From NCBI RefSeq assembly GCF_000023905.1, contig NC_013192.1, positions 1,178,001 to 1,242,000 of the forward strand: a DNA stretch of 64,000 nt, given 5' to 3'. A program made the position numbers and the translations under genes. Positions 1 through 64,000 of this stretch are shown piece after piece (position 1 is the first letter of the stretch; every line of letters starts with the position of its first letter). The stretch comes from Leptotrichia buccalis C-1013-b (GTDB lineage: Bacteria; Fusobacteriota; Fusobacteriia; Fusobacteriales; Leptotrichiaceae). The notes under the pieces were generated by a model, which did no database searches, was not told the origin of the DNA, and saw only the letters and a list, made by a program, of their open reading frames with translations.

Positions 1-430
1 TTTCTTTATATTCCAAAAATTTATTTTTAGTTTGCTCAGTGTATAATAAATATAATGTTTCTATGTTAGGAAATATTTTTAAATCTTTTTCAAATGGTAA
101 GTCTTCAAGAATAGATTTTTTTTCACCAAAGCTATGACTGAAAGCTGAAACTATCTTTGTTATTTTATCTGTATCTACTCCCTCTTCTTCTAGTAATTTT
201 TTCTCATTTAATAAATGTCTTTTAAAATCTTCTTCAAAAAGTTTTAAATCAAAATTATCTTCTTCTATTTTTATTCCTGTTTTATTATTTTTTTTATCAT
301 AATTATCAAAATAATAATCTATTAAAAAATTGTCATCTATTTTTTCATATTTCTGAATATTTCGATTATCAATCATTAATTTCCTTATTTTTTGTGCTAA
401 TTCTGTTCTTGAGATTCCAATTTTTTCCAT
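1..430 (-). CDS. Uncharacterised protein next to CRISPR ancillary genes (C-terminus outside window)
   Basis: An open frame runs from an ATG at 430 to the window edge, giving about 143 residues starting MEKIGISRTELAQKIRK. An AGAGGAA ribosome-binding site precedes the ATG. It starts 23 nt after the stop of the tandem CARF-HEPN gene on the same strand, so it is probably the next gene of that operon. The visible part is charged and helical, rich in K, E, D and N, with no catalytic motif or membrane segment I can name. I do not recognise the family. A type III accessory or Cas protein is possible from position only. Confidence 0.6.
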   Translation of the reverse strand, partial: MEKIGISRTELAQKIRKLMIDNRNIQKYEKIDDNFLIDYYFDNYDKKNNKTGIKIEEDNFDLKLFEEDFKRHLLNEKKLLEEEGVDTDKITKIVSAFSHSFGEKKSILEDLPFEKDLKIFPNIETLYLLYTEQTKNKFLEYKE

Positions 431-453
431 TTTTTATTCCTCTTTCATTTTAG

Positions 454-2586
454 TTATTTTATTTTACCGTATTTTTTTGAATATTTTTCAATGTCTTGTA
501 ACGTAAATTTATTCATAATTTCTATTACGTTATTTAATAAATTTGAGCAATATGTTGTATCATTTCTTTCTCTAGTGTTAATATGTCCTGCATCATTTCT
601 TATTTCATTCAATTTATTTATAGAATTTATTAATTCATCTATTTTATTGTCAATATTCTTAGTTTTTAGTTTTTCCACTTTTTTATAAAAATTTTCACTT
701 TTTTCTTTCGAATCGATTTTAAAAATTTTATATTTATAAATATCAATCAAAAAGAACAGTGCCAGTGCATAATTTTTAGAATCTTTTTGTTTTCTCACAA
801 ATTTTATTAATTCTTCATATGTTTCATTTTTTATTAATTTTACTTCTATAATTTCATATACTTTTTTATTTATTAAATCTAGTTCTTTATTATTTATTTT
901 TTCAAATTCTTTAGATATCTCTATAATCTTTTTATATTCATTATATGTATATGCTTCTGAAATTTTTCTCATAATTTTTGATAATTTTTCATCTATCATT
1001 TTAGTATTTTCTAAAGCATTTGTATATTTTGTATAATCTTTAAATTCTGCTATTGATTTATACAAATTAATTATTTTTAAAATAGGTATTTTATAAATAC
1101 TTCCATACTCCGAGTTTAATATTCTTTCTCCATAATAAATCGAATGAATGATAACATTATCATTTAATAATTCAAACAATCTCAACGAAGTCAATAAATT
1201 AAATGGAATATCTCTAAATGAATGGGTAATATCCATATCTATTTCTATTATTTCTCGTTTTTTTACTTCTATTTCATTTTTTATTTTTAAATATAACTCG
1301 TCTACATCTCCAAAATTATCAATTTGAACATATTTTATTTTTTCATTTGGTAACATTATACCTTTATTTTTAAAATTTTCTGTTAAAATATCCCATTTCC
1401 CTGTTTCAAGTCCAAAAATATAAATTTGATTATAATCCTCTATGTAAGGCTCAAATGTGTATTGTGTTTCTATAATTTCTTTTTTTCCTTCGTTATCTAA
1501 ATACTCATAAAATATTTTTTCATATCCTTTTCCTGATTCACCTGACCCTAAATTCCAAATCAATATTTTTCTTTTTGATGAATTTCTATATTCATCGTTA
1601 TTTTCTATATATTTCCCTGATTTATTTAAAGGATGAACAATTTTATCTCTTTTATCCTTTAAATTTTTATATTTTTTATTATCACTTTCATACTTATTCA
1701 CTATTTCTAAGCCATAATTTTTTACTTTATTATGATATTTTTCATTCTTTAGTGATTTTACTTCTTTAATTTTTTCTTTTAAAATATTTTCATATTCATT
1801 TTTTAAATTTATTTTAGTTATTTTTTTATAAATATCATCAATACCTTTTAAATTAAATTGTAATTTAATATAAAATTCATCTAGTTTATTCAATAAATCC
1901 CTATTCCCAATTTCTCTTAATTTATCAATACTTCCATATTTTGTAAAAGAACTAACAGCGTCTACAAAATCCAATTTTTCTAGCACATTTGTTATATCAA
2001 TTATTTGAAAATAATCTGTATTTATATCATTTTGGGAATACAGCACTTTTAAATTCAATTGACTATAATACATTTTTAAAATATTGATGATTGAAACTAA
2101 TGACATATACATTATTCTAAGACCACCTGTTATATCAACATAAATTTTACTTCTGCTTTGTTCATCTAATATATTTTTTATTTCTTCTATCTGAAAAATT
2201 AAATCAGAAGCAATATTCTGATTATCAAAATTATTTTTACTTTCAACAAAAAATATTTTACACTTATCTAAAAATTTCTTTTCAAATTCTTTTTTTATGT
2301 ACCCAATATCATTTTGTTTACTTTCTTCAAATATAATTTTTTTATCTTCAGAGTAAAAATATTCATTCAGCAAATTATACAAATAATTCCAACTGCTTTG
2401 TTGTGTTCCAAAAACTACTATTTTATTTGGTTTTAATTTTTCTAAATAAACCTTTGTTAAGTATTCATATTTTTCTAAATTAAATTTTTTATCTTTCCAT
2501 CTATATTCTTTCTTATTTTTCTTTGCTCTTTTTATGTTCTCTTCAAGATTATTTGATAAAGACATAATTAAAATATTACTTTCCAT
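454..2586 (-). CDS. Tandem CARF-HEPN-CARF-HEPN ribonuclease (Csx1/Csm6-like, TM1812 type)
   Basis: The 710-aa product holds two complete CARF-HEPN units in one chain. CARF 1 (about 1-205) has GTQQSS at 60 and DITGGLR at 151. HEPN 1 has an R-x4-H motif, RDKIVH, at 313-318. CARF 2 (about 338-500) has the TM1812-type DITHSFRD at 452. HEPN 2 has RNDAGH at 663-668. In this family the CARF domain binds cyclic oligoadenylate made by Cas10, and the HEPN pair forms a metal-independent RNase. The fusion supplies an intramolecular pair. I chose the ATG at 2586 because GAAGGT lies just upstream, although an ATG 11 codons earlier is in frame. It follows the csx20 gene on the same strand after about 90 nt. 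Confidence 0.85.
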   Translation of the reverse strand: MESNILIMSLSNNLEENIKRAKKNKKEYRWKDKKFNLEKYEYLTKVYLEKLKPNKIVVFGTQQSSWNYLYNLLNEYFYSEDKKIIFEESKQNDIGYIKKEFEKKFLDKCKIFFVESKNNFDNQNIASDLIFQIEEIKNILDEQSRSKIYVDITGGLRIMYMSLVSIINILKMYYSQLNLKVLYSQNDINTDYFQIIDITNVLEKLDFVDAVSSFTKYGSIDKLREIGNRDLLNKLDEFYIKLQFNLKGIDDIYKKITKINLKNEYENILKEKIKEVKSLKNEKYHNKVKNYGLEIVNKYESDNKKYKNLKDKRDKIVHPLNKSGKYIENNDEYRNSSKRKILIWNLGSGESGKGYEKIFYEYLDNEGKKEIIETQYTFEPYIEDYNQIYIFGLETGKWDILTENFKNKGIMLPNEKIKYVQIDNFGDVDELYLKIKNEIEVKKREIIEIDMDITHSFRDIPFNLLTSLRLFELLNDNVIIHSIYYGERILNSEYGSIYKIPILKIINLYKSIAEFKDYTKYTNALENTKMIDEKLSKIMRKISEAYTYNEYKKIIEISKEFEKINNKELDLINKKVYEIIEVKLIKNETYEELIKFVRKQKDSKNYALALFFLIDIYKYKIFKIDSKEKSENFYKKVEKLKTKNIDNKIDELINSINKLNEIRNDAGHINTRERNDTTYCSNLLNNVIEIMNKFTLQDIEKYSKKYGKIK

Positions 2587-2674
2587 TTTAGACCTTCTTT
2601 CTGTAAAATTAAATTTCATTCAAAGTGCATATTTTGTTGTCGTAAGCATTCATTTTTTATCAGTTAGCTTAATC

Positions 2675-3067
2675 CTATTCATATTTTACAAACTTTACAT
2701 GCTCAAAATAACTTATCTTTTTTACAATTTCACCTTCTTTTATTTCTTCAACATTTCTTTCAGTATAACTATATACAGGAATTAATTCATTTTCTATTGA
2801 CCATTTTACAAGATTATATGTATATCCCCAGTTACCTTGAATCAGAATTATATCATCTTTGTTAAAATTTTCTTTAATAAATTTTTTTATTTTTTCCAAA
2901 TTTTCTTTATAATTTTTCTTTATTGATACATTTGACCACATATTCTGTAATTCTTCAGGTAAATTTTTAATTTCTTTTACTTTGTATTCTTCAACCAATT
3001 CTTTTTTCTGATTCTCTGTTAATTGATGCGAAAATACTAATAGTACCTTTTTTTCTTTTTTTTTCAT
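2675..3067 (-). CDS. csx20: Csx20 family CRISPR-associated protein
   Basis: A 130-aa cytosolic protein with a good GAGGAG site before its ATG. The N-terminal LLVFSHQLT motif, the middle LPEELQNMWSN and the later LIQGNWGYTYNLVKW fit the Csx20 family as I know it. I recall recent reports that Csx20 degrades cyclic oligoadenylate (a ring nuclease), but that cannot be read from sequence alone. It lies directly upstream of the tandem CARF-HEPN RNase, so it would suit switching that effector off. Its C-terminal two thirds clearly align with the C-terminus of the 8175-10253 protein, for example the shared KK-I-EN, D--LI-G--G-T---V-W pattern. Confidence 0.75.
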   Translation of the reverse strand: MKKKEKKVLLVFSHQLTENQKKELVEEYKVKEIKNLPEELQNMWSNVSIKKNYKENLEKIKKFIKENFNKDDIILIQGNWGYTYNLVKWSIENELIPVYSYTERNVEEIKEGEIVKKISYFEHVKFVKYE

Positions 3068-3243
3068 TAAATTCTCCTCTTCATCCTAAATTTTTATTTC
3101 TCTATCATTTTACCTTATTAATTTTAAAAATCAATTCTTTTCTTGTCAAAGTTATATATATTTTTCAGATTATAGCAATTCTACTTTAAATTTAGAAAAA
3201 TATTACTCCTCCTTTAAAGCAGAATTACCACATTTTCTAAAAA

Positions 3244-3465
3244 CTACCAACTAAAACTGTCAAAAAAACTTGATACTTCATTACAAAAATCATTTACGCT
3301 GCTACCAAAATCTTCTGCCATATTTCCCATTGTTGTAAACATATCATTTGCGGTATTAACTGTTTCGTTCATCAATTTTACTGTCTGATTTATACCTTCT
3401 GCCACTGCTACCACTCCTGCTGTTACCACTACCGCTGTTCCTACTGCTTCTTCAATTCCTGTCAT
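3244..3465 (-). CDS. Small Gly/Ala/Val-rich protein, putative membrane-active peptide
   Basis: A 73-aa ORF with an ideal AAGGAGG site 9 nt before the ATG at 3465. A GTG three codons earlier overlaps that site and is less likely. Residues about 5-27 are a short Ala/Val/Gly-rich hydrophobic stretch (VGTAVVVTAGVVAVAEG). The rest is amphipathic and ends in an aromatic FFDSFSW tail. There is no Sec signal or double-glycine leader I can point to. It has its own promoter of the same layout as the neighbouring GTPase genes. It resembles the detached membrane tail of those GTPases or a bacteriocin-like peptide. Its function is unknown. Confidence 0.6.
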   Translation of the reverse strand: MTGIEEAVGTAVVVTAGVVAVAEGINQTVKLMNETVNTANDMFTTMGNMAEDFGSSVNDFCNEVSSFFDSFSW

Positions 3466-3495
3466 TTTTATCACCTCCTTTTTTATTTTAGATTC

Positions 3496-3544
3496 ATTAT
3501 ATAATAATTTGATAACTTATTTATGTAATTTTTTCACCAACTTT
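3496..3544 (-). promoter_or_regulatory. Island promoter for the 73-aa gene
   Basis: On the minus strand TAAGTT (3519-3514) is followed by 12 nt and then TATAAT (3501-3496). That is the same spacing as the other island promoters. The distal box is poor here: AAAGTT sits at 3544-3539, a 25-bp period instead of 20-21. Confidence 0.5.
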
Positions 3545-3578
3545 TTATTCCCACCCACCTAAACCCTCTATTTATCTT

Positions 3579-4581
3579 CTAAAATATTTCTACAAAAAAA
3601 TCAACAACTCCACTAATTATATTTTCTCCTACTCCAACTATTGCTCCACCTACTGTACCTATTACTCTTCCAACTGAACCTAATCCTATTAAACTTCCTA
3701 TTGCTTGACCTATTGTTCCACCTATTGCCATTCCTTTTGTTACTGATTCCACAAATTTCTCTAAAACTTCCGCTCTGTAATCTTGTAAATCATCATTATC
3801 TTTCCATATAATTTCTTCCTTATTCATATTTTGTGCATAAACTAATCTCTTTTCTTCTGGTGTACATTGTAATATGTAGTATAATAATTTTGATAAATTG
3901 TATGTTTTTGTTGTATATATCCTTCTTCTTTTTCTCCAGCACTGTAGTAAATTGGCTCTGTGTCTATTCCTGTTGCTTCTTTTATCCTTCTTTTTACTGA
4001 TATTACTTTATTTTCCAAAAATTCTTGCAATTTCTTTTCAGGTCTATTTTCTTCCGTATTCCAATATTTACCTTTCATCGCTACATCCGCCTGATTTATC
4101 GCAACCAATATCCTATTTTCCTTATTATCCCCTAAATTCGGTATTATTACATTATTTATCAATTCGTATGATGTTCCCAAATCCCTGCTACTTCCATCCA
4201 AAATTACCAAAACCAAATCAATTAACAAATTATCATTTTCATCTTTTTCATAAAGTTTGTCAATTATTCTTTTACTATGCTTGTTATATGCTTCTTTTCC
4301 ATCACCTAATCCTGGAGTATCCCATATTACTAAATTATCCAACTCATATTTATCAATTTCCGTCGTTTCTGGATCTGCACTTATTCCTACTTTGCTACTT
4401 CCTTACCAAATAACGCATTAATTGTACTGCTTTTTCCTACTCCTGTTGCACCTGTTACCATTAAATTAATTCTTTGATTTTTCATTCTCAACAAATTCCC
4501 TAACAATTTTTGTCTTGTTTTCTCATCCATATTTTCACGCATAACATTTTTTTCAATTTCCTTAAATATATTTTTCCTCAT
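3579..4581 (-). pseudogene. YfjP-like GTPase with glycine-zipper tail, copy A, two frameshifts
   Basis: Read across two frameshifts this is one protein of about 330 aa. The first part (start 4581) carries the P-loop GATGVGKSS and breaks just after FGKEVA, where one base is missing compared with copy C. The second part has DTPGLGDG (G3) and NQAD (G4), followed by YYSAG. A second shift near 3925 separates it from the tail, which reads YNLSKLLYYILQCTPEEKR and continues in frame into the 82-aa ORF at 3579-3827. That tail is a glycine zipper (IGGTIGQAIGSLIGLGS) and probably inserts in or binds a membrane. Pieces may still be translated separately, because the tail ORF has an ATG, but no good ribosome-binding site is visible there. 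Confidence 0.75.
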
Positions 4582-4618
4582 AATTTATACCTTCTTTCTC
4601 TTATTCATATTTTTTATT

Positions 4619-4663
4619 ATTATAACATTTCAAATATAATTTATTTTTCAAAAATTTAACTTA
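4619..4663 (-). promoter_or_regulatory. Island promoter for GTPase copy A
   Basis: Minus-strand boxes TAAGTT (4663-4658) and TAAATT (4643-4638) have a 20-bp period, followed by 13 nt and TATAAT (4624-4619). Confidence 0.5.
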
Positions 4664-4667
4664 TTTT

Positions 4668-4772
4668 CTATTTTTTACTTGAACACATTAATTTATTCCC
4701 TAAAATTTGTTTACTTCTTTTTATTTTTACTTCATAATATTTCATCACTTTTTCTTTAATTAATCTTTTCAT
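4668..4772 (-). CDS. Possible 34-aa basic small protein
   Basis: A short ORF (MKRLIKEKVMKYYEVKIKR at the N-terminus) has a strong GGAGGG site 7 nt before its ATG. An island-type promoter lies about 38 nt upstream. The product is highly basic, with no signal peptide. It could be a small regulator, a signalling peptide or the leader of GTPase copy A. Real translation is uncertain; the promoter and ribosome-binding site are the only support. Confidence 0.35.
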   Translation of the reverse strand: MKRLIKEKVMKYYEVKIKRSKQILGNKLMCSSKK

Positions 4773-4810
4773 ATTCCATCCCTCCAGAAATTAATTTTTT
4801 ATCATAATCT

Positions 4811-4854
4811 ATTATTACATTTTTTTATAACTTATTTTTTATTCCTACAACCTA
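4811..4854 (-). promoter_or_regulatory. Island promoter for the 34-aa ORF
   Basis: Minus-strand boxes TAGGTT (4854-4849) and TAAGTT (4834-4829) have a 20-bp period. After 12 nt comes the weaker -10 AATAAT (4816-4811). Confidence 0.45.
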
Positions 4855-4862
4855 TTTTCAAA

Positions 4863-5555
4863 TTATGCTCCTATTAACTGCCTTTTTTCCAAAATTATAT
4901 TATCTATTATAAAATCTAGTAATTTTTCTATGTTATAACCATATTCTGCTGAATAATATACTGGTTTTCTTATTGTTACTCCTGTTGCTTCTTTTACCCT
5001 ATTTTGTATAGATATCGCTTGTTTTTCTAAAAAATCTACTAACACTTGATCTGGTCTATTTGTTTCTTTATTCCAGTGTCTGCCTTTCATTGCCATATCC
5101 GCCTGATTAATTACCACTAATATCCTATCTGCCTGTATATTTGGAACTATCACTTCATTTAATAATGTATATGTACTTCCCATATCTCTATTTAATCCTT
5201 CCAGTACTACAATTGCCAAATCTACCCAGCCATAGACATTTCCATCCAATGAATAAGTTTTATATAATAAATTTACTAATTTTCTTTTATGAATTTCATC
5301 GTTCTTAACACCATCTCCCAATCCTGGAGTATCCCACAATCTAAATACATCATTTAATGAATAAAATTCCAGGCTCATTGTTTCTGGATCTACTCCGTTA
5401 CCAACTATTGCCACATTTTTTCTAAAAATTGTATTTAATGTTGTTGATTTTCCTGCTCCTGTTACTCCTGTCACCATTACATCCAAAGGCATAAATCTTG
5501 CTTTTTCTAATTTTTTTTCTATATCCATTTTTCTATAATCTCTAAAATTTGTCAT
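4863..5555 (-). CDS. YfjP-like P-loop GTPase, copy B (intact, no zipper tail)
   Basis: A 230-aa intact GTPase with P-loop GVTGAGKST at 30-38, G3 DTPG at 75-78 and the non-canonical G4 NQAD (usually NKxD) at 150-153. The family is the YfjP/YeeP type (COG3596), often found on mobile elements; its cellular role is poorly known. It aligns with copies A and C through the end of the GTPase domain (YNIEKLLDFI, EKRQLIGA) and then stops exactly where the glycine-zipper tail begins in the other two. The protein is thus a soluble, tail-less version and could pair with a separate small membrane peptide such as the 73-aa neighbour. It has its own well-matched island promoter. Confidence 0.85.
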   Translation of the reverse strand: MTNFRDYRKMDIEKKLEKARFMPLDVMVTGVTGAGKSTTLNTIFRKNVAIVGNGVDPETMSLEFYSLNDVFRLWDTPGLGDGVKNDEIHKRKLVNLLYKTYSLDGNVYGWVDLAIVVLEGLNRDMGSTYTLLNEVIVPNIQADRILVVINQADMAMKGRHWNKETNRPDQVLVDFLEKQAISIQNRVKEATGVTIRKPVYYSAEYGYNIEKLLDFIIDNIILEKRQLIGA

Positions 5556-5600
5556 AAACTATCACACTCCATTTTTATTCTCTTTCTCATTTACAAAAAT

Positions 5601-5645
5601 ATTATATCTTTTTCTTCTAACTTATTTTCTTCTACAAATAACTTA
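5601..5645 (-). promoter_or_regulatory. Island promoter for GTPase copy B
   Basis: This is one of the two clearest examples. On the minus strand TAAGTT (5645-5640) and TAAGTT (5624-5619) have an exact 21-bp period, then 12 nt, then TATAAT (5606-5601). No good -35 hexamer is visible at the usual distance. Confidence 0.6.
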
Positions 5646-5687
5646 TTTTAATACTTCATACATTATGTTTAATATACACTTGCTTCA

Positions 5688-6149
5688 CTAATTTTCATTT
5701 ACAATTTCCCCATTTTTCAATGAATAAAATTTTTGATTGCTTGATCCGAAAAATTTTCCTTGTATTCTCAATTCATGCATATATTTTCCAACTTTTAAAT
5801 ACTTTAATTTTTTCAAAATATTTCTTGAGACATCTTTAAAATCATAGGAGGTATAAAGTGCTATTTCAAAATCTTTTTCATGCATTTCATTAATAAATTC
5901 TTCCAAGGCTTCCTTTTGCATTAAAGGTTCTCCACCTGAAATAGTAATTTTTTTTACTGGCAAATTATAAGACATTATTTCATCACACAATTTTTTTACT
6001 TCATATTCCCTACCTGTTCGGATGTCTTGGATTTCACTATTATGGCAACCTTTACATTTCACATTACAGCCTTGAAAAAATACTGTTAATCTAATTCCTG
6101 GTCCATCTTCATATCTGTTTTTTTGAATTGATGCAATTTTTACTTTCAT
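5688..6149 (-). CDS. Radical SAM activating-enzyme-like protein (NrdG-type)
   Basis: A 153-aa protein with the radical-SAM [4Fe-4S] motif CNVKCKGC (CxxxCxxC) at about residues 29-36 and the SAM-binding TISGGEPL. Size and layout match the activating enzyme of anaerobic ribonucleotide reductase (NrdG), which makes a glycyl radical on NrdD. No nrdD or other glycyl-radical enzyme is in the window, and the chromosome uses NrdEF here. It may therefore activate an unlinked partner or modify a peptide from the island. I chose the ATG at 6149 because GGAGGT lies 7 nt upstream; a start 10 codons earlier overlaps that site. It has an island-type promoter. Confidence 0.75.
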   Translation of the reverse strand: MKVKIASIQKNRYEDGPGIRLTVFFQGCNVKCKGCHNSEIQDIRTGREYEVKKLCDEIMSYNLPVKKITISGGEPLMQKEALEEFINEMHEKDFEIALYTSYDFKDVSRNILKKLKYLKVGKYMHELRIQGKFFGSSNQKFYSLKNGEIVNEN

Positions 6150-6183
6150 TTTATACCTCCGATTATGTATTTTTTTCATTATT

Positions 6184-6227
6184 ATTGTAACACTTGTATC
6201 TATCTTACTTATCCAAAAAATGTCCTA
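6184..6227 (-). promoter_or_regulatory. Island promoter for the radical SAM gene
   Basis: Minus-strand boxes TAGGAC (6227-6222) and TAAGAT (6207-6202) have a 20-bp period. After 12 nt comes the -10 TACAAT (6189-6184). The boxes are degenerate but the geometry matches the others. Confidence 0.45.
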
Positions 6228-6242
6228 TTTTTTAAATTTCAA

Positions 6243-7318
6243 CTAAAACCATCCTCCAAAAAAACTTCCAATTGCATCACATACACCTTTCACTGCACCT
6301 ACAACTCCACCAACTGCTCCACCTATTACCGAACCAACTGCCGAACCTACCTCTTCTCCAATTTCTCCAAATATTCCACTAATTGTCCCACCTATATTTG
6401 CTCCTGCGTCGCTTCCTTCCATCCTTCCATCCGATATACCTTCTGTCACATTCGCTACACCTTCTGATAACACTTCAACTGCTGCTCCAAAAATAGTTTC
6501 TAAAATATCTCTTCTATAATCTTTTAAATCGTCATTATCTTTCTACATTACTTCTTCTTTGTTCAAATTTTGTGCATAAACGTACTCTTTTTTCTTCTGG
6601 TGTATATTGCAATATTATAATAATTTTGATAAGTTATATGGTTTTTGTTATAATTCTCCTTCTTCCTTGTATCCTGCACTGTAATAAATTGGTTTCACTT
6701 CTATTCCTGTTCCTTCTTTTATTCTTCTTTTTACCGATATCACCTTATTATTCAAAAATTCTTTTAAAATACTTTCAGGACGATTCTCTTGTTCATTCCA
6801 ATATTTCCCCTTCATTGCTACATCCGCCTGATTTATCGCAACTAATATTCTGTTTTTTTTATTTTTACCTAAATTGGGTATTATTATATTATTTATCAAT
6901 TCATACGATGTTCCCAAATCTCTACTTCCTCCATCCAGTATCACTAAAACCAAATCAATTAACAAATTACCATTTTCATCTTTTTCATAAAGTTTATCAA
7001 TCATTTTTTTACTATGTTTATTATCTGCTTCTTTTCCGTCACCTAATCCTCGAGTGTCCCATATTACCAAATTATCCAGTTCATATTTTTCAATTTCCAT
7101 TGTTTCTGGATCTGCACTTGTTCCTATTCTTGATACTTCCACTCCAAACAATGCGTTTATTGTGCTGCTCTTTCTACATCCTGTTGCACCTGTACCATCA
7201 AATTAATTTTTTGTTTCTTCAATTTCAATAAATTTCCCAATAATTTTTCTCTTACTTTTTTATCCATTTTTTTACTCATAATAATGTTTTCAATCTCTTT
7301 TAACAAATTTCGTTTCAT
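6243..7318 (-). pseudogene. YfjP-like GTPase with glycine-zipper tail, copy C, heavily decayed
   Basis: This is the third paralogue and is broken in several ways. A base is lost just before the P-loop, so the N-terminal frame from the ATG at 7318 ends early. The P-loop reads GATGCRKSS and G3 reads DTRGLGDG, both damaged. Stop codons and shifts follow the GTPase domain near 6660. In the tail, the Trp codon found in copy A after NKEEII is a TAG stop (NKEEVM then stop). The glycine-zipper part (IGGTISGIFGEIGEEVGSAV) remains open at 6243-6473. The largest intact GTPase piece is 6648-7151. Confidence 0.8.
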
Positions 7319-7346
7319 AATTAATTCCTTCTTTCTATTTTCCAGT

Positions 7347-7373
7347 AACCTATTTTTTCACTTCAATATCTTA
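7347..7373 (-). promoter_or_regulatory. Island direct-repeat boxes upstream of copy C (no -10)
   Basis: Minus-strand TAAGAT (7373-7368) and TAGGTT (7352-7347) keep the 21-bp period. The expected -10 position reads AAAGAA, so the promoter looks damaged, in line with the dead gene behind it. Confidence 0.4.
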
Positions 7374-7417
7374 TTTTTTAATCCTTTAAACATTCTTTAT
7401 AATTTTTAATTTTTTTA

Positions 7418-7870
7418 TTACGTTATCTTTAATGATTCTCTACAAGTAAACAGCACTTCCAATCTTTGATACAAGTCAACAATTTCACAAAAAAACTTTT
7501 CATCTATATCATCTTCAGTAATAGAAAATTCATATCCATTTTTTAAACTTTTACTTTCTTCATATTTAAAATATATTCCCTTCAAACTAAAGCAAAAAGC
7601 TATATAATTTTTATCCTTGCTATTTTTAAACTTTAATGTAAATGTCTCCTGTCTTTCCCAATATAAGTCTTTTTCTAAATAAATCTCCTCAATATCTTCT
7701 TCCAGCAAGTTTCTAACATAATTAAATATTCTGAAAAAATCTTTTTCAAAGTGCTCTTTTGTTATTTTTGCAAGATAAACTTCAGAATCTATTCTTCTAT
7801 TTTTTTTAATACTCTCAGCAATTGAATCCAAATATTCTCTTTTTTTCAAAATTAAATCTTTGCTTAACAC
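7418..7870 (-). CDS. Uncharacterised 150-aa protein of the GTPase island
   Basis: I do not recognise this protein. It is soluble, with no signal peptide or membrane segment. The N-terminal half is helical and charged; the rest looks like mixed strands and helices, ending LEVLFTCRESL. GGAG lies 9 nt before a GTG at 7870, which I prefer to an in-frame TTG nine bases earlier that almost touches the GGAG. It is the first gene of the island and carries one of the two best copies of the shared promoter, so it probably belongs functionally with the GTPases. Confidence 0.65.
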   Translation of the reverse strand: MLSKDLILKKREYLDSIAESIKKNRRIDSEVYLAKITKEHFEKDFFRIFNYVRNLLEEDIEEIYLEKDLYWERQETFTLKFKNSKDKNYIAFCFSLKGIYFKYEESKSLKNGYEFSITEDDIDEKFFCEIVDLYQRLEVLFTCRESLKIT

Positions 7871-7918
7871 GACATTCAACTCCTATAATTTAATTTTTCC
7901 CTTCTTATTTACAAAATC

Positions 7919-7963
7919 ATTATATACTTTTTCTCCAACTTACTTTTTTTCGTTATTAACCTA
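7919..7963 (-). promoter_or_regulatory. Island promoter for the 150-aa gene
   Basis: Minus-strand TAGGTT (7963-7958) and TAAGTT (7942-7937) have an exact 21-bp period, then 12 nt, then TATAAT (7924-7919). The geometry is identical to the copy B promoter. Confidence 0.6.
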
Positions 7964-7973
7964 TTTTTTTCTC

Positions 7974-8003
7974 AAAAAAAATCACAGCTAAATAACTGTG
8001 ATT
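7974..8003 (-). terminator. Rho-independent terminator after the CARF-HEPN-Csx20 gene
   Basis: A perfect 8-bp stem (AATCACAG/CTGTGATT) with an 8-nt loop is followed, on the minus strand, by a run of T. It separates the effector transcript from the GTPase island downstream. Confidence 0.7.
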
Positions 8004-8030
8004 AAATTTTTAATATTTTTTTATTTTATT

Positions 8031-8137
8031 GTATAGCAAAACTGCTTTAAAACTGAACTCAAAAGTTATGACTATTTTACTCAAACCCTAAATTTATATA
8101 ATTTTTAGTAGCTTAATTTTAACTAGGTTTAAGTATA
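8031..8137. repeat. Dispersed repeat family 1, copy 1 (about 107 bp)
   Basis: This segment closely matches the reverse complement of 39753-39860 over its whole length, with only scattered substitutions (for example the shared AAAAGTTATGACTATTTTAC). It lies in the gap downstream of the effector gene. Confidence 0.75.
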
Positions 8138-8174
8138 TATTTAAAATTTGATATTTTTCAATTTTTCTAACAAT

Positions 8175-10253
8175 CTAGTACTCTCTAAATTCTGTTTTTG
8201 TCAGAAAATTATCTTCCTCTTTTTTAAATTCATAAATTGCGATTATTCCTGTTTCTTTTGCCCAGCCTACTATATCAAAAGTTATTCCTGTTTCTCCATT
8301 TATTAAAAGAACATCGCCTGGCTCAATGTTTTCTTCTATTATTTTTTTAAATCTTTTAATATTTTTTTCTTTATTGTTATCATTTTCAAGATTTTTCCAT
8401 TCTTTTTCAGTTTCAGCAGTTAATTTTCTTATTTTCTTAATTTTAAATTTTTTTATCAATTCTGTTTTTTCATCTTCATTTATTATAGATTTAAATATCA
8501 AAATTTTCCTATCTTCTTTATTTGCGACTATGTTTACCTCTTTTTTTACTTCAGAAATTATTTTATTTGATAAAGTTTTATTTTTAAACGCTTCTATAAA
8601 GACTTTGTTCATTAATATGTTTTGTAGATGTCTTATTTTTTTTATAATCTCTATTTCCGTAATATTTATACTATTATTCTTCACTTCCAAAAAAAGTTTC
8701 ATCAACATAGATAATTGCTCTTTTTTTAATTTCTGTTCAAAATTTTCCTTCTTATTATCCAGCCAATTTTTTACAACGTTTTTATTTTCTCCTGATTTTT
8801 GTACATTAAGTTCTTTAAATAAAAAATCATATATACCATTAGATATTATTCTTCCAATTTCTATAAATTTTCCTTCTTCGGCTAGTTTTTCTAAATAAGT
8901 GTATGTTGATTGTGATTGAAGATTTTTAGATTGTAAAATCTTATTTGAATACTCCATTTTAAATATTTCTCTCAATTTTTGTATATTTTTTGAAATTTTT
9001 GAAATAATATCTTGCATTTTCGCCTTATTTTCCAATGTATGTGATATGTTATTTCTAATAATTCTAAAGTTTTCAAAAATCTTGCTCAATTCTATTCTAT
9101 TTTCTATTTCTTTCTCTGATAATTTTTTGTAATTTACTCTATTTTCTTCATTTATTCCATTTATCCATTCCCTCAATTTATCCTTACCTTTATTTATATC
9201 CTCAATTCCTAAAATTTTTCCTGCGAAAGTATAAATTGCTTCAACAATATTTACAAAACTCATTGAATATCTTTTTTGATTATAATGCCATTCTGCTAAA
9301 TTCAGTAACATTTCAAATGTATTTTGCTCTTTTCCAAAATTTTCTGCAAATCTTTCTAAAATATCTGGTAATAGCAACTTAGCAGGTCCATCCAAAGTCT
9401 TTATAATTTCTTCTATTTTATTAATTTTTTCAATATTTTCCTTTATATTCCCAATGTAATTCATATTCATAGAATTTGAAAATTCTTCCATGCTATTTTT
9501 CAGCTCTTCATTAGTAAGCATATCCAAAAATTCATAACTATTTCCATATTCCTTAAAAGCATTCGCTCCTTTAATCCATTTCATCAGGTCATAAAAAGGT
9601 TTCAAATTTATTACTGATGCTACTTTTATTAAATTTCCTTCATCATCTATATCATCATCCATTTCTTCTAACATACCATAAGTTATTGTTTTTATCTTAA
9701 TATTTTTATCAATAACATCTGTAATATAATTCATTACCAAAAACATCCACATTGCATTCGATCTAAAAGAATGTGTTATATCCAAATAAATTTCATCATT
9801 TATATTTAAAGAATTTATTATTTTCATAATTTCTGAAAAATTTTCAAAAATTTCATCTGCATCCATTCCATATTTAGTTACAATAATTTCCACATTTGAA
9901 AATTTACTGTTAAACTTATCTGCATCTATTAAATTTACTTCTGTATTTTTATTAGCTTTTTCTGTAATACTTCTTAATTCCTTTTTATATTCCTCATCTA
10001 TTGTTATTTTATTTTTTTCACAATAATGCACATACAGTTTATCCCACATAGATCCTGCTGTTCCAATATATATAGTTTTATCAATCTCATAATGTTTTTC
10101 CAAAACTGCTGTAACAAAATATTCATCTTTGTATATCTTATACGTTTTCAAATCTTCGTTTTTTATTCTATAATTCGCTTTTCTGTAATCTCTTTCATTA
10201 CTATGAATATCTATCATACCTTTTCCCAATCCCGCTATCAGTATCTTTGCCAT
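8175..10253 (-). CDS. CARF-HEPN ribonuclease fused to a Csx20-like domain
   Basis: A 692-aa protein. The N-terminal TM1812-type CARF (about 1-215) has GTAGSMWD at 64 and DITHSFRS at 158. A HEPN domain follows with RNNISH at 400-405, the catalytic R-x4-H. Residues 440-560 are a second helical region without an intact R-x4-H. Residues about 581-690 align with the free Csx20 at 2675-3067 (W at 619, LINGETGITFD, VGWAKE, IAIYE), although the HQLT motif of free Csx20 is absent. The arrangement joins a cyclic-oligoadenylate-activated RNase to a possible ligand-degrading or ligand-binding domain. AAGGAG precedes the ATG. It is the first gene downstream of the CRISPR remnant. Confidence 0.85.
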   Translation of the reverse strand: MAKILIAGLGKGMIDIHSNERDYRKANYRIKNEDLKTYKIYKDEYFVTAVLEKHYEIDKTIYIGTAGSMWDKLYVHYCEKNKITIDEEYKKELRSITEKANKNTEVNLIDADKFNSKFSNVEIIVTKYGMDADEIFENFSEIMKIINSLNINDEIYLDITHSFRSNAMWMFLVMNYITDVIDKNIKIKTITYGMLEEMDDDIDDEGNLIKVASVINLKPFYDLMKWIKGANAFKEYGNSYEFLDMLTNEELKNSMEEFSNSMNMNYIGNIKENIEKINKIEEIIKTLDGPAKLLLPDILERFAENFGKEQNTFEMLLNLAEWHYNQKRYSMSFVNIVEAIYTFAGKILGIEDINKGKDKLREWINGINEENRVNYKKLSEKEIENRIELSKIFENFRIIRNNISHTLENKAKMQDIISKISKNIQKLREIFKMEYSNKILQSKNLQSQSTYTYLEKLAEEGKFIEIGRIISNGIYDFLFKELNVQKSGENKNVVKNWLDNKKENFEQKLKKEQLSMLMKLFLEVKNNSINITEIEIIKKIRHLQNILMNKVFIEAFKNKTLSNKIISEVKKEVNIVANKEDRKILIFKSIINEDEKTELIKKFKIKKIRKLTAETEKEWKNLENDNNKEKNIKRFKKIIEENIEPGDVLLINGETGITFDIVGWAKETGIIAIYEFKKEEDNFLTKTEFREY

Positions 10254-10424
10254 CTTTATTTTTCTCCTTTTTCTTTAATATCAATCTTACCCTTTCCTTT
10301 ATCAGCCATTATTTAAACATTTATTTTTTAATTCATTTACACTTTATCTAAGAATAACCTAAAAAATGCTCAAAGTCAATAGTAACCCACAATTTTCAAC
10401 TTATTTCCTCTATTTTCAAATGAT

Positions 10425-10460
10425 TAAAAAAAATAACCATTGCATTTTACAATGATTATT
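10425..10460 (-). terminator. Terminator downstream of the CRISPR remnant
   Basis: An 11-bp stem with one mismatch (AATAACCATTG with CAATGATTATT) is followed on the minus strand by a T-run. It would end the minus-strand array transcript before the effector gene. Confidence 0.6.
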
Positions 10461-10465
10461 AGTAT

Positions 10466-10577
10466 TTTTTATTCCTTATTTTACTGGATATACTACTTTT
10501 ACATCTATGGTAAAATTGGTGACGAAATTTTAATAACATTGTTTCAATCCTTGTTTTAATGGATATACTACTTTTAC
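10466..10577 (-). CRISPR. One-spacer CRISPR remnant (type III / I-B-like repeat)
   Basis: There are two 37-nt repeats, 10466-10502 and 10541-10577, with a 38-nt spacer at 10503-10540. The right repeat begins GTTTCAATCC on the plus strand, so the minus-strand transcript ends each repeat with ATTGAAAC, the usual 8-nt crRNA 5' handle. The left repeat matches perfectly over its last 17 nt (GGATATACTACTTTTAC) but has five mismatches in the rest, as expected for the degenerate distal repeat. Transcription is therefore minus-strand with the leader to the right. No cas1, cas2, cas6 or cas10 is visible in the window. Confidence 0.85.
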
Positions 10578-10826
10578 GTACTTTTGCGAAAATCCTTTAT
10601 TTATAAGTGTTACAGAATTTTTTTCAGAGATTAAAATTGAGATTATTTGACTGATTTTTATCATTTTTTGACTCTTTTTTAGCATTTTCCGTAACTCCTA
10701 ATGTCGATTTTTATTGACTTTGAGTGAATTTTCTTTCCTTTTTTTCATTTCTTGTAGTGGTAGGAATTTTTTTTACAAACTTATTTTATCATATTTTTCT
10801 CTTTTTTCAAAATCTTTTTGGATATT
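10578..10826 (-). promoter_or_regulatory. Probable CRISPR leader, interrupted by an IS element
   Basis: A roughly 250-nt AT-rich non-coding stretch lies on the leader side of the array. No ORF or further repeat is visible. The IS element begins at its far end, so the original promoter or adaptation genes may have been displaced. Confidence 0.45.
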
Positions 10827-12126
10827 GAGACAGAGTAAAAAATATAGGGGCAGTCATTAAATACCACAACAAACTTTTTTGACTGCTTTTTTTAAAATAT
10901 TTTACTTTGTGATATTTCTTTCAAAACTTCCCTAATCGGACATTCTCCTCCTCTCAAATATGGAATGTTTGTGCTTTTCTCTGCTTCATTAACAATTTCT
11001 GGCAAGCATTCCATCTCTATTATCTTTTCTAGTGAACTCGTTCTTTTGTCGCTAAAGTACAATTCATACGCTTTTTCCCTATTTTTTCCATAGTTTGCAA
11101 AGAAAGTGTGGTATAACGCTCTTGCCTTTATCTTTCTCAAGCCACCTGTAAAGATTTTTTGATACTTCCTTGTCCTTCTTGGAAATTTCAACTATAGCTT
11201 TTACTAGATGAAACTTGTCATAAATGTGTATTGGATTGTAAATCCTAAGCTCCCCTACAAAGCTGTCTATCCATATTCCCCCATCAGAGTTCACAATCAG
11301 CTTCTTCTTGTCCATATTGTATCTCTTTTCAAGATAGTTAAGCACATATTCCGACACTTCCTCAAGCGGTACGGATGTAGGAAACATTATTGTGTGTTTG
11401 TCAATAAGTTTGTTTCTGTCCCTGCAGATTTCCTCAATTCCACGATGTATTGAAACCAACCTCATATATGTGTTTTTACTTCTTCTGCACTTCATATGGT
11501 CTTCATCAATCTCCATATATACTGGCGAATCGTCATCCCTTTCAAATCTTTCAATATCAAGTTTCGGCATTTGAAAAGAATTGACAAGATTATACACAGT
11601 AGCCCTTGAAACACCGTAAGTTTTTGCAAGAAATGAAGCCGTGGCATATTGATACTCAAAAAGTATAGTAAAAATCAGCTCCTCAGAAAGCCTTTTGTAC
11701 CGCTTAAGCCCAATTTTTTCATCAATGTAGTAGTGAATGCCTGTTTTCTTGTCTACATATTTTCGACGTTCAAAAGTGACATGCCCGAAAGCAGTAGTAA
11801 CAGTTCTTTTAACAAATCCTTTGCTTTTAAATTTATCTTTTCTTTCATCGGAATGAAAAAAGGCACCATCAACTCTTTTGACATAAACTCTAAACAGCGT
11901 TTCAAAAGCTTTTGTGACAAACAGCTTAAACTGCTGCTCAAACGGAAGTCTGAAAGAAAAAATATTTTTAAAAAAAGTCTTTACAAGCGAGGAAAAATTT
12001 GATATTCTAATCATAGAGGAAACCATCTTTCAATAGGATTTGGCGATTATATTGTAACTGGCTTCCTCTTTTTTGTTAATTTGAAATTTAATTAAATTTA
12101 TTTGCTCCTATATTTTTTACTCTGTC
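10827..12126 (-). mobile_element. ISLre2-like insertion sequence, decayed
   Basis: Perfect 21-bp inverted repeats mark the ends: AGACAGAGTAAAAAATATAG plus G at 10828-10848, and its complement at 12107-12127. A 9-bp direct repeat TTGGATATT at 10818-10826 and 12127-12135 is the likely target duplication; it overlaps the right repeat by one base. The element carries one broken UPF0236-type transposase gene and lies between the CRISPR leader and the nrdF terminator. Confidence 0.8.
10892..12026 (-). pseudogene. ISLre2 family (UPF0236) transposase, frameshifted
   Basis: The upstream part (11079-12026) has the helix-turn-helix region FLAKTYGVSRATVYNLV and the DDE-type core MEIDEDH, VNSDGG and YDKFHLVKAI. 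The downstream part (10892-11191) is in another frame and holds the C-terminal CLPEIV, GGECPIREV. The two overlap around 11080-11190, so a one-base shift near an A-rich run joins them. Even joined (about 378 aa) it is shorter than typical members, so an internal deletion is possible. Confidence 0.75.
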
Positions 12127-12140
12127 TTGGATATTTTTTC

Positions 12141-12176
12141 AAAAAAAATGAGAACCAATAATTAAAGCTCTCATTT
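12141..12176 (-). terminator. Terminator of the nrd operon
   Basis: The stem AAATGAGA/TCTCATTT has a T-run on the minus strand and lies just after nrdF. Confidence 0.65.
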
Positions 12177-12192
12177 TGGTATGTTTCCAAAC

Positions 12193-13200
12193 TTAAATTA
12201 AATCATCCGCATTCACGTCTTCATCAAACTTAAAGTCATCATCATGCAAATGCACCACTTCCAACGCCTTTTCATAATTCGTAGATTTTTTAGAGAAAAA
12301 ATCATGCTGAGTTGTTTCTACGTTTAATCCATTTAGCACAATTGGATTTACATTTTTTACTTCAAATTCTTCTTCAAATCCTAAATTCATCAAGGCTTTA
12401 TTCGCATTATAACGGATGTATTCCTTCACATTGCCTGTAAGCCCCAAATCACCATAAATTTCATCAGTATATCTTGTTTCATTTTCATATAAATCGTACA
12501 TCAATTTTTTTAGTTCAGCTCTCATATCAGCTTTTTCCTCTTCGCTGAAAGAATTGTATAATTCCTGGAACAATAATCCTACAAAAACTCCGTGAATCGA
12601 CTCATCAGCTATGATTTTCTTGATTATATCGCAACTTGCAACCATTTCTCCCTGTCCTGCAAGCCAAAGCGGCAAAAAGAATCCGCTGTAAAACAAATAT
12701 GTTTCCAAATAAACCGAAGCCGCCAGAGCCATCGCAATATCTCTTTTTGAAGCCTCAGGATTATTCATTTTCTGATAATATGTATCAATTTTATTGGCTT
12801 TATACTGCAAGTGCGGATTTTCCTGAACCCATCTGAATGTTTCATTAATCTCTCTTGTAGATGCAACCGTTGTAAATATTGTCGAATAAGACTTTGCGTG
12901 AATCGTTTCCATCATACACATATATGAAAGCACCGAACGATTTTGCAGTGACTCAATATGATCAATAATCTTCGGCATCCCCGTATGGCTCTGCAATGTA
13001 TCTAAAAGTGTCAATCCTCCCAGTACATGCAAATACGCCAATTTCATCGCAGGCTCAAGCGAATTCCAACTATCAATATCCTTCGACGGAATATACTCCG
13101 TATCAATCCAAAACTGCTTCAAATTCTGTTCCCAAAACATCTCTACATAATCATTTTCCGGTGTGTTCCAGTTTACTGCCTCATATATTTTTTTCTCCAT
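12193..13200 (-). CDS. nrdF: Ribonucleotide reductase class Ib, beta subunit
   Basis: A 335-aa radical-generating subunit. The metal ligands are in place: D67 (LTLLD), E98 and H101 in METIHAKSY, a later YLET glutamate, and the ADESIH pair. The radical Tyr is Y105, at the same number as in Salmonella NrdF. It pairs with NrdE to reduce ribonucleoside diphosphates and needs NrdI to assemble a dimanganese-tyrosyl cofactor. It is the last gene of the operon and is separated from nrdE by the HEPN gene. Confidence 0.95.
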   Translation of the reverse strand: MEKKIYEAVNWNTPENDYVEMFWEQNLKQFWIDTEYIPSKDIDSWNSLEPAMKLAYLHVLGGLTLLDTLQSHTGMPKIIDHIESLQNRSVLSYMCMMETIHAKSYSTIFTTVASTREINETFRWVQENPHLQYKANKIDTYYQKMNNPEASKRDIAMALAASVYLETYLFYSGFFLPLWLAGQGEMVASCDIIKKIIADESIHGVFVGLLFQELYNSFSEEEKADMRAELKKLMYDLYENETRYTDEIYGDLGLTGNVKEYIRYNANKALMNLGFEEEFEVKNVNPIVLNGLNVETTQHDFFSKKSTNYEKALEVVHLHDDDFKFDEDVNADDLI

Positions 13201-13308
13201 TTTTTGCCTTCTCCTTTTCTCTAGTTTATTTAATATTGTATAAAATATCCAAAGCCATAAATATTGTTAGATTTAAATTTTAACATATTGATAAATATAT
13301 CTCATAAT

Positions 13309-15752
13309 TTAAGAATTTAAATATTTTATAATTTCTGTTATAAGCAGACTCATTTCATTATCTAATTCAAAACTAGTTTTAATTATCTTCATGCTCTTCA
13401 TTAATTCTTTATTTTCAAAATTACTACGAATTCTATTTTTTATATACGAAAAAAATTGTGATGAAATAATTAAATTTCTAATACTCTTAAGTTTATTATT
13501 ATCTAAGTATTTTTCATAAAGAGGATTGAATATCCAATATAAAATTCGTGTAGCTTCATAACTTACAAATAATCCAGATTTAAACTTGCTTAAATTAAAT
13601 CTTTCTCTTGTACCATTTAAATCATTAATTAGACAATCCATATTAATTTCATTACTTCCGTTATACTTTTCACTTTTTTTTATTCTATCAAAAGTTTCTT
13701 CAATATATTTTTGAGCTGTATCTATCTCATTTGTTTCAGAAATTGTGTGAATAATAGAATTTAAATCATACAATAATTCTAAAGCAAAAATTTCACTTTT
13801 TATATCCTTTACATTATCAACCAAAAAATCATAATTTCCATGTGCAACATTATTTCTTATTAAACTATTAAAATAATATTTGAAATATGCTATCGTATCA
13901 AAAAACATATTTAAATTCTTTTTAATTCCAAAATCTATTTTTTGAACTAAATCAATATTCATTATTTTATTATAAACTTCAATATCTTGACAATATTCAT
14001 ACATTAAAGAATATTCTAAGAAGTCTTTGAATAATCCTTCAATTTGAATAGGTAAAATATTTATTACTACTTCATAATCTTTATTTTCAATTCCATTTAT
14101 AATTTTTTCAATTATTTTTTTTCTTTTTGATAAACAAATTGAGTTTGAAATATTATGTTTAATATTTGCTATTGCTGTACTAGAATTTTTTCTCAATATG
14201 TTTAAATAATCTTTTTCATTTTTATTATATTTTTCTAGATTTATTGGGTTTAATGGATGATTTTCTATTTTTAAGTTAATTTTTTCAATAATAGTATTAT
14301 TATATTCTTCATCAGACAACTTTAAATTTCTTCTTCCTATATTTTGAATATTATCATAATACGGAATAAATTTTATATTATAATATATTTTATTTAAAGT
14401 ACTAATAGGAATTTCCGCTAATAAAAATTCAAATTTCCTTATTATTTGATTATAATATGAAATTCTATAATCAATTTGGTTTTGAGAAAATAAAGAGAGT
14501 TCTTTTATTTTTTCATTACTAGAAAAGTTTTTAAAAAAAGTTTCTAGTTCTTTCATATAGAATATTAATAATCCTGATTCTATATTTTCTTGATTTTTGA
14601 ATAAAACTTCCAATTTTCTTCTTTTTATATAATTTTCTTTAAGTTTCACGACTTCTATATCTTCTAAAATCCCCTTTCTGTTGTATCTAGATTTTTTTAG
14701 TTCATTCAATTCTTCTTTTACTTTATCTATTAATTCCTCAATTTTCTTTTTTAATATATCATACTTTTTTAAAATTTCCCCAAATTTTTCATTAACTAGA
14801 ACATATCTATCAACTAAATTACCAGTTAAATCAAAACAATTATAAATTTCTTCATAATATTCCTCTTTTGTATGAGGGATTTTTCTTGAATTAAAATCAT
14901 ATTTTCTCATTTTTTTTAAAGTTATTTTTATAAGATTGTCATTAGAATTTTCAATTTTTTTATTTATCTTTTTAAATAATAATTTCCCTTTTTTGACATT
15001 ATTATTCTTTTTAAATAATCCTATTTCAACTTGATCAAAAACTTCATTTTTTATATTATTTATATAATTTTCAATTTCTATAATTTTATTAAATTTTTTA
15101 GGATTTATTTTATATAATAAACAAAAATATTTTTCAAAATTTTCAGATTTGTAACCAATCTCAGAAAAAATAATAATCTTTTCTATCAATTTTTCTAATT
15201 TATTTTTATTATCTATTAATTGATAATTTTTAAAATAAATATTATCATTTATTATTTCTAGTAAAAAAACTTCATATTTAAAATATTCAAAATTAGTGTT
15301 TACAAAATAATTTACAATTTCTCTCAAAAAATCATTTATTTTTTGTAATTCCTTATTTTCTTCATAAGATAAAATGATTGCTTTGTATACAATATGCTGA
15401 CTTAATGGATTTGTCTGGGAAAATATATAATTATTAAGCTTGTCTATATTTTTTTCATAACTATGAATTATTTTTGACAAAGTCATTATAAATAATTGTA
15501 TATTAACTCTAAAATTTATAAATTCAAGAATTTCTAATAAAAAATCGAAAGTTTCTATTATTCTAAATTTTAAAATTAAATGCAGTATCATATGAAACTC
15601 TTCAATTTCTTCAATTTCTTTTTTTTCTATTATTTTTTTTAATTTTAAAATTAAATAAGATGTAATTTGTGGAATATTATTTTCTATTACATCAAAAGCT
15701 TCCTTTGATTCATTAATATTAAAAATTATATCTATTGCTTCATTTATATCCA
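13309..15752 (-). CDS. Large HEPN-motif protein inserted in the nrd operon
   Basis: An 814-aa protein, far more AT-rich and Asn/Lys/Ile-rich than the flanking nrd genes. The first 500 residues are mostly helical with a coiled-coil-like stretch at about 325-360. Near the C-terminus, VINILPIQIEGLFKDFLE (about 566-582) and then LIRNNVAHGNYDF contain an R-x4-H motif (R633-H638) typical of HEPN RNases in abortive-infection proteins. AAGGGAG precedes the ATG at 15752, only 16 nt after the nrdE stop. It therefore uses the operon promoter and is probably an acquired defence gene. Its exact family is not recognised. Confidence 0.75.
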
Positions 15753-15768
15753 TTTGCACTCCCTTCTC

Positions 15769-17868
15769 TTATACCGAACATGAAATACACTCCTCAATCG
15801 TAGCCTTTCTCGTTCTCGTATAATAAAGCGACTTCAACCCCAGCCTATGTGCATAAATATAAAGTCTAGCCAAATCCCTAGTACTATCTGTACTCTTCGT
15901 ATACAAAATAGTTGATATTCCTTGATCTACGTGTCTTTGGATTACAGAAATTAGTTTCAAGATATTTTTTTGATTCATATCGTATGCTGACTTATAGAAG
16001 AAGTAGTTGTCGTTTGTTAAGTAAGGCATTGGGTAGAATGTTGTACTGTCTCCGTATTCTCTTACTTCGATTGTGTCAACTACTGGCATTACTGAGGCTG
16101 TCGAGTTCATTATGTAGGATGTTGACTGGTTTGGGGCGATTGCCATTCGGTAGGCATTGTAGACTCCGTGTTTCATTACTTGCTCTTTTAGGTTTGCCCA
16201 GTCTTCTTTTGTTGGGATGCAGATTCCTTCAAATAGCTGTTTTATTTTTTCTGTTTGTGGCACATATTCTTTTGTAATGTATTTGTCAAAGTAGTTTCCG
16301 TTGGCGTATTCAGATTTTTCAAAGTCCTTGAAAGTTTCGCCTTTTTCTTTTGCAATTTCCATTGAACGTTCCAATGAATAGAAATTTACCATCATAAAGA
16401 ATACGTTACAGAAGTCAAGCGCTTCCTTGCTTTCGTACATAATAAAGTTTTTAGCCAAGTATCCATGCAGGTTCATTGCTCCCAGCCCTACTGAGTGCAG
16501 TTCGTCGTTTGCTTTTTTTATTGACGGAACAATATCAATGTTTGTCAAGTCTGATACCATTGTAAGTGAATCAATTGCCGCTTTTGTGGCTTCTTTTATT
16601 CTTTTGTTTTCCATTACTGTAGCAATATTTAATGAACCTAAATTACATGAAATTCCACGTCTTATCGTGTCTTCTTCATAATACGCATTAATATCTGAAA
16701 CTTCTGATAATTGCATAATTTCAGTACACAAATTTGAGAACTTAACTGTTCCAATTTCTTTTAATGCGTGTTCCTTATTTGCATTATCTTTAAAGAATAA
16801 ATAAGGATATCCACTCTCTTTTTGAGTTTGAGAAATTTTTACAAGAAGTTCCCTTGCGTTTATTTTTTTCTTTTTAACATTTGGATTATCAACCAGTTTT
16901 TCATACATTTCGTTCATATCCATTTCATCCAGATATTGTCCATATTCTAGGAATACTGTGTGTGGATTAAACGTGTAGCAAACTTCATCTTCTATTGCCA
17001 ACTGCATAAATTTATTTGGAACGATAACTCCGATTGACAATGATTTTATTCTGATTTTCTCATCTACATTTATCTTTTTACTATCCAAAAATTCATTAAT
17101 ATCAGAATGGAAAACATTCAAATAAACCGCTCCAGCTCCAGCTCTTTGTCCTAACTGATTTGCATACGAAAAAATATCCTCTAAAATCTTCATAATCGGC
17201 AAAACTCCAGAAGCTCTTCCTTCCACACCTTTTATCGCTTCTCCTCTTGCTCTGATTTTAGAAAGGTTTATCGAAACTCCTCCACCAATTGAAGACAATT
17301 TCATAGACGAATCAAAAATATATCCAATTCCGCTCAAATTATCTCCCATTTCATCAAGAAAACAAGAAACAAGCTCTCCAGAACGTTTTTTTCCAGAATT
17401 TAAAAAAGTTGGTGTAGCTGGCTGATATTCTTGATTTATCAACATCAAAGCATACTCTTTTGCCTTTTCAACATTTCCCTGTGCTAAATAAAGCGAAACC
17501 GTAGCAATCCTATCTTCATATCTTTCCAAGAATTTCTCCCCAGTGTCATCCATCAAAGCATAACTTTGATAAAATTTCGATGCACTCATAAACGAAGCAA
17601 ATCTAAACTTCTTATCATAAACCAGCTTAAACACTTCCTTTATCTCATCGTGGCTATACATCTCATAAAAATTAATATAATAATCATTTTTTATCAAATA
17701 TCTCATCTTTTCCTCAAGATTGTGAAAAAACACCGTATTTTTATTCACATAATCTACAAAATACGAATAAACAGCCTCCTTATCTTTCTCAAGCTGAAAA
17801 TCCTCCCCTTGTTTTACCATTATTTCGTTATTTAGGTATATCCATTTTTTTGCTCTTTTATCTACCAT
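15769..17868 (-). CDS. nrdE: Ribonucleotide reductase class Ib, alpha subunit
   Basis: A 699-aa catalytic subunit. The active-site redox Cys is in VSCFL (C169) and the catalytic triad is in NLCTE (N379, C381, E383). The C-terminus is CISCSV, the shuttle Cys pair reduced by NrdH. There is no N-terminal ATP-cone, as expected for class Ib. GGAGAT precedes the ATG. It follows nrdI by 23 nt. Confidence 0.96.
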   Translation of the reverse strand: MVDKRAKKWIYLNNEIMVKQGEDFQLEKDKEAVYSYFVDYVNKNTVFFHNLEEKMRYLIKNDYYINFYEMYSHDEIKEVFKLVYDKKFRFASFMSASKFYQSYALMDDTGEKFLERYEDRIATVSLYLAQGNVEKAKEYALMLINQEYQPATPTFLNSGKKRSGELVSCFLDEMGDNLSGIGYIFDSSMKLSSIGGGVSINLSKIRARGEAIKGVEGRASGVLPIMKILEDIFSYANQLGQRAGAGAVYLNVFHSDINEFLDSKKINVDEKIRIKSLSIGVIVPNKFMQLAIEDEVCYTFNPHTVFLEYGQYLDEMDMNEMYEKLVDNPNVKKKKINARELLVKISQTQKESGYPYLFFKDNANKEHALKEIGTVKFSNLCTEIMQLSEVSDINAYYEEDTIRRGISCNLGSLNIATVMENKRIKEATKAAIDSLTMVSDLTNIDIVPSIKKANDELHSVGLGAMNLHGYLAKNFIMYESKEALDFCNVFFMMVNFYSLERSMEIAKEKGETFKDFEKSEYANGNYFDKYITKEYVPQTEKIKQLFEGICIPTKEDWANLKEQVMKHGVYNAYRMAIAPNQSTSYIMNSTASVMPVVDTIEVREYGDSTTFYPMPYLTNDNYFFYKSAYDMNQKNILKLISVIQRHVDQGISTILYTKSTDSTRDLARLYIYAHRLGLKSLYYTRTRKATIEECISCSV

Positions 17869-17891
17869 TATCCTATCTCCTATTTATTTTA

Positions 17892-18263
17892 TTAATTATT
17901 TTCCAAATACTTGATATAATTTTCCACTTCCGTACTTGTTCCCGACAGCTCAAATTTCATCAATACTGGAATTCCGTATTTTTGCTGAATTTTATCAGCT
18001 GCTAGTGCGAAAAATTGTCCCCAGTTTCTGTTTCCGCTGGAACTTACTGATTTTAATAGTTTACTGTTGTTTTCGTTTTGTAGAAATTCGTCTGTTGTTG
18101 TTGGAATTTCTCCGATTTTTGTTGTAAATGTTAGAAAATGTCCTTCATTTTTGATTACCATAGTTGGATTTATTTTTATAAAATGCCAGTCTGGACGTTG
18201 GGATTGCATTTTTTTTGTGAAACGGTGGACGTTTCCTGTTTTTGAATCGTAATATATAAACAT
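17892..18263 (-). CDS. nrdI: NrdI flavodoxin-like protein
   Basis: A 123-aa protein with IYYDSKTGNVHRF (FMN phosphate loop) at the start and SVSSSGNRNWG in the middle. NrdI supplies superoxide for assembling the NrdF manganese cofactor. I prefer the ATG at 18263, which has AAGGTG upstream, to the in-frame ATG 18 codons earlier whose extra residues would overlap a strong hairpin. Confidence 0.93.
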   Translation of the reverse strand: MFIYYDSKTGNVHRFTKKMQSQRPDWHFIKINPTMVIKNEGHFLTFTTKIGEIPTTTDEFLQNENNSKLLKSVSSSGNRNWGQFFALAADKIQQKYGIPVLMKFELSGTSTEVENYIKYLENN

Positions 18264-18291
18264 AGTTTTCACCTTAATTTTTTTTATAAAA

Positions 18292-18377
18292 ATATACTCA
18301 AAATTATTTGATTTCAAATAGTTCTTTCCTTAAATAATCTGAGTATATATAAAAAACTGTCTTTGATAGTACAGTTA
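18292..18377 (-). promoter_or_regulatory. Two hairpins between nrdH and nrdI (possible attenuator)
   Basis: On the minus strand the first structure is AACTGT/ACAGTT with a T-run (18376-18351), which looks like a terminator. The second is a long stem, about 17 bp with small defects, between 18292-18309 and 18332-18348. Together they could make nrdH much more abundant than nrdIEF, or give conditional read-through. Confidence 0.5.
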
Positions 18378-18398
18378 AAATTTTTAAATTGTATTTTT

Positions 18399-18638
18399 TT
18401 ATATCATTGAAATAATTTCGTTAATTTCTTCTGGCTTAAATCCAATTGTTCTTTTTATTTCTTTATTTTCTTCAAATAAAATTACAGTTGGAACACTTCT
18501 TACTCTGTATTTTACAGCCATTTCTGGATTGTCGAATGGATTTACTCTTTCATATTCTACACCTTTTTTATCTAATAAGTCTGACACCATTGCACATGGG
18601 TTGCAGTCGTTTTTTTCAAATTTTACAATTCTTCTCAT
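18399..18638 (-). CDS. nrdH: NrdH-type glutaredoxin/thioredoxin
   Basis: A 79-aa thioredoxin-fold protein with redox motif CNPC at about 12-15, RSVPTVILF holding the cis-Pro, and the C-terminal GFKPEEI. As first gene of the nrd operon it is the likely reductant of the NrdE C-terminal Cys pair. GGAGG precedes the ATG. Confidence 0.85.
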   Translation of the reverse strand: MRRIVKFEKNDCNPCAMVSDLLDKKGVEYERVNPFDNPEMAVKYRVRSVPTVILFEENKEIKRTIGFKPEEINEIISMI

Positions 18639-18669
18639 TTTATTATTTTCCTCCTAATTTAAAAGTAAA

Positions 18670-18717
18670 ACACAATATCTTGTGTTTTTTGTAATTTTTT
18701 TATAGCATATGTAGTGT
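18670..18717 (-). promoter_or_regulatory. Tandem NrdR boxes upstream of nrdH
   Basis: Box 1 (18670-18685) is ACACAATATCTTGTGT, an almost perfect palindrome matching the NrdR consensus. Box 2 (18702-18717) is the weaker ATAGCATATGTAGTGT. Their centres are 32 bp apart, about three helical turns, the usual layout for dATP-responsive NrdR repression. The rest of the gap up to asnS holds only the asnS promoter. Confidence 0.75.
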
Positions 18718-18874
18718 ATCGTATTTTTAAAATTTTTGCAACAATATTATTTTTAATTTTTGATTAAACAAATTATTGGGAATATTTTATATTAATAATT
18801 TAAAAAATGCTATAAGTTATCTCAAAGTTTTTATATTTTTAAAATTTATTATTAAAATATGTAGGAAATTGTGT

Positions 18875-18880
18875 TATAAT
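18875..18880 (+). promoter_or_regulatory. -10 of the asnS promoter
   Basis: TATAAT sits in the context TGTTATAAT, an extended -10. It is about 105 nt before the chosen asnS start; no clear -35 is needed. Confidence 0.5.
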
Positions 18881-18981
18881 GTGAAAATGTAGAGAATAAT
18901 CAAAAAAATTATATAATTTAGAGAAAGGAGATGTGTGAATATTTATATAGATTATTTCTATATTTAGTCATACAGAGATAT

Positions 18982-20370
18982 ATGTTATTAGAATTAAGGG
19001 AACTTCAAAAGAATACAAAAGAGTATTTAGGAAAAGAAATTGAAATTAATGGTTGGGTAAAAAAAATTAGAAGTCAAAAAAACTTTGGATTTATTGAGTT
19101 GAATGATGGAACTTTTTTTACTGGGATTCAAGTTGTGTTTGAAGAAGGATTGGAAAATTTTGAGGAAATTTCTAAACTTACGATTTCGACTTCAGTTAAA
19201 GTTACAGGAATTGTAGTAGAATCAGTAGGGAAAGGGCAGGCTTACGAAATTAAAGCAACAAAAATTTCTGTTTATCAAAAAGCTGATTCAGATTATCCGT
19301 TGCAAAATAAAAGGCATTCATTTGAATTTTTGAGAACGATTGCACATTTACGTCCTAGAACTAATGCGTTTTTTGCAACTTTTAGAGTACGTTCAATTTT
19401 GTCTTATGCAATTCATAAATTTTTTCAAGAAAAAAACTTTGTGTATGTGCAAACACCTATAATTACTGGAAGTGATGCAGAAGGTGCTGGAGAAATGTTT
19501 AGACTTACGACGCTTGATATAAACAATATTCCAAAAACTGAAAATGGAAGTATTGATTTTAAACAGGATTTCTTTGGTAAAGAGGCAAATCTTACGGTTA
19601 GTGGGCAGTTAAATGTTGAAACTTTTGCAACTGCATTTAAAAATACGTATACTTTTGGGCCTACATTCAGAGCTGAAAAATCGAACACTCCAAAACATGC
19701 TGCGGAGTTTTGGATGATGGAGCCTGAAATTGCATTTGCAGACTTGGACGTAAATATGGATGTTATTGAGGAAATGATAAAATACATTGTAAATTATGTA
19801 AGGGAAAATGCTAAGGAAGAAATGGAATTTTTTAATAAATTTGTAGACAAGGACTTGTTTAACAGGCTTGATACTTTAGTAAACAATGAATTTGGGAGAA
19901 TTACTTATACAGAAGCAATTGAAATTTTGAAAAATTCAAAACAGAAATTTGAATATGAAGTGGAATGGGGAATTGATTTACAGACTGAACACGAAAGATA
20001 TTTGGCAGAAAAACACTTTAAAAAGCCTGTATTTGTAACTGATTATCCAAAAGATATAAAGGCATTTTATATGAAGTTAAATGAAGATGGGAAAACTGTA
20101 AGAGCAGTTGACTTATTGGCACCGGGAATTGGAGAAATCGTAGGTGGAAGCCAAAGGGAAGATGATTATGAAATTCTTTTAGGAAAAATCAATGAAATGG
20201 GATTAAAAGAGGAAGATTACTGGTGGTACCTAGACTTGAGAAAATATGGAAGTGTGCCACATTCAGGATTTGGGCTTGGATTTGACAGAATGCTTATGTA
20301 CATTACTGGAATGACAAACATAAGGGATGTGATTCCGTTCCCAAGAACAACTAAAAACTTGGAGTTCTAA
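18982..20370 (+). CDS. asnS: Asparaginyl-tRNA synthetase
   Basis: A 462-aa class IIb synthetase. An N-terminal OB-fold anticodon-binding domain (about 1-110, [22 protein letters not shown] is its core) is followed by motif 2 ([21 protein letters not shown]) and motif 3 ([15 protein letters not shown]) near the C-terminus. It charges tRNA-Asn. I chose the ATG at 18982 because MLLELRELQ is where family proteins normally begin. An ATG 17 codons upstream lies directly against a GGAG and adds an unlikely hydrophobic extension. Confidence 0.93.
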
Positions 20371-20387
20371 TTGCCAGGAGGACTAAA

Positions 20388-21086
20388 ATGAAAAGAATGA
20401 TAATGATGATGGGGATTCTTTTAATTTTTGCGACAGTTGTAAAGGCAAATTATTATATTACTGAAAATACGACGGTAACCAGTCCAGGTGATGCCACTAC
20501 TGTTGAAGAAGAAAGAATTGCACCAACTGTTGAACCTGATGAAATAACAAGGCAAGCATTTGAACCAGGAAATGCATTAAATAAAAGCAGAAATAAAGAA
20601 ACAAAAAATATACCAGTTGAACGAAAAACTGTTGATAGTGGAACTATGCCGGCAACACAGACCGAAGACATATCGACGGAAGCAAAATACGATTCATACG
20701 CAAATTACGAAAATGCCACGCTTGCCAAAAAAAGCTCATCAGCCACATTCAGAATGGCACAGCTTTATTTTCGTGATGGACTTTATGAAAAAGCAGTAAA
20801 TTTGGCACTAAAAGATGAAGCACCTGATATTCCTGTAATGTATGTAATTGCAATTGGATCAAGGCTTATGGGGAATAATGAACAGTCAATTGATTATTAC
20901 AGCAGAATCTTGTCACAAGACAACAATCAGGCTGAAGCAAAACTGGGAATGGGCATTGCCTACAAATCAAAAGGGGATTTTTCAAAAGCATTAGGATATT
21001 TGCGGGATTATAATTCTACACATTCTGATGATGAGGTAAAAAAAGAAATCGCAGTATTAAATGAAATATTAGCCGGTTCAAGATAA
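20388..21086 (+). CDS. Exported TPR-repeat protein
   Basis: A 232-aa protein with a signal peptide (MKRMIMMMGILLIFATVVKA), a low-complexity Thr/Glu-rich linker, and at least three TPR-like helical pairs from about residue 115 (FRMAQLYFRDGLYEKAVNLA, YYSRILSQDNNQAEAKLGMG, GIAYKSKGDFSKAL). It probably acts in the periplasm as a scaffold. AGGAGG precedes the ATG, 17 nt after asnS and 18 nt before dprA, so the three are likely co-transcribed. Confidence 0.8.
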   Translation: MKRMIMMMGILLIFATVVKANYYITENTTVTSPGDATTVEEERIAPTVEPDEITRQAFEPGNALNKSRNKETKNIPVERKTVDSGTMPATQTEDISTEAKYDSYANYENATLAKKSSSATFRMAQLYFRDGLYEKAVNLALKDEAPDIPVMYVIAIGSRLMGNNEQSIDYYSRILSQDNNQAEAKLGMGIAYKSKGDFSKALGYLRDYNSTHSDDEVKKEIAVLNEILAGSR

Positions 21087-21104
21087 AAAATAGGGGGGAT
21101 TATT

Positions 21105-22196
21105 GTGGAATGGCTTAGATTAAAGGAATATGGGATGAAAAATGCCCATATAAAAAAACTTATGTTAATTTTTCAAGATTTTGAAGAATTATTTTATGAA
21201 GAAAATTTTAAATTGTTTAATGATGAATTAAAAAGTCAGCTGGAAGAAGCAATGAAAATTGATATGACAGCAAGGCTAGAGCTTTATGAGCGAAACAGAG
21301 TAAGAATAATAAGTGCAAATGATAAGGAATATCCGAAAAAACTGAAGGAAATAAAGGATTTTCCAGTCTTTTTGTATTTAAAAGGAAAAAAGTTAAAAGA
21401 TTACGATAAAATAAAAATAGACAAAGGCAAAATATCAGTAGATAATAAGCGTAATATCGGAATTGTAGGAACACGGCGAGCAACTAAATTTGGAAAAACA
21501 GCCTGTGAAAAAATTGTAAATGAGCTTGTAAATTATGAGGTAACCGTAATTAGCGGACTTGCCGATGGAATAGATACAATTGCACTAAAAACTGCACTGG
21601 ATAAGGAAATAGAAGTTGTATCAGTAGTAGGCACAGGGCTGGACATAGTTTATCCATACGAAAATCGGGATTTATGGGAAAGAATAGGAGAAGTTGGAAC
21701 TCTTATAAGCGAATATCCGCTTGGAACACAGCCTACACGCTGGACTTTTCCTAGAAGAAATCGAATTATAGCAGGAATATCAGATGGAGTTCTAGTAGCC
21801 GAAAGTTTTAAAAAAGGTGGTGCATTAATCACAGCAGAACTGGCTTTTAGCATGAACCGCGAAGTTTTTGCCGTACCTGGATTCATAAATTATCCATCTT
21901 TTGAAGGCTGTAACGATTTAATAAAAAATAATAAAGCAAAATTAGTAACTTGCGGAAATGATATTGCCGAAGAGTTTTTGTGGGATATAAAAAAAGAAAA
22001 AAGTAAATTACAAAAACTTACATCAGAAGAACAAATTGTATTTGAAACAATAATGGAAGAAGTAAGTTTTGAGCAAATTCTACAAAATGTGAAAGAAAAA
22101 ATTGAGAAAAATAAATTGTTTTCAATAATTATGAGTCTAAAAATTAGAGGATTAATTACAGAAACAAATGGGGCAAAGTACATTAGGATAGTATAA
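21105..22196 (+). CDS. dprA: DNA processing protein DprA
   Basis: A 363-aa protein with a helical N-terminus, then the Rossmann-type DprA core: GIVGTRRATKFG, ISGLADGIDTIA, VGTGLDIVYP, TFPRRNRIIAG and KKGGALITAELA. A small C-terminal winged-helix domain (about 300-363) follows. DprA loads RecA on incoming single-stranded DNA during natural transformation. The start is GTG with GGGGGAT upstream. Confidence 0.93.
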   Translation: MEWLRLKEYGMKNAHIKKLMLIFQDFEELFYEENFKLFNDELKSQLEEAMKIDMTARLELYERNRVRIISANDKEYPKKLKEIKDFPVFLYLKGKKLKDYDKIKIDKGKISVDNKRNIGIVGTRRATKFGKTACEKIVNELVNYEVTVISGLADGIDTIALKTALDKEIEVVSVVGTGLDIVYPYENRDLWERIGEVGTLISEYPLGTQPTRWTFPRRNRIIAGISDGVLVAESFKKGGALITAELAFSMNREVFAVPGFINYPSFEGCNDLIKNNKAKLVTCGNDIAEEFLWDIKKEKSKLQKLTSEEQIVFETIMEEVSFEQILQNVKEKIEKNKLFSIIMSLKIRGLITETNGAKYIRIV

Positions 22197-22202
22197 TTAA
22201 AG

Positions 22203-22228
22203 CAAGGGTATTAATTGCTATACCCTTG
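22203..22228 (+). terminator. Hairpin after dprA
   Basis: A perfect 8-bp stem (CAAGGGTA/TACCCTTG) with a 10-nt loop lies 6 nt after the dprA stop. There is no T-run, so termination would be weak. Confidence 0.45.
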
Positions 22229-22766
22229 GTTCTCTGATTATCTAAGCATTTTTTGAAATAAAATTGAAACTCGCTTTTTAATAAAGGTTATTATTAATTC
22301 TTAAACTGTTTATGATTTAAAAGTTTTGAAAAAGCTCACTTTCGCAAATAAAAGTTAAATAACTTTATAAACTGAATTTTATTATAAAAGTTATGGCGAA
22401 AGAAACACATAAATGTGTTTAGTCAATTTTATTCCAAAAAAATCACGATATTTTTAGTTTGATTATAAATGATTATGTTAATAGAAAATAAGCAAAATTT
22501 CGTTAAAGAAAAAATAACTGTTTGAAATTTTGGAATGAATTTTGAACTATATTTAGTTAATCGTATTTAAAATAACTTTTATTCAAAATCGAGTTTTATT
22601 TTTTCTTTATAAGAAAGTTTTGTGTAGAGCGTGGGTGCAGGGAGATGGCGTTTGTTCTCCCTGCTTAAAAACTAAATATGAATAAAATAAGAAAAGTAAT
22701 TATTAATCAAAATAATTTAAAAATAAATATGTATAAGTAGATAAAAAAAATAAGGAGAAAATAGAG
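22229..22766. other. 538-bp non-coding gap with a GC-rich hairpin
   Basis: I see no gene here on either strand. The notable element is GCAGGGAGA (22637-22645) and its perfect complement TCTCCCTGC (22656-22664) around a 10-nt loop, unusually GC-rich for this genome. It is not followed by a T-run in either direction. The remainder is AT-rich sequence without a convincing promoter. Confidence 0.5.
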
Positions 22767-25169
22767 TTGGCTAGAAAGTTAGTTATTGTTGAGTCACCGT
22801 CGAAGGCAAAAACTATTGAAAAAATACTTGGTAGAAATTACGAAGTTGTTGCATCTTACGGACATGTGATTGATTTACCAAAAACAAAAATTGGGATAGA
22901 TGTGGAAAATAATTTTGAGCCTCAATACAAGGTTATAAAAGGGAAAGGTGAGGTTTTAAAGAAATTAAAGGAAAAAGCGAAAAGTGCAAACGCTGTTTAC
23001 CTGGCATCAGATCAGGATAGGGAAGGGGAAGCGATTGCTTGGCACATTTCTAATTATATTAAGCAGCCTGATAAGGTAAAAAGGATAGAATTTAACGAGA
23101 TAACAAAGACGGCTGTAAATAATGCGATTAAAAACCCAAGAGATATTAATGATAATCTTGTGAATGCACAGCAGGCGAGAAGATTGCTGGATAGAATTGT
23201 GGGGTATAAGATAAGTCCGCTTTTATGGAAAATAATTAATCGCAACGCCAGCGCTGGACGTGTACAGTCAGTTGCATTAAAACTGATTTGTGACTTGGAA
23301 GACGAGATAAATGCGTTTGTACCGCAAAAATACTGGGAAGTAAGTGCATTAATTGAAAAAGATATTAATCTTAATTTAGTAAAAATTGCAAATGAAAAAG
23401 TGGATAAAATTTTTGATGAAAAGGTTGTAAAAAAATTAAAAAAGGACTTGAAAGATGAGTCTTTGACAATTGAAAAAATTGAAGTTAAGAAGAAATCTCA
23501 AAGACCACCGCTTGTATTCAAAACGAGTACACTGCAGCAGCTTGCTTCCTCATATCTTGGTTACGGTGCAAGCAAAACAATGAGAATTGCACAGCAGCTT
23601 TATGAAGGGCTTCCAATTGATGGAGAAAATAAAGGACTTATAACTTATATGAGAACAGATTCTACAAGAATTTCTGTTGATGCTTTAAATATGGCAAAGG
23701 ATTACATTACAAAAAATTATGGTGAAAAATACGTTGGAAAATATGTTGTAAAAAATTCAAAATCAAATGTTCAGGATGCCCACGAAGGAATCCGTCCATC
23801 TGACATTAACTTAGTTCCAGACGACATAAAAGTTTATTTAACAAATGAGCAGTATAGACTGTATAAATTAATTTGGGACAGATTTCTGGTTTCACAGTTT
23901 GCAGCGATGCAGTATGAGCAGATGCAGATTAACGCTGTGAATGGAGATTACAGTTTTCGTGGGACAATTAACAAAGTAATTTTTGATGGGTATTATAAGA
24001 TTTTTAAAGACGAAGATGAAATTAAGACTGGGGATTTTCCAGAATTAAAGGAAGGCAATGTTCATCCGATAGACAAATTGAATGTGGAAGAAGGAATAAC
24101 AAAGCCACCAACAAGATTTTCAGAAGCGACACTTGTAAAAAAACTGGAATCAGAAGGAATTGGACGTCCATCAACTTATGCTTCAATTGTCGAAACACTG
24201 AAAACAAGGGAATACGTGGAACTTATTGAAAAACGTTTTTATCCAACTTATTTGGGATACGAAGTAAAAGATGAGCTTGTGAAAAACTTTAAAGACATTA
24301 TGAATGTGAAGTTTACGGCGAATATGGAAAAAGAACTGGATAAGGTTGAGGAAGGGACAGTTGAATGGGTGCAGCTTTTGAGAGCTTTTTATAATTCGCT
24401 TGAAAAGGAGATTAAAAAGTTTGAAAAAGAGATAGAAGAAATGAAAAATCGGAGAGTTGTTTCTGATGTATTAGATTCAGAAGGAAAGCCGATGATTTTA
24501 AAAACAGGACTGTATGGTAAATATTTAATAAGTGAGACAAATGAAAAGGAAAAAGTTTCGTTAAAGGGAATCGCTGTGTCGCCTGAAGAACTTAAAAAAG
24601 GGGAAATTTTTATAAAAACGGAAGTTGAAAAATTACAAAATAATAAAAAGGGAATTTTGACGGATTATTTTGATGAAAATGGAAACAGATATGTGTTGAA
24701 AGTTGGACGATTTGGAGAATATCTTGAAAGTGAAAATTATGAAAAAGATGAAAAAAGAATGTCGCTGCCAGCTGAATTGAAGCAGAAGTATAAAAAAGGC
24801 GCAGTAATAGAGCTAGATGGAGTATTACAAATAAATGATGAAATGAAACGGTTACAAGAAATTGACAGAAAAATAATAGAAGAAGCAGGAGTCTGTGAAT
24901 TTTGCGGAAAACCGTATGAAATAAAAACTGGCAGATTTGGAAAATTTTTGGCTTGTACAGGCTATCCAGAATGTAAAACGATAAAAAATATAAAAACTGG
25001 AAAAGTTACGAGGGTGACTGAAAAAGAGGAAAAAGCTAAGAAAACTGTAAAAAAAGCGACGAAAAAAACAGTAACTAAATCAAAATCTACAGCTGCAAAG
25101 GCTAAAAAGACAACTGCGACTAAGAAGAAAACGACAACTAAAAAATCAACAGCCAAGAAATCTGAGTAA
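22767..25169 (+). CDS. topA: DNA topoisomerase I
   Basis: An 800-aa type IA topoisomerase. The TOPRIM domain opens the protein (VIVESPSKAKTIEKILG, then DQDREGEA). The active-site Tyr is in LITYMRTDSTR (about 294), and REGIGRPSTY-like sequence (SEGIGRPSTYASI) is present. One Cys4 zinc-finger remnant is seen near 710 (CEFCGK, CTGYPEC). The last 45 residues are a Lys/Thr/Ala-rich basic tail that probably binds DNA. The start is TTG with AAGGAG upstream. Confidence 0.95.
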   Translation: MARKLVIVESPSKAKTIEKILGRNYEVVASYGHVIDLPKTKIGIDVENNFEPQYKVIKGKGEVLKKLKEKAKSANAVYLASDQDREGEAIAWHISNYIKQPDKVKRIEFNEITKTAVNNAIKNPRDINDNLVNAQQARRLLDRIVGYKISPLLWKIINRNASAGRVQSVALKLICDLEDEINAFVPQKYWEVSALIEKDINLNLVKIANEKVDKIFDEKVVKKLKKDLKDESLTIEKIEVKKKSQRPPLVFKTSTLQQLASSYLGYGASKTMRIAQQLYEGLPIDGENKGLITYMRTDSTRISVDALNMAKDYITKNYGEKYVGKYVVKNSKSNVQDAHEGIRPSDINLVPDDIKVYLTNEQYRLYKLIWDRFLVSQFAAMQYEQMQINAVNGDYSFRGTINKVIFDGYYKIFKDEDEIKTGDFPELKEGNVHPIDKLNVEEGITKPPTRFSEATLVKKLESEGIGRPSTYASIVETLKTREYVELIEKRFYPTYLGYEVKDELVKNFKDIMNVKFTANMEKELDKVEEGTVEWVQLLRAFYNSLEKEIKKFEKEIEEMKNRRVVSDVLDSEGKPMILKTGLYGKYLISETNEKEKVSLKGIAVSPEELKKGEIFIKTEVEKLQNNKKGILTDYFDENGNRYVLKVGRFGEYLESENYEKDEKRMSLPAELKQKYKKGAVIELDGVLQINDEMKRLQEIDRKIIEEAGVCEFCGKPYEIKTGRFGKFLACTGYPECKTIKNIKTGKVTRVTEKEEKAKKTVKKATKKTVTKSKSTAAKAKKTTATKKKTTTKKSTAKKSE

Positions 25170-25404
25170 TTTAATAAATCTTAAAAAAATTATTTTATTT
25201 ATATTATATTTTATTAATTTTATTTGTTTTTTTATTAGGACTAATTTATAAAAAAAAAATAAATATAAAAATATAATTTAACAGTTTAAGATAACTTAAA
25301 TTTATTATAATTTATATAAATGTAGTTTTATAGATTTTTTATCTTAAAACAAAAAAGTAGAATTGCTGTAAATAATATGTGTTATGATAAATGGAGAAAT
25401 TTTT

Positions 25405-26475
25405 ATGAATAATAATGACAAAGATGTTGAAAAAGAGAAAGAAAAAGATATCGGAAATAAAAAGAATGTAGAAAATGAAAATCTTGTAATGTATGTAGAC
25501 AAATTTTTGTATTATGAAGAGGTTATTCTTGGAAAAAGTTTTAATACAATCAGAGGCTATCGGCGGGATTTACTGCAATTTATGGAATATCTGGATGAAT
25601 ATGAGAAAATTCATAATTTTGAGGAAATCGAAATGATGACTTTCAGATCGTTTATTGCATATTTAAATTCTCCAAAAAGATTAATGGAAAATGATAAAAA
25701 TAAAACTGAAAATTCTGAAAATTTAAAAAGTATTAAAAATCTAAAAAAATGTAAAAAAAAGGCAAAACCAAAACCTGTATCTAGAAGAAGCATAAACAGA
25801 AAAATTTCAGCACTTCGGACATTTTTTAAATATCTTCAGGAAATAAACGTAATTGAAACGAACAAAGCGTCTTATATAAGTATGCCGAAATTTGAAAAGG
25901 AATTACCAAATGTACTGAATCGGGATGATTTAAACAAATTAAGACATGTCATAAACACAGAAAAAATTACTGGGATTCGGGACAGGCTGATTATTGAGCT
26001 GCTGTATTCGAGTGGACTTCGTTCGATAGAACTTATTAATTTAAGTGAATTTATGATTGATATTGAAGAGCGGGAAATTCGGGTTATTGGAAAAGGTGAG
26101 AAAGAAAGAGTTACTTTTTTTAGTGAAAATGCGAAAAAATGGCTTATAAAATATATTGATGAAAAGAAGAAGCAGTATGAAAATTATACTAGGGAAGTGC
26201 TTATTGTAAACAGTAAAGGGAAGAAATTAACGACACGTTCACTTAGAAGGCTTATTTCAGGACATGTGCATGAGGCTGGGATAGAAAAGGAAATAACGCC
26301 ACATGTGTTTAGGCATTCATTTGCAATGGAGCTTTTGAACAATGGTGTAGAAATTCAGTATTTACAGGAATTAATGGGGCATAGCAGTATTGCTGCGACA
26401 CAAGTTTATACTCACGTAAATAAGACTTTTTTGAAGGATATTTATATGAATGCACATTCATTGGCTAAGGAATAA
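25405..26475 (+). CDS. Xer-like tyrosine recombinase
   Basis: A 356-aa recombinase. The N-terminal SAM-like domain (about 28-160) contains a Lys-rich insert around residues 90-125 (KKCKKKAKPKP), longer than in typical XerC/D. The catalytic domain shows the first Arg in SSGLRSIELI, HVFRHSFA (H-x-x-R) and GHSSIAATQVYTH with the nucleophile Tyr. Xer recombinases resolve chromosome dimers at dif. It sits among housekeeping genes, not on an element. GGAG 8 nt before the ATG at 25405 decides the start over an ATG 7 codons earlier. Confidence 0.85.
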   Translation: MNNNDKDVEKEKEKDIGNKKNVENENLVMYVDKFLYYEEVILGKSFNTIRGYRRDLLQFMEYLDEYEKIHNFEEIEMMTFRSFIAYLNSPKRLMENDKNKTENSENLKSIKNLKKCKKKAKPKPVSRRSINRKISALRTFFKYLQEINVIETNKASYISMPKFEKELPNVLNRDDLNKLRHVINTEKITGIRDRLIIELLYSSGLRSIELINLSEFMIDIEEREIRVIGKGEKERVTFFSENAKKWLIKYIDEKKKQYENYTREVLIVNSKGKKLTTRSLRRLISGHVHEAGIEKEITPHVFRHSFAMELLNNGVEIQYLQELMGHSSIAATQVYTHVNKTFLKDIYMNAHSLAKE

Positions 26476-26514
26476 TTTTGAAAAATAAAAAAGAATGAAA
26501 AATAGGAGGAGATT

Positions 26515-27636
26515 TTGATTATAAAAAAATGTAGTGGCTGTGGAATTGAGCTGCAGTTTGAGGATAAAAATAAGGAGGGGTATGTACCTGAGGAGAAGTT
26601 TATAACGCAGGATAATTTGCTTTGTCAGAGATGTTTTAAAATCAAGAATTATGGGGAAAATCTTGTGAATAATTTTAGTAAGGAAGATTATCTGAAGGAA
26701 GTAAATGAAAGTGTGAAAAAATCGGATATAATATTGCCAATTTTTGATATTATTGACTTTGAAGGTTCGTTTACTGAGGAAATTCTGGATTATTTGCGGG
26801 ATTATAGATCAATAATTCTGATTAATAAAATTGACTTGCTACCTGACTTTATACATCCGACTGAAATTTCAAACTGGGTAAAGGACAGGCTTGCCGAAGA
26901 GGACATTGTGCCTGATGATATTGCTTTTATCAGTGCAAAAAATAGATATGGAGTGAATGGAATAATCAGAAAAATTAAAAATATTTTTCAAAATAAAAAG
27001 GTGAAGGCTACTGTGCTTGGAGTTTCAAACGTTGGAAAATCGTCAGTTATAAACTTGCTTTTAGGAAATAACAAGATAACAACTTCAAAATATTCTGGAA
27101 CAACTTTAAAATCAATTAATAACAGGATTCCAAACAGTGAAATTACGATAATTGATACGCCTGGACTTATTCCAGATGGAAGGATTTCTGATTTAATCAG
27201 CGTGGAAAATGGGTTAAAACTTGTGCCAGCTGGAGAAATTTCACGAAAAACATTTAAACTTGAAGAAAATCAGGTATTTATGTTTGATGTTTTCTGCAGA
27301 TTTAAAATATTGGAAAATGAGCTTTTGAAAAGCGGAAGTAAGCCTATTTTTTCCGCATATGCTTCAAAAAGTGTAAAATTCCATGTGGCTCGTGAGGAAA
27401 GAGTGGAAACCTTGTTAAGTGGAAGTTTTTTTGAAATTTTAGAAGGAAGTGAGAAAAAGAAATATTTTCAAAATGAATTTGTAACTCACGAAGTGGAAAT
27501 AGAGGAAAATGAAGAGCTTGTAATTGCAGGGCTGGGATGGATTAATGTTAAAAGAGGACCTTTGAAGATACAGCTGGAAGTTCCTGAAAAAGTGAAAGTA
27601 GTTATAAGACCGTCGATTTTTAGAAATAAGAAATAA
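26515..27636 (+). CDS. yqeH: Ribosome biogenesis GTPase YqeH
   Basis: A 373-aa circularly permuted GTPase. An N-terminal Cys4 zinc finger (CSGCG at 6-10 and CQRCF near 38) is followed by G4 NKID, then G1 GVSNVGKSS and G3 DTPG, which is the permuted order. YqeH is needed for 30S assembly. The start is TTG with a strong AGGAGGAG site. Confidence 0.92.
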   Translation: MIIKKCSGCGIELQFEDKNKEGYVPEEKFITQDNLLCQRCFKIKNYGENLVNNFSKEDYLKEVNESVKKSDIILPIFDIIDFEGSFTEEILDYLRDYRSIILINKIDLLPDFIHPTEISNWVKDRLAEEDIVPDDIAFISAKNRYGVNGIIRKIKNIFQNKKVKATVLGVSNVGKSSVINLLLGNNKITTSKYSGTTLKSINNRIPNSEITIIDTPGLIPDGRISDLISVENGLKLVPAGEISRKTFKLEENQVFMFDVFCRFKILENELLKSGSKPIFSAYASKSVKFHVAREERVETLLSGSFFEILEGSEKKKYFQNEFVTHEVEIEENEELVIAGLGWINVKRGPLKIQLEVPEKVKVVIRPSIFRNKK

Positions 27637-27684
27637 ATTTTTAGGAAGGAGACCATAATTTATATAAATTTTATGGAAAAATAA

Positions 27685-28125
27685 ATGGCTTTTGATAATG
27701 AAAATTATTATATGGATAGTAAAAAAAGAATAACTAGAAAAATTATTATGCGTGGGATAACATTTCTTATAGTAACATGTATTGCGATATTTAATGTAGT
27801 TATTTTATTTTCAAGAAAAGTGGACAAGTTAATAAGTGCTGATATCCAAGTAGAAACTGTAAAATTACAGAATGCAGTAAAGAAATTTAATGAAAAAACT
27901 GGTTCAAATCCGAAATTGGCAGGGCTTGAAGATGAATTGCAAAACGTAAAAAGTGCAGATGGAAAAAACAATTTTGGAACATTCTATGGATCTGATAAAA
28001 TATATGAAATTCCTGAAAGTATAAAAAATGGAAGGGAAAGAAGTAACAAAATTGTAACGAAAAAGGATGGAAAAGGTGGATGGGTTTACGATGAATTAAA
28101 AGGAAAAGTTTCACCGAATATTTAA
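27685..28125 (+). CDS. Membrane-anchored pseudopilin-like protein
   Basis: A 146-aa protein with one membrane segment at about 24-44 (GITFLIVTCIAIFNVVILF). The outer domain begins with a long helix (VKLQNAVKKFNEKTG) and ends KGGWVYDELKGKVSPNI, which resembles the C-terminal end of type II secretion pseudopilins. No prepilin peptidase site is evident before the membrane segment, so it may be anchored and not processed. No other secretion genes adjoin it. Confidence 0.55.
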   Translation: MAFDNENYYMDSKKRITRKIIMRGITFLIVTCIAIFNVVILFSRKVDKLISADIQVETVKLQNAVKKFNEKTGSNPKLAGLEDELQNVKSADGKNNFGTFYGSDKIYEIPESIKNGRERSNKIVTKKDGKGGWVYDELKGKVSPNI

Positions 28126-28190
28126 AATTAAAAAAAATAAAATGGGGGAGTTATAGGAAAAACTCAATTAGAAAGAAGAATTATTAAAAA

Positions 28191-28964
28191 ATGAAATTTT
28201 CAAGTTTGGGAAGCGGGAGCAGCGGAAATTCCAGCTATATTGAGATGGGAAATAAGAAATTTCTTATAGATGCAGGATTTAGTGGAAAAAAAATTGTAGA
28301 AAAATTAAATAACATTGGAAAAAGAATTGAAGATATAAAAGGAATATTTGTAACTCACGAACATTCTGATCATATTCAGGGACTAGGAGTTATTTCACGA
28401 AAATATGATATTCCAATTTATCTTCATGAGGTAACTTATAATGTAATTAAGGATAAAATTGGGAAAATTGACAAAAAAAATCTAAATTTTATAAGAAATG
28501 ATAAAATTAAAATTGAAAATTGTGTTATAAATAATTTTGAAGTAATGCACGATGCCAAAAAATGTTTAGGATACACTTTTGAATATGAAGGGAAAAAGTT
28601 GTCCTATGCAAGCGATGTGGGCTGTGTGAACAATATTATTAAGGAAAATTTGAAAAATAGCGATGTAATCGTGCTTGAAAGCAATTATGACTATAATATG
28701 CTGATGGAAGGGCCTTATCACTGGGAACTGAAAAATCGCGTGAAAGGCAGAAATGGGCATCTTTCCAATGCAGAAGCATCAAAATTAATCGCGCAAGTTC
28801 TGAATGAAAAATTGAAAAAAATTTATCTAATGCACATAAGCAAGGATAATAACACGCCTGAACTAGCATATAATTCACTTTATGGGATTTTGGAACGTGA
28901 AAATAAAAGTCATTTGGAAATTGAAATTATTAATGAAAATGGAACAGAAATTTACAAAATATAA
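28191..28964 (+). CDS. WalJ/YycJ-like metallo-beta-lactamase-fold hydrolase
   Basis: A 257-aa protein opening with SSLGSGSSGNSSYIE, typical of the YycJ family. The metal site is THEHSDHIQG (HxHxDH), followed by EVMHDA and ASDVG ligands and HLSN. YycJ/WalJ proteins are 5'-3' exonuclease-like and help coordinate cell division and repair in Firmicutes. It is followed 16 nt later by the UDG-like gene. Confidence 0.85.
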   Translation: MKFSSLGSGSSGNSSYIEMGNKKFLIDAGFSGKKIVEKLNNIGKRIEDIKGIFVTHEHSDHIQGLGVISRKYDIPIYLHEVTYNVIKDKIGKIDKKNLNFIRNDKIKIENCVINNFEVMHDAKKCLGYTFEYEGKKLSYASDVGCVNNIIKENLKNSDVIVLESNYDYNMLMEGPYHWELKNRVKGRNGHLSNAEASKLIAQVLNEKLKKIYLMHISKDNNTPELAYNSLYGILERENKSHLEIEIINENGTEIYKI

Positions 28965-28979
28965 AGTAAAGGAAAAATT

Positions 28980-29513
28980 ATGTGGGATGACCTGAAATTA
29001 GAAATTGATATGTGTGCAAAATGTGTTTTGGAAAAAGTACGCATTAAGCCAATAATTGGTGAAGGAAATAAAAATGCGGATATTTTATTCGTTTTAGACA
29101 GCGTAAGTGAAGAAGAAGACAATAAACAAAAATTACTTGCTGATAAAAATAGTGAATATTTTAAAAAATTTCTAGAATATTCAAAGATAGATATAGAAAA
29201 ATGCTATTTTACAACACTTACAAAATGCAGTCCACACGGCAATTTAATTGACGAAGACAGTATTTTAAGATGCCACGAATTTTTAATAGCGCAAATTGCC
29301 CTAATTAATCCTAAATATATTGTTACAGTCGGAGAAAGGGCAACAAGATTTTTTTTACAGAATATGATAAAAGAAGATATAAGAAATCTGGTTGGACAAA
29401 TGTATGACTTTTATGGAGAAATTAAAATTGTTCCAATTTACGATATTTCATATTTATTCAAAGCGACGGATAAGGAAAAATGGAAATTAATAAAAATTTT
29501 GGAAAAATTATAA
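28980..29513 (+). CDS. Family 4 uracil-DNA glycosylase-like protein, motifs altered
   Basis: A 177-aa protein with the fold signature of family 4/5 UDGs. Four Cys probably hold an Fe-S cluster (CAKC at 12-15, then TKCSPHG and ILRCHEF), and KYIVTVGERAT matches the conserved core. The expected active-site motif GEAPG is FVLDSVSEEED here, and the second motif (HPSP-like) reads YDISYLFKA. It may be inactive on uracil or have another role. It ends 24 nt before ychF. Confidence 0.7.
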   Translation: MWDDLKLEIDMCAKCVLEKVRIKPIIGEGNKNADILFVLDSVSEEEDNKQKLLADKNSEYFKKFLEYSKIDIEKCYFTTLTKCSPHGNLIDEDSILRCHEFLIAQIALINPKYIVTVGERATRFFLQNMIKEDIRNLVGQMYDFYGEIKIVPIYDISYLFKATDKEKWKLIKILEKL

Positions 29514-29537
29514 AAGAAGAAAGGAAATAAAAAAAGA

Positions 29538-30641
29538 ATGATAGGAATAGGAATTGTAGGATTACCAAACGTGGGAAAATCAACATTATTTAACGCAATA
29601 ACAAAAACGCAGAATGCAGAAGCGGCAAATTATCCATTTGCAACAATTGAACCAAATGTGGGGCTTGTAAGTGTTCCTGATTTACGTCTAAAGGATTTGG
29701 AAAAAATAGTTAATCCAGAAAGAACAGTTGGAGCGACAGTTGAGTTTGTGGACATTGCAGGACTTGTAAAAGGTGCATCAAAAGGTGAAGGGCTAGGAAA
29801 CCAGTTTTTGTCAAACATTAGAAATACAGCTGCAATTTGTCAAGTTGTAAGATGTTTTGATGATGATAATATTATTCACGTGGAAGGAAGCGTTGATCCT
29901 ATAAGAGATATTGAAACAATTAATGCAGAATTGATTTTTGCTGATTTAGACACGGTTGAAAGGGCAATTCAGAAAAATCAGAAGCTGGCTCGTGGAGGAA
30001 ACGCAGAAGGGAAAGAATTAGTTGCAGTTCTTGAAAGATGTAAAGTTCATCTGGAAGAATTTAAGTTATTAAAAACATTGGAATTTACACAAAGAGAAGA
30101 AGAATTAATAAAAGTTTATCAATTTTTGACAGTAAAACCAATGATGTTTGCCGCAAATATTTCGGAAGAAGACTTGACGGCTGGAATTGAAAATGATTAC
30201 GTAAAAAAAGTGCGTGAATTTGCAAAACAGTATGACAGTGAAGTAGTAACTTTTTCAGCAAAAGTAGAAGCAGAATTAATTGAAATAGAAGATGAAGAAG
30301 AAAGACAAATGTTCATTGACGAATTAGGAATAAAAGAACCAAGCCTAAACAGACTAATTAGAGCAGGATTCAAATTGTTAGGATTAATCACATATTTTAC
30401 AGCTGGAGTAAAAGAAGTAAGAGCATGGACAATAAAACAAGGAACAAATGCCCAAAAATCTGCCAGTGAAATTCACACGGACATTGAAAAAGGATTTATC
30501 AGAGCCGAAGTAGTATCTTTCGACAAATTTATCGAATTAAATGGATGGAACGGTGCAAAAGAAAAAGGTGCAATGAGATTGGAAGGGAAAGAGTACATTG
30601 TGCAAGATGGGGATGTAATGTTCTTCAGATTTAATGTCTAA
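29538..30641 (+). CDS. ychF: Redox-regulated ATPase YchF
   Basis: A 367-aa Obg-family P-loop protein: [12 protein letters not shown] at the N-terminus, [20 protein letters not shown] as G3 region, a coiled-coil-like helical insert, and a C-terminal TGS domain ending [13 protein letters not shown]. YchF hydrolyses ATP rather than GTP and associates with ribosomes. Confidence 0.95.
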
Positions 30642-30655
30642 ATAAATTTTTATTT

Positions 30656-30691
30656 AATAATCATTGTTGTAAAAAACAGTGATTATTTTTT
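30656..30691 (+). terminator. Terminator of the yqeH-ychF gene set
   Basis: A stem of about 13 bp (AATAATCATTGTT with AACAGTGATTATT) is followed by TTTTT. Confidence 0.75.
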
Positions 30692-30702
30692 TAAAATTAT
30701 TA

Positions 30703-30731
30703 TTGAAATTTGATTAAAAATATTGTATAAT
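30703..30731 (+). promoter_or_regulatory. Promoter of the VgrG-like gene
   Basis: TTGAAA (30703-30708), 17 nt, TATAAT (30726-30731). Confidence 0.7.
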
Positions 30732-30783
30732 GAAATATATATTAATATTTAATTAATAAAAGGAAATAATTGAGGTGGTAAAA

Positions 30784-32320
30784 ATGAGTAAAGATGTAAA
30801 TATTGAAAATATGTACGAAGGGAAAAATATTGGAATTGTACTGGATAAGACAAATCTGGATAATTTTGTGATTCGGGAATTTGTGTTAAATGAAAATATG
30901 AATGAACATCAGAAATTAGAGATGCAATTGGAGATGGATGATGAGCAAAGGAAGAATTTGGAAAGGGTTATTCAGAAGGAAGATGTCGAGATTCAGGTTG
31001 AACTTGAGAAGGCTGGGGAAAATGTTGGGAAAAGACGGATTTTTAGTGGAATTGTTGATTATTTTGAGATACTGGATTATGGGAGTTATGGGTGCAGGAT
31101 TTTGATGAGAGCGTTTTCTAAGAGTGTGCTTTTTGACAGGAAAAATGAGAAGAAGTATCGGGTTTTTCAGGATAGGAATTTAATGTTTTCAGATATAATT
31201 GATGAGATTAATAAGGATTATGCTGATAAAAAGTTGGAAATAAAGTATTCTGATATTGCGAAAAAGCAGATAGGTAGTCTTATTGTCCAGTTTGATGAGA
31301 CAGATTGGGAATTTTTAGTAAGACTTGCAAGTCAATTAAAAACTGGGATGTTTGTAATTGAACAGGGGATAATATTGTTTGGAATGCTGGAAATGGGGAG
31401 AAATTAAGAAGGAAAATAAATATTTTTCAGATTATTCGCTTGTGAGAGATTATAAAAATCTATATTATAAAGTGCAGTCAAATAAAGTAATAAATTTGGG
31501 AGATGCTGTTTCCATTTCTGAAAACGCTGTAGAAAATGAAGGAAATGATAAAGATTCTAGTGGGAATAAAGGTAATTTTTCTGTATTAAAAACTAGGGTA
31601 TTTTTGAAGGATTTTATTTTGAAAAGTGAATTTTTGGCAACGGATATGAGCAATTATCATATATTCAAGAAGTATAATGAAAAAATTAAAGGGTGTAGGA
31701 TTGAAGCTAATGTTGAGCGGGTGTTTGAAGATGGTGGAATTGCGAAAATGGAAGTCAAGTTTGGAGAGGGGCTGAAAAAAATTGTTCAGGAAAGAAGCAA
31801 TGATGAAAGTAATGATAAAGCGTACGATGATTATGGAATAAAAAGATTTCCATTAAGTTATCAGACTTTTTATTCGCAGACAAATACTGGATTTTTCTGC
31901 ACTCCCGAAGTAAATGATACTGTGGAAGTTTATTTTCCAAATGAAGATGAGCGATTTGCAAAAGTGTCGTGGGCAATAAACAATAAAGGAAATGGAAGAT
32001 TTAGCGATTATACAAAAAGAAATTTTCAGGTTAATCAGAGTGATTTTAATTTTAGTTTGAATTTGAACAGTTTTGAAGTGAAAACGGCTGAAAAATATAG
32101 TGTGGAATCGCCAAATATAGTTGAAAATGCAGATAATTTTGTAAATAAGGCGAATCAGAATATGATAGTGGCTTCGAATAATTATTTAGGTATAGAGTCA
32201 ATCGGGGATGCTGATTTTTATGGCTCTAAAATAAATATTATTGGGAAAGAGAAGGAAATAACAATGGAATCATTAAGTTCAGATGTAAGAATTAAAGGGA
32301 AAAAAGTTCATAGCAATTAA
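30784..32320 (+). pseudogene. VgrG-like contractile-injection spike protein, frameshifted
   Basis: Two overlapping ORFs (30784-31407 and 31379-32320) make one protein of about 511 aa if a base is removed from the GGGG run near 31395. Then FGMLEMG runs on into EIKKENKYFSDYSL. The first part resembles the gp27/GPD-like hub of VgrG (RIFSGIVDYFEI, FDETDWEFLVRLASQL). The second has the OB-like section RFPLSYQTFYSQ and TGFFCTPEVNDTVEVYFPNEDE, then repeats leading to a spike tip. GAGGTGG precedes the ATG at 30784. It could be a true lesion, phase variation or a sequencing error. Confidence 0.75.
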
Positions 32321-32437
32321 TAGACCTATTTGATAGCCATACAAACTTAGAATTTAATAAAATAAATATCTAAAGCAAGGGGTCTTGACCCCTTGTAGAG
32401 ATAAAAAAAACTTAGGTTATCGAACATATCTAATAAT
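32318..32437. repeat. Dispersed repeat family 2, copy 1 (about 120 bp)
   Basis: This is nearly identical to the reverse complement of 63347-63467. At its centre is a perfect palindrome, CAAGGGGTCTTGACCCCTTG, so each copy can form a strong hairpin. Confidence 0.8.
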
Positions 32438-32441
32438 AAAA

Positions 32442-32491
32442 AATACAGGAGAATAATAAGGTTAGTTAAAACTTAGTGTTCTTCCTGTATT
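32442..32491. terminator. Terminator between convergent genes
   Basis: AATACAGGA (32442-32450) pairs with TCCTGTATT (32483-32491), with A and T runs outside both arms. It can serve both the VgrG-like gene and the K+ channel gene. Confidence 0.65.
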
Positions 32492-32510
32492 AAAAAGATT
32501 TAAGTATAAT

Positions 32511-33293
32511 TTATTTTTTTCTTTTGTTTCTTATGAATTGTATAAAAGTTATAATTTCCTGTTTTTCTGTATCTGTATAGTTTTGGGAGTTTAAAACATA
32601 TTCATCTAAATCATCATCTGGAATTAAATCAGTTTGCCGATTTAAGAAATAACTTGTGATAGCTCCTGTAATCATACCAAAAGTTCCCATTCCAATGAGT
32701 ATCAGAAAAATAGCAATTATTCTTCCAATAAATGTATGCGGATAGACATCTCCATAGCCAACAGTAGTCGCAGTTACAAAAGCCCACCATAGACCATTAA
32801 AATAGGAGAGTTTTTCGACATAGGAAACTATTAGGGCAGATACTATGATTCCAAGTACAGCAAATATTAACAAATAAATAAGTCCATTTGCTCTCAAGAT
32901 TTTTTTTATTTTTTTGTAGAATTTTTTCACAGACAAATAAGCTTTTGTCAGCTTTAAATGTTTAAAAACTCTGGCTAAACGTCTAATCTTAAAAATTCTG
33001 AATAGCCTAAAAATAGAATAATACGGAATAATTGAGATTAAATCAGGAATATTGCTTTCAATAAAATCTAATTTATTTTCTGAATGTGTAAAACGTATAA
33101 AATAATCAACTGCAAAAATTAGATAAATTGACACGTCAATAAATTCCAGAATTGGATTATTAAAAATGCTAATATCACCATGTAAATCTAAAAGTGTAGT
33201 GACAAAGCTGTATAATGCCAAGAAAATAAAAATAACCTGATAACTTATTCGGAATCCTTTGTTTTTATGTAATTTTTCAATTTTCTTTTTCAT
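32511..33293 (-). CDS. Voltage-gated-type potassium channel
   Basis: A 260-aa membrane protein with about six membrane segments. The S4-like helix reads FRLFRIFKIRRLARVFKHLK, with Arg/Lys at regular intervals. The pore helix leads to the selectivity filter TVGYGD, followed by a final segment (IIAIFLILIGMGTFGMITGAI). The cytoplasmic tail is short. It is a Kv-type K+ channel in the inner membrane. It ends the minus-strand group udk, flavoenzyme, channel. Confidence 0.9.
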   Translation of the reverse strand: MKKKIEKLHKNKGFRISYQVIFIFLALYSFVTTLLDLHGDISIFNNPILEFIDVSIYLIFAVDYFIRFTHSENKLDFIESNIPDLISIIPYYSIFRLFRIFKIRRLARVFKHLKLTKAYLSVKKFYKKIKKILRANGLIYLLIFAVLGIIVSALIVSYVEKLSYFNGLWWAFVTATTVGYGDVYPHTFIGRIIAIFLILIGMGTFGMITGAITSYFLNRQTDLIPDDDLDEYVLNSQNYTDTEKQEIITFIQFIRNKRKK

Positions 33294-33306
33294 AAAAACT
33301 CCTGTT

Positions 33307-34644
33307 TTATTTAATAACTTTTCTGTATGTTACTAATAACGGATTCCAAACACTTGCATTTGTTGGGGAATATGCAAAGTCAATTTCTATAAATTTTTCA
33401 ATAGGTGTTTCAAGAGCAATAACGATAGCCATTTGATCTACAAATTGTGCCACAGCTTCTTTTCCTACCATTGCTCCACCAAGAACAATTTTTCTATCTC
33501 TATCGTAAATAATTTCAGCACTTGCAGGAACAGAATCTTCAAAGCCAGAATTTTTATACATTGCTTTCATTGAAACTATATCAGCATTGTATCCTAATTG
33601 CAGAGCTTCTTTTAGAGAAAGTCCAGTTTGTGCTAGTTTTACATCATAGAATGAAGTTGCAAAAGAACGGATCAATCCTTTCCAGCTCACATCTTTTCCA
33701 GATAAGTGTTTTGCAAGGAACATTCCATGCTTGTTTGCTACATCTCCAAATGGAGCGTATAAATTTCTGCCAGTTTTGTAATATTTGTTAAAAATACAAT
33801 CTCCAATGGCATACACATCTTTAATATTTGTTTCAAATTTATCATTTACAGTAATCTTCCCAGAATCAGTTTTTAATTCTTTAGGCAGAAAATCAATATT
33901 TGGAGTAATTCCGATACTAAATAATGCAATATCAAAGTCTACAGTTTCGCCGTTATCTAGTTTTACTGATTTTGCAACATTATTTTCAGAAATTATTTCT
34001 GAAACGCCTGAATTTAGTTTTAATACCACATCATTTTTTTCTATTTCCTTATAAATTCTCTTTTTTAAGTTTTCAGAAACATTTGGAAAAATTTGATCAG
34101 CCTTTTCAATCAATGTAACATTTAATCCATTTTTTCTAAATGATTCAGCCATTTCCAGTCCAATAAATCCAGCTCCTACGACAACTGCGTTTTTTAATTT
34201 TGATTTATTTTCATTAAGAAAATCTTTTATTTCAAAGGCATGTTCTGCATGTGACAGTGTAAACACATTTTCTAAATCTTTTGAGTATCCAGCAATATTC
34301 GGCACAAACGATTTTGCTCCAACAGCAATTACCAGTTTGTCGTAAAAAATTATGCCGTTAATTTCATCGCCTTTTACAGTTACAGTTTTATTTTCAAAGT
34401 TGATTTCTGTAACTTCGTGATGAATTTTCACGTCAATTCCACGTTTTATAAAATCTTCAGGCGTTCCGTGCAGAACGTCACTTTTCTTCAATTCATCAGC
34501 AATGAAATAAGGTGTCGGACATCCAGCCCAAGCCACATAAGATGATTTTTCAAATAAAATAATTTCATCTTCAGGATTTGCCTTTTTATATTGAGTCGAA
34601 AACATCATTCCAGCTGCTCCGCCTCCAATTACAACTATTTTCAT
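33307..34644 (-). CDS. CoA-disulfide reductase-like FAD/NAD(P) oxidoreductase
   Basis: A 445-aa class III pyridine nucleotide-disulfide oxidoreductase. The FAD-binding GGGAAGM is at 7-13, the conserved single active Cys in YVAWAGCPTPYF (about C43), the NAD(P) site in VVGAGFIGLEMAESF, and the second FAD motif in YAIGDC. The single Cys and pattern fit CoA-disulfide or NADH oxidases; the WAGCPTPYF form favours CoA-disulfide reductase. There is no C-terminal rhodanese domain. It starts 13 nt upstream of the channel gene. Confidence 0.8.
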   Translation of the reverse strand: MKIVVIGGGAAGMMFSTQYKKANPEDEIILFEKSSYVAWAGCPTPYFIADELKKSDVLHGTPEDFIKRGIDVKIHHEVTEINFENKTVTVKGDEINGIIFYDKLVIAVGAKSFVPNIAGYSKDLENVFTLSHAEHAFEIKDFLNENKSKLKNAVVVGAGFIGLEMAESFRKNGLNVTLIEKADQIFPNVSENLKKRIYKEIEKNDVVLKLNSGVSEIISENNVAKSVKLDNGETVDFDIALFSIGITPNIDFLPKELKTDSGKITVNDKFETNIKDVYAIGDCIFNKYYKTGRNLYAPFGDVANKHGMFLAKHLSGKDVSWKGLIRSFATSFYDVKLAQTGLSLKEALQLGYNADIVSMKAMYKNSGFEDSVPASAEIIYDRDRKIVLGGAMVGKEAVAQFVDQMAIVIALETPIEKFIEIDFAYSPTNASVWNPLLVTYRKVIK

Positions 34645-34702
34645 AATATTTTTTCGTATGATAATTTATAAAATCATACACTCCTTTCATTTATGGTTGT
34701 TT

Positions 34703-35344
34703 TTATTTTTGGTTCATTTTGTTAAATAAATATCTAAGTCTGCTTGCCACCATATTTATACCAACTTTATTATCTTTTCCACGTGGAATTATAACATCGG
34801 CATACCTTTTAGAAGGCTCAACAAACTCCAGATGCATAGGTTTTACAGTATTTATATACTGATTTTTTATACTTTCAAAACTTCTTGCACGCTCGTTCAA
34901 ATCTCTTTCAATTCTTCTTAAAAGCCTTTCATCATCATCAGTATCAACAAAAATCTTTGTATCGAAAAGATTTCTAATTTTTGCAATTGCAAGCACCAAA
35001 ATTCCCTCAACAATAATTATGTTTGCAGGCTCGATATGCTGAGTTTCGTCAACTCTGTTATGAACCTGAAAATCATAAATAGGCTTTTCGATAGATTTTC
35101 CATCCTTCAATTCCAATATGTGCTTTTCAAGCAAGTCAAAGTCAATCGCATTTGGATGGTCATAATTCAAGGCAGTCCGTTCCTCATAAGTCAAGTGGTC
35201 ATTCGCTTTATAGTATGAATCCTGTTCAAGTAGAATTGAATGAATCCCCGTTTTTTCCAAATTTCTAATTATAGCCTGAGTTACGCTTGTCTTACCAGAA
35301 CCAGTACCTCCAGCAATTCCAACAATTATAGTTTGATAGCTCAT
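34703..35344 (-). CDS. udk: Uridine kinase
   Basis: A 213-aa kinase with P-loop GIAGGTGSGKTSV, YDHPNAIDFDLL and DDDERLLRRIERD. It phosphorylates uridine and cytidine in pyrimidine salvage. GGAG precedes the ATG. Confidence 0.94.
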   Translation of the reverse strand: MSYQTIIVGIAGGTGSGKTSVTQAIIRNLEKTGIHSILLEQDSYYKANDHLTYEERTALNYDHPNAIDFDLLEKHILELKDGKSIEKPIYDFQVHNRVDETQHIEPANIIIVEGILVLAIAKIRNLFDTKIFVDTDDDERLLRRIERDLNERARSFESIKNQYINTVKPMHLEFVEPSKRYADVIIPRGKDNKVGINMVASRLRYLFNKMNQK

Positions 35345-35501
35345 AAAAATTTCTCCTTTCTGAAATAGATAATTATTTATTTTTTTATTTTAAGAATATT
35401 ATGAACTCTGAATTTCAAATAATTTTATCATTTTTTCCCTTTATTTACAATATATATATTTTTATAAAATTTATCTGTTTTTAAAAATTATTAAAAAATA
35501 T

Positions 35502-35530
35502 TTGAAAAAAATTTAATTATATGATAAAAT
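35502..35530 (+). promoter_or_regulatory. Promoter upstream of 35559
   Basis: TTGAAA (35502-35507), 17 nt, TAAAAT (35525-35530), about 29 nt before the start. Confidence 0.6.
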
Positions 35531-35558
35531 TAAAATATAATTAAATATTGGAGGGGTT

Positions 35559-36848
35559 ATGAATAGGGAGAATGAAATTTTTGAAAAGGAAATGCTTGGA
35601 AAAAGTCTAAGAGAAATGTTTTTTGAATTGAATGTTGAAACTGAAGACAGGTTTCAGAAAATTAAGGATGATTTTTTGAAAGTGAATATTTGGGGAAATA
35701 CTGGAGAAGAAGATATTTTTATTGAAACAGTGTTGGCTGATAAAAATGAGGTGTTCAAGCTGGATGGAGTATTTTTTCCAGTAATCGACAAGTTAACTGA
35801 TAAAATGGACACTTTTGATGAGAGTTATAAAAATATTTATTTGGAAGATGTATATTTAAACGTGGAATTTAGAAAGATTAGTGATATTGCAGATAGGGAA
35901 TTTTTGGCTTGGATAGATATTGAGGAAGCAAATTATGAGCTTAAGGTGGTTTTGGAAAAGGATGAAAGGTATTTTGAAGAAATAAAAAAATTATATGATT
36001 CGTTTGAGCTTAATGGAAAAGTATGGAAAACGTTGAATATGGCACATTTTGCAAGATGTTTTAGAATTAGGTTGAATGAATATGATTTTGAGATGTCGCA
36101 GAAAATTTTAGAAAAAATTCAGAATGGAGAATATAAAATTACATATGATTTTGAAGAATATGAAGAAAAAATTTTAAGAAATAAGGAATTACTTTGGAAT
36201 ATTGAGAAAAAGAAGATTATAAGCACTATCTTTGTCCGTCCGACAAAAATTGACTTGTCTTTTGAATATACAGTAAATTTTGAAGATAATGAACAGATTT
36301 TAGTGTCAAATTATGAAAATGAAGATATTTTATGCTGTTATCAAAGCGACAAAAATAAGTTAAGCATTATTTCCAAAAAAAATACAGGCGACATTTGGAA
36401 TATTTTTTCCATAAAATCAATAGAAAAATGTAGAAAAATGCTGGAAATATATCAAAAAAATAATGAAAATTCAGAAAATTATTTTCATTTTACAAATGTA
36501 AAAAATGAAAGTTTCATTGATAAAATTCAAAGAAAAAATAAAAAAACTAGAAGCCGTTCATTTTTGGAAAAATATTTTCTGGAATATGAGTTTATAAAAA
36601 ATGAAATTTTATTAAAAGATTTGAATTTTAATGAAAAAATCGAAGGAAACTTAAATATTTATGATTGCAATGAAAATTTAAGAAATGAATTTGAAAAATC
36701 TTACTTTGAAAAAAGAATAAATTTGAATCTATTTGTTGAAATTAAAAATTTTGATGAATATTCAGAAGATAAAATAAGTTTTGTAATTTCAGAAATTCAG
36801 AATAATTTTGAAGAATTTACGTGCAGGGGGTATCTGTATGGCGAATAA
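35559..36848 (+). CDS. Uncharacterised protein of the injection-like locus
   Basis: A 429-aa acidic soluble protein that I do not recognise firmly. It has ILCCYQ at about 265 and many Glu/Asn/Lys residues, with no signal or membrane segment. The middle section (FELNGKVWKTLNMAHFARCFRIRL) recalls proteins annotated normocyte-binding protein that accompany Hcp-like tube genes in Firmicute injection loci; this is from memory. GGAGG precedes the ATG. Its end overlaps the next gene by 11 nt, so the two are translationally coupled and lead to the Hcp-like gene. Confidence 0.65.
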   Translation: MNRENEIFEKEMLGKSLREMFFELNVETEDRFQKIKDDFLKVNIWGNTGEEDIFIETVLADKNEVFKLDGVFFPVIDKLTDKMDTFDESYKNIYLEDVYLNVEFRKISDIADREFLAWIDIEEANYELKVVLEKDERYFEEIKKLYDSFELNGKVWKTLNMAHFARCFRIRLNEYDFEMSQKILEKIQNGEYKITYDFEEYEEKILRNKELLWNIEKKKIISTIFVRPTKIDLSFEYTVNFEDNEQILVSNYENEDILCCYQSDKNKLSIISKKNTGDIWNIFSIKSIEKCRKMLEIYQKNNENSENYFHFTNVKNESFIDKIQRKNKKTRSRSFLEKYFLEYEFIKNEILLKDLNFNEKIEGNLNIYDCNENLRNEFEKSYFEKRINLNLFVEIKNFDEYSEDKISFVISEIQNNFEEFTCRGYLYGE

Positions 36849-37665
36849 AAATAAAAACGGATATGAATACATCTGGGCAACTCCTTTAAATTCCAAATTT
36901 GAACTTGAAAACAGTATCTCGGCATACATTGAAATAAACACCGATTTTGTAAATAGCAAATTTAATGAAGCAAAATTAGTTAAAGTAAATCCATATGTCA
37001 GGTTCAACAAAATTTTCGTAAACTTTTTGAATTACTACGATAATTTTTTTGAAATAGAGAAAAAAATTTTAAAAGATAAAAAAATAAAAGATTTAACAGC
37101 TGAAAATACTGCTAAAAATAAACCTAGAAGAAATTTTGGATTTAAAAGTAAAAACATTGAGGAAGAAAAAGATAGTAATTTTATTTTAAAGAATTTTAAG
37201 AAAAATGTAGAAAATAATGTGATAAATTACTTAAGGGAATTAGATTTTATAAGCGGAACAACTGTGATAGATGTTATTTGTGAAAAAATTTCAAAAGAGA
37301 TAAAAAATGAAGTTCTAGGGAAAAAATTAAAAAAGTATTTTTTTCAATTAAACAGGGAAGAGCAGGAATACATATCACTTTTAGTTTATAATCAGCAAAT
37401 AAACAGTGTAAATTGTATGAAGAATTTAAAAATTGGAGTACAGTATTTCTTTTACGATTCAATTATTTACAAAGAAAAAAAGCAAAAAAATAAAATAATA
37501 ATCTATATAAATAAAGAAAAATCAAAAGAAAATACAACAAAATTAAAAATTTTAGAATTATTATTTTTGGAATTTGGATTAGAATTAAAAGTATTCTGGG
37601 AAAATCATTTTGGAGTTGTGAGTGTTGATGAAACAGTAAAAATTGATGAGATAGCAGTTTTTTAA
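36838..37665 (+). CDS. Uncharacterised protein of the injection-like locus
   Basis: A 275-aa protein, Lys/Asn-rich, no membrane segment. Its first part (IWATPLNSKFELENSISAY) and the later REEQEYISLLVYNQQI resemble no catalytic family known to me. I chose the ATG at 36838 because CAGGGGG lies 7 nt upstream; an in-frame ATG 10 codons earlier is inside the previous gene. Position suggests a structural or assembly protein of the same system. Confidence 0.65.
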   Translation: MANKNKNGYEYIWATPLNSKFELENSISAYIEINTDFVNSKFNEAKLVKVNPYVRFNKIFVNFLNYYDNFFEIEKKILKDKKIKDLTAENTAKNKPRRNFGFKSKNIEEEKDSNFILKNFKKNVENNVINYLRELDFISGTTVIDVICEKISKEIKNEVLGKKLKKYFFQLNREEQEYISLLVYNQQINSVNCMKNLKIGVQYFFYDSIIYKEKKQKNKIIIYINKEKSKENTTKLKILELLFLEFGLELKVFWENHFGVVSVDETVKIDEIAVF

Positions 37666-37686
37666 TAAAATGAAGGGGTGAAATAA

Positions 37687-38151
37687 ATGAAATATAAATT
37701 GAGAATTACAGATGAGGAAAATAAAAAGGAAATAAACGTAAGTGAAGATGAAATTATGGAAGTGAAATATAAAATTGGGCTTGCAGAAGATACAAATTTG
37801 GCAAATAGCAGAAGTACAGTAGAAATGGAAATAATTGGAAAAATTATATCAAATTTGGAAAATACTGGGAATAATCAGGAAATCCAAAGTGTAAATGACG
37901 ATTTGTATGAAAAAAACAAAAAAAATATAATAGATTTAGTAGAATGGGCAGAATCATATCTGGAAAAAAGTGATTATAGAAATTTGGAAATGTTTGTTGA
38001 TTTAGGTTCAAATAAAAAAATGGACTTAAAATTTACAAATATGTTTGTGTATAATTTTTCGCAGGAAATGAGCATTGAAAAAGGAATTGGGATTTTTAAA
38101 CTAAAATTAAGACAAAAATTTCATCAGAAAAATAAACTTGATATAAAATAA
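37687..38151 (+). CDS. Hcp-like tube protein of a contractile injection system
   Basis: A 154-aa protein. The middle DTNLANSRSTVEMEIIGKI, then YRNLEMFVDLG, and the ending MFVYNFSQEMSIEKGIGIF with KLKLRQKF match the Hcp-like family often mis-annotated membrane-associated protease 1 in Firmicutes. Such proteins stack as hexameric rings in the inner tube. GGGGTG precedes the ATG. Sheath, baseplate and ATPase genes are absent from the window. Confidence 0.7.
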   Translation: MKYKLRITDEENKKEINVSEDEIMEVKYKIGLAEDTNLANSRSTVEMEIIGKIISNLENTGNNQEIQSVNDDLYEKNKKNIIDLVEWAESYLEKSDYRNLEMFVDLGSNKKMDLKFTNMFVYNFSQEMSIEKGIGIFKLKLRQKFHQKNKLDIK

Positions 38152-38262
38152 TACTTAAATTGAAATTTTGTGGTATAATAAAAATGTGGATATTTTTTAA
38201 CAAACTTAAAAATTATTTGATTTCTAAAAAAATTATAAAATCTATTTTAGGAGGAAAATACA

Positions 38263-38490
38263 ATGATTATAGATGTTGAATTAAATGAAAAAAAACAAAA
38301 ACAGTTAAAAGAAGTTTTAGAATACGACAATAATTTTATCAATAATTTAATATCAAAAGAATTAGACAGAATAGAAGAAAATGAACAAATTTCTAAATTA
38401 GAAATAAAAAGGATAGTGAAATTATCTGAAAAAGTAAAAAAATCCCCAATGATACCTCTTGAAGATTTTGGAAAGGAAATGGGGTTTTAA
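38263..38490 (+). CDS. RelB-like antitoxin
   Basis: A 75-aa protein, acidic helical, ending SPMIPLEDFGKEMGF, a common tail of antitoxins that bind RelE/ParE toxins. Its stop codon directly abuts the GTG of the toxin gene. An extended -10 (TGGTATAAT) lies near 38177. AGGAGG precedes the ATG. Confidence 0.8.
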   Translation: MIIDVELNEKKQKQLKEVLEYDNNFINNLISKELDRIEENEQISKLEIKRIVKLSEKVKKSPMIPLEDFGKEMGF

Positions 38491-38784
38491 GTGGAATACA
38501 GAGTATTGTTATCCAAATATGCAGCAAAAAAATTAAAAAAGATGGATAAAAATACAAGTAAAAGAATTTATGATTTTTTGAAAAAAATAGACAATTCTAA
38601 AAATCCAAGAATTAAAGGGGAGGCTTTGAGCCATAATTTAAAGGAATACTGGAAGTATAAACCACTAAAAGATTATAGGGTTATAGTTGAAATACAAGAT
38701 GATAAATTAATAGTTTTAGCTATTGAAATAGAGCATAGAAGTAAAGTATATTTGATTTTAAATAAACTAAAAAATCATTTTTAA
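38491..38784 (+). CDS. RelE/ParE-type toxin
   Basis: A 97-aa basic protein with the family pattern: AAKKLKKMDKNTSKRIYDFLKKI at the N-terminus, LKEYWKYKPLKDYRVIVEI in the middle and AIEIEHRSKVY at the end. The RYR-like basic positions and HR..VY ending suggest a ribosome-dependent mRNA interferase. The start is GTG, in the antitoxin-toxin order. Confidence 0.88.
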   Translation: MEYRVLLSKYAAKKLKKMDKNTSKRIYDFLKKIDNSKNPRIKGEALSHNLKEYWKYKPLKDYRVIVEIQDDKLIVLAIEIEHRSKVYLILNKLKNHF

Positions 38785-38824
38785 AATAAATAATGAGAAA
38801 TTCAAATATAGGGAGTGAGTTTTT

Positions 38825-39592
38825 ATGAATAGAAATATTTTTATTACTGGAGCTACAAGTGGAATTGGAAAGGAAACTGCTTATGCATTTGCAAAAAATG
38901 GAGATAATGTAATTTTGTGTGCTAGAAATGGCGAAAAATTAAAAGAAATTAAAATAGACATTGATAGAAAATATGGAACAAACGCCTATGTGTTTATACT
39001 TGACGTTTCCAAATATAATGATGTTGTAAAAACTGTTAAAAAAGTAATGGAAGATGTTAAGAAAGTAGATGTTCTGATAAATAATGCAGGGCTTGCTTTA
39101 GGTCTTGATAAATTTCAGGATTATGATATTATGGATATTGAGAAAATGATTGACACTAATATGAAAGGGCTTTTGTATATAACAAGACAGATTTTACCTA
39201 GTATGGTTGCAAATGATGAGGGACATATTATAAATATCGGCTCAACTGCTGGAATTTATGCATATGCTGGAGCTGCTGTGTATTGTGCAACTAAATCAGC
39301 TGTTAAAGTTTTAAGTGATGGAATCAGAATTGATACAATTGATAAAAATATAAAAGTAACAACAGTTCAGCCAGGAATTGTAGAAACAAATTTCAGCAAT
39401 GTAAGATTTCACGGAAATATGGAGCAAGCTAAAAAGGTTTATGAAGGAATTGAGGCATTAAAACCGGAAGATATTGCAAATACGATACTTTACATTGCAA
39501 ATCAGCCAAAACATGTACAAATTTCAGATATTACGATAATGGCGACAAATCAGGCGACAGGATTTAATATTTACAGAAAAAATCAAAAATAA
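38825..39592 (+). CDS. SDR family oxidoreductase (YdfG-like)
   Basis: A 255-aa short-chain dehydrogenase. The cofactor motif TGATSGIGKE is at 8-17, NNAG near 86, and the catalytic Ser, Tyr, Lys in IGSTAG and YCATKSAV. The C-terminal pattern (QPGIVETNFSNVRF, EDIANTILYIANQPKHV) is close to NADP-dependent 3-hydroxy acid/serine dehydrogenase YdfG. GGGAGTG precedes the ATG. Confidence 0.88.
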   Translation: MNRNIFITGATSGIGKETAYAFAKNGDNVILCARNGEKLKEIKIDIDRKYGTNAYVFILDVSKYNDVVKTVKKVMEDVKKVDVLINNAGLALGLDKFQDYDIMDIEKMIDTNMKGLLYITRQILPSMVANDEGHIINIGSTAGIYAYAGAAVYCATKSAVKVLSDGIRIDTIDKNIKVTTVQPGIVETNFSNVRFHGNMEQAKKVYEGIEALKPEDIANTILYIANQPKHVQISDITIMATNQATGFNIYRKNQK

Positions 39593-39608
39593 GTAAATAT
39601 TAAAATTA

Positions 39609-39637
39609 TTGACTTTTAGAGATAACTTTAGTATAAT
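39609..39637 (+). promoter_or_regulatory. Promoter of tRNA-Ser
   Basis: TTGACT (39609-39614), 17 nt, TATAAT (39632-39637); one of the best consensus promoters in the window. Confidence 0.8.
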
Positions 39638-39651
39638 ATCGAATATCAAAA

Positions 39652-39738
39652 GGAAGTATCGCCTAATGGTAGGGCAGCAGCTTGGAAAGCTGTGGGCGGT
39701 TAAACGTCTTGTGGGTTCGAGTCCCTCTACTTCCGCCA
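39652..39738 (+). tRNA. tRNA-Ser (GGA)
   Basis: The acceptor stem is GGAAGTA/TACTTCC with encoded CCA. The anticodon stem-loop CAGC-TTGGAAA-GCTG gives anticodon GGA. A long variable arm typical of serine tRNAs follows, then the GGTTCGAGTCC T-arm. Confidence 0.93.
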
Positions 39739-39752
39739 TTTAAAAATGAAAA

Positions 39753-39860
39753 ATATACTCAAACCTATTTAAAATTAAACTACTAAAAATTATATAAATT
39801 TAGAGTTTGAGTAAAATAGTCATAACTTTTTAGTTCGGGTTTAAAGCAGTTTTACTATAC
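39753..39860. repeat. Dispersed repeat family 1, copy 2
   Basis: An inverted copy of 8031-8137 starting 15 bp after tRNA-Ser. It contains no ORF. Confidence 0.75.
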
Positions 39861-39979
39861 ATACAATAATGAATCTATCTTTAAATTTTTAAATATTTTT
39901 AGAGATAGATTTTTATTTTTCTTATGACTTGTTAAAGAAAATTCAGAGAGAGCTGAAAAATAAACTAAAAAATAAATGT

Positions 39980-40008
39980 TTGACAAATTCATAAAAATGT
40001 AGTAAACT
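39980..40008 (+). promoter_or_regulatory. Promoter of rplU-prp-rpmA
   Basis: TTGACA (39980-39985), 17 nt, TAAACT (40003-40008). It leaves a leader of about 65 nt before rplU that could carry an L21-type leader structure. Confidence 0.7.
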
Positions 40009-40079
40009 AATTAAGATATACGCATAAAATTGGTGGCTAATACCAATAATAGCGATAAATTATTTGGAGGTGAACATAA

Positions 40080-40388
40080 ATGTTTGCAGTAATTAAAACA
40101 GGTGGAAAACAGTACAAAGTAGAAGTTGGAACTGTATTAAAAGTTGAAAAATTAGCAGCTGATGTTGATTCAGACATCGAAATTAACGAAGTTCTATTAG
40201 TTGGAGAAGGAGAAAATGTAACAGTTGGAACTCCAGTTGTAGAAGGAGCTAAAGTTGTGGCTACAGTTAAATCACATGGAAAAGGTGACAAAAAAATTAA
40301 CTTTAAATATAACAAAAAAACTTACTACAGAAAAAAAGGACACAGACAATCTTTTACAGCAATTGAAATTAAATCGATTAATGCTTAA
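40080..40388 (+). CDS. rplU: Ribosomal protein L21
   Basis: A 102-aa protein with [18 protein letters not shown] at the start and [12 protein letters not shown] near the end, full length for bacterial L21. GGAGG precedes the ATG. It is first in the rplU-prp-rpmA order. Confidence 0.97.
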
Positions 40389-40436
40389 TTGTAGTTTTTT
40401 ATATAATTGTAGATTGTGAAAGATGTTGTGATTTGA

Positions 40437-40775
40437 ATGATAAATATAAAGATTCAAAGACAAAAAGATAAAATAACATATTTTGAAATAAAAGGACATG
40501 CAGAGTTTTCAGAATATGGAGAAGATGTAATTTGTGCAGCGGTTTCATCAGTAGGACAAATGACAGTCAATGGTCTTATAGAAACTTTGAAACTTAAGAA
40601 AAAATTAAAGTTTATCGAGAAAGATGGGCATATTGTATGTGATTTGAAAAATTCTGGATTGACTGATGAAGAACTAGAAAAATCGGATATTTTGGTTGAA
40701 TCAATGTATTCATATCTAAAGGACGTTGCAAAAAGTTATAATAATTTTGTGAAACTTAAGGAAATTAAAAAATAA
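40437..40775 (+). CDS. prp: Ribosomal-processing cysteine protease Prp
   Basis: A 112-aa protein with the catalytic His in IKGHAEFSEYG and the Cys in EDVICAAVSS, both as in Prp. Prp removes the N-terminal extension of L27 in Firmicutes and Fusobacteria. The L27 gene directly downstream has that extension, so enzyme and substrate are neighbours. The GTG/ATG start region is weak, but ATG at 40437 is the only one before the conserved fold. Confidence 0.92.
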   Translation: MINIKIQRQKDKITYFEIKGHAEFSEYGEDVICAAVSSVGQMTVNGLIETLKLKKKLKFIEKDGHIVCDLKNSGLTDEELEKSDILVESMYSYLKDVAKSYNNFVKLKEIKK

Positions 40776-40854
40776 ATTTTGATTCACAAAATTAAGATTT
40801 GAAAAAATTCAAGAAATAAAATATGAAAAAGAAAGAAATCGAGGAGGTCGGAAA

Positions 40855-41148
40855 ATGTTATTAAAATTAAACTTACAGTTATTTGCCTCAAAAAAAGGGC
40901 AAGGATCAACTAGAAATGGTAGAGATTCTAACCCTAAATATTTAGGAGTAAAAAAATATGATGGAGAAGCTGTAAAAGCTGGAAACATCATTGTAAGACA
41001 AAGAGGAAGTAAATTTCACGCAGGAACTAACGCAAAATTAGGAAAAGATTATACTTTATTCGCATTAACTGATGGATATGTAAAATTTGAAAAATTCGGA
41101 AGCGGTAAAAAAAGAGTAAGCATTTATCCTGAAAGAGTAGAAGCTTAA
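40855..41148 (+). CDS. rpmA: Ribosomal protein L27 with cleavable extension
   Basis: A 97-aa protein starting [19 protein letters not shown]. The LNLQLFA segment before SKKG is the Prp cleavage motif; mature L27 would start at about residue 12. The rest is standard L27 ([26 protein letters not shown]). GGAGG precedes the ATG. Confidence 0.97.
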
Positions 41149-41176
41149 GAATAAACGATAATTTATTAATTTTATA

Positions 41177-41220
41177 AAATACTATTTTAAATTTAAATTT
41201 TAAGATAGTATTTTTTTTTT
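41177..41220 (+). terminator. Terminator of rplU-prp-rpmA
   Basis: AAATACTAT and ATAGTATTT flank an AT-rich loop and run into a long T-tract. Confidence 0.75.
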
Positions 41221-41228
41221 ATTATTGA

Positions 41229-41966
41229 CTTTAGTCAGTTGAGTACGCAAAGCGTGCGAAACATAAAACCACCCGCTATGCTGGTGCGGAAACGTAAGTT
41301 TGCAACAAAATACACCTTCCATTATAATAGAGTTGTTCAAGCTACTATTAATGAAAGGAAGGTGTTTATATGGCTAATAAAACTAATAGCCTGTCTCATA
41401 CTAAATGGATGTGTAAGTATCATATAGTATTTACACCTAAGTATAGACAAAAAATTATATATAGTCAATACAGAAAAAGTGTGGGAGAAATTTTAAGAAG
41501 ATTATGTGAATAAAGGAGTTGAAATAATCGAAGGACATCTGATGAAAGATCACGTGCATATGCTGGTAAGCATACCACCAAAAATAAGTGTATCAAGTTT
41601 TATGGGATATCTGAAAGGAAAAAGTGCATTGATGATGTTTGATAAGCATGCAAACTTGAAATATAAATTTGGAAACAGACATTTCTGGTCAGAAGGATAT
41701 TATGTAAGTACAGTAGGCTTAAATGAAGCGACAATAAAAAAATATATAGCCGAACAGGAGAAACATGATATAGCGATGGACAAGTTAAGTGTAAAGGAAT
41801 ATGAAGTTTTAAGGGTAGCAAGTAGTACGGCTACCTCTTTAAGAGGTAGCAACGAGTCAAATACAACAGTAGCTTGAACGAAGGTCAAGTATCGTCTTTA
41901 GGCGAAGTAGGAGACCCGACGGCTTATAGCCGTAGAGCAAGCCACCCTTTTGAAGGGTGGTCTTGA
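41229..41966 (+). mobile_element. IS200/IS605-type element
   Basis: It contains a broken Y1 transposase gene but no tnpB. Palindromes lie near both ends (CCACCCGCTATGCTGGTGCGG-like on the left; CCACCCTTTTGAAGGGTGG on the right). There are no inverted terminal repeats, as usual for this family. A long inverted repeat (ACCTTCC near 41312 and GGAAGGTGT near 41358) could mask the transposase start, as in IS200. TTGAC occurs just before the left end and near the right end. Ends are approximate. Confidence 0.75.
41370..41877 (+). pseudogene. tnpA: IS200-type transposase TnpA, frameshifted
   Basis: The first frame (41370-41513) gives MANKTNSLSHTKWMCKYHIVFTPKYRQK and stops after RRLCE. The second frame (from about 41510) continues GVEIIEGHLMKDHVHMLVSIPP, with the HUH metal-binding HVH, and later the catalytic Tyr region (GNRHFWSEGYYVSTVG, IKKYIAEQEKHD). 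About two bases are missing from a Tyr codon between CE and KGVE. The element is probably immobile unless helped. Confidence 0.85.
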
Positions 41967-42154
41967 CTACATTTATTTTTGACTCAATTCACTTTTACTT
42001 AGGACTTCAAACTATTATGATTACAAATATAAAAAAATTATTTTTTTAGTAGACTTTTCTAGTTTTTTATGTGATAATTTATTAAGTAAAATTAAGAAGA
42101 AATTTTTCACAAGTGAAAATTTATAAGAATAAAGAAGGGAGAAATCATTTAACA

Positions 42155-42919
42155 ATGAGAAATAAAGAAACTTTAGAATTAGTAACAAATGCTGCAAAAG
42201 GTAAAATAGGGTTTTTAAAGGAAAGTAAAGGGAAGTACTTCATGTCTGCATTTTTGGCTGGAATGTTTATTGGGATAGGAATTTTATTGACTTTCACAGT
42301 AGGAGGTGTTAGCAGTGGCTTGCCGACTAACAAAATTCTTATGGGAGTTAGTTTTGGGATAGCGCTTAGCCTTGTAGTTGTTTTTGGAACTGAGCTTTTC
42401 ACAGGAAATAATATGATTGGAGTAGCAGGGTTTTTAAACAAGGGAATAAGTTTTAAGGATATGATTCTTATGTGGGTAGCATCTTATGTGGGAAATATCG
42501 TAGGATCAATTATGCTTGCAATAGCATATGTATTTTCAAATTCTGCTTCAAAACCTGTTGTAGAATTTATTGTAAAGGTTTCAAAGGCAAAAATTACTGC
42601 ACTGCCGCACGAACTGTTTTTTAAAGGAATTTTATGTAATATTCTTGTGTGTCTTGCGGTTCTGGCTGGAATAAAATTAAAAGAGGAAACTGCTAAGCTA
42701 ATAATGGTATTCTGGTGTTTATTTGCATTTATAACTGCTGGATTTGAGCACAGTGTTGCTAATATGACTCTTTTAATGATGGGGATAATATACAATGGAG
42801 CAAAAGAAATAACATTAAATGGTTATTTTTATAATTTATTATTTGTAACATTGGGGAATATTGTTGGTGGAGCATTTGTTGGTTTTGCTTGCTATTATTT
42901 AGCAAAAAAGGATAAATAA
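42155..42919 (+). CDS. FNT family anion channel, probable hydrosulfide channel
   Basis: A 254-aa membrane protein with six predicted segments and FNT motifs (AGMFIGIGILL, FGTELFTGNNM, GILCNILVCLA, FEHSVANM). FNT channels carry formate, nitrite or hydrosulfide. It sits directly before asrABC, the arrangement of the Clostridioides difficile HSC (FNT3) channel, so HS- export is the best guess over nitrite. I chose the ATG at 42155 because GAAGGGAG lies 13 nt upstream. Confidence 0.82.
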   Translation: MRNKETLELVTNAAKGKIGFLKESKGKYFMSAFLAGMFIGIGILLTFTVGGVSSGLPTNKILMGVSFGIALSLVVVFGTELFTGNNMIGVAGFLNKGISFKDMILMWVASYVGNIVGSIMLAIAYVFSNSASKPVVEFIVKVSKAKITALPHELFFKGILCNILVCLAVLAGIKLKEETAKLIMVFWCLFAFITAGFEHSVANMTLLMMGIIYNGAKEITLNGYFYNLLFVTLGNIVGGAFVGFACYYLAKKDK

Positions 42920-42979
42920 TAATTTAAATAAAAAAAATAATTTTTAAATGGAGAGATAAAGTAAAATTTAGGAGGGAAA

Positions 42980-44140
42980 ATGAAAATCAGTTTAAATCGT
43001 GAAAATTTTAATCTGGCACTTGAAAAGCTGAAAAAAGAATACAAGATATATGCTCCAATTGAGATACCATTTCGTGGTACATTTTCAGATACTTCTGTAA
43101 TCAGATATTCTGAAATTGAAAAAATTGATGAAATATGTTTTGACAAAAAATCTCATTTTTCAGCAAAAGAAATAATGTTGCCAATAACACAAACAATGTT
43201 TTATTTTACAGAAGAAGGATGCAAGATGCCCAAAGAACAGGAACAAAAATATCTTATATTTCTTAGAAGCTGTGATTTACATGGTGTCAAAAGAGTTGAT
43301 GATATTTACTTGAATAATAAATTTTTGGATATTTACTACAAGAGGGTTAGAGATAAAGTTAAATTTGTAGTGTTTGGATGTCCAAATTCATTTGAGAACT
43401 GTTTTTGTGTAGATATGGGAACTAACAAAACTGATGAATACAATATTGGAATAAAAGTTACAGAAGAAGAAATATTTGCCGATATAAAAGATGATGAACT
43501 GAAGGTTTATTTTAACGAACTTATTGCTGAGAAAAATAATGGAAACGATGATGAGAATAAAATAAATGAAATGTATCTAGATGTAAAAGATGAGAAAATG
43601 AAAAAATATCTTGAAGAGATAATTGCTGAAAATAATAATAATAAAATAAAGGAAAATGTTGAATTTGAAATGGAATTCGTAGAAGATAATGAAATTCATG
43701 TGGATATTCCTGACAATATTGAGCTTGAAGATATAATAAATCTGGATTTATGGCGTGAATACGACAGCCGTTGCATAGCCTGCGGAAAATGTAACTTTGT
43801 TTGTCCAACTTGTACATGTACGACTACGCAAGATGTTTTTTACAGTGAAAATGAAAATAATGGAGAAAGACGGCGTGTATGGGCTTCATGTCACGTAAAT
43901 GGCTTTTCAGATATGGCTGGGGGTCATTCATTCAGACAAAGACATGGAGATAGAATGAGATTTAAGGTAATGCACAAAATATCTGATTTTAAAAAGAGAT
44001 TTGGATATCAGATGTGTACAGGGTGTGGAAGATGTGATGATGCGTGTCCTGAATACATTTCATTCTCAAATTGCATAAACAAGTTAAGTGCTGAACTAAA
44101 AAGAATTTCGGCTGAAAAAAGAGGTGAAGAATCAGAATGA
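42980..44140 (+). CDS. asrA: Anaerobic sulfite reductase subunit A
   Basis: A 386-aa Fe-S protein. Ferredoxin-type clusters are at C265-C268-C271-C275 (CIACGKCNFVC) and C346-C349-C352-C356 (CTGCGRCDDAC). It transfers electrons from AsrB to AsrC. Unusually, the centre contains an acidic internal duplication: 165-187 (IFADIKDDELKVYFNELIAE...) and 198-220 (MYLDVKDEKMKKYLEEIIAE...), which makes it longer than family members I know. AGGAGG precedes the ATG. It overlaps asrB by 4 nt. Confidence 0.93.
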   Translation: MKISLNRENFNLALEKLKKEYKIYAPIEIPFRGTFSDTSVIRYSEIEKIDEICFDKKSHFSAKEIMLPITQTMFYFTEEGCKMPKEQEQKYLIFLRSCDLHGVKRVDDIYLNNKFLDIYYKRVRDKVKFVVFGCPNSFENCFCVDMGTNKTDEYNIGIKVTEEEIFADIKDDELKVYFNELIAEKNNGNDDENKINEMYLDVKDEKMKKYLEEIIAENNNNKIKENVEFEMEFVEDNEIHVDIPDNIELEDIINLDLWREYDSRCIACGKCNFVCPTCTCTTTQDVFYSENENNGERRRVWASCHVNGFSDMAGGHSFRQRHGDRMRFKVMHKISDFKKRFGYQMCTGCGRCDDACPEYISFSNCINKLSAELKRISAEKRGEESE

Positions 44141-45015
44141 GTACAGTTAACACATTAAATACAATAAATATGGATGAACAAGCTATAATGGATATGAATG
44201 TATATTTACCGACTGTTCACAAACTTTTGTTTATTGAAAAAGTTACTGAGCTAGAATGGCTATTTCGTGTAGAATATAAAAAGGGAAGTGTAGAAGCTGG
44301 ACAGTTTATGCAGGTTTCATTGCCAGGAGTTGGAGAAGCCCCTATTTCTATTGCGAATTTTGACTTGGAGGAAGGTTATCTTGATTTTCTGATTAGAAAA
44401 GTTGGAAAAGTTACAGACAAGATTTTTGAACTGAAAACAGGAGATAGAATTTTTTTGAGAGGACCTTATGGACACGGCTTTCCAATTGAACAATATAAAA
44501 ATAAGCATATTGTAATGGTTGTTGGAGGAAGTGGAATTGCTCCAGTTCGCCCAATTATCGAATATTTTACAAAGCATCCTGATGAAATGAAGTCCTTTAA
44601 AATTATTGTTGGATATAAAAATTATGAAAGTATTATTTTTGAAGAGGAATTTTCACGTTGGAGAGAAAATATTGAAATACTTGTAACATTGGATAATGTA
44701 GAAACAGCAAGAAATATTGGAAAAACAGAAGACGAAATTCACGAAGGAATGGTTACCAAATACATTCCTGATTTAAAAATTCCTGAAAATATGGATGAAG
44801 TTGAATACATTGTTGTAGGCCCTCCAGTAATGATGCATTTTTCTTGCCTTGAAATCCTAAAAACAGGTATTCCAACTGAAAAAATATGGGTTTCATTTGA
44901 AAGAAAGATGTCCTGTGCCGTTGGAAAATGTGGGCATTGTAAAATTGATGAAACATATATTTGCCTTGAAGGGCCAGTATTTAGATATGATTTTGCAAAA
45001 AAATTACTTGATTAA
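44137..45015 (+). CDS. asrB: Anaerobic sulfite reductase subunit B
   Basis: A 292-aa NAD(P)H-flavin reductase-like subunit. The FAD region has GQFMQVSLPG and DRIFLRGPYGHGFP, the NAD site VVGGSGIAPVRP, and a C-terminal Fe-S set is seen in CAVGKCGHCKID and CLEGPVF. It passes electrons from NADH to AsrA. Confidence 0.94.
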   Translation: MSTVNTLNTINMDEQAIMDMNVYLPTVHKLLFIEKVTELEWLFRVEYKKGSVEAGQFMQVSLPGVGEAPISIANFDLEEGYLDFLIRKVGKVTDKIFELKTGDRIFLRGPYGHGFPIEQYKNKHIVMVVGGSGIAPVRPIIEYFTKHPDEMKSFKIIVGYKNYESIIFEEEFSRWRENIEILVTLDNVETARNIGKTEDEIHEGMVTKYIPDLKIPENMDEVEYIVVGPPVMMHFSCLEILKTGIPTEKIWVSFERKMSCAVGKCGHCKIDETYICLEGPVFRYDFAKKLLD

Positions 45016-45056
45016 GATATGAATTTTAAGAAAAAACAAAAGAAGAGGTAAAAACA

Positions 45057-46031
45057 ATGAGCATGGATTTAAATAGAAAAATTGTTACCAAAAATGCATT
45101 CAGGGTAACAAAGGACAGATCTAAAACAGCATTGCGTGTGAGAGTGCCAGGAGGAGCAATTACTGGGGAAATAATGGAAATGGTTGCAAAAATAGCTAAT
45201 ACTTATGGAGATGGAAATGTTCATATTACAACTCGTCAAGGTTTTGAAGTATTGGGAATTTCTTGGAATGATATTGAGAAAGTAAATAAGATGGTGCAAC
45301 CAATCATGGAAAAATTGGAAATTAATTACAAGGATAAAGATAAAGGATATGCTGCTGCTGGTACAAGAAATATTGCCGCTTGTATCGGAAACAAAGTGTG
45401 TCCAAAAGGCGCCTATAATACAACAGAATTTGCCAAAAAAATCGAAAAAGCAATATTTCCAAATGATTTTCACTTCAAAGTAGCATTAACAGGCTGTCCA
45501 AATGATTGCCAAAAAGTGAGAATGCATGATTTTGGAATAATTGGAATGGCAAAACCTGAACTTGATGAATCTAAATGTGTTTCTTGCGGAATGTGTGAAA
45601 GAAAATGTAAAAAGCTTTCAACAGGAGCAATTTCATATAAAAACTATAAACCCGTAAGAGATCATCAAAGATGTATAGGTTGTGGAGAATGTGTCTTAAA
45701 CTGTCCAACAGGAGCATGGACAAGATCCCCTAAAAAATATTATAAACTTGCAATAATGGGAAGAAGTGGAAAACAAAATCCAAGATTGGCAGAAGACTGG
45801 TTATTCTGGGCAGATGAAGAATCAATAATAAAAATTATAAAAAATACTTACGAATATGTTGACAAATATATCGACAGAAGTCTGCCAAAAGAACATATTG
45901 GTTACATTGTTGACAGAACAGGTTTTGAAGAGTTTAAAAAATGGGCATTAAAAGATGTTAATCTTCCAGAAGAAGCTGTAATTGTAAATAATGTGTACTG
46001 GAAAGGTATAAAATATCAAGGAATATTATAA
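45057..46031 (+). CDS. asrC: Anaerobic sulfite reductase subunit C
   Basis: A 324-aa catalytic subunit. The siroheme-[4Fe-4S] ligands are C111/C117-like (ACIGNKVCPKG) and CPNDC (about 149-153). Two ferredoxin clusters follow (CVSCGMCERKC and CIGCGECVLNC). It reduces sulfite to sulfide, which the FNT channel upstream could export. Confidence 0.95.
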   Translation: MSMDLNRKIVTKNAFRVTKDRSKTALRVRVPGGAITGEIMEMVAKIANTYGDGNVHITTRQGFEVLGISWNDIEKVNKMVQPIMEKLEINYKDKDKGYAAAGTRNIAACIGNKVCPKGAYNTTEFAKKIEKAIFPNDFHFKVALTGCPNDCQKVRMHDFGIIGMAKPELDESKCVSCGMCERKCKKLSTGAISYKNYKPVRDHQRCIGCGECVLNCPTGAWTRSPKKYYKLAIMGRSGKQNPRLAEDWLFWADEESIIKIIKNTYEYVDKYIDRSLPKEHIGYIVDRTGFEEFKKWALKDVNLPEEAVIVNNVYWKGIKYQGIL

Positions 46032-46087
46032 ATATTAAGATTAACTTTTAATAAAAATAATAAAAAATACAAGAAAGGGTGGTTTGT

Positions 46088-46246
46088 ATGTCTTCATCTT
46101 GGATGGATAAATACAAAAAATATAAAAAAGATTTTAACAAAAAAGATTATCATGGTGAAGATCCTAGTGAAGTCAATGAGTATGATGAATATGACGAATA
46201 CGAAGAGCATCAGGATAAAGATAATGATGATGAAACTAAAGAATAA
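46088..46246 (+). CDS. Small acidic 52-aa protein
   Basis: A short ORF with GGGTGG upstream of the ATG. The N-terminus is basic and aromatic (MSSSWMDKYKKYKKDF) and the second half is very acidic (NEYDEYDEYEEHQDKDNDD). It lies 56 nt after asrC and before the terminator at 46292, so it is in the asr transcript. There is no known function; it may be a small chaperone or metal-binding protein. Confidence 0.6.
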   Translation: MSSSWMDKYKKYKKDFNKKDYHGEDPSEVNEYDEYDEYEEHQDKDNDDETKE

Positions 46247-46291
46247 AATTTGTAAAATATTGTAATTTATGATATTAAAAATTAAATTTAG

Positions 46292-46340
46292 AAAGAGACT
46301 ATTTTGGGAAATGAAATTCTGAAGTAGTCTTTTTATTTTA
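46292..46340 (+). terminator. Terminator of the asr operon
   Basis: AGACTA (46296-46301) pairs with TAGTCT (46325-46330), followed by a T-rich tract. Confidence 0.65.
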
Positions 46341-46387
46341 AAAATAATTTTATTTAAATATAAATTTGTAAAAATTTCAAAATACTA

Positions 46388-46415
46388 TTGATTTTTTTTA
46401 AAAATGTAGTATAAT
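46388..46415 (+). promoter_or_regulatory. Promoter of the NADH oxidase gene
   Basis: TTGATT (46388-46393), 16 nt, TATAAT (46410-46415). Confidence 0.6.
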
Positions 46416-46508
46416 TAAATAGATTGAGAAAAAAATAATTTGATTTAACAATTATTATAAATTTTGTTTAAAAATTAAAATATGAATATATTGAAGGAGA
46501 GGAAATAG

Positions 46509-47840
46509 ATGAAAGTAGTTGTAATTGGATGTACACACGCTGGTACAGCGGCAATTTTAAATTTGAGAAAGATAAATCCTAATGCGGAGATAACAGTATT
46601 TGAGAGAAATGATAATATTTCATTCTTATCTTGTGGAATTGCCTTGTATGTAGGAGGAGTTGTAAAAGATCCTCAAGGGCTGTTTTACTGTTCACCTGAA
46701 AAATTAAGAGAATTAAATGTTGACACTAGAATGAGACATGAAGTAAAGAATGTTGATATTGAAGGTAAAAAAGTAAGAGTTGTGAATTTGGAAACTGGAA
46801 TTGAATTTAATGAAACTTTTGACAAATTGATTATCACATCTGGTTCTTGGCCTATTATTCCACCAATTGAAGGAATTGATTTAAATAATATCTTGCTTTG
46901 TAAAAATTATAATCATTCAAATGAAATTATTGAAAGAGCAAAACATTCACAAAAAGTGGTTGTTGTTGGAGCAGGATACATTGGAGTGGAACTTGTTGAA
47001 GCATTTAGAGATAATGGGAAAGAAGTTGTTTTAGTTGATGCAGAGGAAAGAATTTTGAGCAAATATTTTGACAAGGAATTTACAGATGTTGCTGAAGAAT
47101 CGTTTAAACATAGAGGAATTGTAATTGCGACTGGGGAAAAAGTTGTTAAATTTGAAGGAAGCAATGGAAATGTAACAAAAGTAGTTACTGATAAAAATGA
47201 ATATGAAGCAGATATGGTAATTATGTGTGTTGGATTCTTGCCAAGCACTTCATTGTTTAAAGGACAGCTTGAAATGCTTCTAAATGGAGCGATTAAAGTT
47301 GACGAATATATGAGAACAAGCAATAAAGACGTTATGGCTGCAGGAGACTGCTGTTCAGTATTCTATAATCCGCTGCAAAAAGAAAGATATATTCCACTTG
47401 CAACAAACGCTGTAAGAATGGGAACATTAGCAGGTATAAACTTGCTTGAAAATAAAGTTAAACATCTTGGGACACAAGGTACTTCAGGAATTAAAATTTA
47501 TGAAAACAATATGGCTGCAACTGGATTAACAGAAGAAAGTGCAAAAGAAGAAGGAATAGAGGTTGAAAGCGTAATTGCAGTTGACAATTACCGTCCTGAA
47601 TTTATGCCAACTTATGAAAAAGTAACATTAAAAGTAGTATTTGAAAAAAATAGTAGAAGAATTTTAGGAGCACAGTTAACTTCTAAAATTGACTTAACAC
47701 AATCAATTAACACATTGTCAGTATGTATTCAAAATAAAATGACTGTAGAAGAATTGGCATTTGTAGACTTCTTCTTCCAACCTCACTATAACAAGCCTTG
47801 GAACTTCTTGAATTTAGCAGGATTAAATTCTTTAAAATAG
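46509..47840 (+). CDS. nox: NADH oxidase (water-forming type)
   Basis: A 443-aa flavoprotein. The N-terminus IGCTHAGTAAI is the FAD site and SFLSCGIALYVGG holds the redox Cys (C42). VVGAGYIGVELVEAF binds NAD, and MAAGDC is the second FAD motif. The SCGIALY form is that of NADH oxidases reducing O2 to water, giving oxygen tolerance in a fermenter. It is a distant paralogue of the 33307-34644 enzyme. GGAGAGG precedes the ATG. Confidence 0.88.
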   Translation: MKVVVIGCTHAGTAAILNLRKINPNAEITVFERNDNISFLSCGIALYVGGVVKDPQGLFYCSPEKLRELNVDTRMRHEVKNVDIEGKKVRVVNLETGIEFNETFDKLIITSGSWPIIPPIEGIDLNNILLCKNYNHSNEIIERAKHSQKVVVVGAGYIGVELVEAFRDNGKEVVLVDAEERILSKYFDKEFTDVAEESFKHRGIVIATGEKVVKFEGSNGNVTKVVTDKNEYEADMVIMCVGFLPSTSLFKGQLEMLLNGAIKVDEYMRTSNKDVMAAGDCCSVFYNPLQKERYIPLATNAVRMGTLAGINLLENKVKHLGTQGTSGIKIYENNMAATGLTEESAKEEGIEVESVIAVDNYRPEFMPTYEKVTLKVVFEKNSRRILGAQLTSKIDLTQSINTLSVCIQNKMTVEELAFVDFFFQPHYNKPWNFLNLAGLNSLK

Positions 47841-47868
47841 AAAAATTTTTAGAAAAAAAATTAATTAA

Positions 47869-47910
47869 AAAAGGAGCAGTCTCAGAGAAGAATGAGAAAA
47901 CTCCTTTTAT
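47869..47910 (+). terminator. Terminator of nox
   Basis: AAAAGGAG and CTCCTTTT form the outer stem, with CTCA/TGAG inside; T-rich 3' end. Confidence 0.7.
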
Positions 47911-48036
47911 TATATCTTGTTGTATCTTATACAAATAATCATATATCTTTTTAGGTTAGTTTATTAGTTTTATAAAAATAGTAAAATATAAAAAATTTAT
48001 AATTGATAATTTTATTACCTTATGCGATGGTTCTCG

Positions 48037-48405
48037 TTACATCTTAAATTCTCCAACTTCTCCGTTATTAGCTTTGTTAATCAAAAAATTCGACAATTCT
48101 TTAAATTCTGATAGAGCTTTTGCATCTTTTCCTGTTACGGAGTTTACATTTTGAGTATTTACTAGATTTCTTGATATTTCAAGAGAGACGTCTCTAAATG
48201 AAGATTGACTCATTGAGAATAATTCTCCATTTTGGTTTCTTCTGTCATATTGGGCACCAATTATTTTTCCGTCCTTTATGGTTAATTTTACAAATGAACT
48301 CCAGTTACCGTCATATTTTTTTTCAACAGAATAAATACCATTTTTTAATGCTGAAAAACTTAGAACATTTATTAAAAATGTTAAAATAAATAGCATTTTT
48401 TTCAT
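48037..48405 (-). CDS. Exported FMN-binding-domain-like protein
   Basis: A 122-aa protein with a signal peptide (MKKMLFILTFLINVLSFSA). The mature part has VKLTIKDGKIIGAQYD and NVNSVTGKDAKALSEF, which resembles the FMN-bind domain, where a Ser/Thr carries covalent FMN (SGAT-type motif). Here the motif is weak (SVTGKDA), so flavin attachment is doubtful. The start at 48405 matches the signal peptide; the four residues before it are probably not translated. Confidence 0.6.
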   Translation of the reverse strand: MKKMLFILTFLINVLSFSALKNGIYSVEKKYDGNWSSFVKLTIKDGKIIGAQYDRRNQNGELFSMSQSSFRDVSLEISRNLVNTQNVNSVTGKDAKALSEFKELSNFLINKANNGEVGEFKM

Positions 48406-48507
48406 AATTATCACCACTTTTCTAAGTAAAATTTTTTTCTTCTTTCCTTTATTAACAGTTGAACCACACTAATATTATACACTATAAAATAAATAAATCA
48501 AGTCTTT

Positions 48508-49434
48508 TTAATAAAATCCTTGAGTATCGGTTACATAACCTTCTTGACTGTAAAAAGTCCAAGTTCCATAAGGCTGATAATGTCTTAAAGTTCCTTGTGT
48601 CTTTATTTTCCCGTTGTCATAGAATTGAGTAAAAGTACCACTTCCATTATCTAGCTTCATTTCACGTTCTTTTACACCTGTTCTGGAATAACCTATAATA
48701 TCTGTAATTGTACCATTTTTATAATTTTCGATTAATTTTTTTGTACCATTTTCATAGTTCCAAGTCCATTTTCCATCTCTTAAATTTCGGGTATAATTTC
48801 CATCCACACGTACGGTTCCATTAGAATAATAAAATTTAGTTTTTCCGTTTAATTGTCCATTGACATAGGTATTTTCATTTGTAACAATTCCGTTTGAAAG
48901 TTTTAGTTCCTTTCCATTTCTGGCGTTGTTTACATACTGTACTGATGAAGTTAGTCTTCCAAATTCATCAAAGTCATACCCATCCCCATTTAGCATACCG
49001 TTTTTGTAATTTCTAATTGTTCGGGAATTACCATTCCCATAAAAATCAATATCTTCGCCTTCTCTTATACCGTTTATATAGTTAGCCACTTTTGATATAT
49101 TACCATTGTCATAGTATGAAAACATAGGTCCGTTTAATGCTCCGTTCTGGTAGTTTCTTACTGCTTGTGCTCGACCAATTTTATTAAATTCAACATATGT
49201 TCCAGTAAATGGTTGACCAGTATCTTTTAAAGTTGCATAATTTCCAGAAATTGTAACATTAGCAACAGTACTGTAATATGAACTTAATGCGCGTGAAGAC
49301 TGTGAAGTATATTCACTACTTCTTTTGACAGGAATATTTTTATTTACAGTTGCAGCTGATGAAAAAATACCTGTAGATATGCACGAAAATAAAATTATTA
49401 TCGATTTTCTTGATTGCTTAAATAATTTTAACAT
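48508..49434 (-). CDS. Exported MORN_2-repeat (YwqK-like) protein
   Basis: A 308-aa protein with a signal peptide ending in FSSAA and about eight repeats of roughly 23 residues of the type NYKNGMLNGDGYDFDEFGR (for example NYQNGALNGPMFSYYDNG and NYENGTKKLIENYKNG). These MORN-like beta-hairpins are common in surface proteins of Fusobacteriota. The database name toxin-antitoxin YwqK antitoxin has no support here, since no toxin gene adjoins it. Confidence 0.75.
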   Translation of the reverse strand: MLKLFKQSRKSIIILFSCISTGIFSSAATVNKNIPVKRSSEYTSQSSRALSSYYSTVANVTISGNYATLKDTGQPFTGTYVEFNKIGRAQAVRNYQNGALNGPMFSYYDNGNISKVANYINGIREGEDIDFYGNGNSRTIRNYKNGMLNGDGYDFDEFGRLTSSVQYVNNARNGKELKLSNGIVTNENTYVNGQLNGKTKFYYSNGTVRVDGNYTRNLRDGKWTWNYENGTKKLIENYKNGTITDIIGYSRTGVKEREMKLDNGSGTFTQFYDNGKIKTQGTLRHYQPYGTWTFYSQEGYVTDTQGFY

Positions 49435-49645
49435 AATAGCTCCTTCTTTTTAGTTTTTAAATATCATTTTTATTATAACAATTTAAAATTATATTTTCCT
49501 TAGAAGTTATATTTTTGTAAAATTTGTAAAAATTTAAAAATATTTTTAAAAAGAAATAAAATATGCTATAATTACTAATACATAATAGTTTTTTTTAAAA
49601 AGGTGAAAGAAAAACAGAAATATTAAATAAAAAAGGAGTGATAGC

Positions 49646-50542
49646 ATGGCATTTGAGAATTTTCAGAGAGAACTTTATGAAAAAAAATTAGAAACAAAAA
49701 AATATTTTTCAATGGCATTTGAAATTTTGAAAGTATTTATAAATGAAAATAAATTATGGACAATATTTTTTGTTATTGCAAATATCTGGAAATTATTTTC
49801 AAATATAATTGAAAATAGAATATATGATTACAAATTTTTAATATTTATTCCCAATATAGTAGCAACAATATATATTGGAATATTTTGCATAATCTCAATT
49901 ATAAAAATTGGAAATAAAATTGAAAATAAAATATTTGAGTATAATTTAAAGGATATAATGAAAAAATATCTGATAATTATAGCAATACTTGTAATTGCAT
50001 ATCTAGTGGCTGCTGAGATAATTTTCGGTATAATTGCTAATTTTCAGGCAGCTATATTTGGAATGTGGTGGCTAGGCGCTGAAATCGCAAGACCTTTGTA
50101 TGTAGGTTATGAACTATTTTTGATAATTTTTGAAATAGTTGTTGCAATCTTGTCCTTAGTAGTATTTGGTGCAATAATATTTTTAATATCAAATGTTTTT
50201 TATTTTGTACAGATATATTGCATTAGAAGTATTTCAGTACAGGAAGCATTTAGGTTAAATTTAAAATTATTGGAGGGTAATAGACTAAGAATTTTAATTC
50301 CAGTTGTATCACTTGCGGCAGTAAATTTCATATTAACAAGTCCGTTTTCTAATATTGCCATAATAGTCTCACTAAGTTTTTTAAAATTTTTACCAATATA
50401 TGCAGTATTTCCAATATCTATCATAATTGGAACTATTTCTAGCTTGTTAATCATTTTTATAATAACAATAAGCGTTATAATATACTTAAATGTGGAATAT
50501 GATTATGTCAAAAAACATAATAAAAATTTAGAAAGGAAATAA
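49646..50542 (+). CDS. Polytopic membrane protein, paralogue 1
   Basis: A 298-aa protein with an amphipathic N-terminus (ENFQRELYEKKLETKKYFSMAF) and about six membrane segments from residue 30 to 285. No catalytic motif is seen. It is a tandem paralogue of the next gene: both begin with the same type of helix and end with YLNVEYDY. Function unknown. GGAGTG precedes the ATG; an extended -10 (TGCTATAAT) lies near 49567. Confidence 0.75.
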   Translation: MAFENFQRELYEKKLETKKYFSMAFEILKVFINENKLWTIFFVIANIWKLFSNIIENRIYDYKFLIFIPNIVATIYIGIFCIISIIKIGNKIENKIFEYNLKDIMKKYLIIIAILVIAYLVAAEIIFGIIANFQAAIFGMWWLGAEIARPLYVGYELFLIIFEIVVAILSLVVFGAIIFLISNVFYFVQIYCIRSISVQEAFRLNLKLLEGNRLRILIPVVSLAAVNFILTSPFSNIAIIVSLSFLKFLPIYAVFPISIIIGTISSLLIIFIITISVIIYLNVEYDYVKKHNKNLERK

Positions 50543-50546
50543 ACCT

Positions 50547-51428
50547 ATGAATTTGGAAAGTATACAGGAAAAACTGTTTGAACGAAAACTTGATCTAATA
50601 GAATATTTTAAGGCTGCATTTGATATATATAAGGAATTTTTAAAAAATAACAAGTTACTAGTATTTTCGACATGTTTATTGCTAATGCTAATAACAAGTC
50701 TGGATATTTTTAATAAATATTTAATGGCATTAGTTGTCAAGTATAGAGAAGTAAAAATTGCATTTCTTGTTATGATGTTGTTAATTTTGGAGCTAATTTT
50801 GTCAGTAGGTCATTCATTTTTAATTGGATATTATTTTAAAAAAATAGTAATGGGAATCGAAGGAACTGAAAATAGTTTTGAATTTAAAAAATTCTTTTTA
50901 AAGATGTTGAAATTTATTGGAATACAGTATTGTCTCGTAACATTTTTTCTTGTAGTAAGTCTAGAGCTGAATTTGCTTCATTTAAATTTTATTGACTTAA
51001 TGTTAAAAATAGTTCTGATAGCTATGTTTTTTAAATATTTTCTATATTTTGAAACATATTATGTTCGTGATTTTAAAATTATGGATTCGATAGAATATAG
51101 TCATCAATTATCAAAAGCAAATAGACTCAGAAAAATTATTCCTGAAGTAATTTTTATTCTAATAAGCATTGTGTTTGTATTCATAATTTCCTTAGGGATT
51201 TCCAAAATATTCGGAATAAATTATCAGATAGAAATTATAACGACAGTTACTTCAATAATTGGATTCGTATTTTGGGCAATATATTTTCAGGTTTTAAGTA
51301 TTTCAATATTTTTAAATGTGGAATATGATTATTTGAAGAATCAAGAAGAAAAAAATATTAATAGTGATTCAAATCTAGATATGGAAAGTGAAACAATAGA
51401 TTGTAAAAATGAAGAAAATGATAATTAA
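50547..51428 (+). CDS. Polytopic membrane protein, paralogue 2
   Basis: A 293-aa protein with about six membrane segments and an acidic Ser/Glu/Asn tail (NINSDSNLDMESETIDCK). It starts 4 nt after paralogue 1, so the pair is one transcription unit and may form a heteromeric complex. I do not recognise the family. Confidence 0.75.
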   Translation: MNLESIQEKLFERKLDLIEYFKAAFDIYKEFLKNNKLLVFSTCLLLMLITSLDIFNKYLMALVVKYREVKIAFLVMMLLILELILSVGHSFLIGYYFKKIVMGIEGTENSFEFKKFFLKMLKFIGIQYCLVTFFLVVSLELNLLHLNFIDLMLKIVLIAMFFKYFLYFETYYVRDFKIMDSIEYSHQLSKANRLRKIIPEVIFILISIVFVFIISLGISKIFGINYQIEIITTVTSIIGFVFWAIYFQVLSISIFLNVEYDYLKNQEEKNINSDSNLDMESETIDCKNEENDN

Positions 51429-51616
51429 AAATGAAATCTATTAATTTAAAACTGTGGGATTTTTATAATCTCACTTTTTTAAGATTTTTTTTAAAAAATA
51501 TATAACAAAAATAAAAAAATTGTGCTATAATTTGTATATGATAAACTTATAGGGATATCAATTTAAAAATATTTCTATAAAATAATAATTTTTGGGATAG
51601 GAGGATAGAAAAATAT

Positions 51617-53623
51617 ATGGGGATTTTTGATTTTTTTAAATCTTCTGAGAATAAAAATAAGAATAAAGAAAATAATGTCGATAATGAAATTAAAATTAAT
51701 AACCATCAGATTAACAAGGAAATTCCTGACAAAAATATAAATATAAATGTAAATAAAAGTTCAAACAATGATTCGGAACCTATTGAAAATGACAACTATG
51801 CGGATGATTTCAAGGAAATTTCCTATTACGATGAATTTGGAAAAGAATTCAAAATGCCCAAAAAGGATTGGCTTGAAAAAAAATTATATCCATCAATAAA
51901 AAAATATTGGAATAATATGGACGGGTTATATCCTATAATACAAGATGCCTTTTCAAAGGAGATTTATCCTGAGATTAAGGAAGCTGTATTAAGATTTTAT
52001 GCATCTGATGAAAATTTTGAAAGAAAATTAATTCTTCTCGGAACATATCATATAAAGACGGGAGCGTATAAAAGTGCAGTAGAACTGTATGAAAAAAACT
52101 GGAACGTCAATAACTCAACAGAAGCTCTTTGTATAGCCTATGCGGAAGCATTGGAGCTTTTTGGGAAATCATCAGAGTCAGAAAAGAAATATTATGAGGC
52201 ACTCGAAATTAATCCAAATTCAGCTACCGCATTTAAAAAATACTTTGATATTGTAAAAAAGAGAAGTAAGACTGAATATGAAAATAAGCTGGAAAAACTT
52301 TCTGCAATAAGAGGAAACTGGCGTGCTAAAATGATGCAGGCGGTAGTTTATTTCAAGAAAAATGACAAGGAATCAGGAAATGCCTGCTTGTTAATGGCTC
52401 TTAAAGAGTCAGGATATAATTCTGAAGTAATGTATATAACATCAAGTATTTATATTTTAAATGAACTGTATGAGGAGTTTAAACAATATGTAATTACATA
52501 TTATAATCCTGAAAAACATAATGTTTATACTGCATTAAATGTATTAAAGTATTATAAAGTAAAGAATATGTATAAGGAAGGGCTGGAACTTTGTAAATTT
52601 ACATCTAAGTTTCCATGGATTGAACATTATAAAAAATTTATGTACTATGAGGAATATTTCTGGAAAGCAAAAGTTAAGAATGAAAATAAAAGTGATGATG
52701 AAAAACAAAATAAAAATAGATTCTTTTCAACAAATAAACCTTTATGGTATTATGAATTTAACCGTCCTGAATTTATGTTAAATCAAAATAAACGTATAAA
52801 GCCCAATATTCTTATTTTAACTTTTACATCAATTGGGGAAAAATCAGAACTGGCTGAAAATTTAGCTGTTTCACTGCCTTTATATTTAAATGAAAACTTG
52901 CATTATAAAACAAATCTGAATTATCAGCTGGCAGTTGCCTATAGTGGTGAAAGTCTTTTCATATCAAAGAAAAGATACAGTACAGATTATATGAAACTGA
53001 TACGTAGGCAGAATAATAATTTAAATTTTGTTTTGGCTGGAAATATTCTTAAAATGCCAAATGTTGAAAAATATGAAATTGAAATTTATTTATATGACAC
53101 ATTTAATGAGCATAAATCAAGCTTAATTAATAAAATTTATGATGAAAATACAATTTATAATGTCCAAAATGATTTATTAAAATCAGTAAATAACTTTTTT
53201 GAAAGAAGTTTTTCTATAAAATATGAAAAAAATTTGAATAATTTAGTTTTGTTTTCACAAAAGATGAAATTTTTAATACAGAGCAAGCCTCATAAAAAAC
53301 ATCAATCGTGGAGATACAAAAAGTTGCTTTCAGATCAGATAGATGCTGTGCTTGAAGACCGAAATAACGATTTAAAGAAAATAAATCTGTTATCACTTTT
53401 ATATGAGATAAAACAGACGAACAGCCAGCTGCTGAAGTTTCAAAAACCACTTATTTACAGCATGAACATTCATGGCATCTTTGAAACTCAGACGTTAAAA
53501 ATATTGGCACCAATTATTTTCAAAATATATGATGATGATGTGAACTTTCAAGCTAATATAGAGGCTTTAAATATTACAGATTCAAATTATTTGAACTGGA
53601 TAAATAAATTTTCGGGAGATTAA
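51617..53623 (+). CDS. Large TPR-containing cytosolic protein
   Basis: A 668-aa protein. After a short N-terminal helix (MGIFDFFKS) and an Asn-rich linker, residues about 120-330 hold several TPR-like helical pairs (KTGAYKSAVELYEKNWNV, GKSSESEKKYYEALEINPNSATAF). The C-terminal half has no repeats I can name. There is no signal peptide. An extended -10 is near 51526. It is 4 nt upstream of the next membrane protein gene, which overlaps the amidase gene, giving a three-gene operon. Confidence 0.75.
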   Translation: MGIFDFFKSSENKNKNKENNVDNEIKINNHQINKEIPDKNININVNKSSNNDSEPIENDNYADDFKEISYYDEFGKEFKMPKKDWLEKKLYPSIKKYWNNMDGLYPIIQDAFSKEIYPEIKEAVLRFYASDENFERKLILLGTYHIKTGAYKSAVELYEKNWNVNNSTEALCIAYAEALELFGKSSESEKKYYEALEINPNSATAFKKYFDIVKKRSKTEYENKLEKLSAIRGNWRAKMMQAVVYFKKNDKESGNACLLMALKESGYNSEVMYITSSIYILNELYEEFKQYVITYYNPEKHNVYTALNVLKYYKVKNMYKEGLELCKFTSKFPWIEHYKKFMYYEEYFWKAKVKNENKSDDEKQNKNRFFSTNKPLWYYEFNRPEFMLNQNKRIKPNILILTFTSIGEKSELAENLAVSLPLYLNENLHYKTNLNYQLAVAYSGESLFISKKRYSTDYMKLIRRQNNNLNFVLAGNILKMPNVEKYEIEIYLYDTFNEHKSSLINKIYDENTIYNVQNDLLKSVNNFFERSFSIKYEKNLNNLVLFSQKMKFLIQSKPHKKHQSWRYKKLLSDQIDAVLEDRNNDLKKINLLSLLYEIKQTNSQLLKFQKPLIYSMNIHGIFETQTLKILAPIIFKIYDDDVNFQANIEALNITDSNYLNWINKFSGD

Positions 53624-53627
53624 CTTT

Positions 53628-54293
53628 ATGTTTCTTTATTTAAAAAAAGGATTTTCAATAATAATTTCTCTTTTATATATTTTTGTAAATTATAATTTCT
53701 ATAATTCAATTTTTCGTGAATACACAAATAATAAAATTTTTCATATAACAACTGAACTTGGCGTTATCGAAGTGGTTTTCTGGATTTTGCTATTATATTC
53801 AGTTTTTGATTTAGAAAATAAAAGTATTGAAAAAAATAAGAATAATAAAATTAAAACTAAGGAAATGAAAGAGAAAGAAATAAAAAAAGATAAAATAGAT
53901 TTAATAATCTGCTCTATAATTTTTTTAGCAACCTTAATCTGTGTAAATATTTCACGTGTTATTTTGCAAAGTTCACCTTATATGAATGATGTAGTTTCAA
54001 CTGTAGGTTCATATCTTCTGTTTTTTGGAGGAACGAGAGTTCTGTTTATCTTTTCTTCAATAATATTTATATTTATTGCGGTAAGCAGAAGAAATGTTTT
54101 CCTGATTTTGATATCAGCATTAAATGTTATAATTTCAGTAATGATATGGCTGGACTTTGATACAAACATAACAGCAGTTATGAGAATTATTATTTCTATT
54201 TTTGCCATTATTTATTATGTTTTTTCAGAAAATAGTAAAAAAGACAAACAAGATACAAAAAATAAAATAAGGAGGATTAGTTTAAAAAAATGA
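53628..54293 (+). CDS. Membrane protein of the TPR-amidase operon
   Basis: A 221-aa protein with about six hydrophobic segments and a Lys/Glu-rich cytoplasmic loop at 67-90. It ends RRISLKK and overlaps the amidase ATG by 4 nt. Unknown function; position suggests a link to cell-wall remodelling. Confidence 0.72.
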   Translation: MFLYLKKGFSIIISLLYIFVNYNFYNSIFREYTNNKIFHITTELGVIEVVFWILLLYSVFDLENKSIEKNKNNKIKTKEMKEKEIKKDKIDLIICSIIFLATLICVNISRVILQSSPYMNDVVSTVGSYLLFFGGTRVLFIFSSIIFIFIAVSRRNVFLILISALNVIISVMIWLDFDTNITAVMRIIISIFAIIYYVFSENSKKDKQDTKNKIRRISLKK

Positions 54294-55240
54294 AAAAAAA
54301 TATAAAAAAACTATTATTTTTAATATCAGTATTATCTATTGGAAATATATTGAACGCATATAACGATAATAGCAATAGTGGTTCAGAAGTTAAAAAACCA
54401 CCAATAGAAATACGTATTGACAATGGACAGGGCAGAACTAATGAATCGCGAAACAGTAGCAATACAACAGCAAGAAAAGGCGGGACTGAAACAATCAGCA
54501 ATTCCGCTGGTTCAATAACGGTAGACTCGTCATACACTTCAAAAGGGCAAAACTATAGACAACGATTTATAATACTGCATTATACAGCGGTAAATAGAGA
54601 TGGATCGCTTAGAGCCTTGACGGGTAATGACGTAAGTTCTCATTACTTGGTATCAGACCAAAAAAATGATCCTGTCTTTTATTTAGTTGATGAAAATAAA
54701 AGGGCATGGCACGCTGGGGCAAGTGAATGGAAAACTACTAAAAACTTAAATGATAGTTCAATTGGAATTGAAATTGTTAATAATGGAGATGTAAGTGGAA
54801 GATTTGAACCATTTAAGGATTTTCAAATAAAGGAAGTTGCAGTGCTTGTGAGACATTTAATTGATAAGTATGAAATTCCACCAACAAATATTTTGGGACA
54901 TTCTGACATTGCTCCACAAAGAAAGCCTGATCCAGGTCCATTATTCCCATGGGAAGAACTAAATAAAAAATATAACATAGGAATGTGGTATGACAGTTCA
55001 AGTAAATCAATGTATGAAAGTCAATATGCAAGTACTTGGGATACTATACCTGCAGCGACAGTTCAAGCTGAATTTAGTAAATTTGGATATGCAGTGAATC
55101 AAACTGGAAGATGGGATGAACAAACAAAAAATATAATAAAGGCATTTCAATATCATTTCAGACCGTCTAAATATGATGGGAAACTTGATTTAGAAACATA
55201 TGCAATTTTGAAAGCATTAAATGATAAATATAATAAATAA
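54290..55240 (+). CDS. Exported N-acetylmuramoyl-L-alanine amidase (Amidase_2)
   Basis: A 316-aa enzyme. Signal peptide (KKLLFLISVLSIGNILNA), a low-complexity linker, then the Amidase_2 domain at about 75-225. Zn ligands are the His in ILHYTAV, the His in LGHSDIAPQRK and the Asp in KPDPGPLFPW. A C-terminal peptidoglycan-binding domain (about 255-312, EFSKFGYAVNQTGRWDEQT) follows. It cleaves peptidoglycan stem peptides in the periplasm, like AmiD. Confidence 0.9.
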   Translation: MKKNIKKLLFLISVLSIGNILNAYNDNSNSGSEVKKPPIEIRIDNGQGRTNESRNSSNTTARKGGTETISNSAGSITVDSSYTSKGQNYRQRFIILHYTAVNRDGSLRALTGNDVSSHYLVSDQKNDPVFYLVDENKRAWHAGASEWKTTKNLNDSSIGIEIVNNGDVSGRFEPFKDFQIKEVAVLVRHLIDKYEIPPTNILGHSDIAPQRKPDPGPLFPWEELNKKYNIGMWYDSSSKSMYESQYASTWDTIPAATVQAEFSKFGYAVNQTGRWDEQTKNIIKAFQYHFRPSKYDGKLDLETYAILKALNDKYNK

Positions 55241-55351
55241 TTTTTTTGCAAGGAATGATGTTTTGTTATTTCCTTGCATTCACATTTATAACAGTGTCAT
55301 TTTAAAATAAAATTTTCAAACTAATACAGAAACAGAAAGGAAAATTATACT

Positions 55352-56563
55352 ATGAAAAAATTTTCAGACAGAGTTTTAAATATGCAGTATTCACCAATTA
55401 GAAAATTAGTGCCGTATATTGATGAAGCAAAGAAATCTGGTGTTAAAGTATATCAGTTACATATAGGACAGCCTGATGTGGAAACGCCAGATACGTTTTT
55501 TGAAGGATTAAATAATTATAAGGAAAAAATTGTTAAATATACAAATTCAGCAGGAATAATCGAATTAAGAGAATCTTTTTCAAAATCTTATGCAAAAGTT
55601 GGAATTGATGTTTCGCCTGAAGAAATTTTAATTACTCAAGGTGGGAGCGAAGCTATCCAGATTACATTAGAAACCATTTGTAATCCAGGAGATGAAGTTT
55701 TGGTTCCAGAGCCATATTATACAAATTATGATAGTTTTTTGAGAATTGCTGATGCAAAATTAGTTCCGATTGAAACTTCAATTGAAAATCATTATCATTT
55801 ACCAGAAAAAGAAGAAATAGAAAAATTAATTACTCCAAAAACGAAAGCAATAATGTTTTCAAATCCAAGTAATCCAACTGGAATTGTTTTCAAAAAGGAA
55901 GAAATGGAGTTAATAAAGGAAATTGCCATAAAACATGACTTGTTTATTATTACCGATGAAGTTTATAGACAATTTATTTATGATGAAGAAATTGAAAAAA
56001 GTTACCAGTCATTTATGTCCATTGAAGAAATTCAAGATAGAGTAGTTTTAGTTGACAGTATTTCAAAACATTATAGCGCATGTGGAGCTAGAATAGGAGT
56101 TATTGCCTCTAAAAATAAAGATTTTATGGCACAAGCGCTAAAATTTTGCCAAGCAAGATTATCAGTTTCTACAATTGAGCAATATGCAAGTACAAACTTA
56201 ATTAATACTTTAGATACTTATATTGACAATACAAAATTAGAATACAAAGTAAGAAGAGATATGATTTATAATAATATTATAAAAATACCAGGAGTTATAA
56301 CTTACAAACCAAGCAGCGCATTATATTTGATAGCAGAATTGCCAGTAGATGATATCGAAAAATTTGCTACTTGGTTACTGACAGAATTTAGATATGAAAA
56401 TCAGACGTTATCATTTGCACCAGGACCAGGATTTTATACAACGCCGGGGAAAGGTACAAAAGAAGCTAGATTTTCGTTTTGTACACATAATTTGATTGAA
56501 ATTGAAAATGGAATGAAGGTGCTGGAAAAGGCATTAGAAGAGTATAATAAATTGAATAAATAA
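55352..56563 (+). CDS. Class I/II PLP-dependent aminotransferase
   Basis: A 403-aa enzyme. Substrate and PLP motifs are present: LHIGQPDVETP, TQGGSEAIQ, SNPSNPTG, ITDEVYRQF, and SISKHYSACGARIG with the Schiff-base Lys. The pattern fits an aspartate/aromatic aminotransferase, but substrate cannot be assigned. AGAAAGGAAA precedes the ATG. Confidence 0.88.
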   Translation: MKKFSDRVLNMQYSPIRKLVPYIDEAKKSGVKVYQLHIGQPDVETPDTFFEGLNNYKEKIVKYTNSAGIIELRESFSKSYAKVGIDVSPEEILITQGGSEAIQITLETICNPGDEVLVPEPYYTNYDSFLRIADAKLVPIETSIENHYHLPEKEEIEKLITPKTKAIMFSNPSNPTGIVFKKEEMELIKEIAIKHDLFIITDEVYRQFIYDEEIEKSYQSFMSIEEIQDRVVLVDSISKHYSACGARIGVIASKNKDFMAQALKFCQARLSVSTIEQYASTNLINTLDTYIDNTKLEYKVRRDMIYNNIIKIPGVITYKPSSALYLIAELPVDDIEKFATWLLTEFRYENQTLSFAPGPGFYTTPGKGTKEARFSFCTHNLIEIENGMKVLEKALEEYNKLNK

Positions 56564-56729
56564 TTTTTAATAGACTTGTTTGATAATTCAAAATTATGGA
56601 ATCTTTTTGTGATTACGAAGGCAAGTCTAATTTTGTATATTAAAATAGTATGAAGAATGTTTGTTAAAAAAATAGAAAATCACATAAATAGATAATTTTA
56701 AAATAAAAAGTTGGAAGTGAAAATAATCG

Positions 56730-57110
56730 GTGAAAGTAAAATTAAAAAAAACTGGAATGATTTATGAAGTTTTTGGAATTATCATATTAAGCAGTTTAAA
56801 AAAATTATTTTTATTATATGATAATTTTGAAGTTTTGGATACAGAATTAGAAATTATTAATGGAAGAATACCTTTTGATTGGCATTGGAAAGTAATAAAT
56901 GAAGAATGGTGTAAAATAATTATAGGTCCACCAAAATTAACGAAAAACCTTGTGTATGCTGCTTACCATTGGGAAGGAAAAGGAGCTATAGAATATACAA
57001 AATTACAATCTGATGAAATGAAAAAAAATTGGCAAGAAAATTTAGAATATTATGATGAAATTTTAAATTATAGCAAAATTTTTAATGATATGTTATATGA
57101 ATTTGAATAA
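56730..57110 (+). CDS. Uncharacterised small protein, paralogue 1 (immunity-like)
   Basis: A 126-aa soluble protein with GTG start. It shares with the next gene the layout of an N-terminal beta-rich part, a PFDWHW motif (PFNW in the next) and a C-terminal helical end. Small tandem paralogues of this kind are common among toxin immunity proteins, but no toxin gene lies nearby. Family not recognised. Confidence 0.6.
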   Translation: MKVKLKKTGMIYEVFGIIILSSLKKLFLLYDNFEVLDTELEIINGRIPFDWHWKVINEEWCKIIIGPPKLTKNLVYAAYHWEGKGAIEYTKLQSDEMKKNWQENLEYYDEILNYSKIFNDMLYEFE

Positions 57111-57123
57111 ATAAGGAGTTTAT

Positions 57124-57501
57124 ATGAAAATAATATACAAAAATATAGACTATTTAGTAATGGGAATATGTTATTTTAATGATAATAAGAAAACATATTA
57201 TTTAATAGAAGAAGAAAATAAAGTAAAATGGATTTCAGAAGTTTTTATTGAAGTAAAAAAATCAAAAATTCCATTTAATTGGTCTATTTCATTAGAGAAT
57301 AATTTAAAATATAATTTTTTGTGCGGTTATTATGAATTATGCAATTCTCTTGAGCATTTTGAAGGAATTATATCAGAAAATAAAAAAGATTTGGAAATTT
57401 TTAAAAAACGAAAGAAAGAATTAGAAATATGGTTAGAAAAACTAGATTATTACAATAAGGAAATAACTTTTAACGATATACTATCTAAAATTAGATTTTA
57501 A
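57124..57501 (+). CDS. Uncharacterised small protein, paralogue 2 (immunity-like)
   Basis: A 125-aa protein, 13 nt after the previous gene with AAGGAG before the ATG. It shares KIPFNW and the order of elements with paralogue 1, then FLCGYYELCNSLEHF, a pattern seen in immunity-like families as I recall. The function is unknown. Confidence 0.6.
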   Translation: MKIIYKNIDYLVMGICYFNDNKKTYYLIEEENKVKWISEVFIEVKKSKIPFNWSISLENNLKYNFLCGYYELCNSLEHFEGIISENKKDLEIFKKRKKELEIWLEKLDYYNKEITFNDILSKIRF

Positions 57502-57638
57502 ACTTTATTACAAAAGGAAATTTTTGGAAATCTATGAATGCTTATTAAAGGGAAAATAATATTTTTAAATAAAGTTTAGTACTAATTGGGTTTTGAAAGA
57601 TATTTTAATTTATAAAAAAATAGGAGAGATTTAATTTG

Positions 57639-58379
57639 ATGAAAAATACTGATTTTGAACATAAGGAGATTGAAGAAAGCCATATTGAAAAAGATATAAA
57701 GAATGCAAAGGAAATTTTGAAAAGAATGAATCCTAATCAGAAAATCAATTATCATACAATTTTGACTAAACTAATTTCAGATTGGGAAAATAAGGATATT
57801 CGTCCAAAAATATTGATTCATAGCTGCTGTGCACCTTGTAGTACCTATACGCTGGAATTTTTAACGCAATATGCAGATGTGACGGTTCTGTTTGCAAATA
57901 ATAACATTCATCCAAAGGCAGAATATGAAAAAAGAGCTTTAGTACAGGAGGAATTTATTAAGAAATTTAATGAGCGTACTGGAAATGATGTTGGATTTAT
58001 TGAAGATGAATATAAGCCAATGGACTTTTATAAGGCTGTGAAAGGGCTGGAAAATGAAAAAGAGGGTGGAGCAAGATGTACTGCCTGTTTTCAGATGAGG
58101 CTTGACATTGTGGCAAAAAAGGCTCAGGAATTAGGATTTGACTATTTTGGAAGCGCTTTGACACTAAGTCCCCATAAAAACAGTCAATTAATAAATACAT
58201 TGGGCCTAGAAATTCAGGAAATTTTTGATGTTAAATATCTTCCGTCTGATTTTAAGAAAAATAATGGATACAAACGTTCAGTTGATATGTGTACAGAATA
58301 TGATGTGTATAGGCAATGTTATTGTGGCTGTATTTTTGCTGCAATGGATCAGGGGATTGACTTGAATGAGTATAAATAG
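57639..58379 (+). CDS. queH: Epoxyqueuosine reductase QueH
   Basis: A 246-aa protein with HSCCAPCSTYTLEFL (the CC motif), GGARCTACFQMRLDI, SALTLSPHKNSQ and CYCGCIFA. It carries out the last step of queuosine formation in tRNA without cobalamin and binds Fe-S via these Cys. AGGAG lies 12 nt before ATG 57639; the TTG immediately before it is also possible. Confidence 0.92.
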   Translation: MKNTDFEHKEIEESHIEKDIKNAKEILKRMNPNQKINYHTILTKLISDWENKDIRPKILIHSCCAPCSTYTLEFLTQYADVTVLFANNNIHPKAEYEKRALVQEEFIKKFNERTGNDVGFIEDEYKPMDFYKAVKGLENEKEGGARCTACFQMRLDIVAKKAQELGFDYFGSALTLSPHKNSQLINTLGLEIQEIFDVKYLPSDFKKNNGYKRSVDMCTEYDVYRQCYCGCIFAAMDQGIDLNEYK

Positions 58380-58445
58380 GAGTTGGAGAGATTCTTAAAA
58401 TCCCTCCTTTTGCTTTGTGGGGGCAATTTGGGGGCAAATTTAAGA

Positions 58446-59501
58446 CTAAAAACAAATATCATCTAATACTTCCTGTAAATAATCATTTGATTTAGGTATT
58501 AGATGAGCATAAGTTTCTAAAGTTACTTTTATATTTTTATGTCCTAGCCTTTTTGAAACGGCTGCAATATCGACTTTTTTATATAAAAGATAAGAAGCAT
58601 GCGAATGTCTAAAGTCGTGAATTCTTTTTGTTTTAAATCACATTTTTTAGAAACAGAAACAAGTCTTCTTCGTAAAGCATCATAAGAAAAAGGAAATAAT
58701 CTCTCTTTTTCATTAAATTCATAAAAAGAATTTTTATAATTTTCAATTTCTTTTACAAGATCTTCAGGGCAATAAATGGTACGAATTGAATTTTTTGTTT
58801 TGGGAGGAGCAATTGTAGTTCCAGTAATGTCCCTTGAAATTGTTTTGTTAATATCAATTTCATTGGTTTTAAAATTAATATCTTCAAATGTAAGTGCCAA
58901 TAGTTCGCCAACTCTCAATCCGCATAAAAATAAAATTTTGAATGCAATACTAAAAACAGGCTCTTTAATCTCTTTTATAAAAATAGAAAAATCTTCTTCT
59001 GTCCATATATTAAATTCCTTTTTTCTTTCAGTACTTCCTATTGATCCACTTATTTTGTAGGGATTATTTTTCAAATTATAGAATCTTTCTGCATAATTAA
59101 AAATAGAAGAAAGTAGTTGAGAAATAGTTCTTAAATAACTCAAGGAATAGTTCTGATTTAATAACGTATTTTGCCATTCTCGAATAATTTTAGGTGTAAT
59201 ATCTCTAATCTTAAAATTTTCAAAAAACGGTAAAATATGTTTGTATACAATCAATTTTCTAGTTTCTACAGTTGATGTTCTAGCTCTAACTTTAAAATCA
59301 GTAATAAATTCCTTATATAAATTACCAAAAGTAATATCTGAAGTCAAAGAAAGAGAGTTAATAAATTCAACTTACCATTTTTTAGCATCTGATTACCGTT
59401 TGAATCCACGTTTTTTCTTTTTCATATTATTGCCAAAAACATCTTTATACCATAACTGAACGGAACCAAGTGCCTCGTTCGGTATCTTTATAAACTCCCA
59501 T
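58446..59501 (-). pseudogene. Phage/ICE-type tyrosine integrase, several lesions
   Basis: The central frame (58544-59347) has the SAM-like domain and the first catalytic Arg (FLCGLRVGELLALT). A one-base loss near 58640 shifts the end; in the other frame the sequence continues IHDFRHSHASYLLYKK, RLGHKNIKVTLETYAHL, including H-x-x-R and the Tyr. Upstream, from the ATG at 59501 (MGVYKDTERGTWFRS), there is another shift and two stop codons around 59380-59450. It cannot be functional. It is the minus-strand end of a decayed integrated element. Confidence 0.85.
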
Positions 59502-59541
59502 TTTTAACACCTCGCATTGATTTTCCCACACTTGAGAAAAT
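59491..59541. repeat. Direct repeat flanking the R-M pair, left copy
   Basis: It matches 61631-61689: 23 nt then an 8-nt indel then 21 nt (TTTTCCCACACTTGAGAAAA, one mismatch). The left copy spans the integrase start codon and its upstream region. Confidence 0.75.
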
Positions 59542-59576
59542 ATAGAACTACATTTATTATAATCGAAAATATAGTT

Positions 59577-60662
59577 TTATAAAATATTCAATTCTAATTT
59601 ATAATAAAAATCAATGTCTTTTATTAATTGATCTATTGCTTCATTATCCAAATTATTTAACCAGTCCTTTAATTCGTTTATGGTTATAATTTCTTCAATA
59701 GCTTGAATATATCTTTTTTGAATAACTTTCATTCCACTCGATCTAAAATTTATATAATTGTTTATTTCACTTTGAATTACGAACCTAGGTTTTTCAGTTT
59801 TTATCACAAAAGTAATTGGAAAATGTAAAACTTTATCAATATCCAATAAATATTTCCCATAATCGTTCACTTCTGTAACTTGAAAAAATCTTCCAAGAGG
59901 TCTCATAACAAAATCAATGCCACCATCGTTAGCATTAGTTCTTCCCGTTTTATATAATGTTAAATATTGTTCCTCTAATTGATCAGGAGAATATCCGATA
60001 TATATTTTTGTATTTTTATAATGATTTTTTAAAATAGCATATGAAATTATTTCAAAAATTCTAGCTTCCGCATTTTCAGTGAGCAGTTCTGAAATTTTTA
60101 TTCTTTTAAAAGGATAAATACCAATAGACATCAGTTCTTCTAATTTTTTTATTAATTGAGAATCTTTCTCTTTTAGCAGTTCTATATATTTTTGTATTAT
60201 TTCAATAGCAACTCTACTTATGTCATAAGACAGATTATTAATTGTATCATTTACGTATAAATAATCAATATGCAATAAATAATTTCCTGAATTTATTATA
60301 ATTAAATCATTATCATTTTCTTTTACAATTTTATTTTTAAATTCTCCATTAACTCGTGAATTAAGTGCATGATTCTGCAATTTGTTTCCACCATAAAGAC
60401 TTCTGCAAAAATTAAATAACAGAGTAAATTCATAGCCTTCAAAGTTTCTATATTCTTCAGGATTATTAAAAAAATTTTGATTATAATAAAATAAAATAGA
60501 ATATATGGCATATATATTACCTAAATTACGCCTAGTTTTAGAATTTCCATACACAGCCCCCATTTTTAAATCTAAATATTTGATTAAGGGACTGTTTTCA
60601 TAAATGTATAAATAATTATTAGGAAAATGTTGAAATAATATGTCTTTTATAAAATCTTTCAT
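59577..60662 (-). CDS. Type II restriction endonuclease (putative)
   Basis: A 361-aa protein 20 nt after the methylase gene on the same strand. A PD-(D/E)xK-like core is suggested by NANDGGIDFVMRP followed by GRFFQVTEV at about 235-260 (Asp then Glu). I do not recognise its specificity. Nuclease function is supported mainly by pairing with the methylase. CCTTTTCTC complement (GAGAAAAGGAG) precedes the ATG. Confidence 0.75.
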   Translation of the reverse strand: MKDFIKDILFQHFPNNYLYIYENSPLIKYLDLKMGAVYGNSKTRRNLGNIYAIYSILFYYNQNFFNNPEEYRNFEGYEFTLLFNFCRSLYGGNKLQNHALNSRVNGEFKNKIVKENDNDLIIINSGNYLLHIDYLYVNDTINNLSYDISRVAIEIIQKYIELLKEKDSQLIKKLEELMSIGIYPFKRIKISELLTENAEARIFEIISYAILKNHYKNTKIYIGYSPDQLEEQYLTLYKTGRTNANDGGIDFVMRPLGRFFQVTEVNDYGKYLLDIDKVLHFPITFVIKTEKPRFVIQSEINNYINFRSSGMKVIQKRYIQAIEEIITINELKDWLNNLDNEAIDQLIKDIDFYYKLELNIL

Positions 60663-60682
60663 TGAATGCTCCTTTTCTCAAT

Positions 60683-61576
60683 TTATATAGCTTGATTTTC
60701 AGAAATATGATCTTTTTTTGATTTATTTTTTGTTTTTTTACTTTTGTCTTTTTCAAGTTTGACACCGTTGTATTCATCAGTAATGTTTAGTCTTCTCAAC
60801 CCTATTTTAAAATATTCCAAATTAGTTTCAATTCCAATCGTTTTTCTATTTAATTTTTGAGCAACAGCAGAAGTTGTAAAAGAACCACTAAAAGGATCTA
60901 AAACAATATCGTTTTCGTTGCTTGAAGCCAAAATAATCCTTTTAAGTAATTCCTCTGGCTTTTGTGTGGGATGATTCTCATACTCTTCCATTCGGTATCT
61001 AACCCTGCTAAAATCCCAAACATTTCCAGGAACTTTTTTAGTATTGTAAGGTTGTGGAGGAGTTTTCCTGTAATCAATTAATTTTCTTTTAGCTCCAGTA
61101 TTGGTTTCAATTAAAATATCTTGATAATTAAATGTATATTTGCTTTTTTTAGAATGGGTAACCATCAAAATAGGTTCATATAAAGAGCCAAATTTAGTTT
61201 TGGCTTGAACACCAGAGGAATCATAAGTCCATATAATTCTGTTAATTACATAATAGTTATCATCAACATACATATCAAGAAAAGGCATAAATTGAGTCGA
61301 AGTCATAAAATACATTGTTCCATCTTCTTTTAAGATTCTCATACATTCATCTATCCATTTTTTTGCCCAGTCAAAATACTCTTCCTTATTTTTAAAAAAA
61401 TCACTATCGTTACCAAAATTTTTTCCAATACCATATGGGGGATCAGCAAAAATAAGATTAACAGAGTTATCCTCAATAGAACGTAAAATATCTAAACAGT
61501 CTCCTAGTACAGCCATAGCATTTTCATTATACATTTTTGTAAACGATAAATTTTTAAATATGTTTAATATTTCCAT
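60683..61576 (-). CDS. Type II DNA methyltransferase (beta-type, N6-adenine or N4-cytosine)
   Basis: A 297-aa enzyme. The catalytic motif IV DPPY is at about 46-49 and comes before the SAM-binding motif LDPFSGSFTT (about 232), which is the beta order seen in M.RsrI/M.HinfI. HPTQKP precedes that motif. The C-terminus is Lys-rich (KSKKTKNKSKK). It protects DNA from the partner nuclease. AAAAGGAG precedes the ATG. Confidence 0.9.
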   Translation of the reverse strand: MEILNIFKNLSFTKMYNENAMAVLGDCLDILRSIEDNSVNLIFADPPYGIGKNFGNDSDFFKNKEEYFDWAKKWIDECMRILKEDGTMYFMTSTQFMPFLDMYVDDNYYVINRIIWTYDSSGVQAKTKFGSLYEPILMVTHSKKSKYTFNYQDILIETNTGAKRKLIDYRKTPPQPYNTKKVPGNVWDFSRVRYRMEEYENHPTQKPEELLKRIILASSNENDIVLDPFSGSFTTSAVAQKLNRKTIGIETNLEYFKIGLRRLNITDEYNGVKLEKDKSKKTKNKSKKDHISENQAI

Positions 61577-61630
61577 TTTTCTCCTTTTATTTTAATATTT
61601 TATAAAATTATTTATTTCATAATTTATTTA

Positions 61631-61689
61631 TAAATTCCTATTTTTAACATCTCATTATTATGTTATGATTTTTCCACACTTGAGAAAAT
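61631..61689. repeat. Direct repeat flanking the R-M pair, right copy
   Basis: This is the diverged copy of 59491-59541. In the minus direction it reads ATAGGAATTTATAAA, matching the first codons of the integrase (ATGGGAGTTTATAAA), so it is a truncated integrase start region. Confidence 0.75.
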
Positions 61690-61698
61690 CAAATTTTG

Positions 61699-62038
61699 TT
61701 ACTTTAATTTATAATTTTTAAAATATTTTACAAATAATTTAGCTTCTTTTTCCATTAAATCATTATATTTATCAGCTTCTCCGATGTAACAAATATTTTT
61801 TATGTAATATATAATGTCCAAATTCATGGATTAAAATATCGATTTCTTCTTGAGAGGTTAATCCTTTTTTAAAAAAAATGAAGTTAGTACTTTTTTCATC
61901 AATATAAAATATTCCTTTACAAGTGATATTTTCATACAGTATGGAAATTTTATAATAATTACATAAAAAATAAATATCTTTTGTATTGTGAAGAAGCATT
62001 AAAATTTTTACTTGTGTTTTTATATAGCTATATCTCAT
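61699..62038 (-). pseudogene. ImmA/IrrE-type metallopeptidase, truncated and frameshifted
   Basis: The first frame (61772-62038) has the zinc motif LIHEFGHYILHK. A shift in the following A-run changes frame. The other frame gives ICYIGEADKYNDLMEKEAKLFVKYFKNYKLK to a stop at 61699, which is the usual ending E-A-x-x-F of the family. ImmA cleaves the element repressor ImmR to allow excision; no repressor gene is seen, so the element has lost its switch. Confidence 0.75.
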
Positions 62039-62134
62039 TAATGATATTATAACAAATTATTTTTATTTTTTCAAAAATGTGATATATTAAAATCAGAATT
62101 TTATTTTCTAACAGGTAAAAAAATCAGGAAATAT

Positions 62135-62250
62135 TTGATTTAATAAGAATTTTATGCTATAATAAACTTACGATATATCGGAAGAGAAAATAAAAATAAT
62201 CCAGTCATAAAAAATCTAGGAAGCGAATTGTAGTTCGCTTTTGTTTTTAT
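62135..62250 (+). ncRNA. Possible small RNA with its own promoter and terminator
   Basis: TTGATT (62135-62140), 17 nt, TATAAT (62158-62163, in TGCTATAAT) forms a good promoter. About 55 nt beyond the expected start lies a perfect 7-bp hairpin AAGCGAA/TTCGCTT (62221-62240) with TTGTTTTT after it. No ORF fits between. The RNA would be about 80 nt and plus-strand, between the ImmA remnant and mscL. Confidence 0.45.
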
Positions 62251-62331
62251 GTAATTTATGGATAATTTTGATTTCCTCATATACCAAAAAAATTAATTTT
62301 ATTTGCTGTATAATACTTCTCCTAATAATAA

Positions 62332-62733
62332 CTATTTAGTTTTTAAAATATCTCTAATTTCTGCTAGCAGCGCCTCTTCTTTAGTTGGAACTTCTTCTTT
62401 AACAGCTTCTTCAGCCTCTTTGTCAGATTTTCTTAATTTATTAATGAATTTGACCATTAGAAAAATAACAAAAGCCATTATTAAAAAGTTTACAGTATTT
62501 TGAATAAAGTTACCATATAACACTGCTACTTCAGGTTTATTCCCTTGAGCAGGAGTAATAACAAGTTTTAAACCAGTAAAATTAATTTTTCCTAATATAA
62601 TCCCTATAATTGGCATAATCATATCGTCAACTAATGACGTTACAATTTTTCCAAATGCTCCTCCTATAATAACTCCGACTGCTAAATCTATCACATTTCC
62701 TTTTGAAATAAATTCCTTAAATTCTTTAAACAT
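62332..62733 (-). CDS. mscL: Large-conductance mechanosensitive channel MscL
   Basis: A 133-aa protein starting FKEFKEFISKGNVIDLAVGVIIGGAFGKIV, the typical N-terminus and first membrane segment. The second segment (VNFLIMAFVIFLMVKFIN) and the helical cytoplasmic bundle end (EEVPTKEEALLAEIRDILK) follow. It forms a homopentamer in the inner membrane and relieves osmotic shock. Confidence 0.94.
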   Translation of the reverse strand: MFKEFKEFISKGNVIDLAVGVIIGGAFGKIVTSLVDDMIMPIIGIILGKINFTGLKLVITPAQGNKPEVAVLYGNFIQNTVNFLIMAFVIFLMVKFINKLRKSDKEAEEAVKEEVPTKEEALLAEIRDILKTK

Positions 62734-62859
62734 TAAAATACATCCTTTCCTTTTAAAATTATATACTACGTATTATAATGTATTTTTTTCTAAAATGCAA
62801 TAATTATTTTTACTTTTTGTTGCACTTGACTTGCCAATATAGTATTAAGAAAATTTAAA

Positions 62860-63324
62860 TTAAACATCTTTTCTAATGTGTTTTTCAGCAATCGACACAA
62901 CTTTATCCACTCTATCTGTATATTTTTTCTCATTTATCAAATAATCAGTAGTCATCCATATTTTTACGATTTCCTGTGCGATGGCAGAACCGATGATTTT
63001 TCCGCCAAGGCAAAGTACGTTTGTGTTTGAGTGGGAACGGGCTAGCCCAGCGCAGAATGGATCTTGACAAATAGCGGCATATACACCATAGATTTTGTTT
63101 GCAATTAAGGCGCTTCCATAGCCAACTCCGTCAATGAAAATTCCCCTGTCAACTTCACCTTTACTTACTGCGAGCGAAGCAGGATAGATAAAATCAGGCA
63201 AATCACAAGATTCTTCACTAAAAGGTCCAAAATCTACAACTTCGTGTCCTTGTGACTCCAGTAATTCCTTAATTTCTTTTTTTAAATTAAATCCAGCATG
63301 ATCTCCAGCCATTGCTATTTTCAT
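62860..63324 (-). CDS. rpiB: Ribose 5-phosphate isomerase B
   Basis: A 154-aa protein with MAGDHAGFNLKKEI, DGVGYGSALIANK (anion loop) and ARSHSNTNVLCLGG. RpiB interconverts ribulose and ribose 5-phosphate. The catalytic Cys of many RpiB enzymes (in GTGxG loops) is not obvious here, and LacA/LacB-type hexose-phosphate isomerases share the fold, so substrate is slightly uncertain. GGAG precedes the ATG. Confidence 0.85.
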   Translation of the reverse strand: MKIAMAGDHAGFNLKKEIKELLESQGHEVVDFGPFSEESCDLPDFIYPASLAVSKGEVDRGIFIDGVGYGSALIANKIYGVYAAICQDPFCAGLARSHSNTNVLCLGGKIIGSAIAQEIVKIWMTTDYLINEKKYTDRVDKVVSIAEKHIRKDV

Positions 63325-63346
63325 AAAATCATCTCCTTGTTTGTTT

Positions 63347-63467
63347 TCTATTATTAGATGTGTTCGATAACCTAAGTTTTTTCATTTCCACAAGGGGTCA
63401 AGACCCCTTGCTTCAGAATATTTATTTTATTAAATTCTAAATACATATAGTTATCGAATGGCCTATT
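63347..63467. repeat. Dispersed repeat family 2, copy 2
   Basis: An inverted copy of 32318-32437 with the same central palindrome; it lies between the malic enzyme and rpiB, in the gap downstream of the malic enzyme. Confidence 0.8.
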
Positions 63468-63500
63468 ATATATTTTACCTTGAAAAATTGGGTAAATCAA

Positions 63501-64000
63501 TTAAAAATTCTTGTATTCAGGAATCCATTTTGTATTTTTTATTGCTTCTTTTAAATCGCTTATGGGTTCTGTATTTAATTTTTGATCTAGTACGCTTTGT
63601 CCAACTGCCAGTGCCACAGTTTCAGAAAATTCTGTCAGTTTTGATACTGGAGGAAGTACGGCAGCTCCAGGACTTGTTGTGTCGATTATTCCACCTAGTG
63701 AATGTGCGGCCGCTGAGATTATTTTGTCGTTTACGAGCCTTGATTTTGTTGCGATAATTCCAAGTCCCAACCCAGGATAGATTAAAGCATTGTTTGCTTG
63801 CCCAATTTCGTATGTGATTCCATTGAGTTCTATTGGATCTGATGGGATACCTGTTGCAACGAGAGCTTTTCCGTCTGTCCATTCAATAAGATCTTTTGCA
63901 TTGGCTTCTGCTAGTTTTGTTGGGTTGCTAAGTGGGAAAATTATTGGTCTTGCAGTGTGTTTTGCCATTTCCTGAACTATTTCTTTTGTAAAAGCCTTTG
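63501..64000 (-). CDS. Malic enzyme (C-terminal part, N-terminus outside window)
   Basis: The visible 165 residues are the C-terminal NAD-binding domain of malic enzyme: [41 protein letters not shown]. The enzyme converts malate to pyruvate and CO2. It is cut by the right window edge. Confidence 0.88.

Follow-up and report, generated by a model that had tools for sequence, protein, structure and literature searches.

The known outputs of type III CRISPR signalling are for the most part enzymes harmful to the cell or to the invader. As of 2022, the sole experimentally characterised CARF effector other than a nuclease was the transcription factor Csa3 (PMC9704534), an archaeal CARF-wHTH protein whose gene neighbours cas genes and which is regarded as a link between cyclic oligoadenylate and cas transcription (PMC8844856, PMC8699464). 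Type III recognition of foreign RNA also leads to a transcriptional response in the CalpL-CalpT-CalpS system and through the sigma-factor outputs of Craspase (PMC12751052, PMC10028731). With regard to promoter architecture, SARP/OmpR-type activators use direct repeats spaced by one or two turns of the helix; the -10 follows a few bp after the near repeat, which overlaps or replaces the -35 (PMC10936776). The LytTR regulons of AgrA, HdrR and BrsR have direct repeats whose period is close to 21 bp, with a similar TAAGTT-type half-site.

The locus studied here, in Leptotrichia buccalis C-1013-b, belongs to a type III CRISPR-Cas island in which Cas10, RAMP proteins and accessory CARF/Csx proteins are present. 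One promoter design is repeated in it, consisting of two direct-repeat boxes TARGTT with a period of 21 bp (20 at some sites), followed 12 bp after the near box by TATAAT. The first-pass annotation, made from the sequence alone, had described boxes recurring every 20-21 bp; all the boxes it named are present where it placed them, and their strength differs in the window scan, the pairs at 7963/7942 and 5645/5624 being almost perfect. The following sites were found in the window (the whole 64,000-nucleotide stretch analysed, to which positions refer unless stated otherwise):

7909..7968, minus strand: promoter site with boxes TAGGTT at 7963 and TAAGTT at 7942, TATAAT at 7924; drives the 153-aa ORF at 7418-7879
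7335..7378, minus strand: degenerate promoter site with boxes at 7373/7352, -10 lost; precedes a decayed GTPase gene
6174..6232, minus strand: weak promoter site with boxes at 6227/6207, TACAAT at 6189; precedes the NrdG-like radical SAM gene
5591..5649, minus strand: promoter site with boxes TAAGTT at 5645 and 5624, TATAAT at 5606; drives the GTPase at 4863-5555
4804..4858, minus strand: promoter site with boxes at 4854/4834 (period 20), AATAAT at 4816; drives the 34-aa micro-ORF
4611..4667, minus strand: promoter site with boxes at 4663/4643 (period 20, spacer 13), TATAAT at 4624; drives the frameshifted second GTPase
3487..3545, minus strand: promoter site with near box at 3519, degenerate far box at 3540, TATAAT at 3501; drives the 76-aa ORF at 3244-3474

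The window was scanned with a rigid model (R1), whose training set took in the sites at 7963/7942 and 5645/5624 and left out those at 4854/4834 and 3519. An out-of-sample model (R2) was built solely from sites of other genomes, and a flexible matrix (background maximum 10.6) served as a second scoring scheme. The site at 7909..7968, with a terminator (8003-7980) directly upstream, has an E value of 6.7e-11 with R1, being part of its training set, and ranks first in the chromosome with R2 (E 2.6e-7); the corresponding values for 5591..5649, also a training site, are 1.8e-10 and 6.9e-7. Outside the training set, R1 recovered 4854/4834 (E 1.5e-4) and 3519 (E 5.3e-4), the latter being fourth in the chromosome with R2 (E 0.028). 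This last site, which had been described as a single good box, also has the degenerate far one. The pair at 4663/4643 is off register and obtains E 2.4 from the rigid model, while the flexible matrix gives it 25.8 vs the background maximum. The pairs at 7373/7352 (R1 E 0.12) and 6227/6207 (R1 E 0.43) are not significant alone; the orthologue of the decayed GTPase gene has an intact site scoring 31.5 in genomes G022, G004 and G006, and a weak site orthologous to 6227/6207 (score 13.7) occurs in G022 and G006. Orthologous sites also accompany 5591..5649 and 4663/4643 in G004, G006, G010 and G022, and 4854/4834 in all four other genomes that carry the motif.

The exact two-box pattern occurs three times in the 2.47-Mb chromosome, two of the occurrences lying inside the window and the third 23 kb left of it, vs none for the reversed control, so that the motif is not at background frequency; with three mismatches allowed, the rigid pattern is noise (35 matches vs 48 in the control). 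As to the clustering about which the first-pass annotation had asked, the six top-ranked R2 sites of the chromosome all lie inside one 31-kb type III CRISPR-Cas island, an arrangement with a chance of about 2e-9. That a dedicated regulon with a single promoter design is real is close to certain.

Within single genomes, conservation is limited to the boxes (z 13-14), the -10 (z 10), the initiation region and, weakly, the columns next to them, and the flanks of the sites are at background identity. Recent copying of one promoter cassette among the island genes, with no selection at each site, might explain why the sites at 7963 and 5645 share some spacer and initiation sequence and why two of the served genes are GTPase paralogues. 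Yet the boxes persist between sites of one genome where the spacers do not, and orthologous sites persist across species, which together with the background flanks makes copying very improbable indeed. Shared ancestry had already been discounted in the first-pass annotation, correctly as regards the flanking DNA; its argument that the served genes are not paralogues fails for two sites, which precede paralogous, frameshifted GTPases. It is likewise very unlikely that phased A-tracts and AT-rich context create intrinsically strong, curved promoters that need no dedicated factor. A-tracts do lie upstream of each box, and the boxes are about two helical turns apart, but the G of each box does not vary across the training alignment, in a genome of 28% G+C, the spacer and flanks are far less conserved than the boxes, and nowhere else in the chromosome does the design occur.

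The genes behind the sites comprise GTPases, glycine-zipper ORFs, the 34-aa micro-ORF, EcsC and DUF1232 genes and two non-homologous cas operons. Those of the island in this part of the window are the following:

8175..10253, minus strand: CARF-HEPN-Csx20 fusion of the Csx1 kind (TIGR02221 and Csx20; PADLOC on the orthologue)
7418..7879, minus strand: 153-aa protein of no family; orthologue (37%) behind the same promoter in G022 and G006
6243..7318, minus strand: third GTPase, glycine-zipper tail; disrupted here, complete at 372 aa in G022, G004 and G006
5688..6179, minus strand: NrdG-like radical SAM protein (anaerobic RNR activase family)
4863..5555, minus strand: GTPase (MMR_HSR1); about 90% identical in four other island genomes
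4668..4772, minus strand: 34-aa micro-ORF with a GGAGG ribosome site; conserved in 5/5 motif genomes
3579..4581, minus strand: second GTPase, glycine-zipper tail; split here into three ORFs, complete at 336 aa in G022 and G004
3244..3474, minus strand: 76-aa small protein; conserved in 5/5 motif genomes
2675..3067, minus strand: Csx20 family protein (NF040559, E 3e-42)
454..2619, minus strand: CARF-HEPN-CARF protein of the Csx1/Csm6 kind (PADLOC on the orthologue)
1..430, minus strand: N-terminal part of the candidate regulator (698-aa CARF protein); the gene extends to chromosome position 1176334, outside the window

The type III CRISPR-Cas identity of the island had been missed by the first-pass annotation.

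Among 60 related genomes, the exact pattern is found in five, those with the GTPase/CRISPR island, and within the genus it occurs precisely in the members with strong GTPase matches. Two kinds of cas operon are driven from this site, Csm-type in G022 and G006 and Cmr-like in G004 and G010. In the nine genus members without the island, no site rises above noise except for one decayed relic in G008. The motif does not track type III CRISPR generally, as G002, G003 and G005 have RAMP genes and no motif. Beyond the phylum, the strict pattern has no match in 84,980 species, a set from which near genomes may be left out, and the looser pattern has 12 scattered single matches in unrelated organisms, which are read as chance.

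With respect to the factor that binds the boxes, the first-pass annotation had proposed a regulator of the LytTR type, controlled by a peptide or signal. The sequence TAAGTTAAT fits a loose LytTR half-site. The 21-bp period also resembles that of LytTR repeats, but these are located upstream of the -35 (PMC6193735), whereas the near box lies here between the -35 and -10 positions. Moreover, the LytTR domain PF04397, present in 30 of the 60 relatives, is absent from all 13 genus members and from G022, the fifth motif genome, and the regulated genes belong to CRISPR defence, not to peptide signalling. The LytTR reading is thus close to refuted, its probability being almost negligible.

No sigma-70 -35 paired with the -10 elements at 7924, 5606 or 4624 was found. 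The position of the near box inside the -35/-10 spacer, noted as a caveat by the first-pass annotation, is confirmed, and this geometry is known for OmpR-type/SARP activators (PMC10936776), whose layout rule the island promoters follow in having no good -35. In contrast to the protein considered below, SARPs regulate antibiotic clusters in Streptomyces (AfsR and ActII-ORF4 being examples) and carry no CARF domain.

In the middle promoters of phage T4, a box at about -30 stands in place of the -35. The island promoters have the same layout, so that an activator of an infecting phage, like MotA of T4, might drive them, infection itself switching on the defence. In 2.9 million viral contigs, however, the strict pattern has no match and the loose pattern a single one, inside a coding ORF, and the box variant of a second family (f4, see below) is likewise tied to CRISPR loci. 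This origin is extremely improbable.

Few of the island proteins occur in all five motif genomes, and the CARF protein (698-710 aa in the islands) is among them. Two other proteins were rejected as regulators, the 153-aa protein, not found in G004 or G010, and the CARF-HEPN-CARF protein, not found in G010. The CARF domain of the candidate is recognised by PADLOC (CARF PDLC01165, 771 bits), its structure model resembles Csm6 (Foldseek E 9e-7; E 0.03 to Csa3), and the HEPN R-x-H motif is absent from the protein in the five motif genomes. The C-terminal domain is predicted as H-S-H-H-S-S, and a confident prediction for a homologue (pLDDT 88.6) gives bbb-a-b-a-a-b-b. Foldseek returned no significant match for this domain (best E 0.47), Pfam none for it or for the N-terminal 376 aa, with no OmpR-type/SARP domain recognised, and NCBIfam and PDB sequence searches with the protein gave no match; the reading of the domain as winged-helix-like is therefore based on its predicted topology. 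No sequence similarity to SARP/OmpR-type activators was found either. In the islands of the L. buccalis family, the CARF gene has no promoter site of its own. As a separate observation, CARF dimers are two-fold symmetric and the promoter sites are direct repeats, which counts against a CARF activator.

Like Csa3, the candidate combines a CARF sensor with a putative DNA-binding C-terminal domain and is encoded beside cas genes. It differs in being bacterial, 500-710 aa long, with a large helical middle region, whereas Csa3 is archaeal and of about 210 aa; in lacking a Pfam or NCBIfam match; in a C-terminal domain that is OmpR-like in predicted topology, that of Csa3 being MarR-like; and in its sites, since Csa3 is expected on palindromes and the repeats here are direct and reach into the -35/-10 spacer. 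No sequence relationship to Csa3 was found, so the protein is not filed as Csa3.

An analogous promoter is found in the type III loci of f4, where AAAAA-GTAATT occurs twice as direct repeats with a 20-bp period. In G046, G048 and G077 it stands in front of the CARF gene itself, and in G049 in front of cas1 and Csx20. When the phylum was scanned with a model of the f4 sites, sites outside its training set appeared ahead of Csx20 in both G057 and G063 and also on the contig of G077 that carries the CARF gene. Every genome with the GTAATT promoter at type III accessory genes encodes a homologue of the CARF protein, while three of the six untrained genomes below E 0.005 with the f4 model do not encode the protein. 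Among the 16 genomes with CARF homologues, five show neither motif; in two of these homologue-bearing genomes, G003 and G070, an analogous motif was sought and not found.

These data bear on the possibility that the regulon is real but obeys a different, unrecognised regulator, whether a further protein of the island, the 34-aa micro-protein acting together with a partner or a factor of the host, and that the role of the CARF protein is only that of an effector or of a sensor acting upstream. Csx20, the GTPase and EcsC match the motif in their occurrence just as well as the CARF protein does, the fold of the CARF C-terminal domain is unconfirmed by Foldseek, and five CARF genomes carry no motif. 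On the other hand, the nine island-less genus members have no site above noise (bar the G008 relic), and a resident host regulator would therefore have no targets there. In addition, the ORFs of the f4 loci carrying the analogous promoter include no evident GTPase or micro-ORF, yet these loci do contain the CARF protein, Csx20 and cas genes, of which the CARF protein alone has a domain without an assigned role. A different regulator is thus considered rather unlikely. Instead, we infer with somewhat better than even confidence that the whole island is driven by a CARF activator gated by cyclic oligoadenylate, which would be the counterpart of Csa3 in bacteria.

According to this proposal, one dedicated activator would bind the boxes, namely the CARF protein of 698-710 aa that the island itself encodes, and would thereby switch on the type III island as a unit. 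Cas10, whose GGDD cyclase motif is retained in all the proteins checked, would make cyclic oligoadenylate once the CRISPR complex sees foreign RNA. The CARF domain would bind this molecule, and most likely the activator does sense the CRISPR alarm molecule. The C-terminal domain would then bind the two direct repeats, two helical turns apart, and by analogy with OmpR-type/SARP activators the near molecule may substitute for the -35 contact. On infection, transcription would rise in one burst, for the cas genes as well as for the GTPases and the glycine-zipper, EcsC and DUF1232 proteins. Given the double-box promoter shared across the island and the same layout in the second family, it is probable that a single dedicated activator turns on the entire immune programme at once. 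As in CalpL-CalpT-CalpS and Craspase, CRISPR recognition would lead to transcription; those systems use proteolysis and a sigma factor, whereas the island promoters keep a housekeeping TATAAT, and the islands showed no protease or sigma gene of that kind.

The broader claim, for which the chances appear about even, is that an uncharacterised bacterial CARF family acts as a cyclic-oligoadenylate-gated activator of a whole type III regulon, including GTPase and glycine-zipper genes, the box having changed between families while the geometry stayed fixed. If true, type III immunity here has a transcriptional amplification arm that works via a housekeeping-sigma promoter. A readable box offers a direct handle, as any gene that bears it becomes a candidate immune effector, and it nominates the GTPases, the 34-aa micro-protein, EcsC and the DUF1232 proteins as such. 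The changed box with the same layout in the second family also allows the co-evolution of a CRISPR regulator and its sites to be tested. The scan with the f4 model added one more site, before a DUF1232 gene in G048, and DUF1232 is also served in L. buccalis.

The TAAGTT/TAGGTT-like boxes listed in the first-pass annotation were all found in the window. When the single chromosome (2,465,610 bp, of which the window is 1178001-1242000) was searched with the exact pattern TARGTT-N14/15-TARGTT-N10..14-TAWAAT, three sites were retrieved, and none in the reversed control; the rigid pattern with three mismatches allowed gave only noise in the same chromosome. The exact-pattern sites are:

Window 7963, minus strand: two boxes and -10
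Window 5645, minus strand: two boxes and -10
Chromosome 1154521: two boxes and -10, 23 kb left of the window, preceding a DUF1232 gene

A CRISPR-repeat-like sequence, GTGAATCCATTAAAACAAGGATTGAAAC (1405-1441 of the DNA stretch L001), lies directly upstream of the DUF1232-gene promoter.

Comparison of sites within single genomes gave pairwise identities of 0.81 and 0.87 for the boxes and 0.92 for the -10 (expected, 0.34-0.49), with mild conservation of the inter-box spacer and of the 15 nt following the -10, and background levels in the farther flanks. The box period is 21 bp, sometimes 20, with a 12-bp spacer to the -10. No -35 paired with the -10 was found at the three best TATAAT sites. A terminator lies directly upstream of site 7963, and terminator-like hairpin-plus-T runs can be seen upstream of further sites. 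With a flexible matrix, each island holds about 6-11 sites scoring 13-34, the background maximum being 10.6 in 108 kb. This promoter is very probably of the activator type. The position of the near box inside the -35/-10 spacer had been considered unusual for an activator, a caveat answered by published SARP sites, which share this layout: their direct repeats are one or two turns apart, 8 bp separate the near repeat from the -10, and the pair of activators touches sigma region 4 over the -35 (PMC10936776).

Among 60 genomes (that under study, G000, and its relatives), a similar exact pattern is present, and clustered, in five. Four of them are the genus members with strong matches to the island GTPase (G000, G004, G006 and G010); the remaining one, G022, represents a different genus within the family and carries the same island. 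The motif is absent from G002, G003 and G005, genus members that have type III systems without the GTPase island. A sequence-only model of 14 sites (R1) reached E <1e-4 solely in the five islands, both in these 60 genomes and when 98 were scanned. To avoid circularity, a second model (R2) was trained on 11 sites taken from G022 and G010 alone. Its best six matches in the chromosome (1185909, 1183591, 1154516, 1181487, 1174029 and 1182804) all fall inside 31.5 kb, and those outside this stretch start at E 0.36. The probability of such clustering by chance is ~2e-9 (floating window), a value that measures specificity and not the number of independent origins, because orthologous promoters are not independent draws. 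We have hardly any doubt that the regulon is real.

The next R1 match after the islands (E 2e-4) is a decayed promoter copy in G008, with no island behind it (L072 1501-1557; G008:C1:136248-136304). This copy adjoins fur/znu genes, as does the island in G000 on its left part, and is apparently a scar of island loss.

The island is a type III CRISPR locus, with the following components:

Window 454-2619: CARF-HEPN protein
Window 8175-10253: CARF-HEPN protein
Window 2675-3067: Csx20
Left of the window: cas1, cas2, Cas4-like genes, cas10 and RAMP genes

The cas-operon promoter is near identical in G022 (G022:C1:333522), G006 (G006:C1:1411793) and G004 (G004:C1:1327029), but it serves a Csm-type operon in the first two and a different, non-homologous, Cmr-like one in G004, which suggests replacement of the effector module behind a promoter that remained in place. 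GGDD is retained in every Cas10 protein checked, making cyclic oligoadenylate a plausible signal. The island also encodes NrdD (anaerobic ribonucleotide reductase, 534 aa; G000:C1:1174084-1175688) and an NrdG-like activase (1175859-1176143), and its accessory block is flanked by what, judged by eye, are two related transposase-like ORFs (window 11079-12026, minus strand, and G000:C1:1169788-1171083).

The LytTR regulator proposed in the first-pass annotation is excluded as far as the domain search allows, and the geometry also differs. Few island proteins are common to all five motif genomes: a GTPase, a small glycine-rich protein, a micro-protein, a CARF-HEPN protein, Csx20, EcsC, Cas1, Cas2, an NrdG-like protein, which is short in G010, and a CARF protein of 640-710 aa. 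Of these, the last alone has a large domain to which no role is assigned. This CARF protein matches PADLOC 'CARF', and its structure model is similar to Csm6 and further CARF structures; no relative was found in NCBIfam or the PDB, and the proteins of the islands lack the HEPN motif. For its C-terminal region the prediction is helix-strand-helix-helix-strand-strand; for the domain of a compact homologue (pLDDT 88.6) it is three strands, then helix, strand, helix, a long helix and two strands, the order seen in OmpR-type winged helices. Foldseek gave no significant match for this domain, and the winged-helix fold is putative, not established. The CARF protein is a reasonably likely candidate for binding the boxes. 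Foreign RNA would then stimulate Cas10 to produce cyclic oligoadenylate, which would act through the CARF activator on island transcription; of this chain, only the design and distribution of the promoter and the presence of the parts are observed.

The best lead to the regulator comes from another family of the phylum (f4). CARF-protein homologues occur in 16 of the 98 genomes, all of this phylum, and the type III loci of G046, G048, G049 and G077 (f4) carry AAAAA-GTAATT twice, with a 20-bp period, ~9 nt before a -10:

G046, G048 and G077: before the CARF gene itself
G049: before Csx20, cas1 and two small ORFs
G048: before a helicase gene

A model of eight such sites (R3), run on the 98 genomes, retrieved untrained sites in G077 and G048, and one before a DUF1232 gene in G048, the family behind the leftmost site in G000. 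Other untrained matches precede Csx20 genes in G057 and G063, in each case on a contig that also carries a CARF homologue. Below E 0.005, the CARF protein is present in three of six untrained genomes (hypergeometric p 0.03); in these three the matches lie within ~15 kb of it (p 4e-5). The CARF family is present in all 11 genomes in which either motif stands at type III genes; another five CARF genomes show neither motif. This relation is suggestive and not proof: the search for the first f4 sites was made next to the CARF gene, and the species tree is reflected in the box sequence as well as in the CARF protein. Another f4-type site precedes a Csx20-like gene in G048 (L179 1501-1557; G048:C13:35582-35638), on a contig other than that of the main type III locus.

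The units behind the island sites comprise GTPases, small glycine-zipper ORFs, a 150-aa protein, EcsC, DUF1232, the cas operon, weakly NrdG, and a micro-ORF of 34 aa (window 4668-4772, minus strand; MKRLIKEKVMKYYEVKIKRSKQILGNKLMCSSKK). This micro-ORF has a GGAGG ribosome site, is conserved across the five island genomes and lies between two such promoters in each. In G000, frameshifts break two GTPase/glycine-zipper genes (window 3579-4581 and 6243-7318, both minus strand) that are intact in G022, G004 and G006, so that in this strain the island is losing its effector part by decay; the site of one broken GTPase gene has lost its -10.

Follow-up and report, generated by a model that had tools for sequence, protein, structure and literature searches.

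The window, that is, the whole stretch of 64,000 nucleotides of Leptotrichia buccalis C-1013-b DNA that was analysed, contains on its minus strand an operon for a class Ib ribonucleotide reductase (RNR), with genes in the order nrdH-like, nrdI, nrdE, X, and nrdF. The small thioredoxin-fold gene at the head of the operon (18399-18638) was named nrdH-like by reading its sequence, without a profile. The genes nrdI (17892-18317; as listed, the ORF begins with TTG, and an ATG is located at 18263), nrdE for the alpha subunit (15769-17868), and nrdF for the beta subunit (12193-13200) correspond to TIGR00333, TIGR04170, and TIGR04171, respectively. Upstream of the operon, a 16-bp palindrome, ACACAAGATATTGTGT, is present at 18670-18685 (no strand assigned), which is called NrdR-box-like here according to the consensus of that box. 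A search of positions 12000 to 19000 for an RNA element within the operon gave no Rfam match.

Gene X (13309-15753, minus strand) is an intact CDS specifying 814 aa, stop codon included in the coordinates, and constitutes the only cargo between nrdE and nrdF in this genome. Its ATG is located at 15753, with an in-frame GTG ahead of it at 15759. A first, sequence-only reading had placed the gene at 13309-15752 and 16 nt from nrdE; the start of this interval and the close spacing are correct, but the end is one base short and the nrdE stop codon at 15769 leaves exactly 15 nt ahead of the ATG. This nrdE-X spacer (15754-15768, minus strand, GAGAAGGGAGTGCAA) includes the Shine-Dalgarno-like AAGGGAG, so that the ribosome-binding site claimed for X is indeed present. 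On the other side, 108 nt separate X from nrdF (13201-13308, minus strand). The two spacers form the left and right junctions, respectively, of what turned out to be variable cargo. The gene is much richer in AT than its surroundings, as had been noticed before: its GC content is 0.181, compared to 0.338 for nrdE, 0.359 for nrdF, and 0.279 for the window.

Three parts can be distinguished in protein X, a helical N-terminal part (residues 1 to about 535), a HEPN-like core (about 540-700), and a C-terminal extension (700-814). Searches against Pfam, NCBIfam, PADLOC, and PHROG, including the search for a HEPN profile that had been proposed, yielded no family above the cut-off, and the sub-threshold matches to THOC7 (E 0.01) and phrog_37160 (E 0.029) look like chance. 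According to PMC3710099, the HEPN superfamily is marked by Rx4-6H with a polar residue after the arginine and by Ex3[KR], and includes DUF4209 as well as AbiD and AbiF. Both marks are found in X. The LIRNNVAHG stretch picked out in the sequence-only reading reads R633-N634-N-V-A-H638 and is unchanged in both known copies of the protein, and E572-G-L-F-K576 lies upstream of it, where hhalign aligns it with ENLVR of DUF4209. DUF4209 proteins (PF13910) share with X a long N-terminal part followed by C-terminal Ex3[KR] and RNxxAHG in the same order; X is about 200 aa longer, with about 110-170 aa behind the motif region. When X was compared by hhalign with a collected set of 14 DUF4209 HEPN proteins, residues 539-642 were collinear with DUF4209 from the conserved QIExxxK helix to RNNVAHG, a weak match (P 0.0033, Prob 9.8). 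An HMM built from the same 14 proteins gave X 3.3 bits, a score that nine of 3000 shuffles and a number of unrelated ORFs also attain, and PF13910 itself stayed below its gathering cut-off on X, with no match at E<=1. A relationship between X and DUF4209 is therefore suggestive only. Single-sequence AlphaFold2 models of the full-length protein and of residues 518-814 were helical, with pLDDT of only 36-37.

Further evidence came from comparing the two copies of X, in the window genome (G000) and in a second Leptotrichia species (G012). The copies differ at 2 of 158 positions within residues 540-700, compared to 62 of 653 in the remainder (p=1.2e-4, a somewhat optimistic value as the limits were set after viewing the X alignment and the hhalign span), and dN/dS is 0.03 in this region versus 0.34 in the rest. 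The HEPN-like region of X is thus under strong constraint. Taken together, the HEPN identity proposed for X agrees with both motifs and with this constraint, but it lacks a family profile, and its match to DUF4209 is weak. An adjacent antitoxin gene, which would be indicative of a two-gene toxin-antitoxin system, was found in neither carrier, X being alone in G000 and followed by unrelated genes in G012.

Among 98 Fusobacteriota genomes, X was detected in only two, both from Leptotrichia (2 of 13 species), and in both it is intact and located directly behind nrdE. The case that would have spoken against an acquired defence gene, X residing between nrdE and nrdF throughout the family, therefore does not apply, and the suggested search for X inside other nrd operons was successful in G012. 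Beyond G012, no X was found among 100 relatives or the 98 Fusobacteriota. No relatives were detected in phages or plasmids at E<=1, in the genome-contig and viral-contig collections, or among PDB sequences at E<=10. A profile of the C-terminal part gave only weak, scattered matches in 291 genomes (11 non-X loci); at five of these loci the ORFs were read, and they proved to be methionyl-tRNA-synthetase-like or otherwise unrelated, as named from reading.

The junction itself proved to be far more widely used than X. In all 13 Leptotrichia species, each represented by one genome so that the counts refer to species and not to gain or loss among strains, 1.5-5.7 kb of cargo, low in GC and differing in content, lies between nrdE and nrdF. 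NrdF was found in 32 of 33 Leptotrichiaceae genomes. Four of them show a different gene order, nrdF-nrdI-nrdE; among the other 28, the junction is occupied in 18 (0.5-5.7 kb; genera g1, g6, g8, and g11) and contiguous in 10 (17-49 bp; genera g2, g5, g9, and g10). The occupied genomes include five from three sister genera of Leptotrichia, with 0.5-5.0 kb. In 66 NrdE loci from named genomes, one was without NrdF, the 58 loci from Bacteroidota and Bacillota all showed gaps of 3-337 bp, and the remaining seven were Leptotrichiaceae or Fusobacteriales already counted (three occupied, four contiguous). These values bear out that the two genes are otherwise adjacent. The empty site asked for in related strains does not exist within the genus, where all 13 species are occupied, but four related genera possess it.

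A limited number of genomic regions served as junction control. Across window 42113-46031, match coordinates show no interruption at three gene junctions in any of the 12 other Leptotrichia. The region 51617-56563 is continuous where matched in the eight other clade A genomes and in G002, while one of its junctions is rearranged in G004, G006, and G012.

To characterize the cargo, 20 proteins from the genus and eight from the sister genera were compared with Pfam, and PADLOC was searched with ten of the 28. Matches were obtained to the YafQ toxin, AbiH (in two genomes), Abi_2/AbiD, Fic of two kinds, the candidate PDC-M09B, a fused type II methyltransferase, and CBASS-type components, a SMODS-associated NUDIX protein and the C-terminal part of a cyclase whose N-terminal part is missing. 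PIN and DUF3800 matched below the cut-off, and the rest of the 28 proteins had no match. Other Leptotrichia species have HEPN abortive-infection proteins of the AbiD/AbiF (Abi_2) type in the same junction; X, unlike them, has no Abi_2 or AbiD match. In 16 of the 18 occupied loci, a match or cluster membership reveals one or more genes, or fragments of genes, of the Abi, CBASS, methyltransferase, Fic, or YafQ type; the two others are the window genome with X only and G017, whose gap of 0.5 kb is free of ORFs reaching 100 aa. Strictly speaking, neither Fic nor YafQ is a defence gene. Cargo GC is lower than that of nrdE in 18 of 18 loci (0.15-0.28 versus 0.29-0.35), nrdE being the only reference in this comparison, and the flanks nrdE and nrdF are common to all 13 Leptotrichia. 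The sequence-only reading had described a single odd insertion; what it missed is a site of variable occupancy with species-variable cargo, largely and at most sites of defence or toxin type.

The distribution of X and the identities of its flanks show how cargo reaches the site. At fourfold degenerate sites, G000 and G012 are 52% identical in NrdI (27 sites), 51% in NrdE (197), and 53% in NrdF (87), while X is 93% identical (112). Such a difference strongly supports the view that X moved laterally from one deep lineage of Leptotrichia to another, entering the same junction, and its acquisition, as had been suspected, can be considered well founded. The transfer between these distant species was recent. 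The block common to both genomes extends from about 40 nt within nrdE to just past the stop codon of X; beyond it they differ, G012 possessing three further genes. A block with YafQ is common to G012, G005, G010, and G001 and shows 95-100% identity in almost all 60-nt blocks as far as the nrdF start, with 90-97% in the last one, and in the first 300 nt past the nrdF start identity between G012 and the three others drops to 78-88%. For the Abi_2 and Fic cargo, copies at least 86% identical occur only at the nrdE-nrdF junction (next best elsewhere 56% and 69%), so cargo circulates through one address. Exchange may proceed via short shared ends, or by longer exchanges which were later overwritten by recombination within clades. 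A phage origin of the cargo was considered and set aside, since Fic and Abi_2 have no relatives in the viral contigs; NrdE-bearing viral contigs exist, with a best NrdE identity of 82%.

The start of the common block inside nrdE could also indicate that the junction is the attachment site of one family of integrative elements recreating the nrdE 3' end, and for the G000-G012 pair, the conservation of the last 14 nrdE codons is reached in only 2 of 287 windows. Over nine by three clade pairs, however, these codons are unremarkable, 61 of 287 windows being as high, and a general attachment site marked by synonymous conservation at the 3' end of nrdE was rejected on these grounds. No integrase family was matched in Pfam by the 28 cargo proteins, and the only mobility gene noticed, an IS30-like ORF in L026, was named from reading. 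An attachment site is therefore regarded as quite improbable. The position of X in the operon, where its expression would track that of nrd, might suggest a regulator or assembly partner of RNR recruited into the operon. This explanation, disfavoured already, is given hardly any weight: X is carried by two of the 13 Leptotrichia and two of the 98 Fusobacteriota genomes while nrdEF is found in 13 of 13 Leptotrichia, it was transferred separately from nrdE and nrdF, and unrelated genes take the same place in other species.

More attention is required by the idea of a neutral landing site, a spacer that tolerates promoterless co-oriented DNA and in which the commonest mobile Leptotrichia genes pile up, X having no defence role. 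The junction does gather debris, as much of the cargo outside the window genome is broken: Fic is split in L021, Abi_2 is truncated in L025, L026, and L028, and the cyclase in L024 is partial. The G017 gap devoid of longer ORFs fits as well. On the other hand, X is intact in both carriers, all 13 species are occupied, and near-identical cargo is re-used there and absent elsewhere. A dN/dS well below 1 for intact cargo across many strains had been set to speak against neutrality, and the one pair tested, X, shows such a value, with 0.03 in its HEPN-like region. A purely neutral site is consequently considered rather unlikely.

Orientation of the cargo provided a further clue. Of the ORFs of at least 100 aa in the 18 gaps, 58 of 59 are co-oriented with the nrd operon, compared to 60:38 in the flanks (Fisher p=1.9e-8, calculated with ORFs that are not independent genes, shared cargo being counted repeatedly). 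The single exception is a 139-aa ORF on the opposite strand in a decayed stretch of L028. Palindromes of the NrdR-box type, ACACnnnnnnnnGTGT, are located upstream in 16 of 18 occupied loci, and NrdR is present in all 13 Leptotrichia genomes. In view of the 58:1 bias, X and the other cargo are probably read through from the NrdR-boxed nrd promoter, and X may then respond to NrdR, as postulated at the outset. Terminator-like sites are scarce in the gaps, five sense (four of them one identical sequence in four Fic-bearing loci) and ten antisense in 61 kb versus 1.6 in shuffles; as such sites are rare on both strands, their absence lends read-through weak support. The class III enzyme NrdD is encoded in 13 of 13 genomes, and the notion of nrdEF as essential genes was dropped for this reason.

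From these data it appears likely that the nrdE-nrdF junction of Leptotrichia and its sister genera serves as a core defence hotspot within a metabolic operon, and that X is a probable single-gene abortive-infection HEPN effector. Cargo would be exchanged between species by recombination breaking at the 3' end of nrdE and at the start codon of nrdF. It is kept co-oriented and hence probably expressed by read-through from the nrd promoter with its NrdR-type box. Phage defence and RNase activity of X are predicted: the large helical N-terminal part may sense a trigger, presumably infection, whereupon the C-terminal HEPN domain with its Rx4H motif and DUF4209-like layout would cut RNA and growth would stop. 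Since X is alone in the junction of the window genome, it would act as one gene. A more far-reaching version, in which nrdEF is a dock for immunity coupled to dNTPs, can be put forward only tentatively. Interchangeable promoterless defence genes would be retained between nrdE and nrdF, infection draining dNTPs would relieve NrdR and raise both RNR and the effector, and X would represent a new HEPN family working alone.

The nearest known kind of locus is the core defence hotspot. PMC10250203 describes cDHS1 and cDHS2 of Pseudomonas aeruginosa as occupied in most isolates and suggests transfer by homologous recombination of the flanks. Conserved core flanks, variable cargo (anti-phage in P. aeruginosa), high occupancy, low GC, and the lack of a single mobile element are common to both. 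In contrast to cDHS1 and cDHS2, the Leptotrichia flanks are two subunit genes of one enzyme within one operon, and the cargo is small (0.5-5.7 kb including the sister genera), co-oriented, and probably under the operon promoter. Dedicated positions with varied defensive cargo are also shared with the defence-island integration hotspots of E. coli, which according to PMC10121019 are mostly filled by prophages, ICEs, and transposons, with 18 of 41 in tRNA loci and a median occupancy of 8%. The nrdE-nrdF site showed no integrase, and its occupancy extends to 13 of 13 species. No earlier report of a defence site between nrdE and nrdF was found in the open-licence literature as judged by titles and abstract openings. 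A hotspot between two subunits of one enzyme, with its cargo constrained in orientation, suggests that defence genes are able to make use of a metabolic promoter. It also offers a simple rule for detecting new ones, to look between nrdE and nrdF in Leptotrichia, with X, from a family absent from the four libraries searched, as the first candidate, and coupling of immunity to the dNTP state becomes a testable question.

A number of additional features were noted in the nrd operons of relatives. In G005, a 523-aa SIR2_2 protein is encoded between nrdI and nrdE (L020 10805-12376), a second interruption of the operon. The nrdE genes of G002 and G022 (L026, L061) are mosaics, with some stretches resembling clade A and others clade B; the nrdI of G002, unlike its nrdF, is close to clade A. 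In L028 (8634-11738; Pfam) and L029 (the same 1034-aa frame), from G001 and G006, nrdE is interrupted in frame by about 335 aa that carry intein-splicing and LAGLIDADG domains. Apart from Leptotrichia, a DUF4209 protein is encoded in phage record ON470601 (L171 343-2274) between replication gene A and portal gene Q of a P2-type phage, an interval known as a defence-gene site in such phages.

Within the window, a UPF0236/ISLre2-type transposase gene, below the NCBIfam cut-off and perhaps cut short, is located directly behind nrdF (11079-12026). A CARF-HEPN protein (PADLOC CARF_HEPN_CSX20) is encoded at 8175-10253, and its relatives lie directly behind nrdF in G003 and G002. A TM1812-like CARF-HEPN protein below the cut-off (454-2619) and Csx20 (2675-3067) are encoded as well. 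Three small GTPase-like genes or gene fragments related to each other (3842-4581, 4863-5555, and 6648-7151) have relatives in G010, and an NrdG-like radical-SAM gene (5688-6179) is situated amid them. A stretch of about 68 bp at approximately 47960-48027, which is not a tRNA, has no Rfam match, and shows no stable fold, recurs many times across Leptotrichia genomes.
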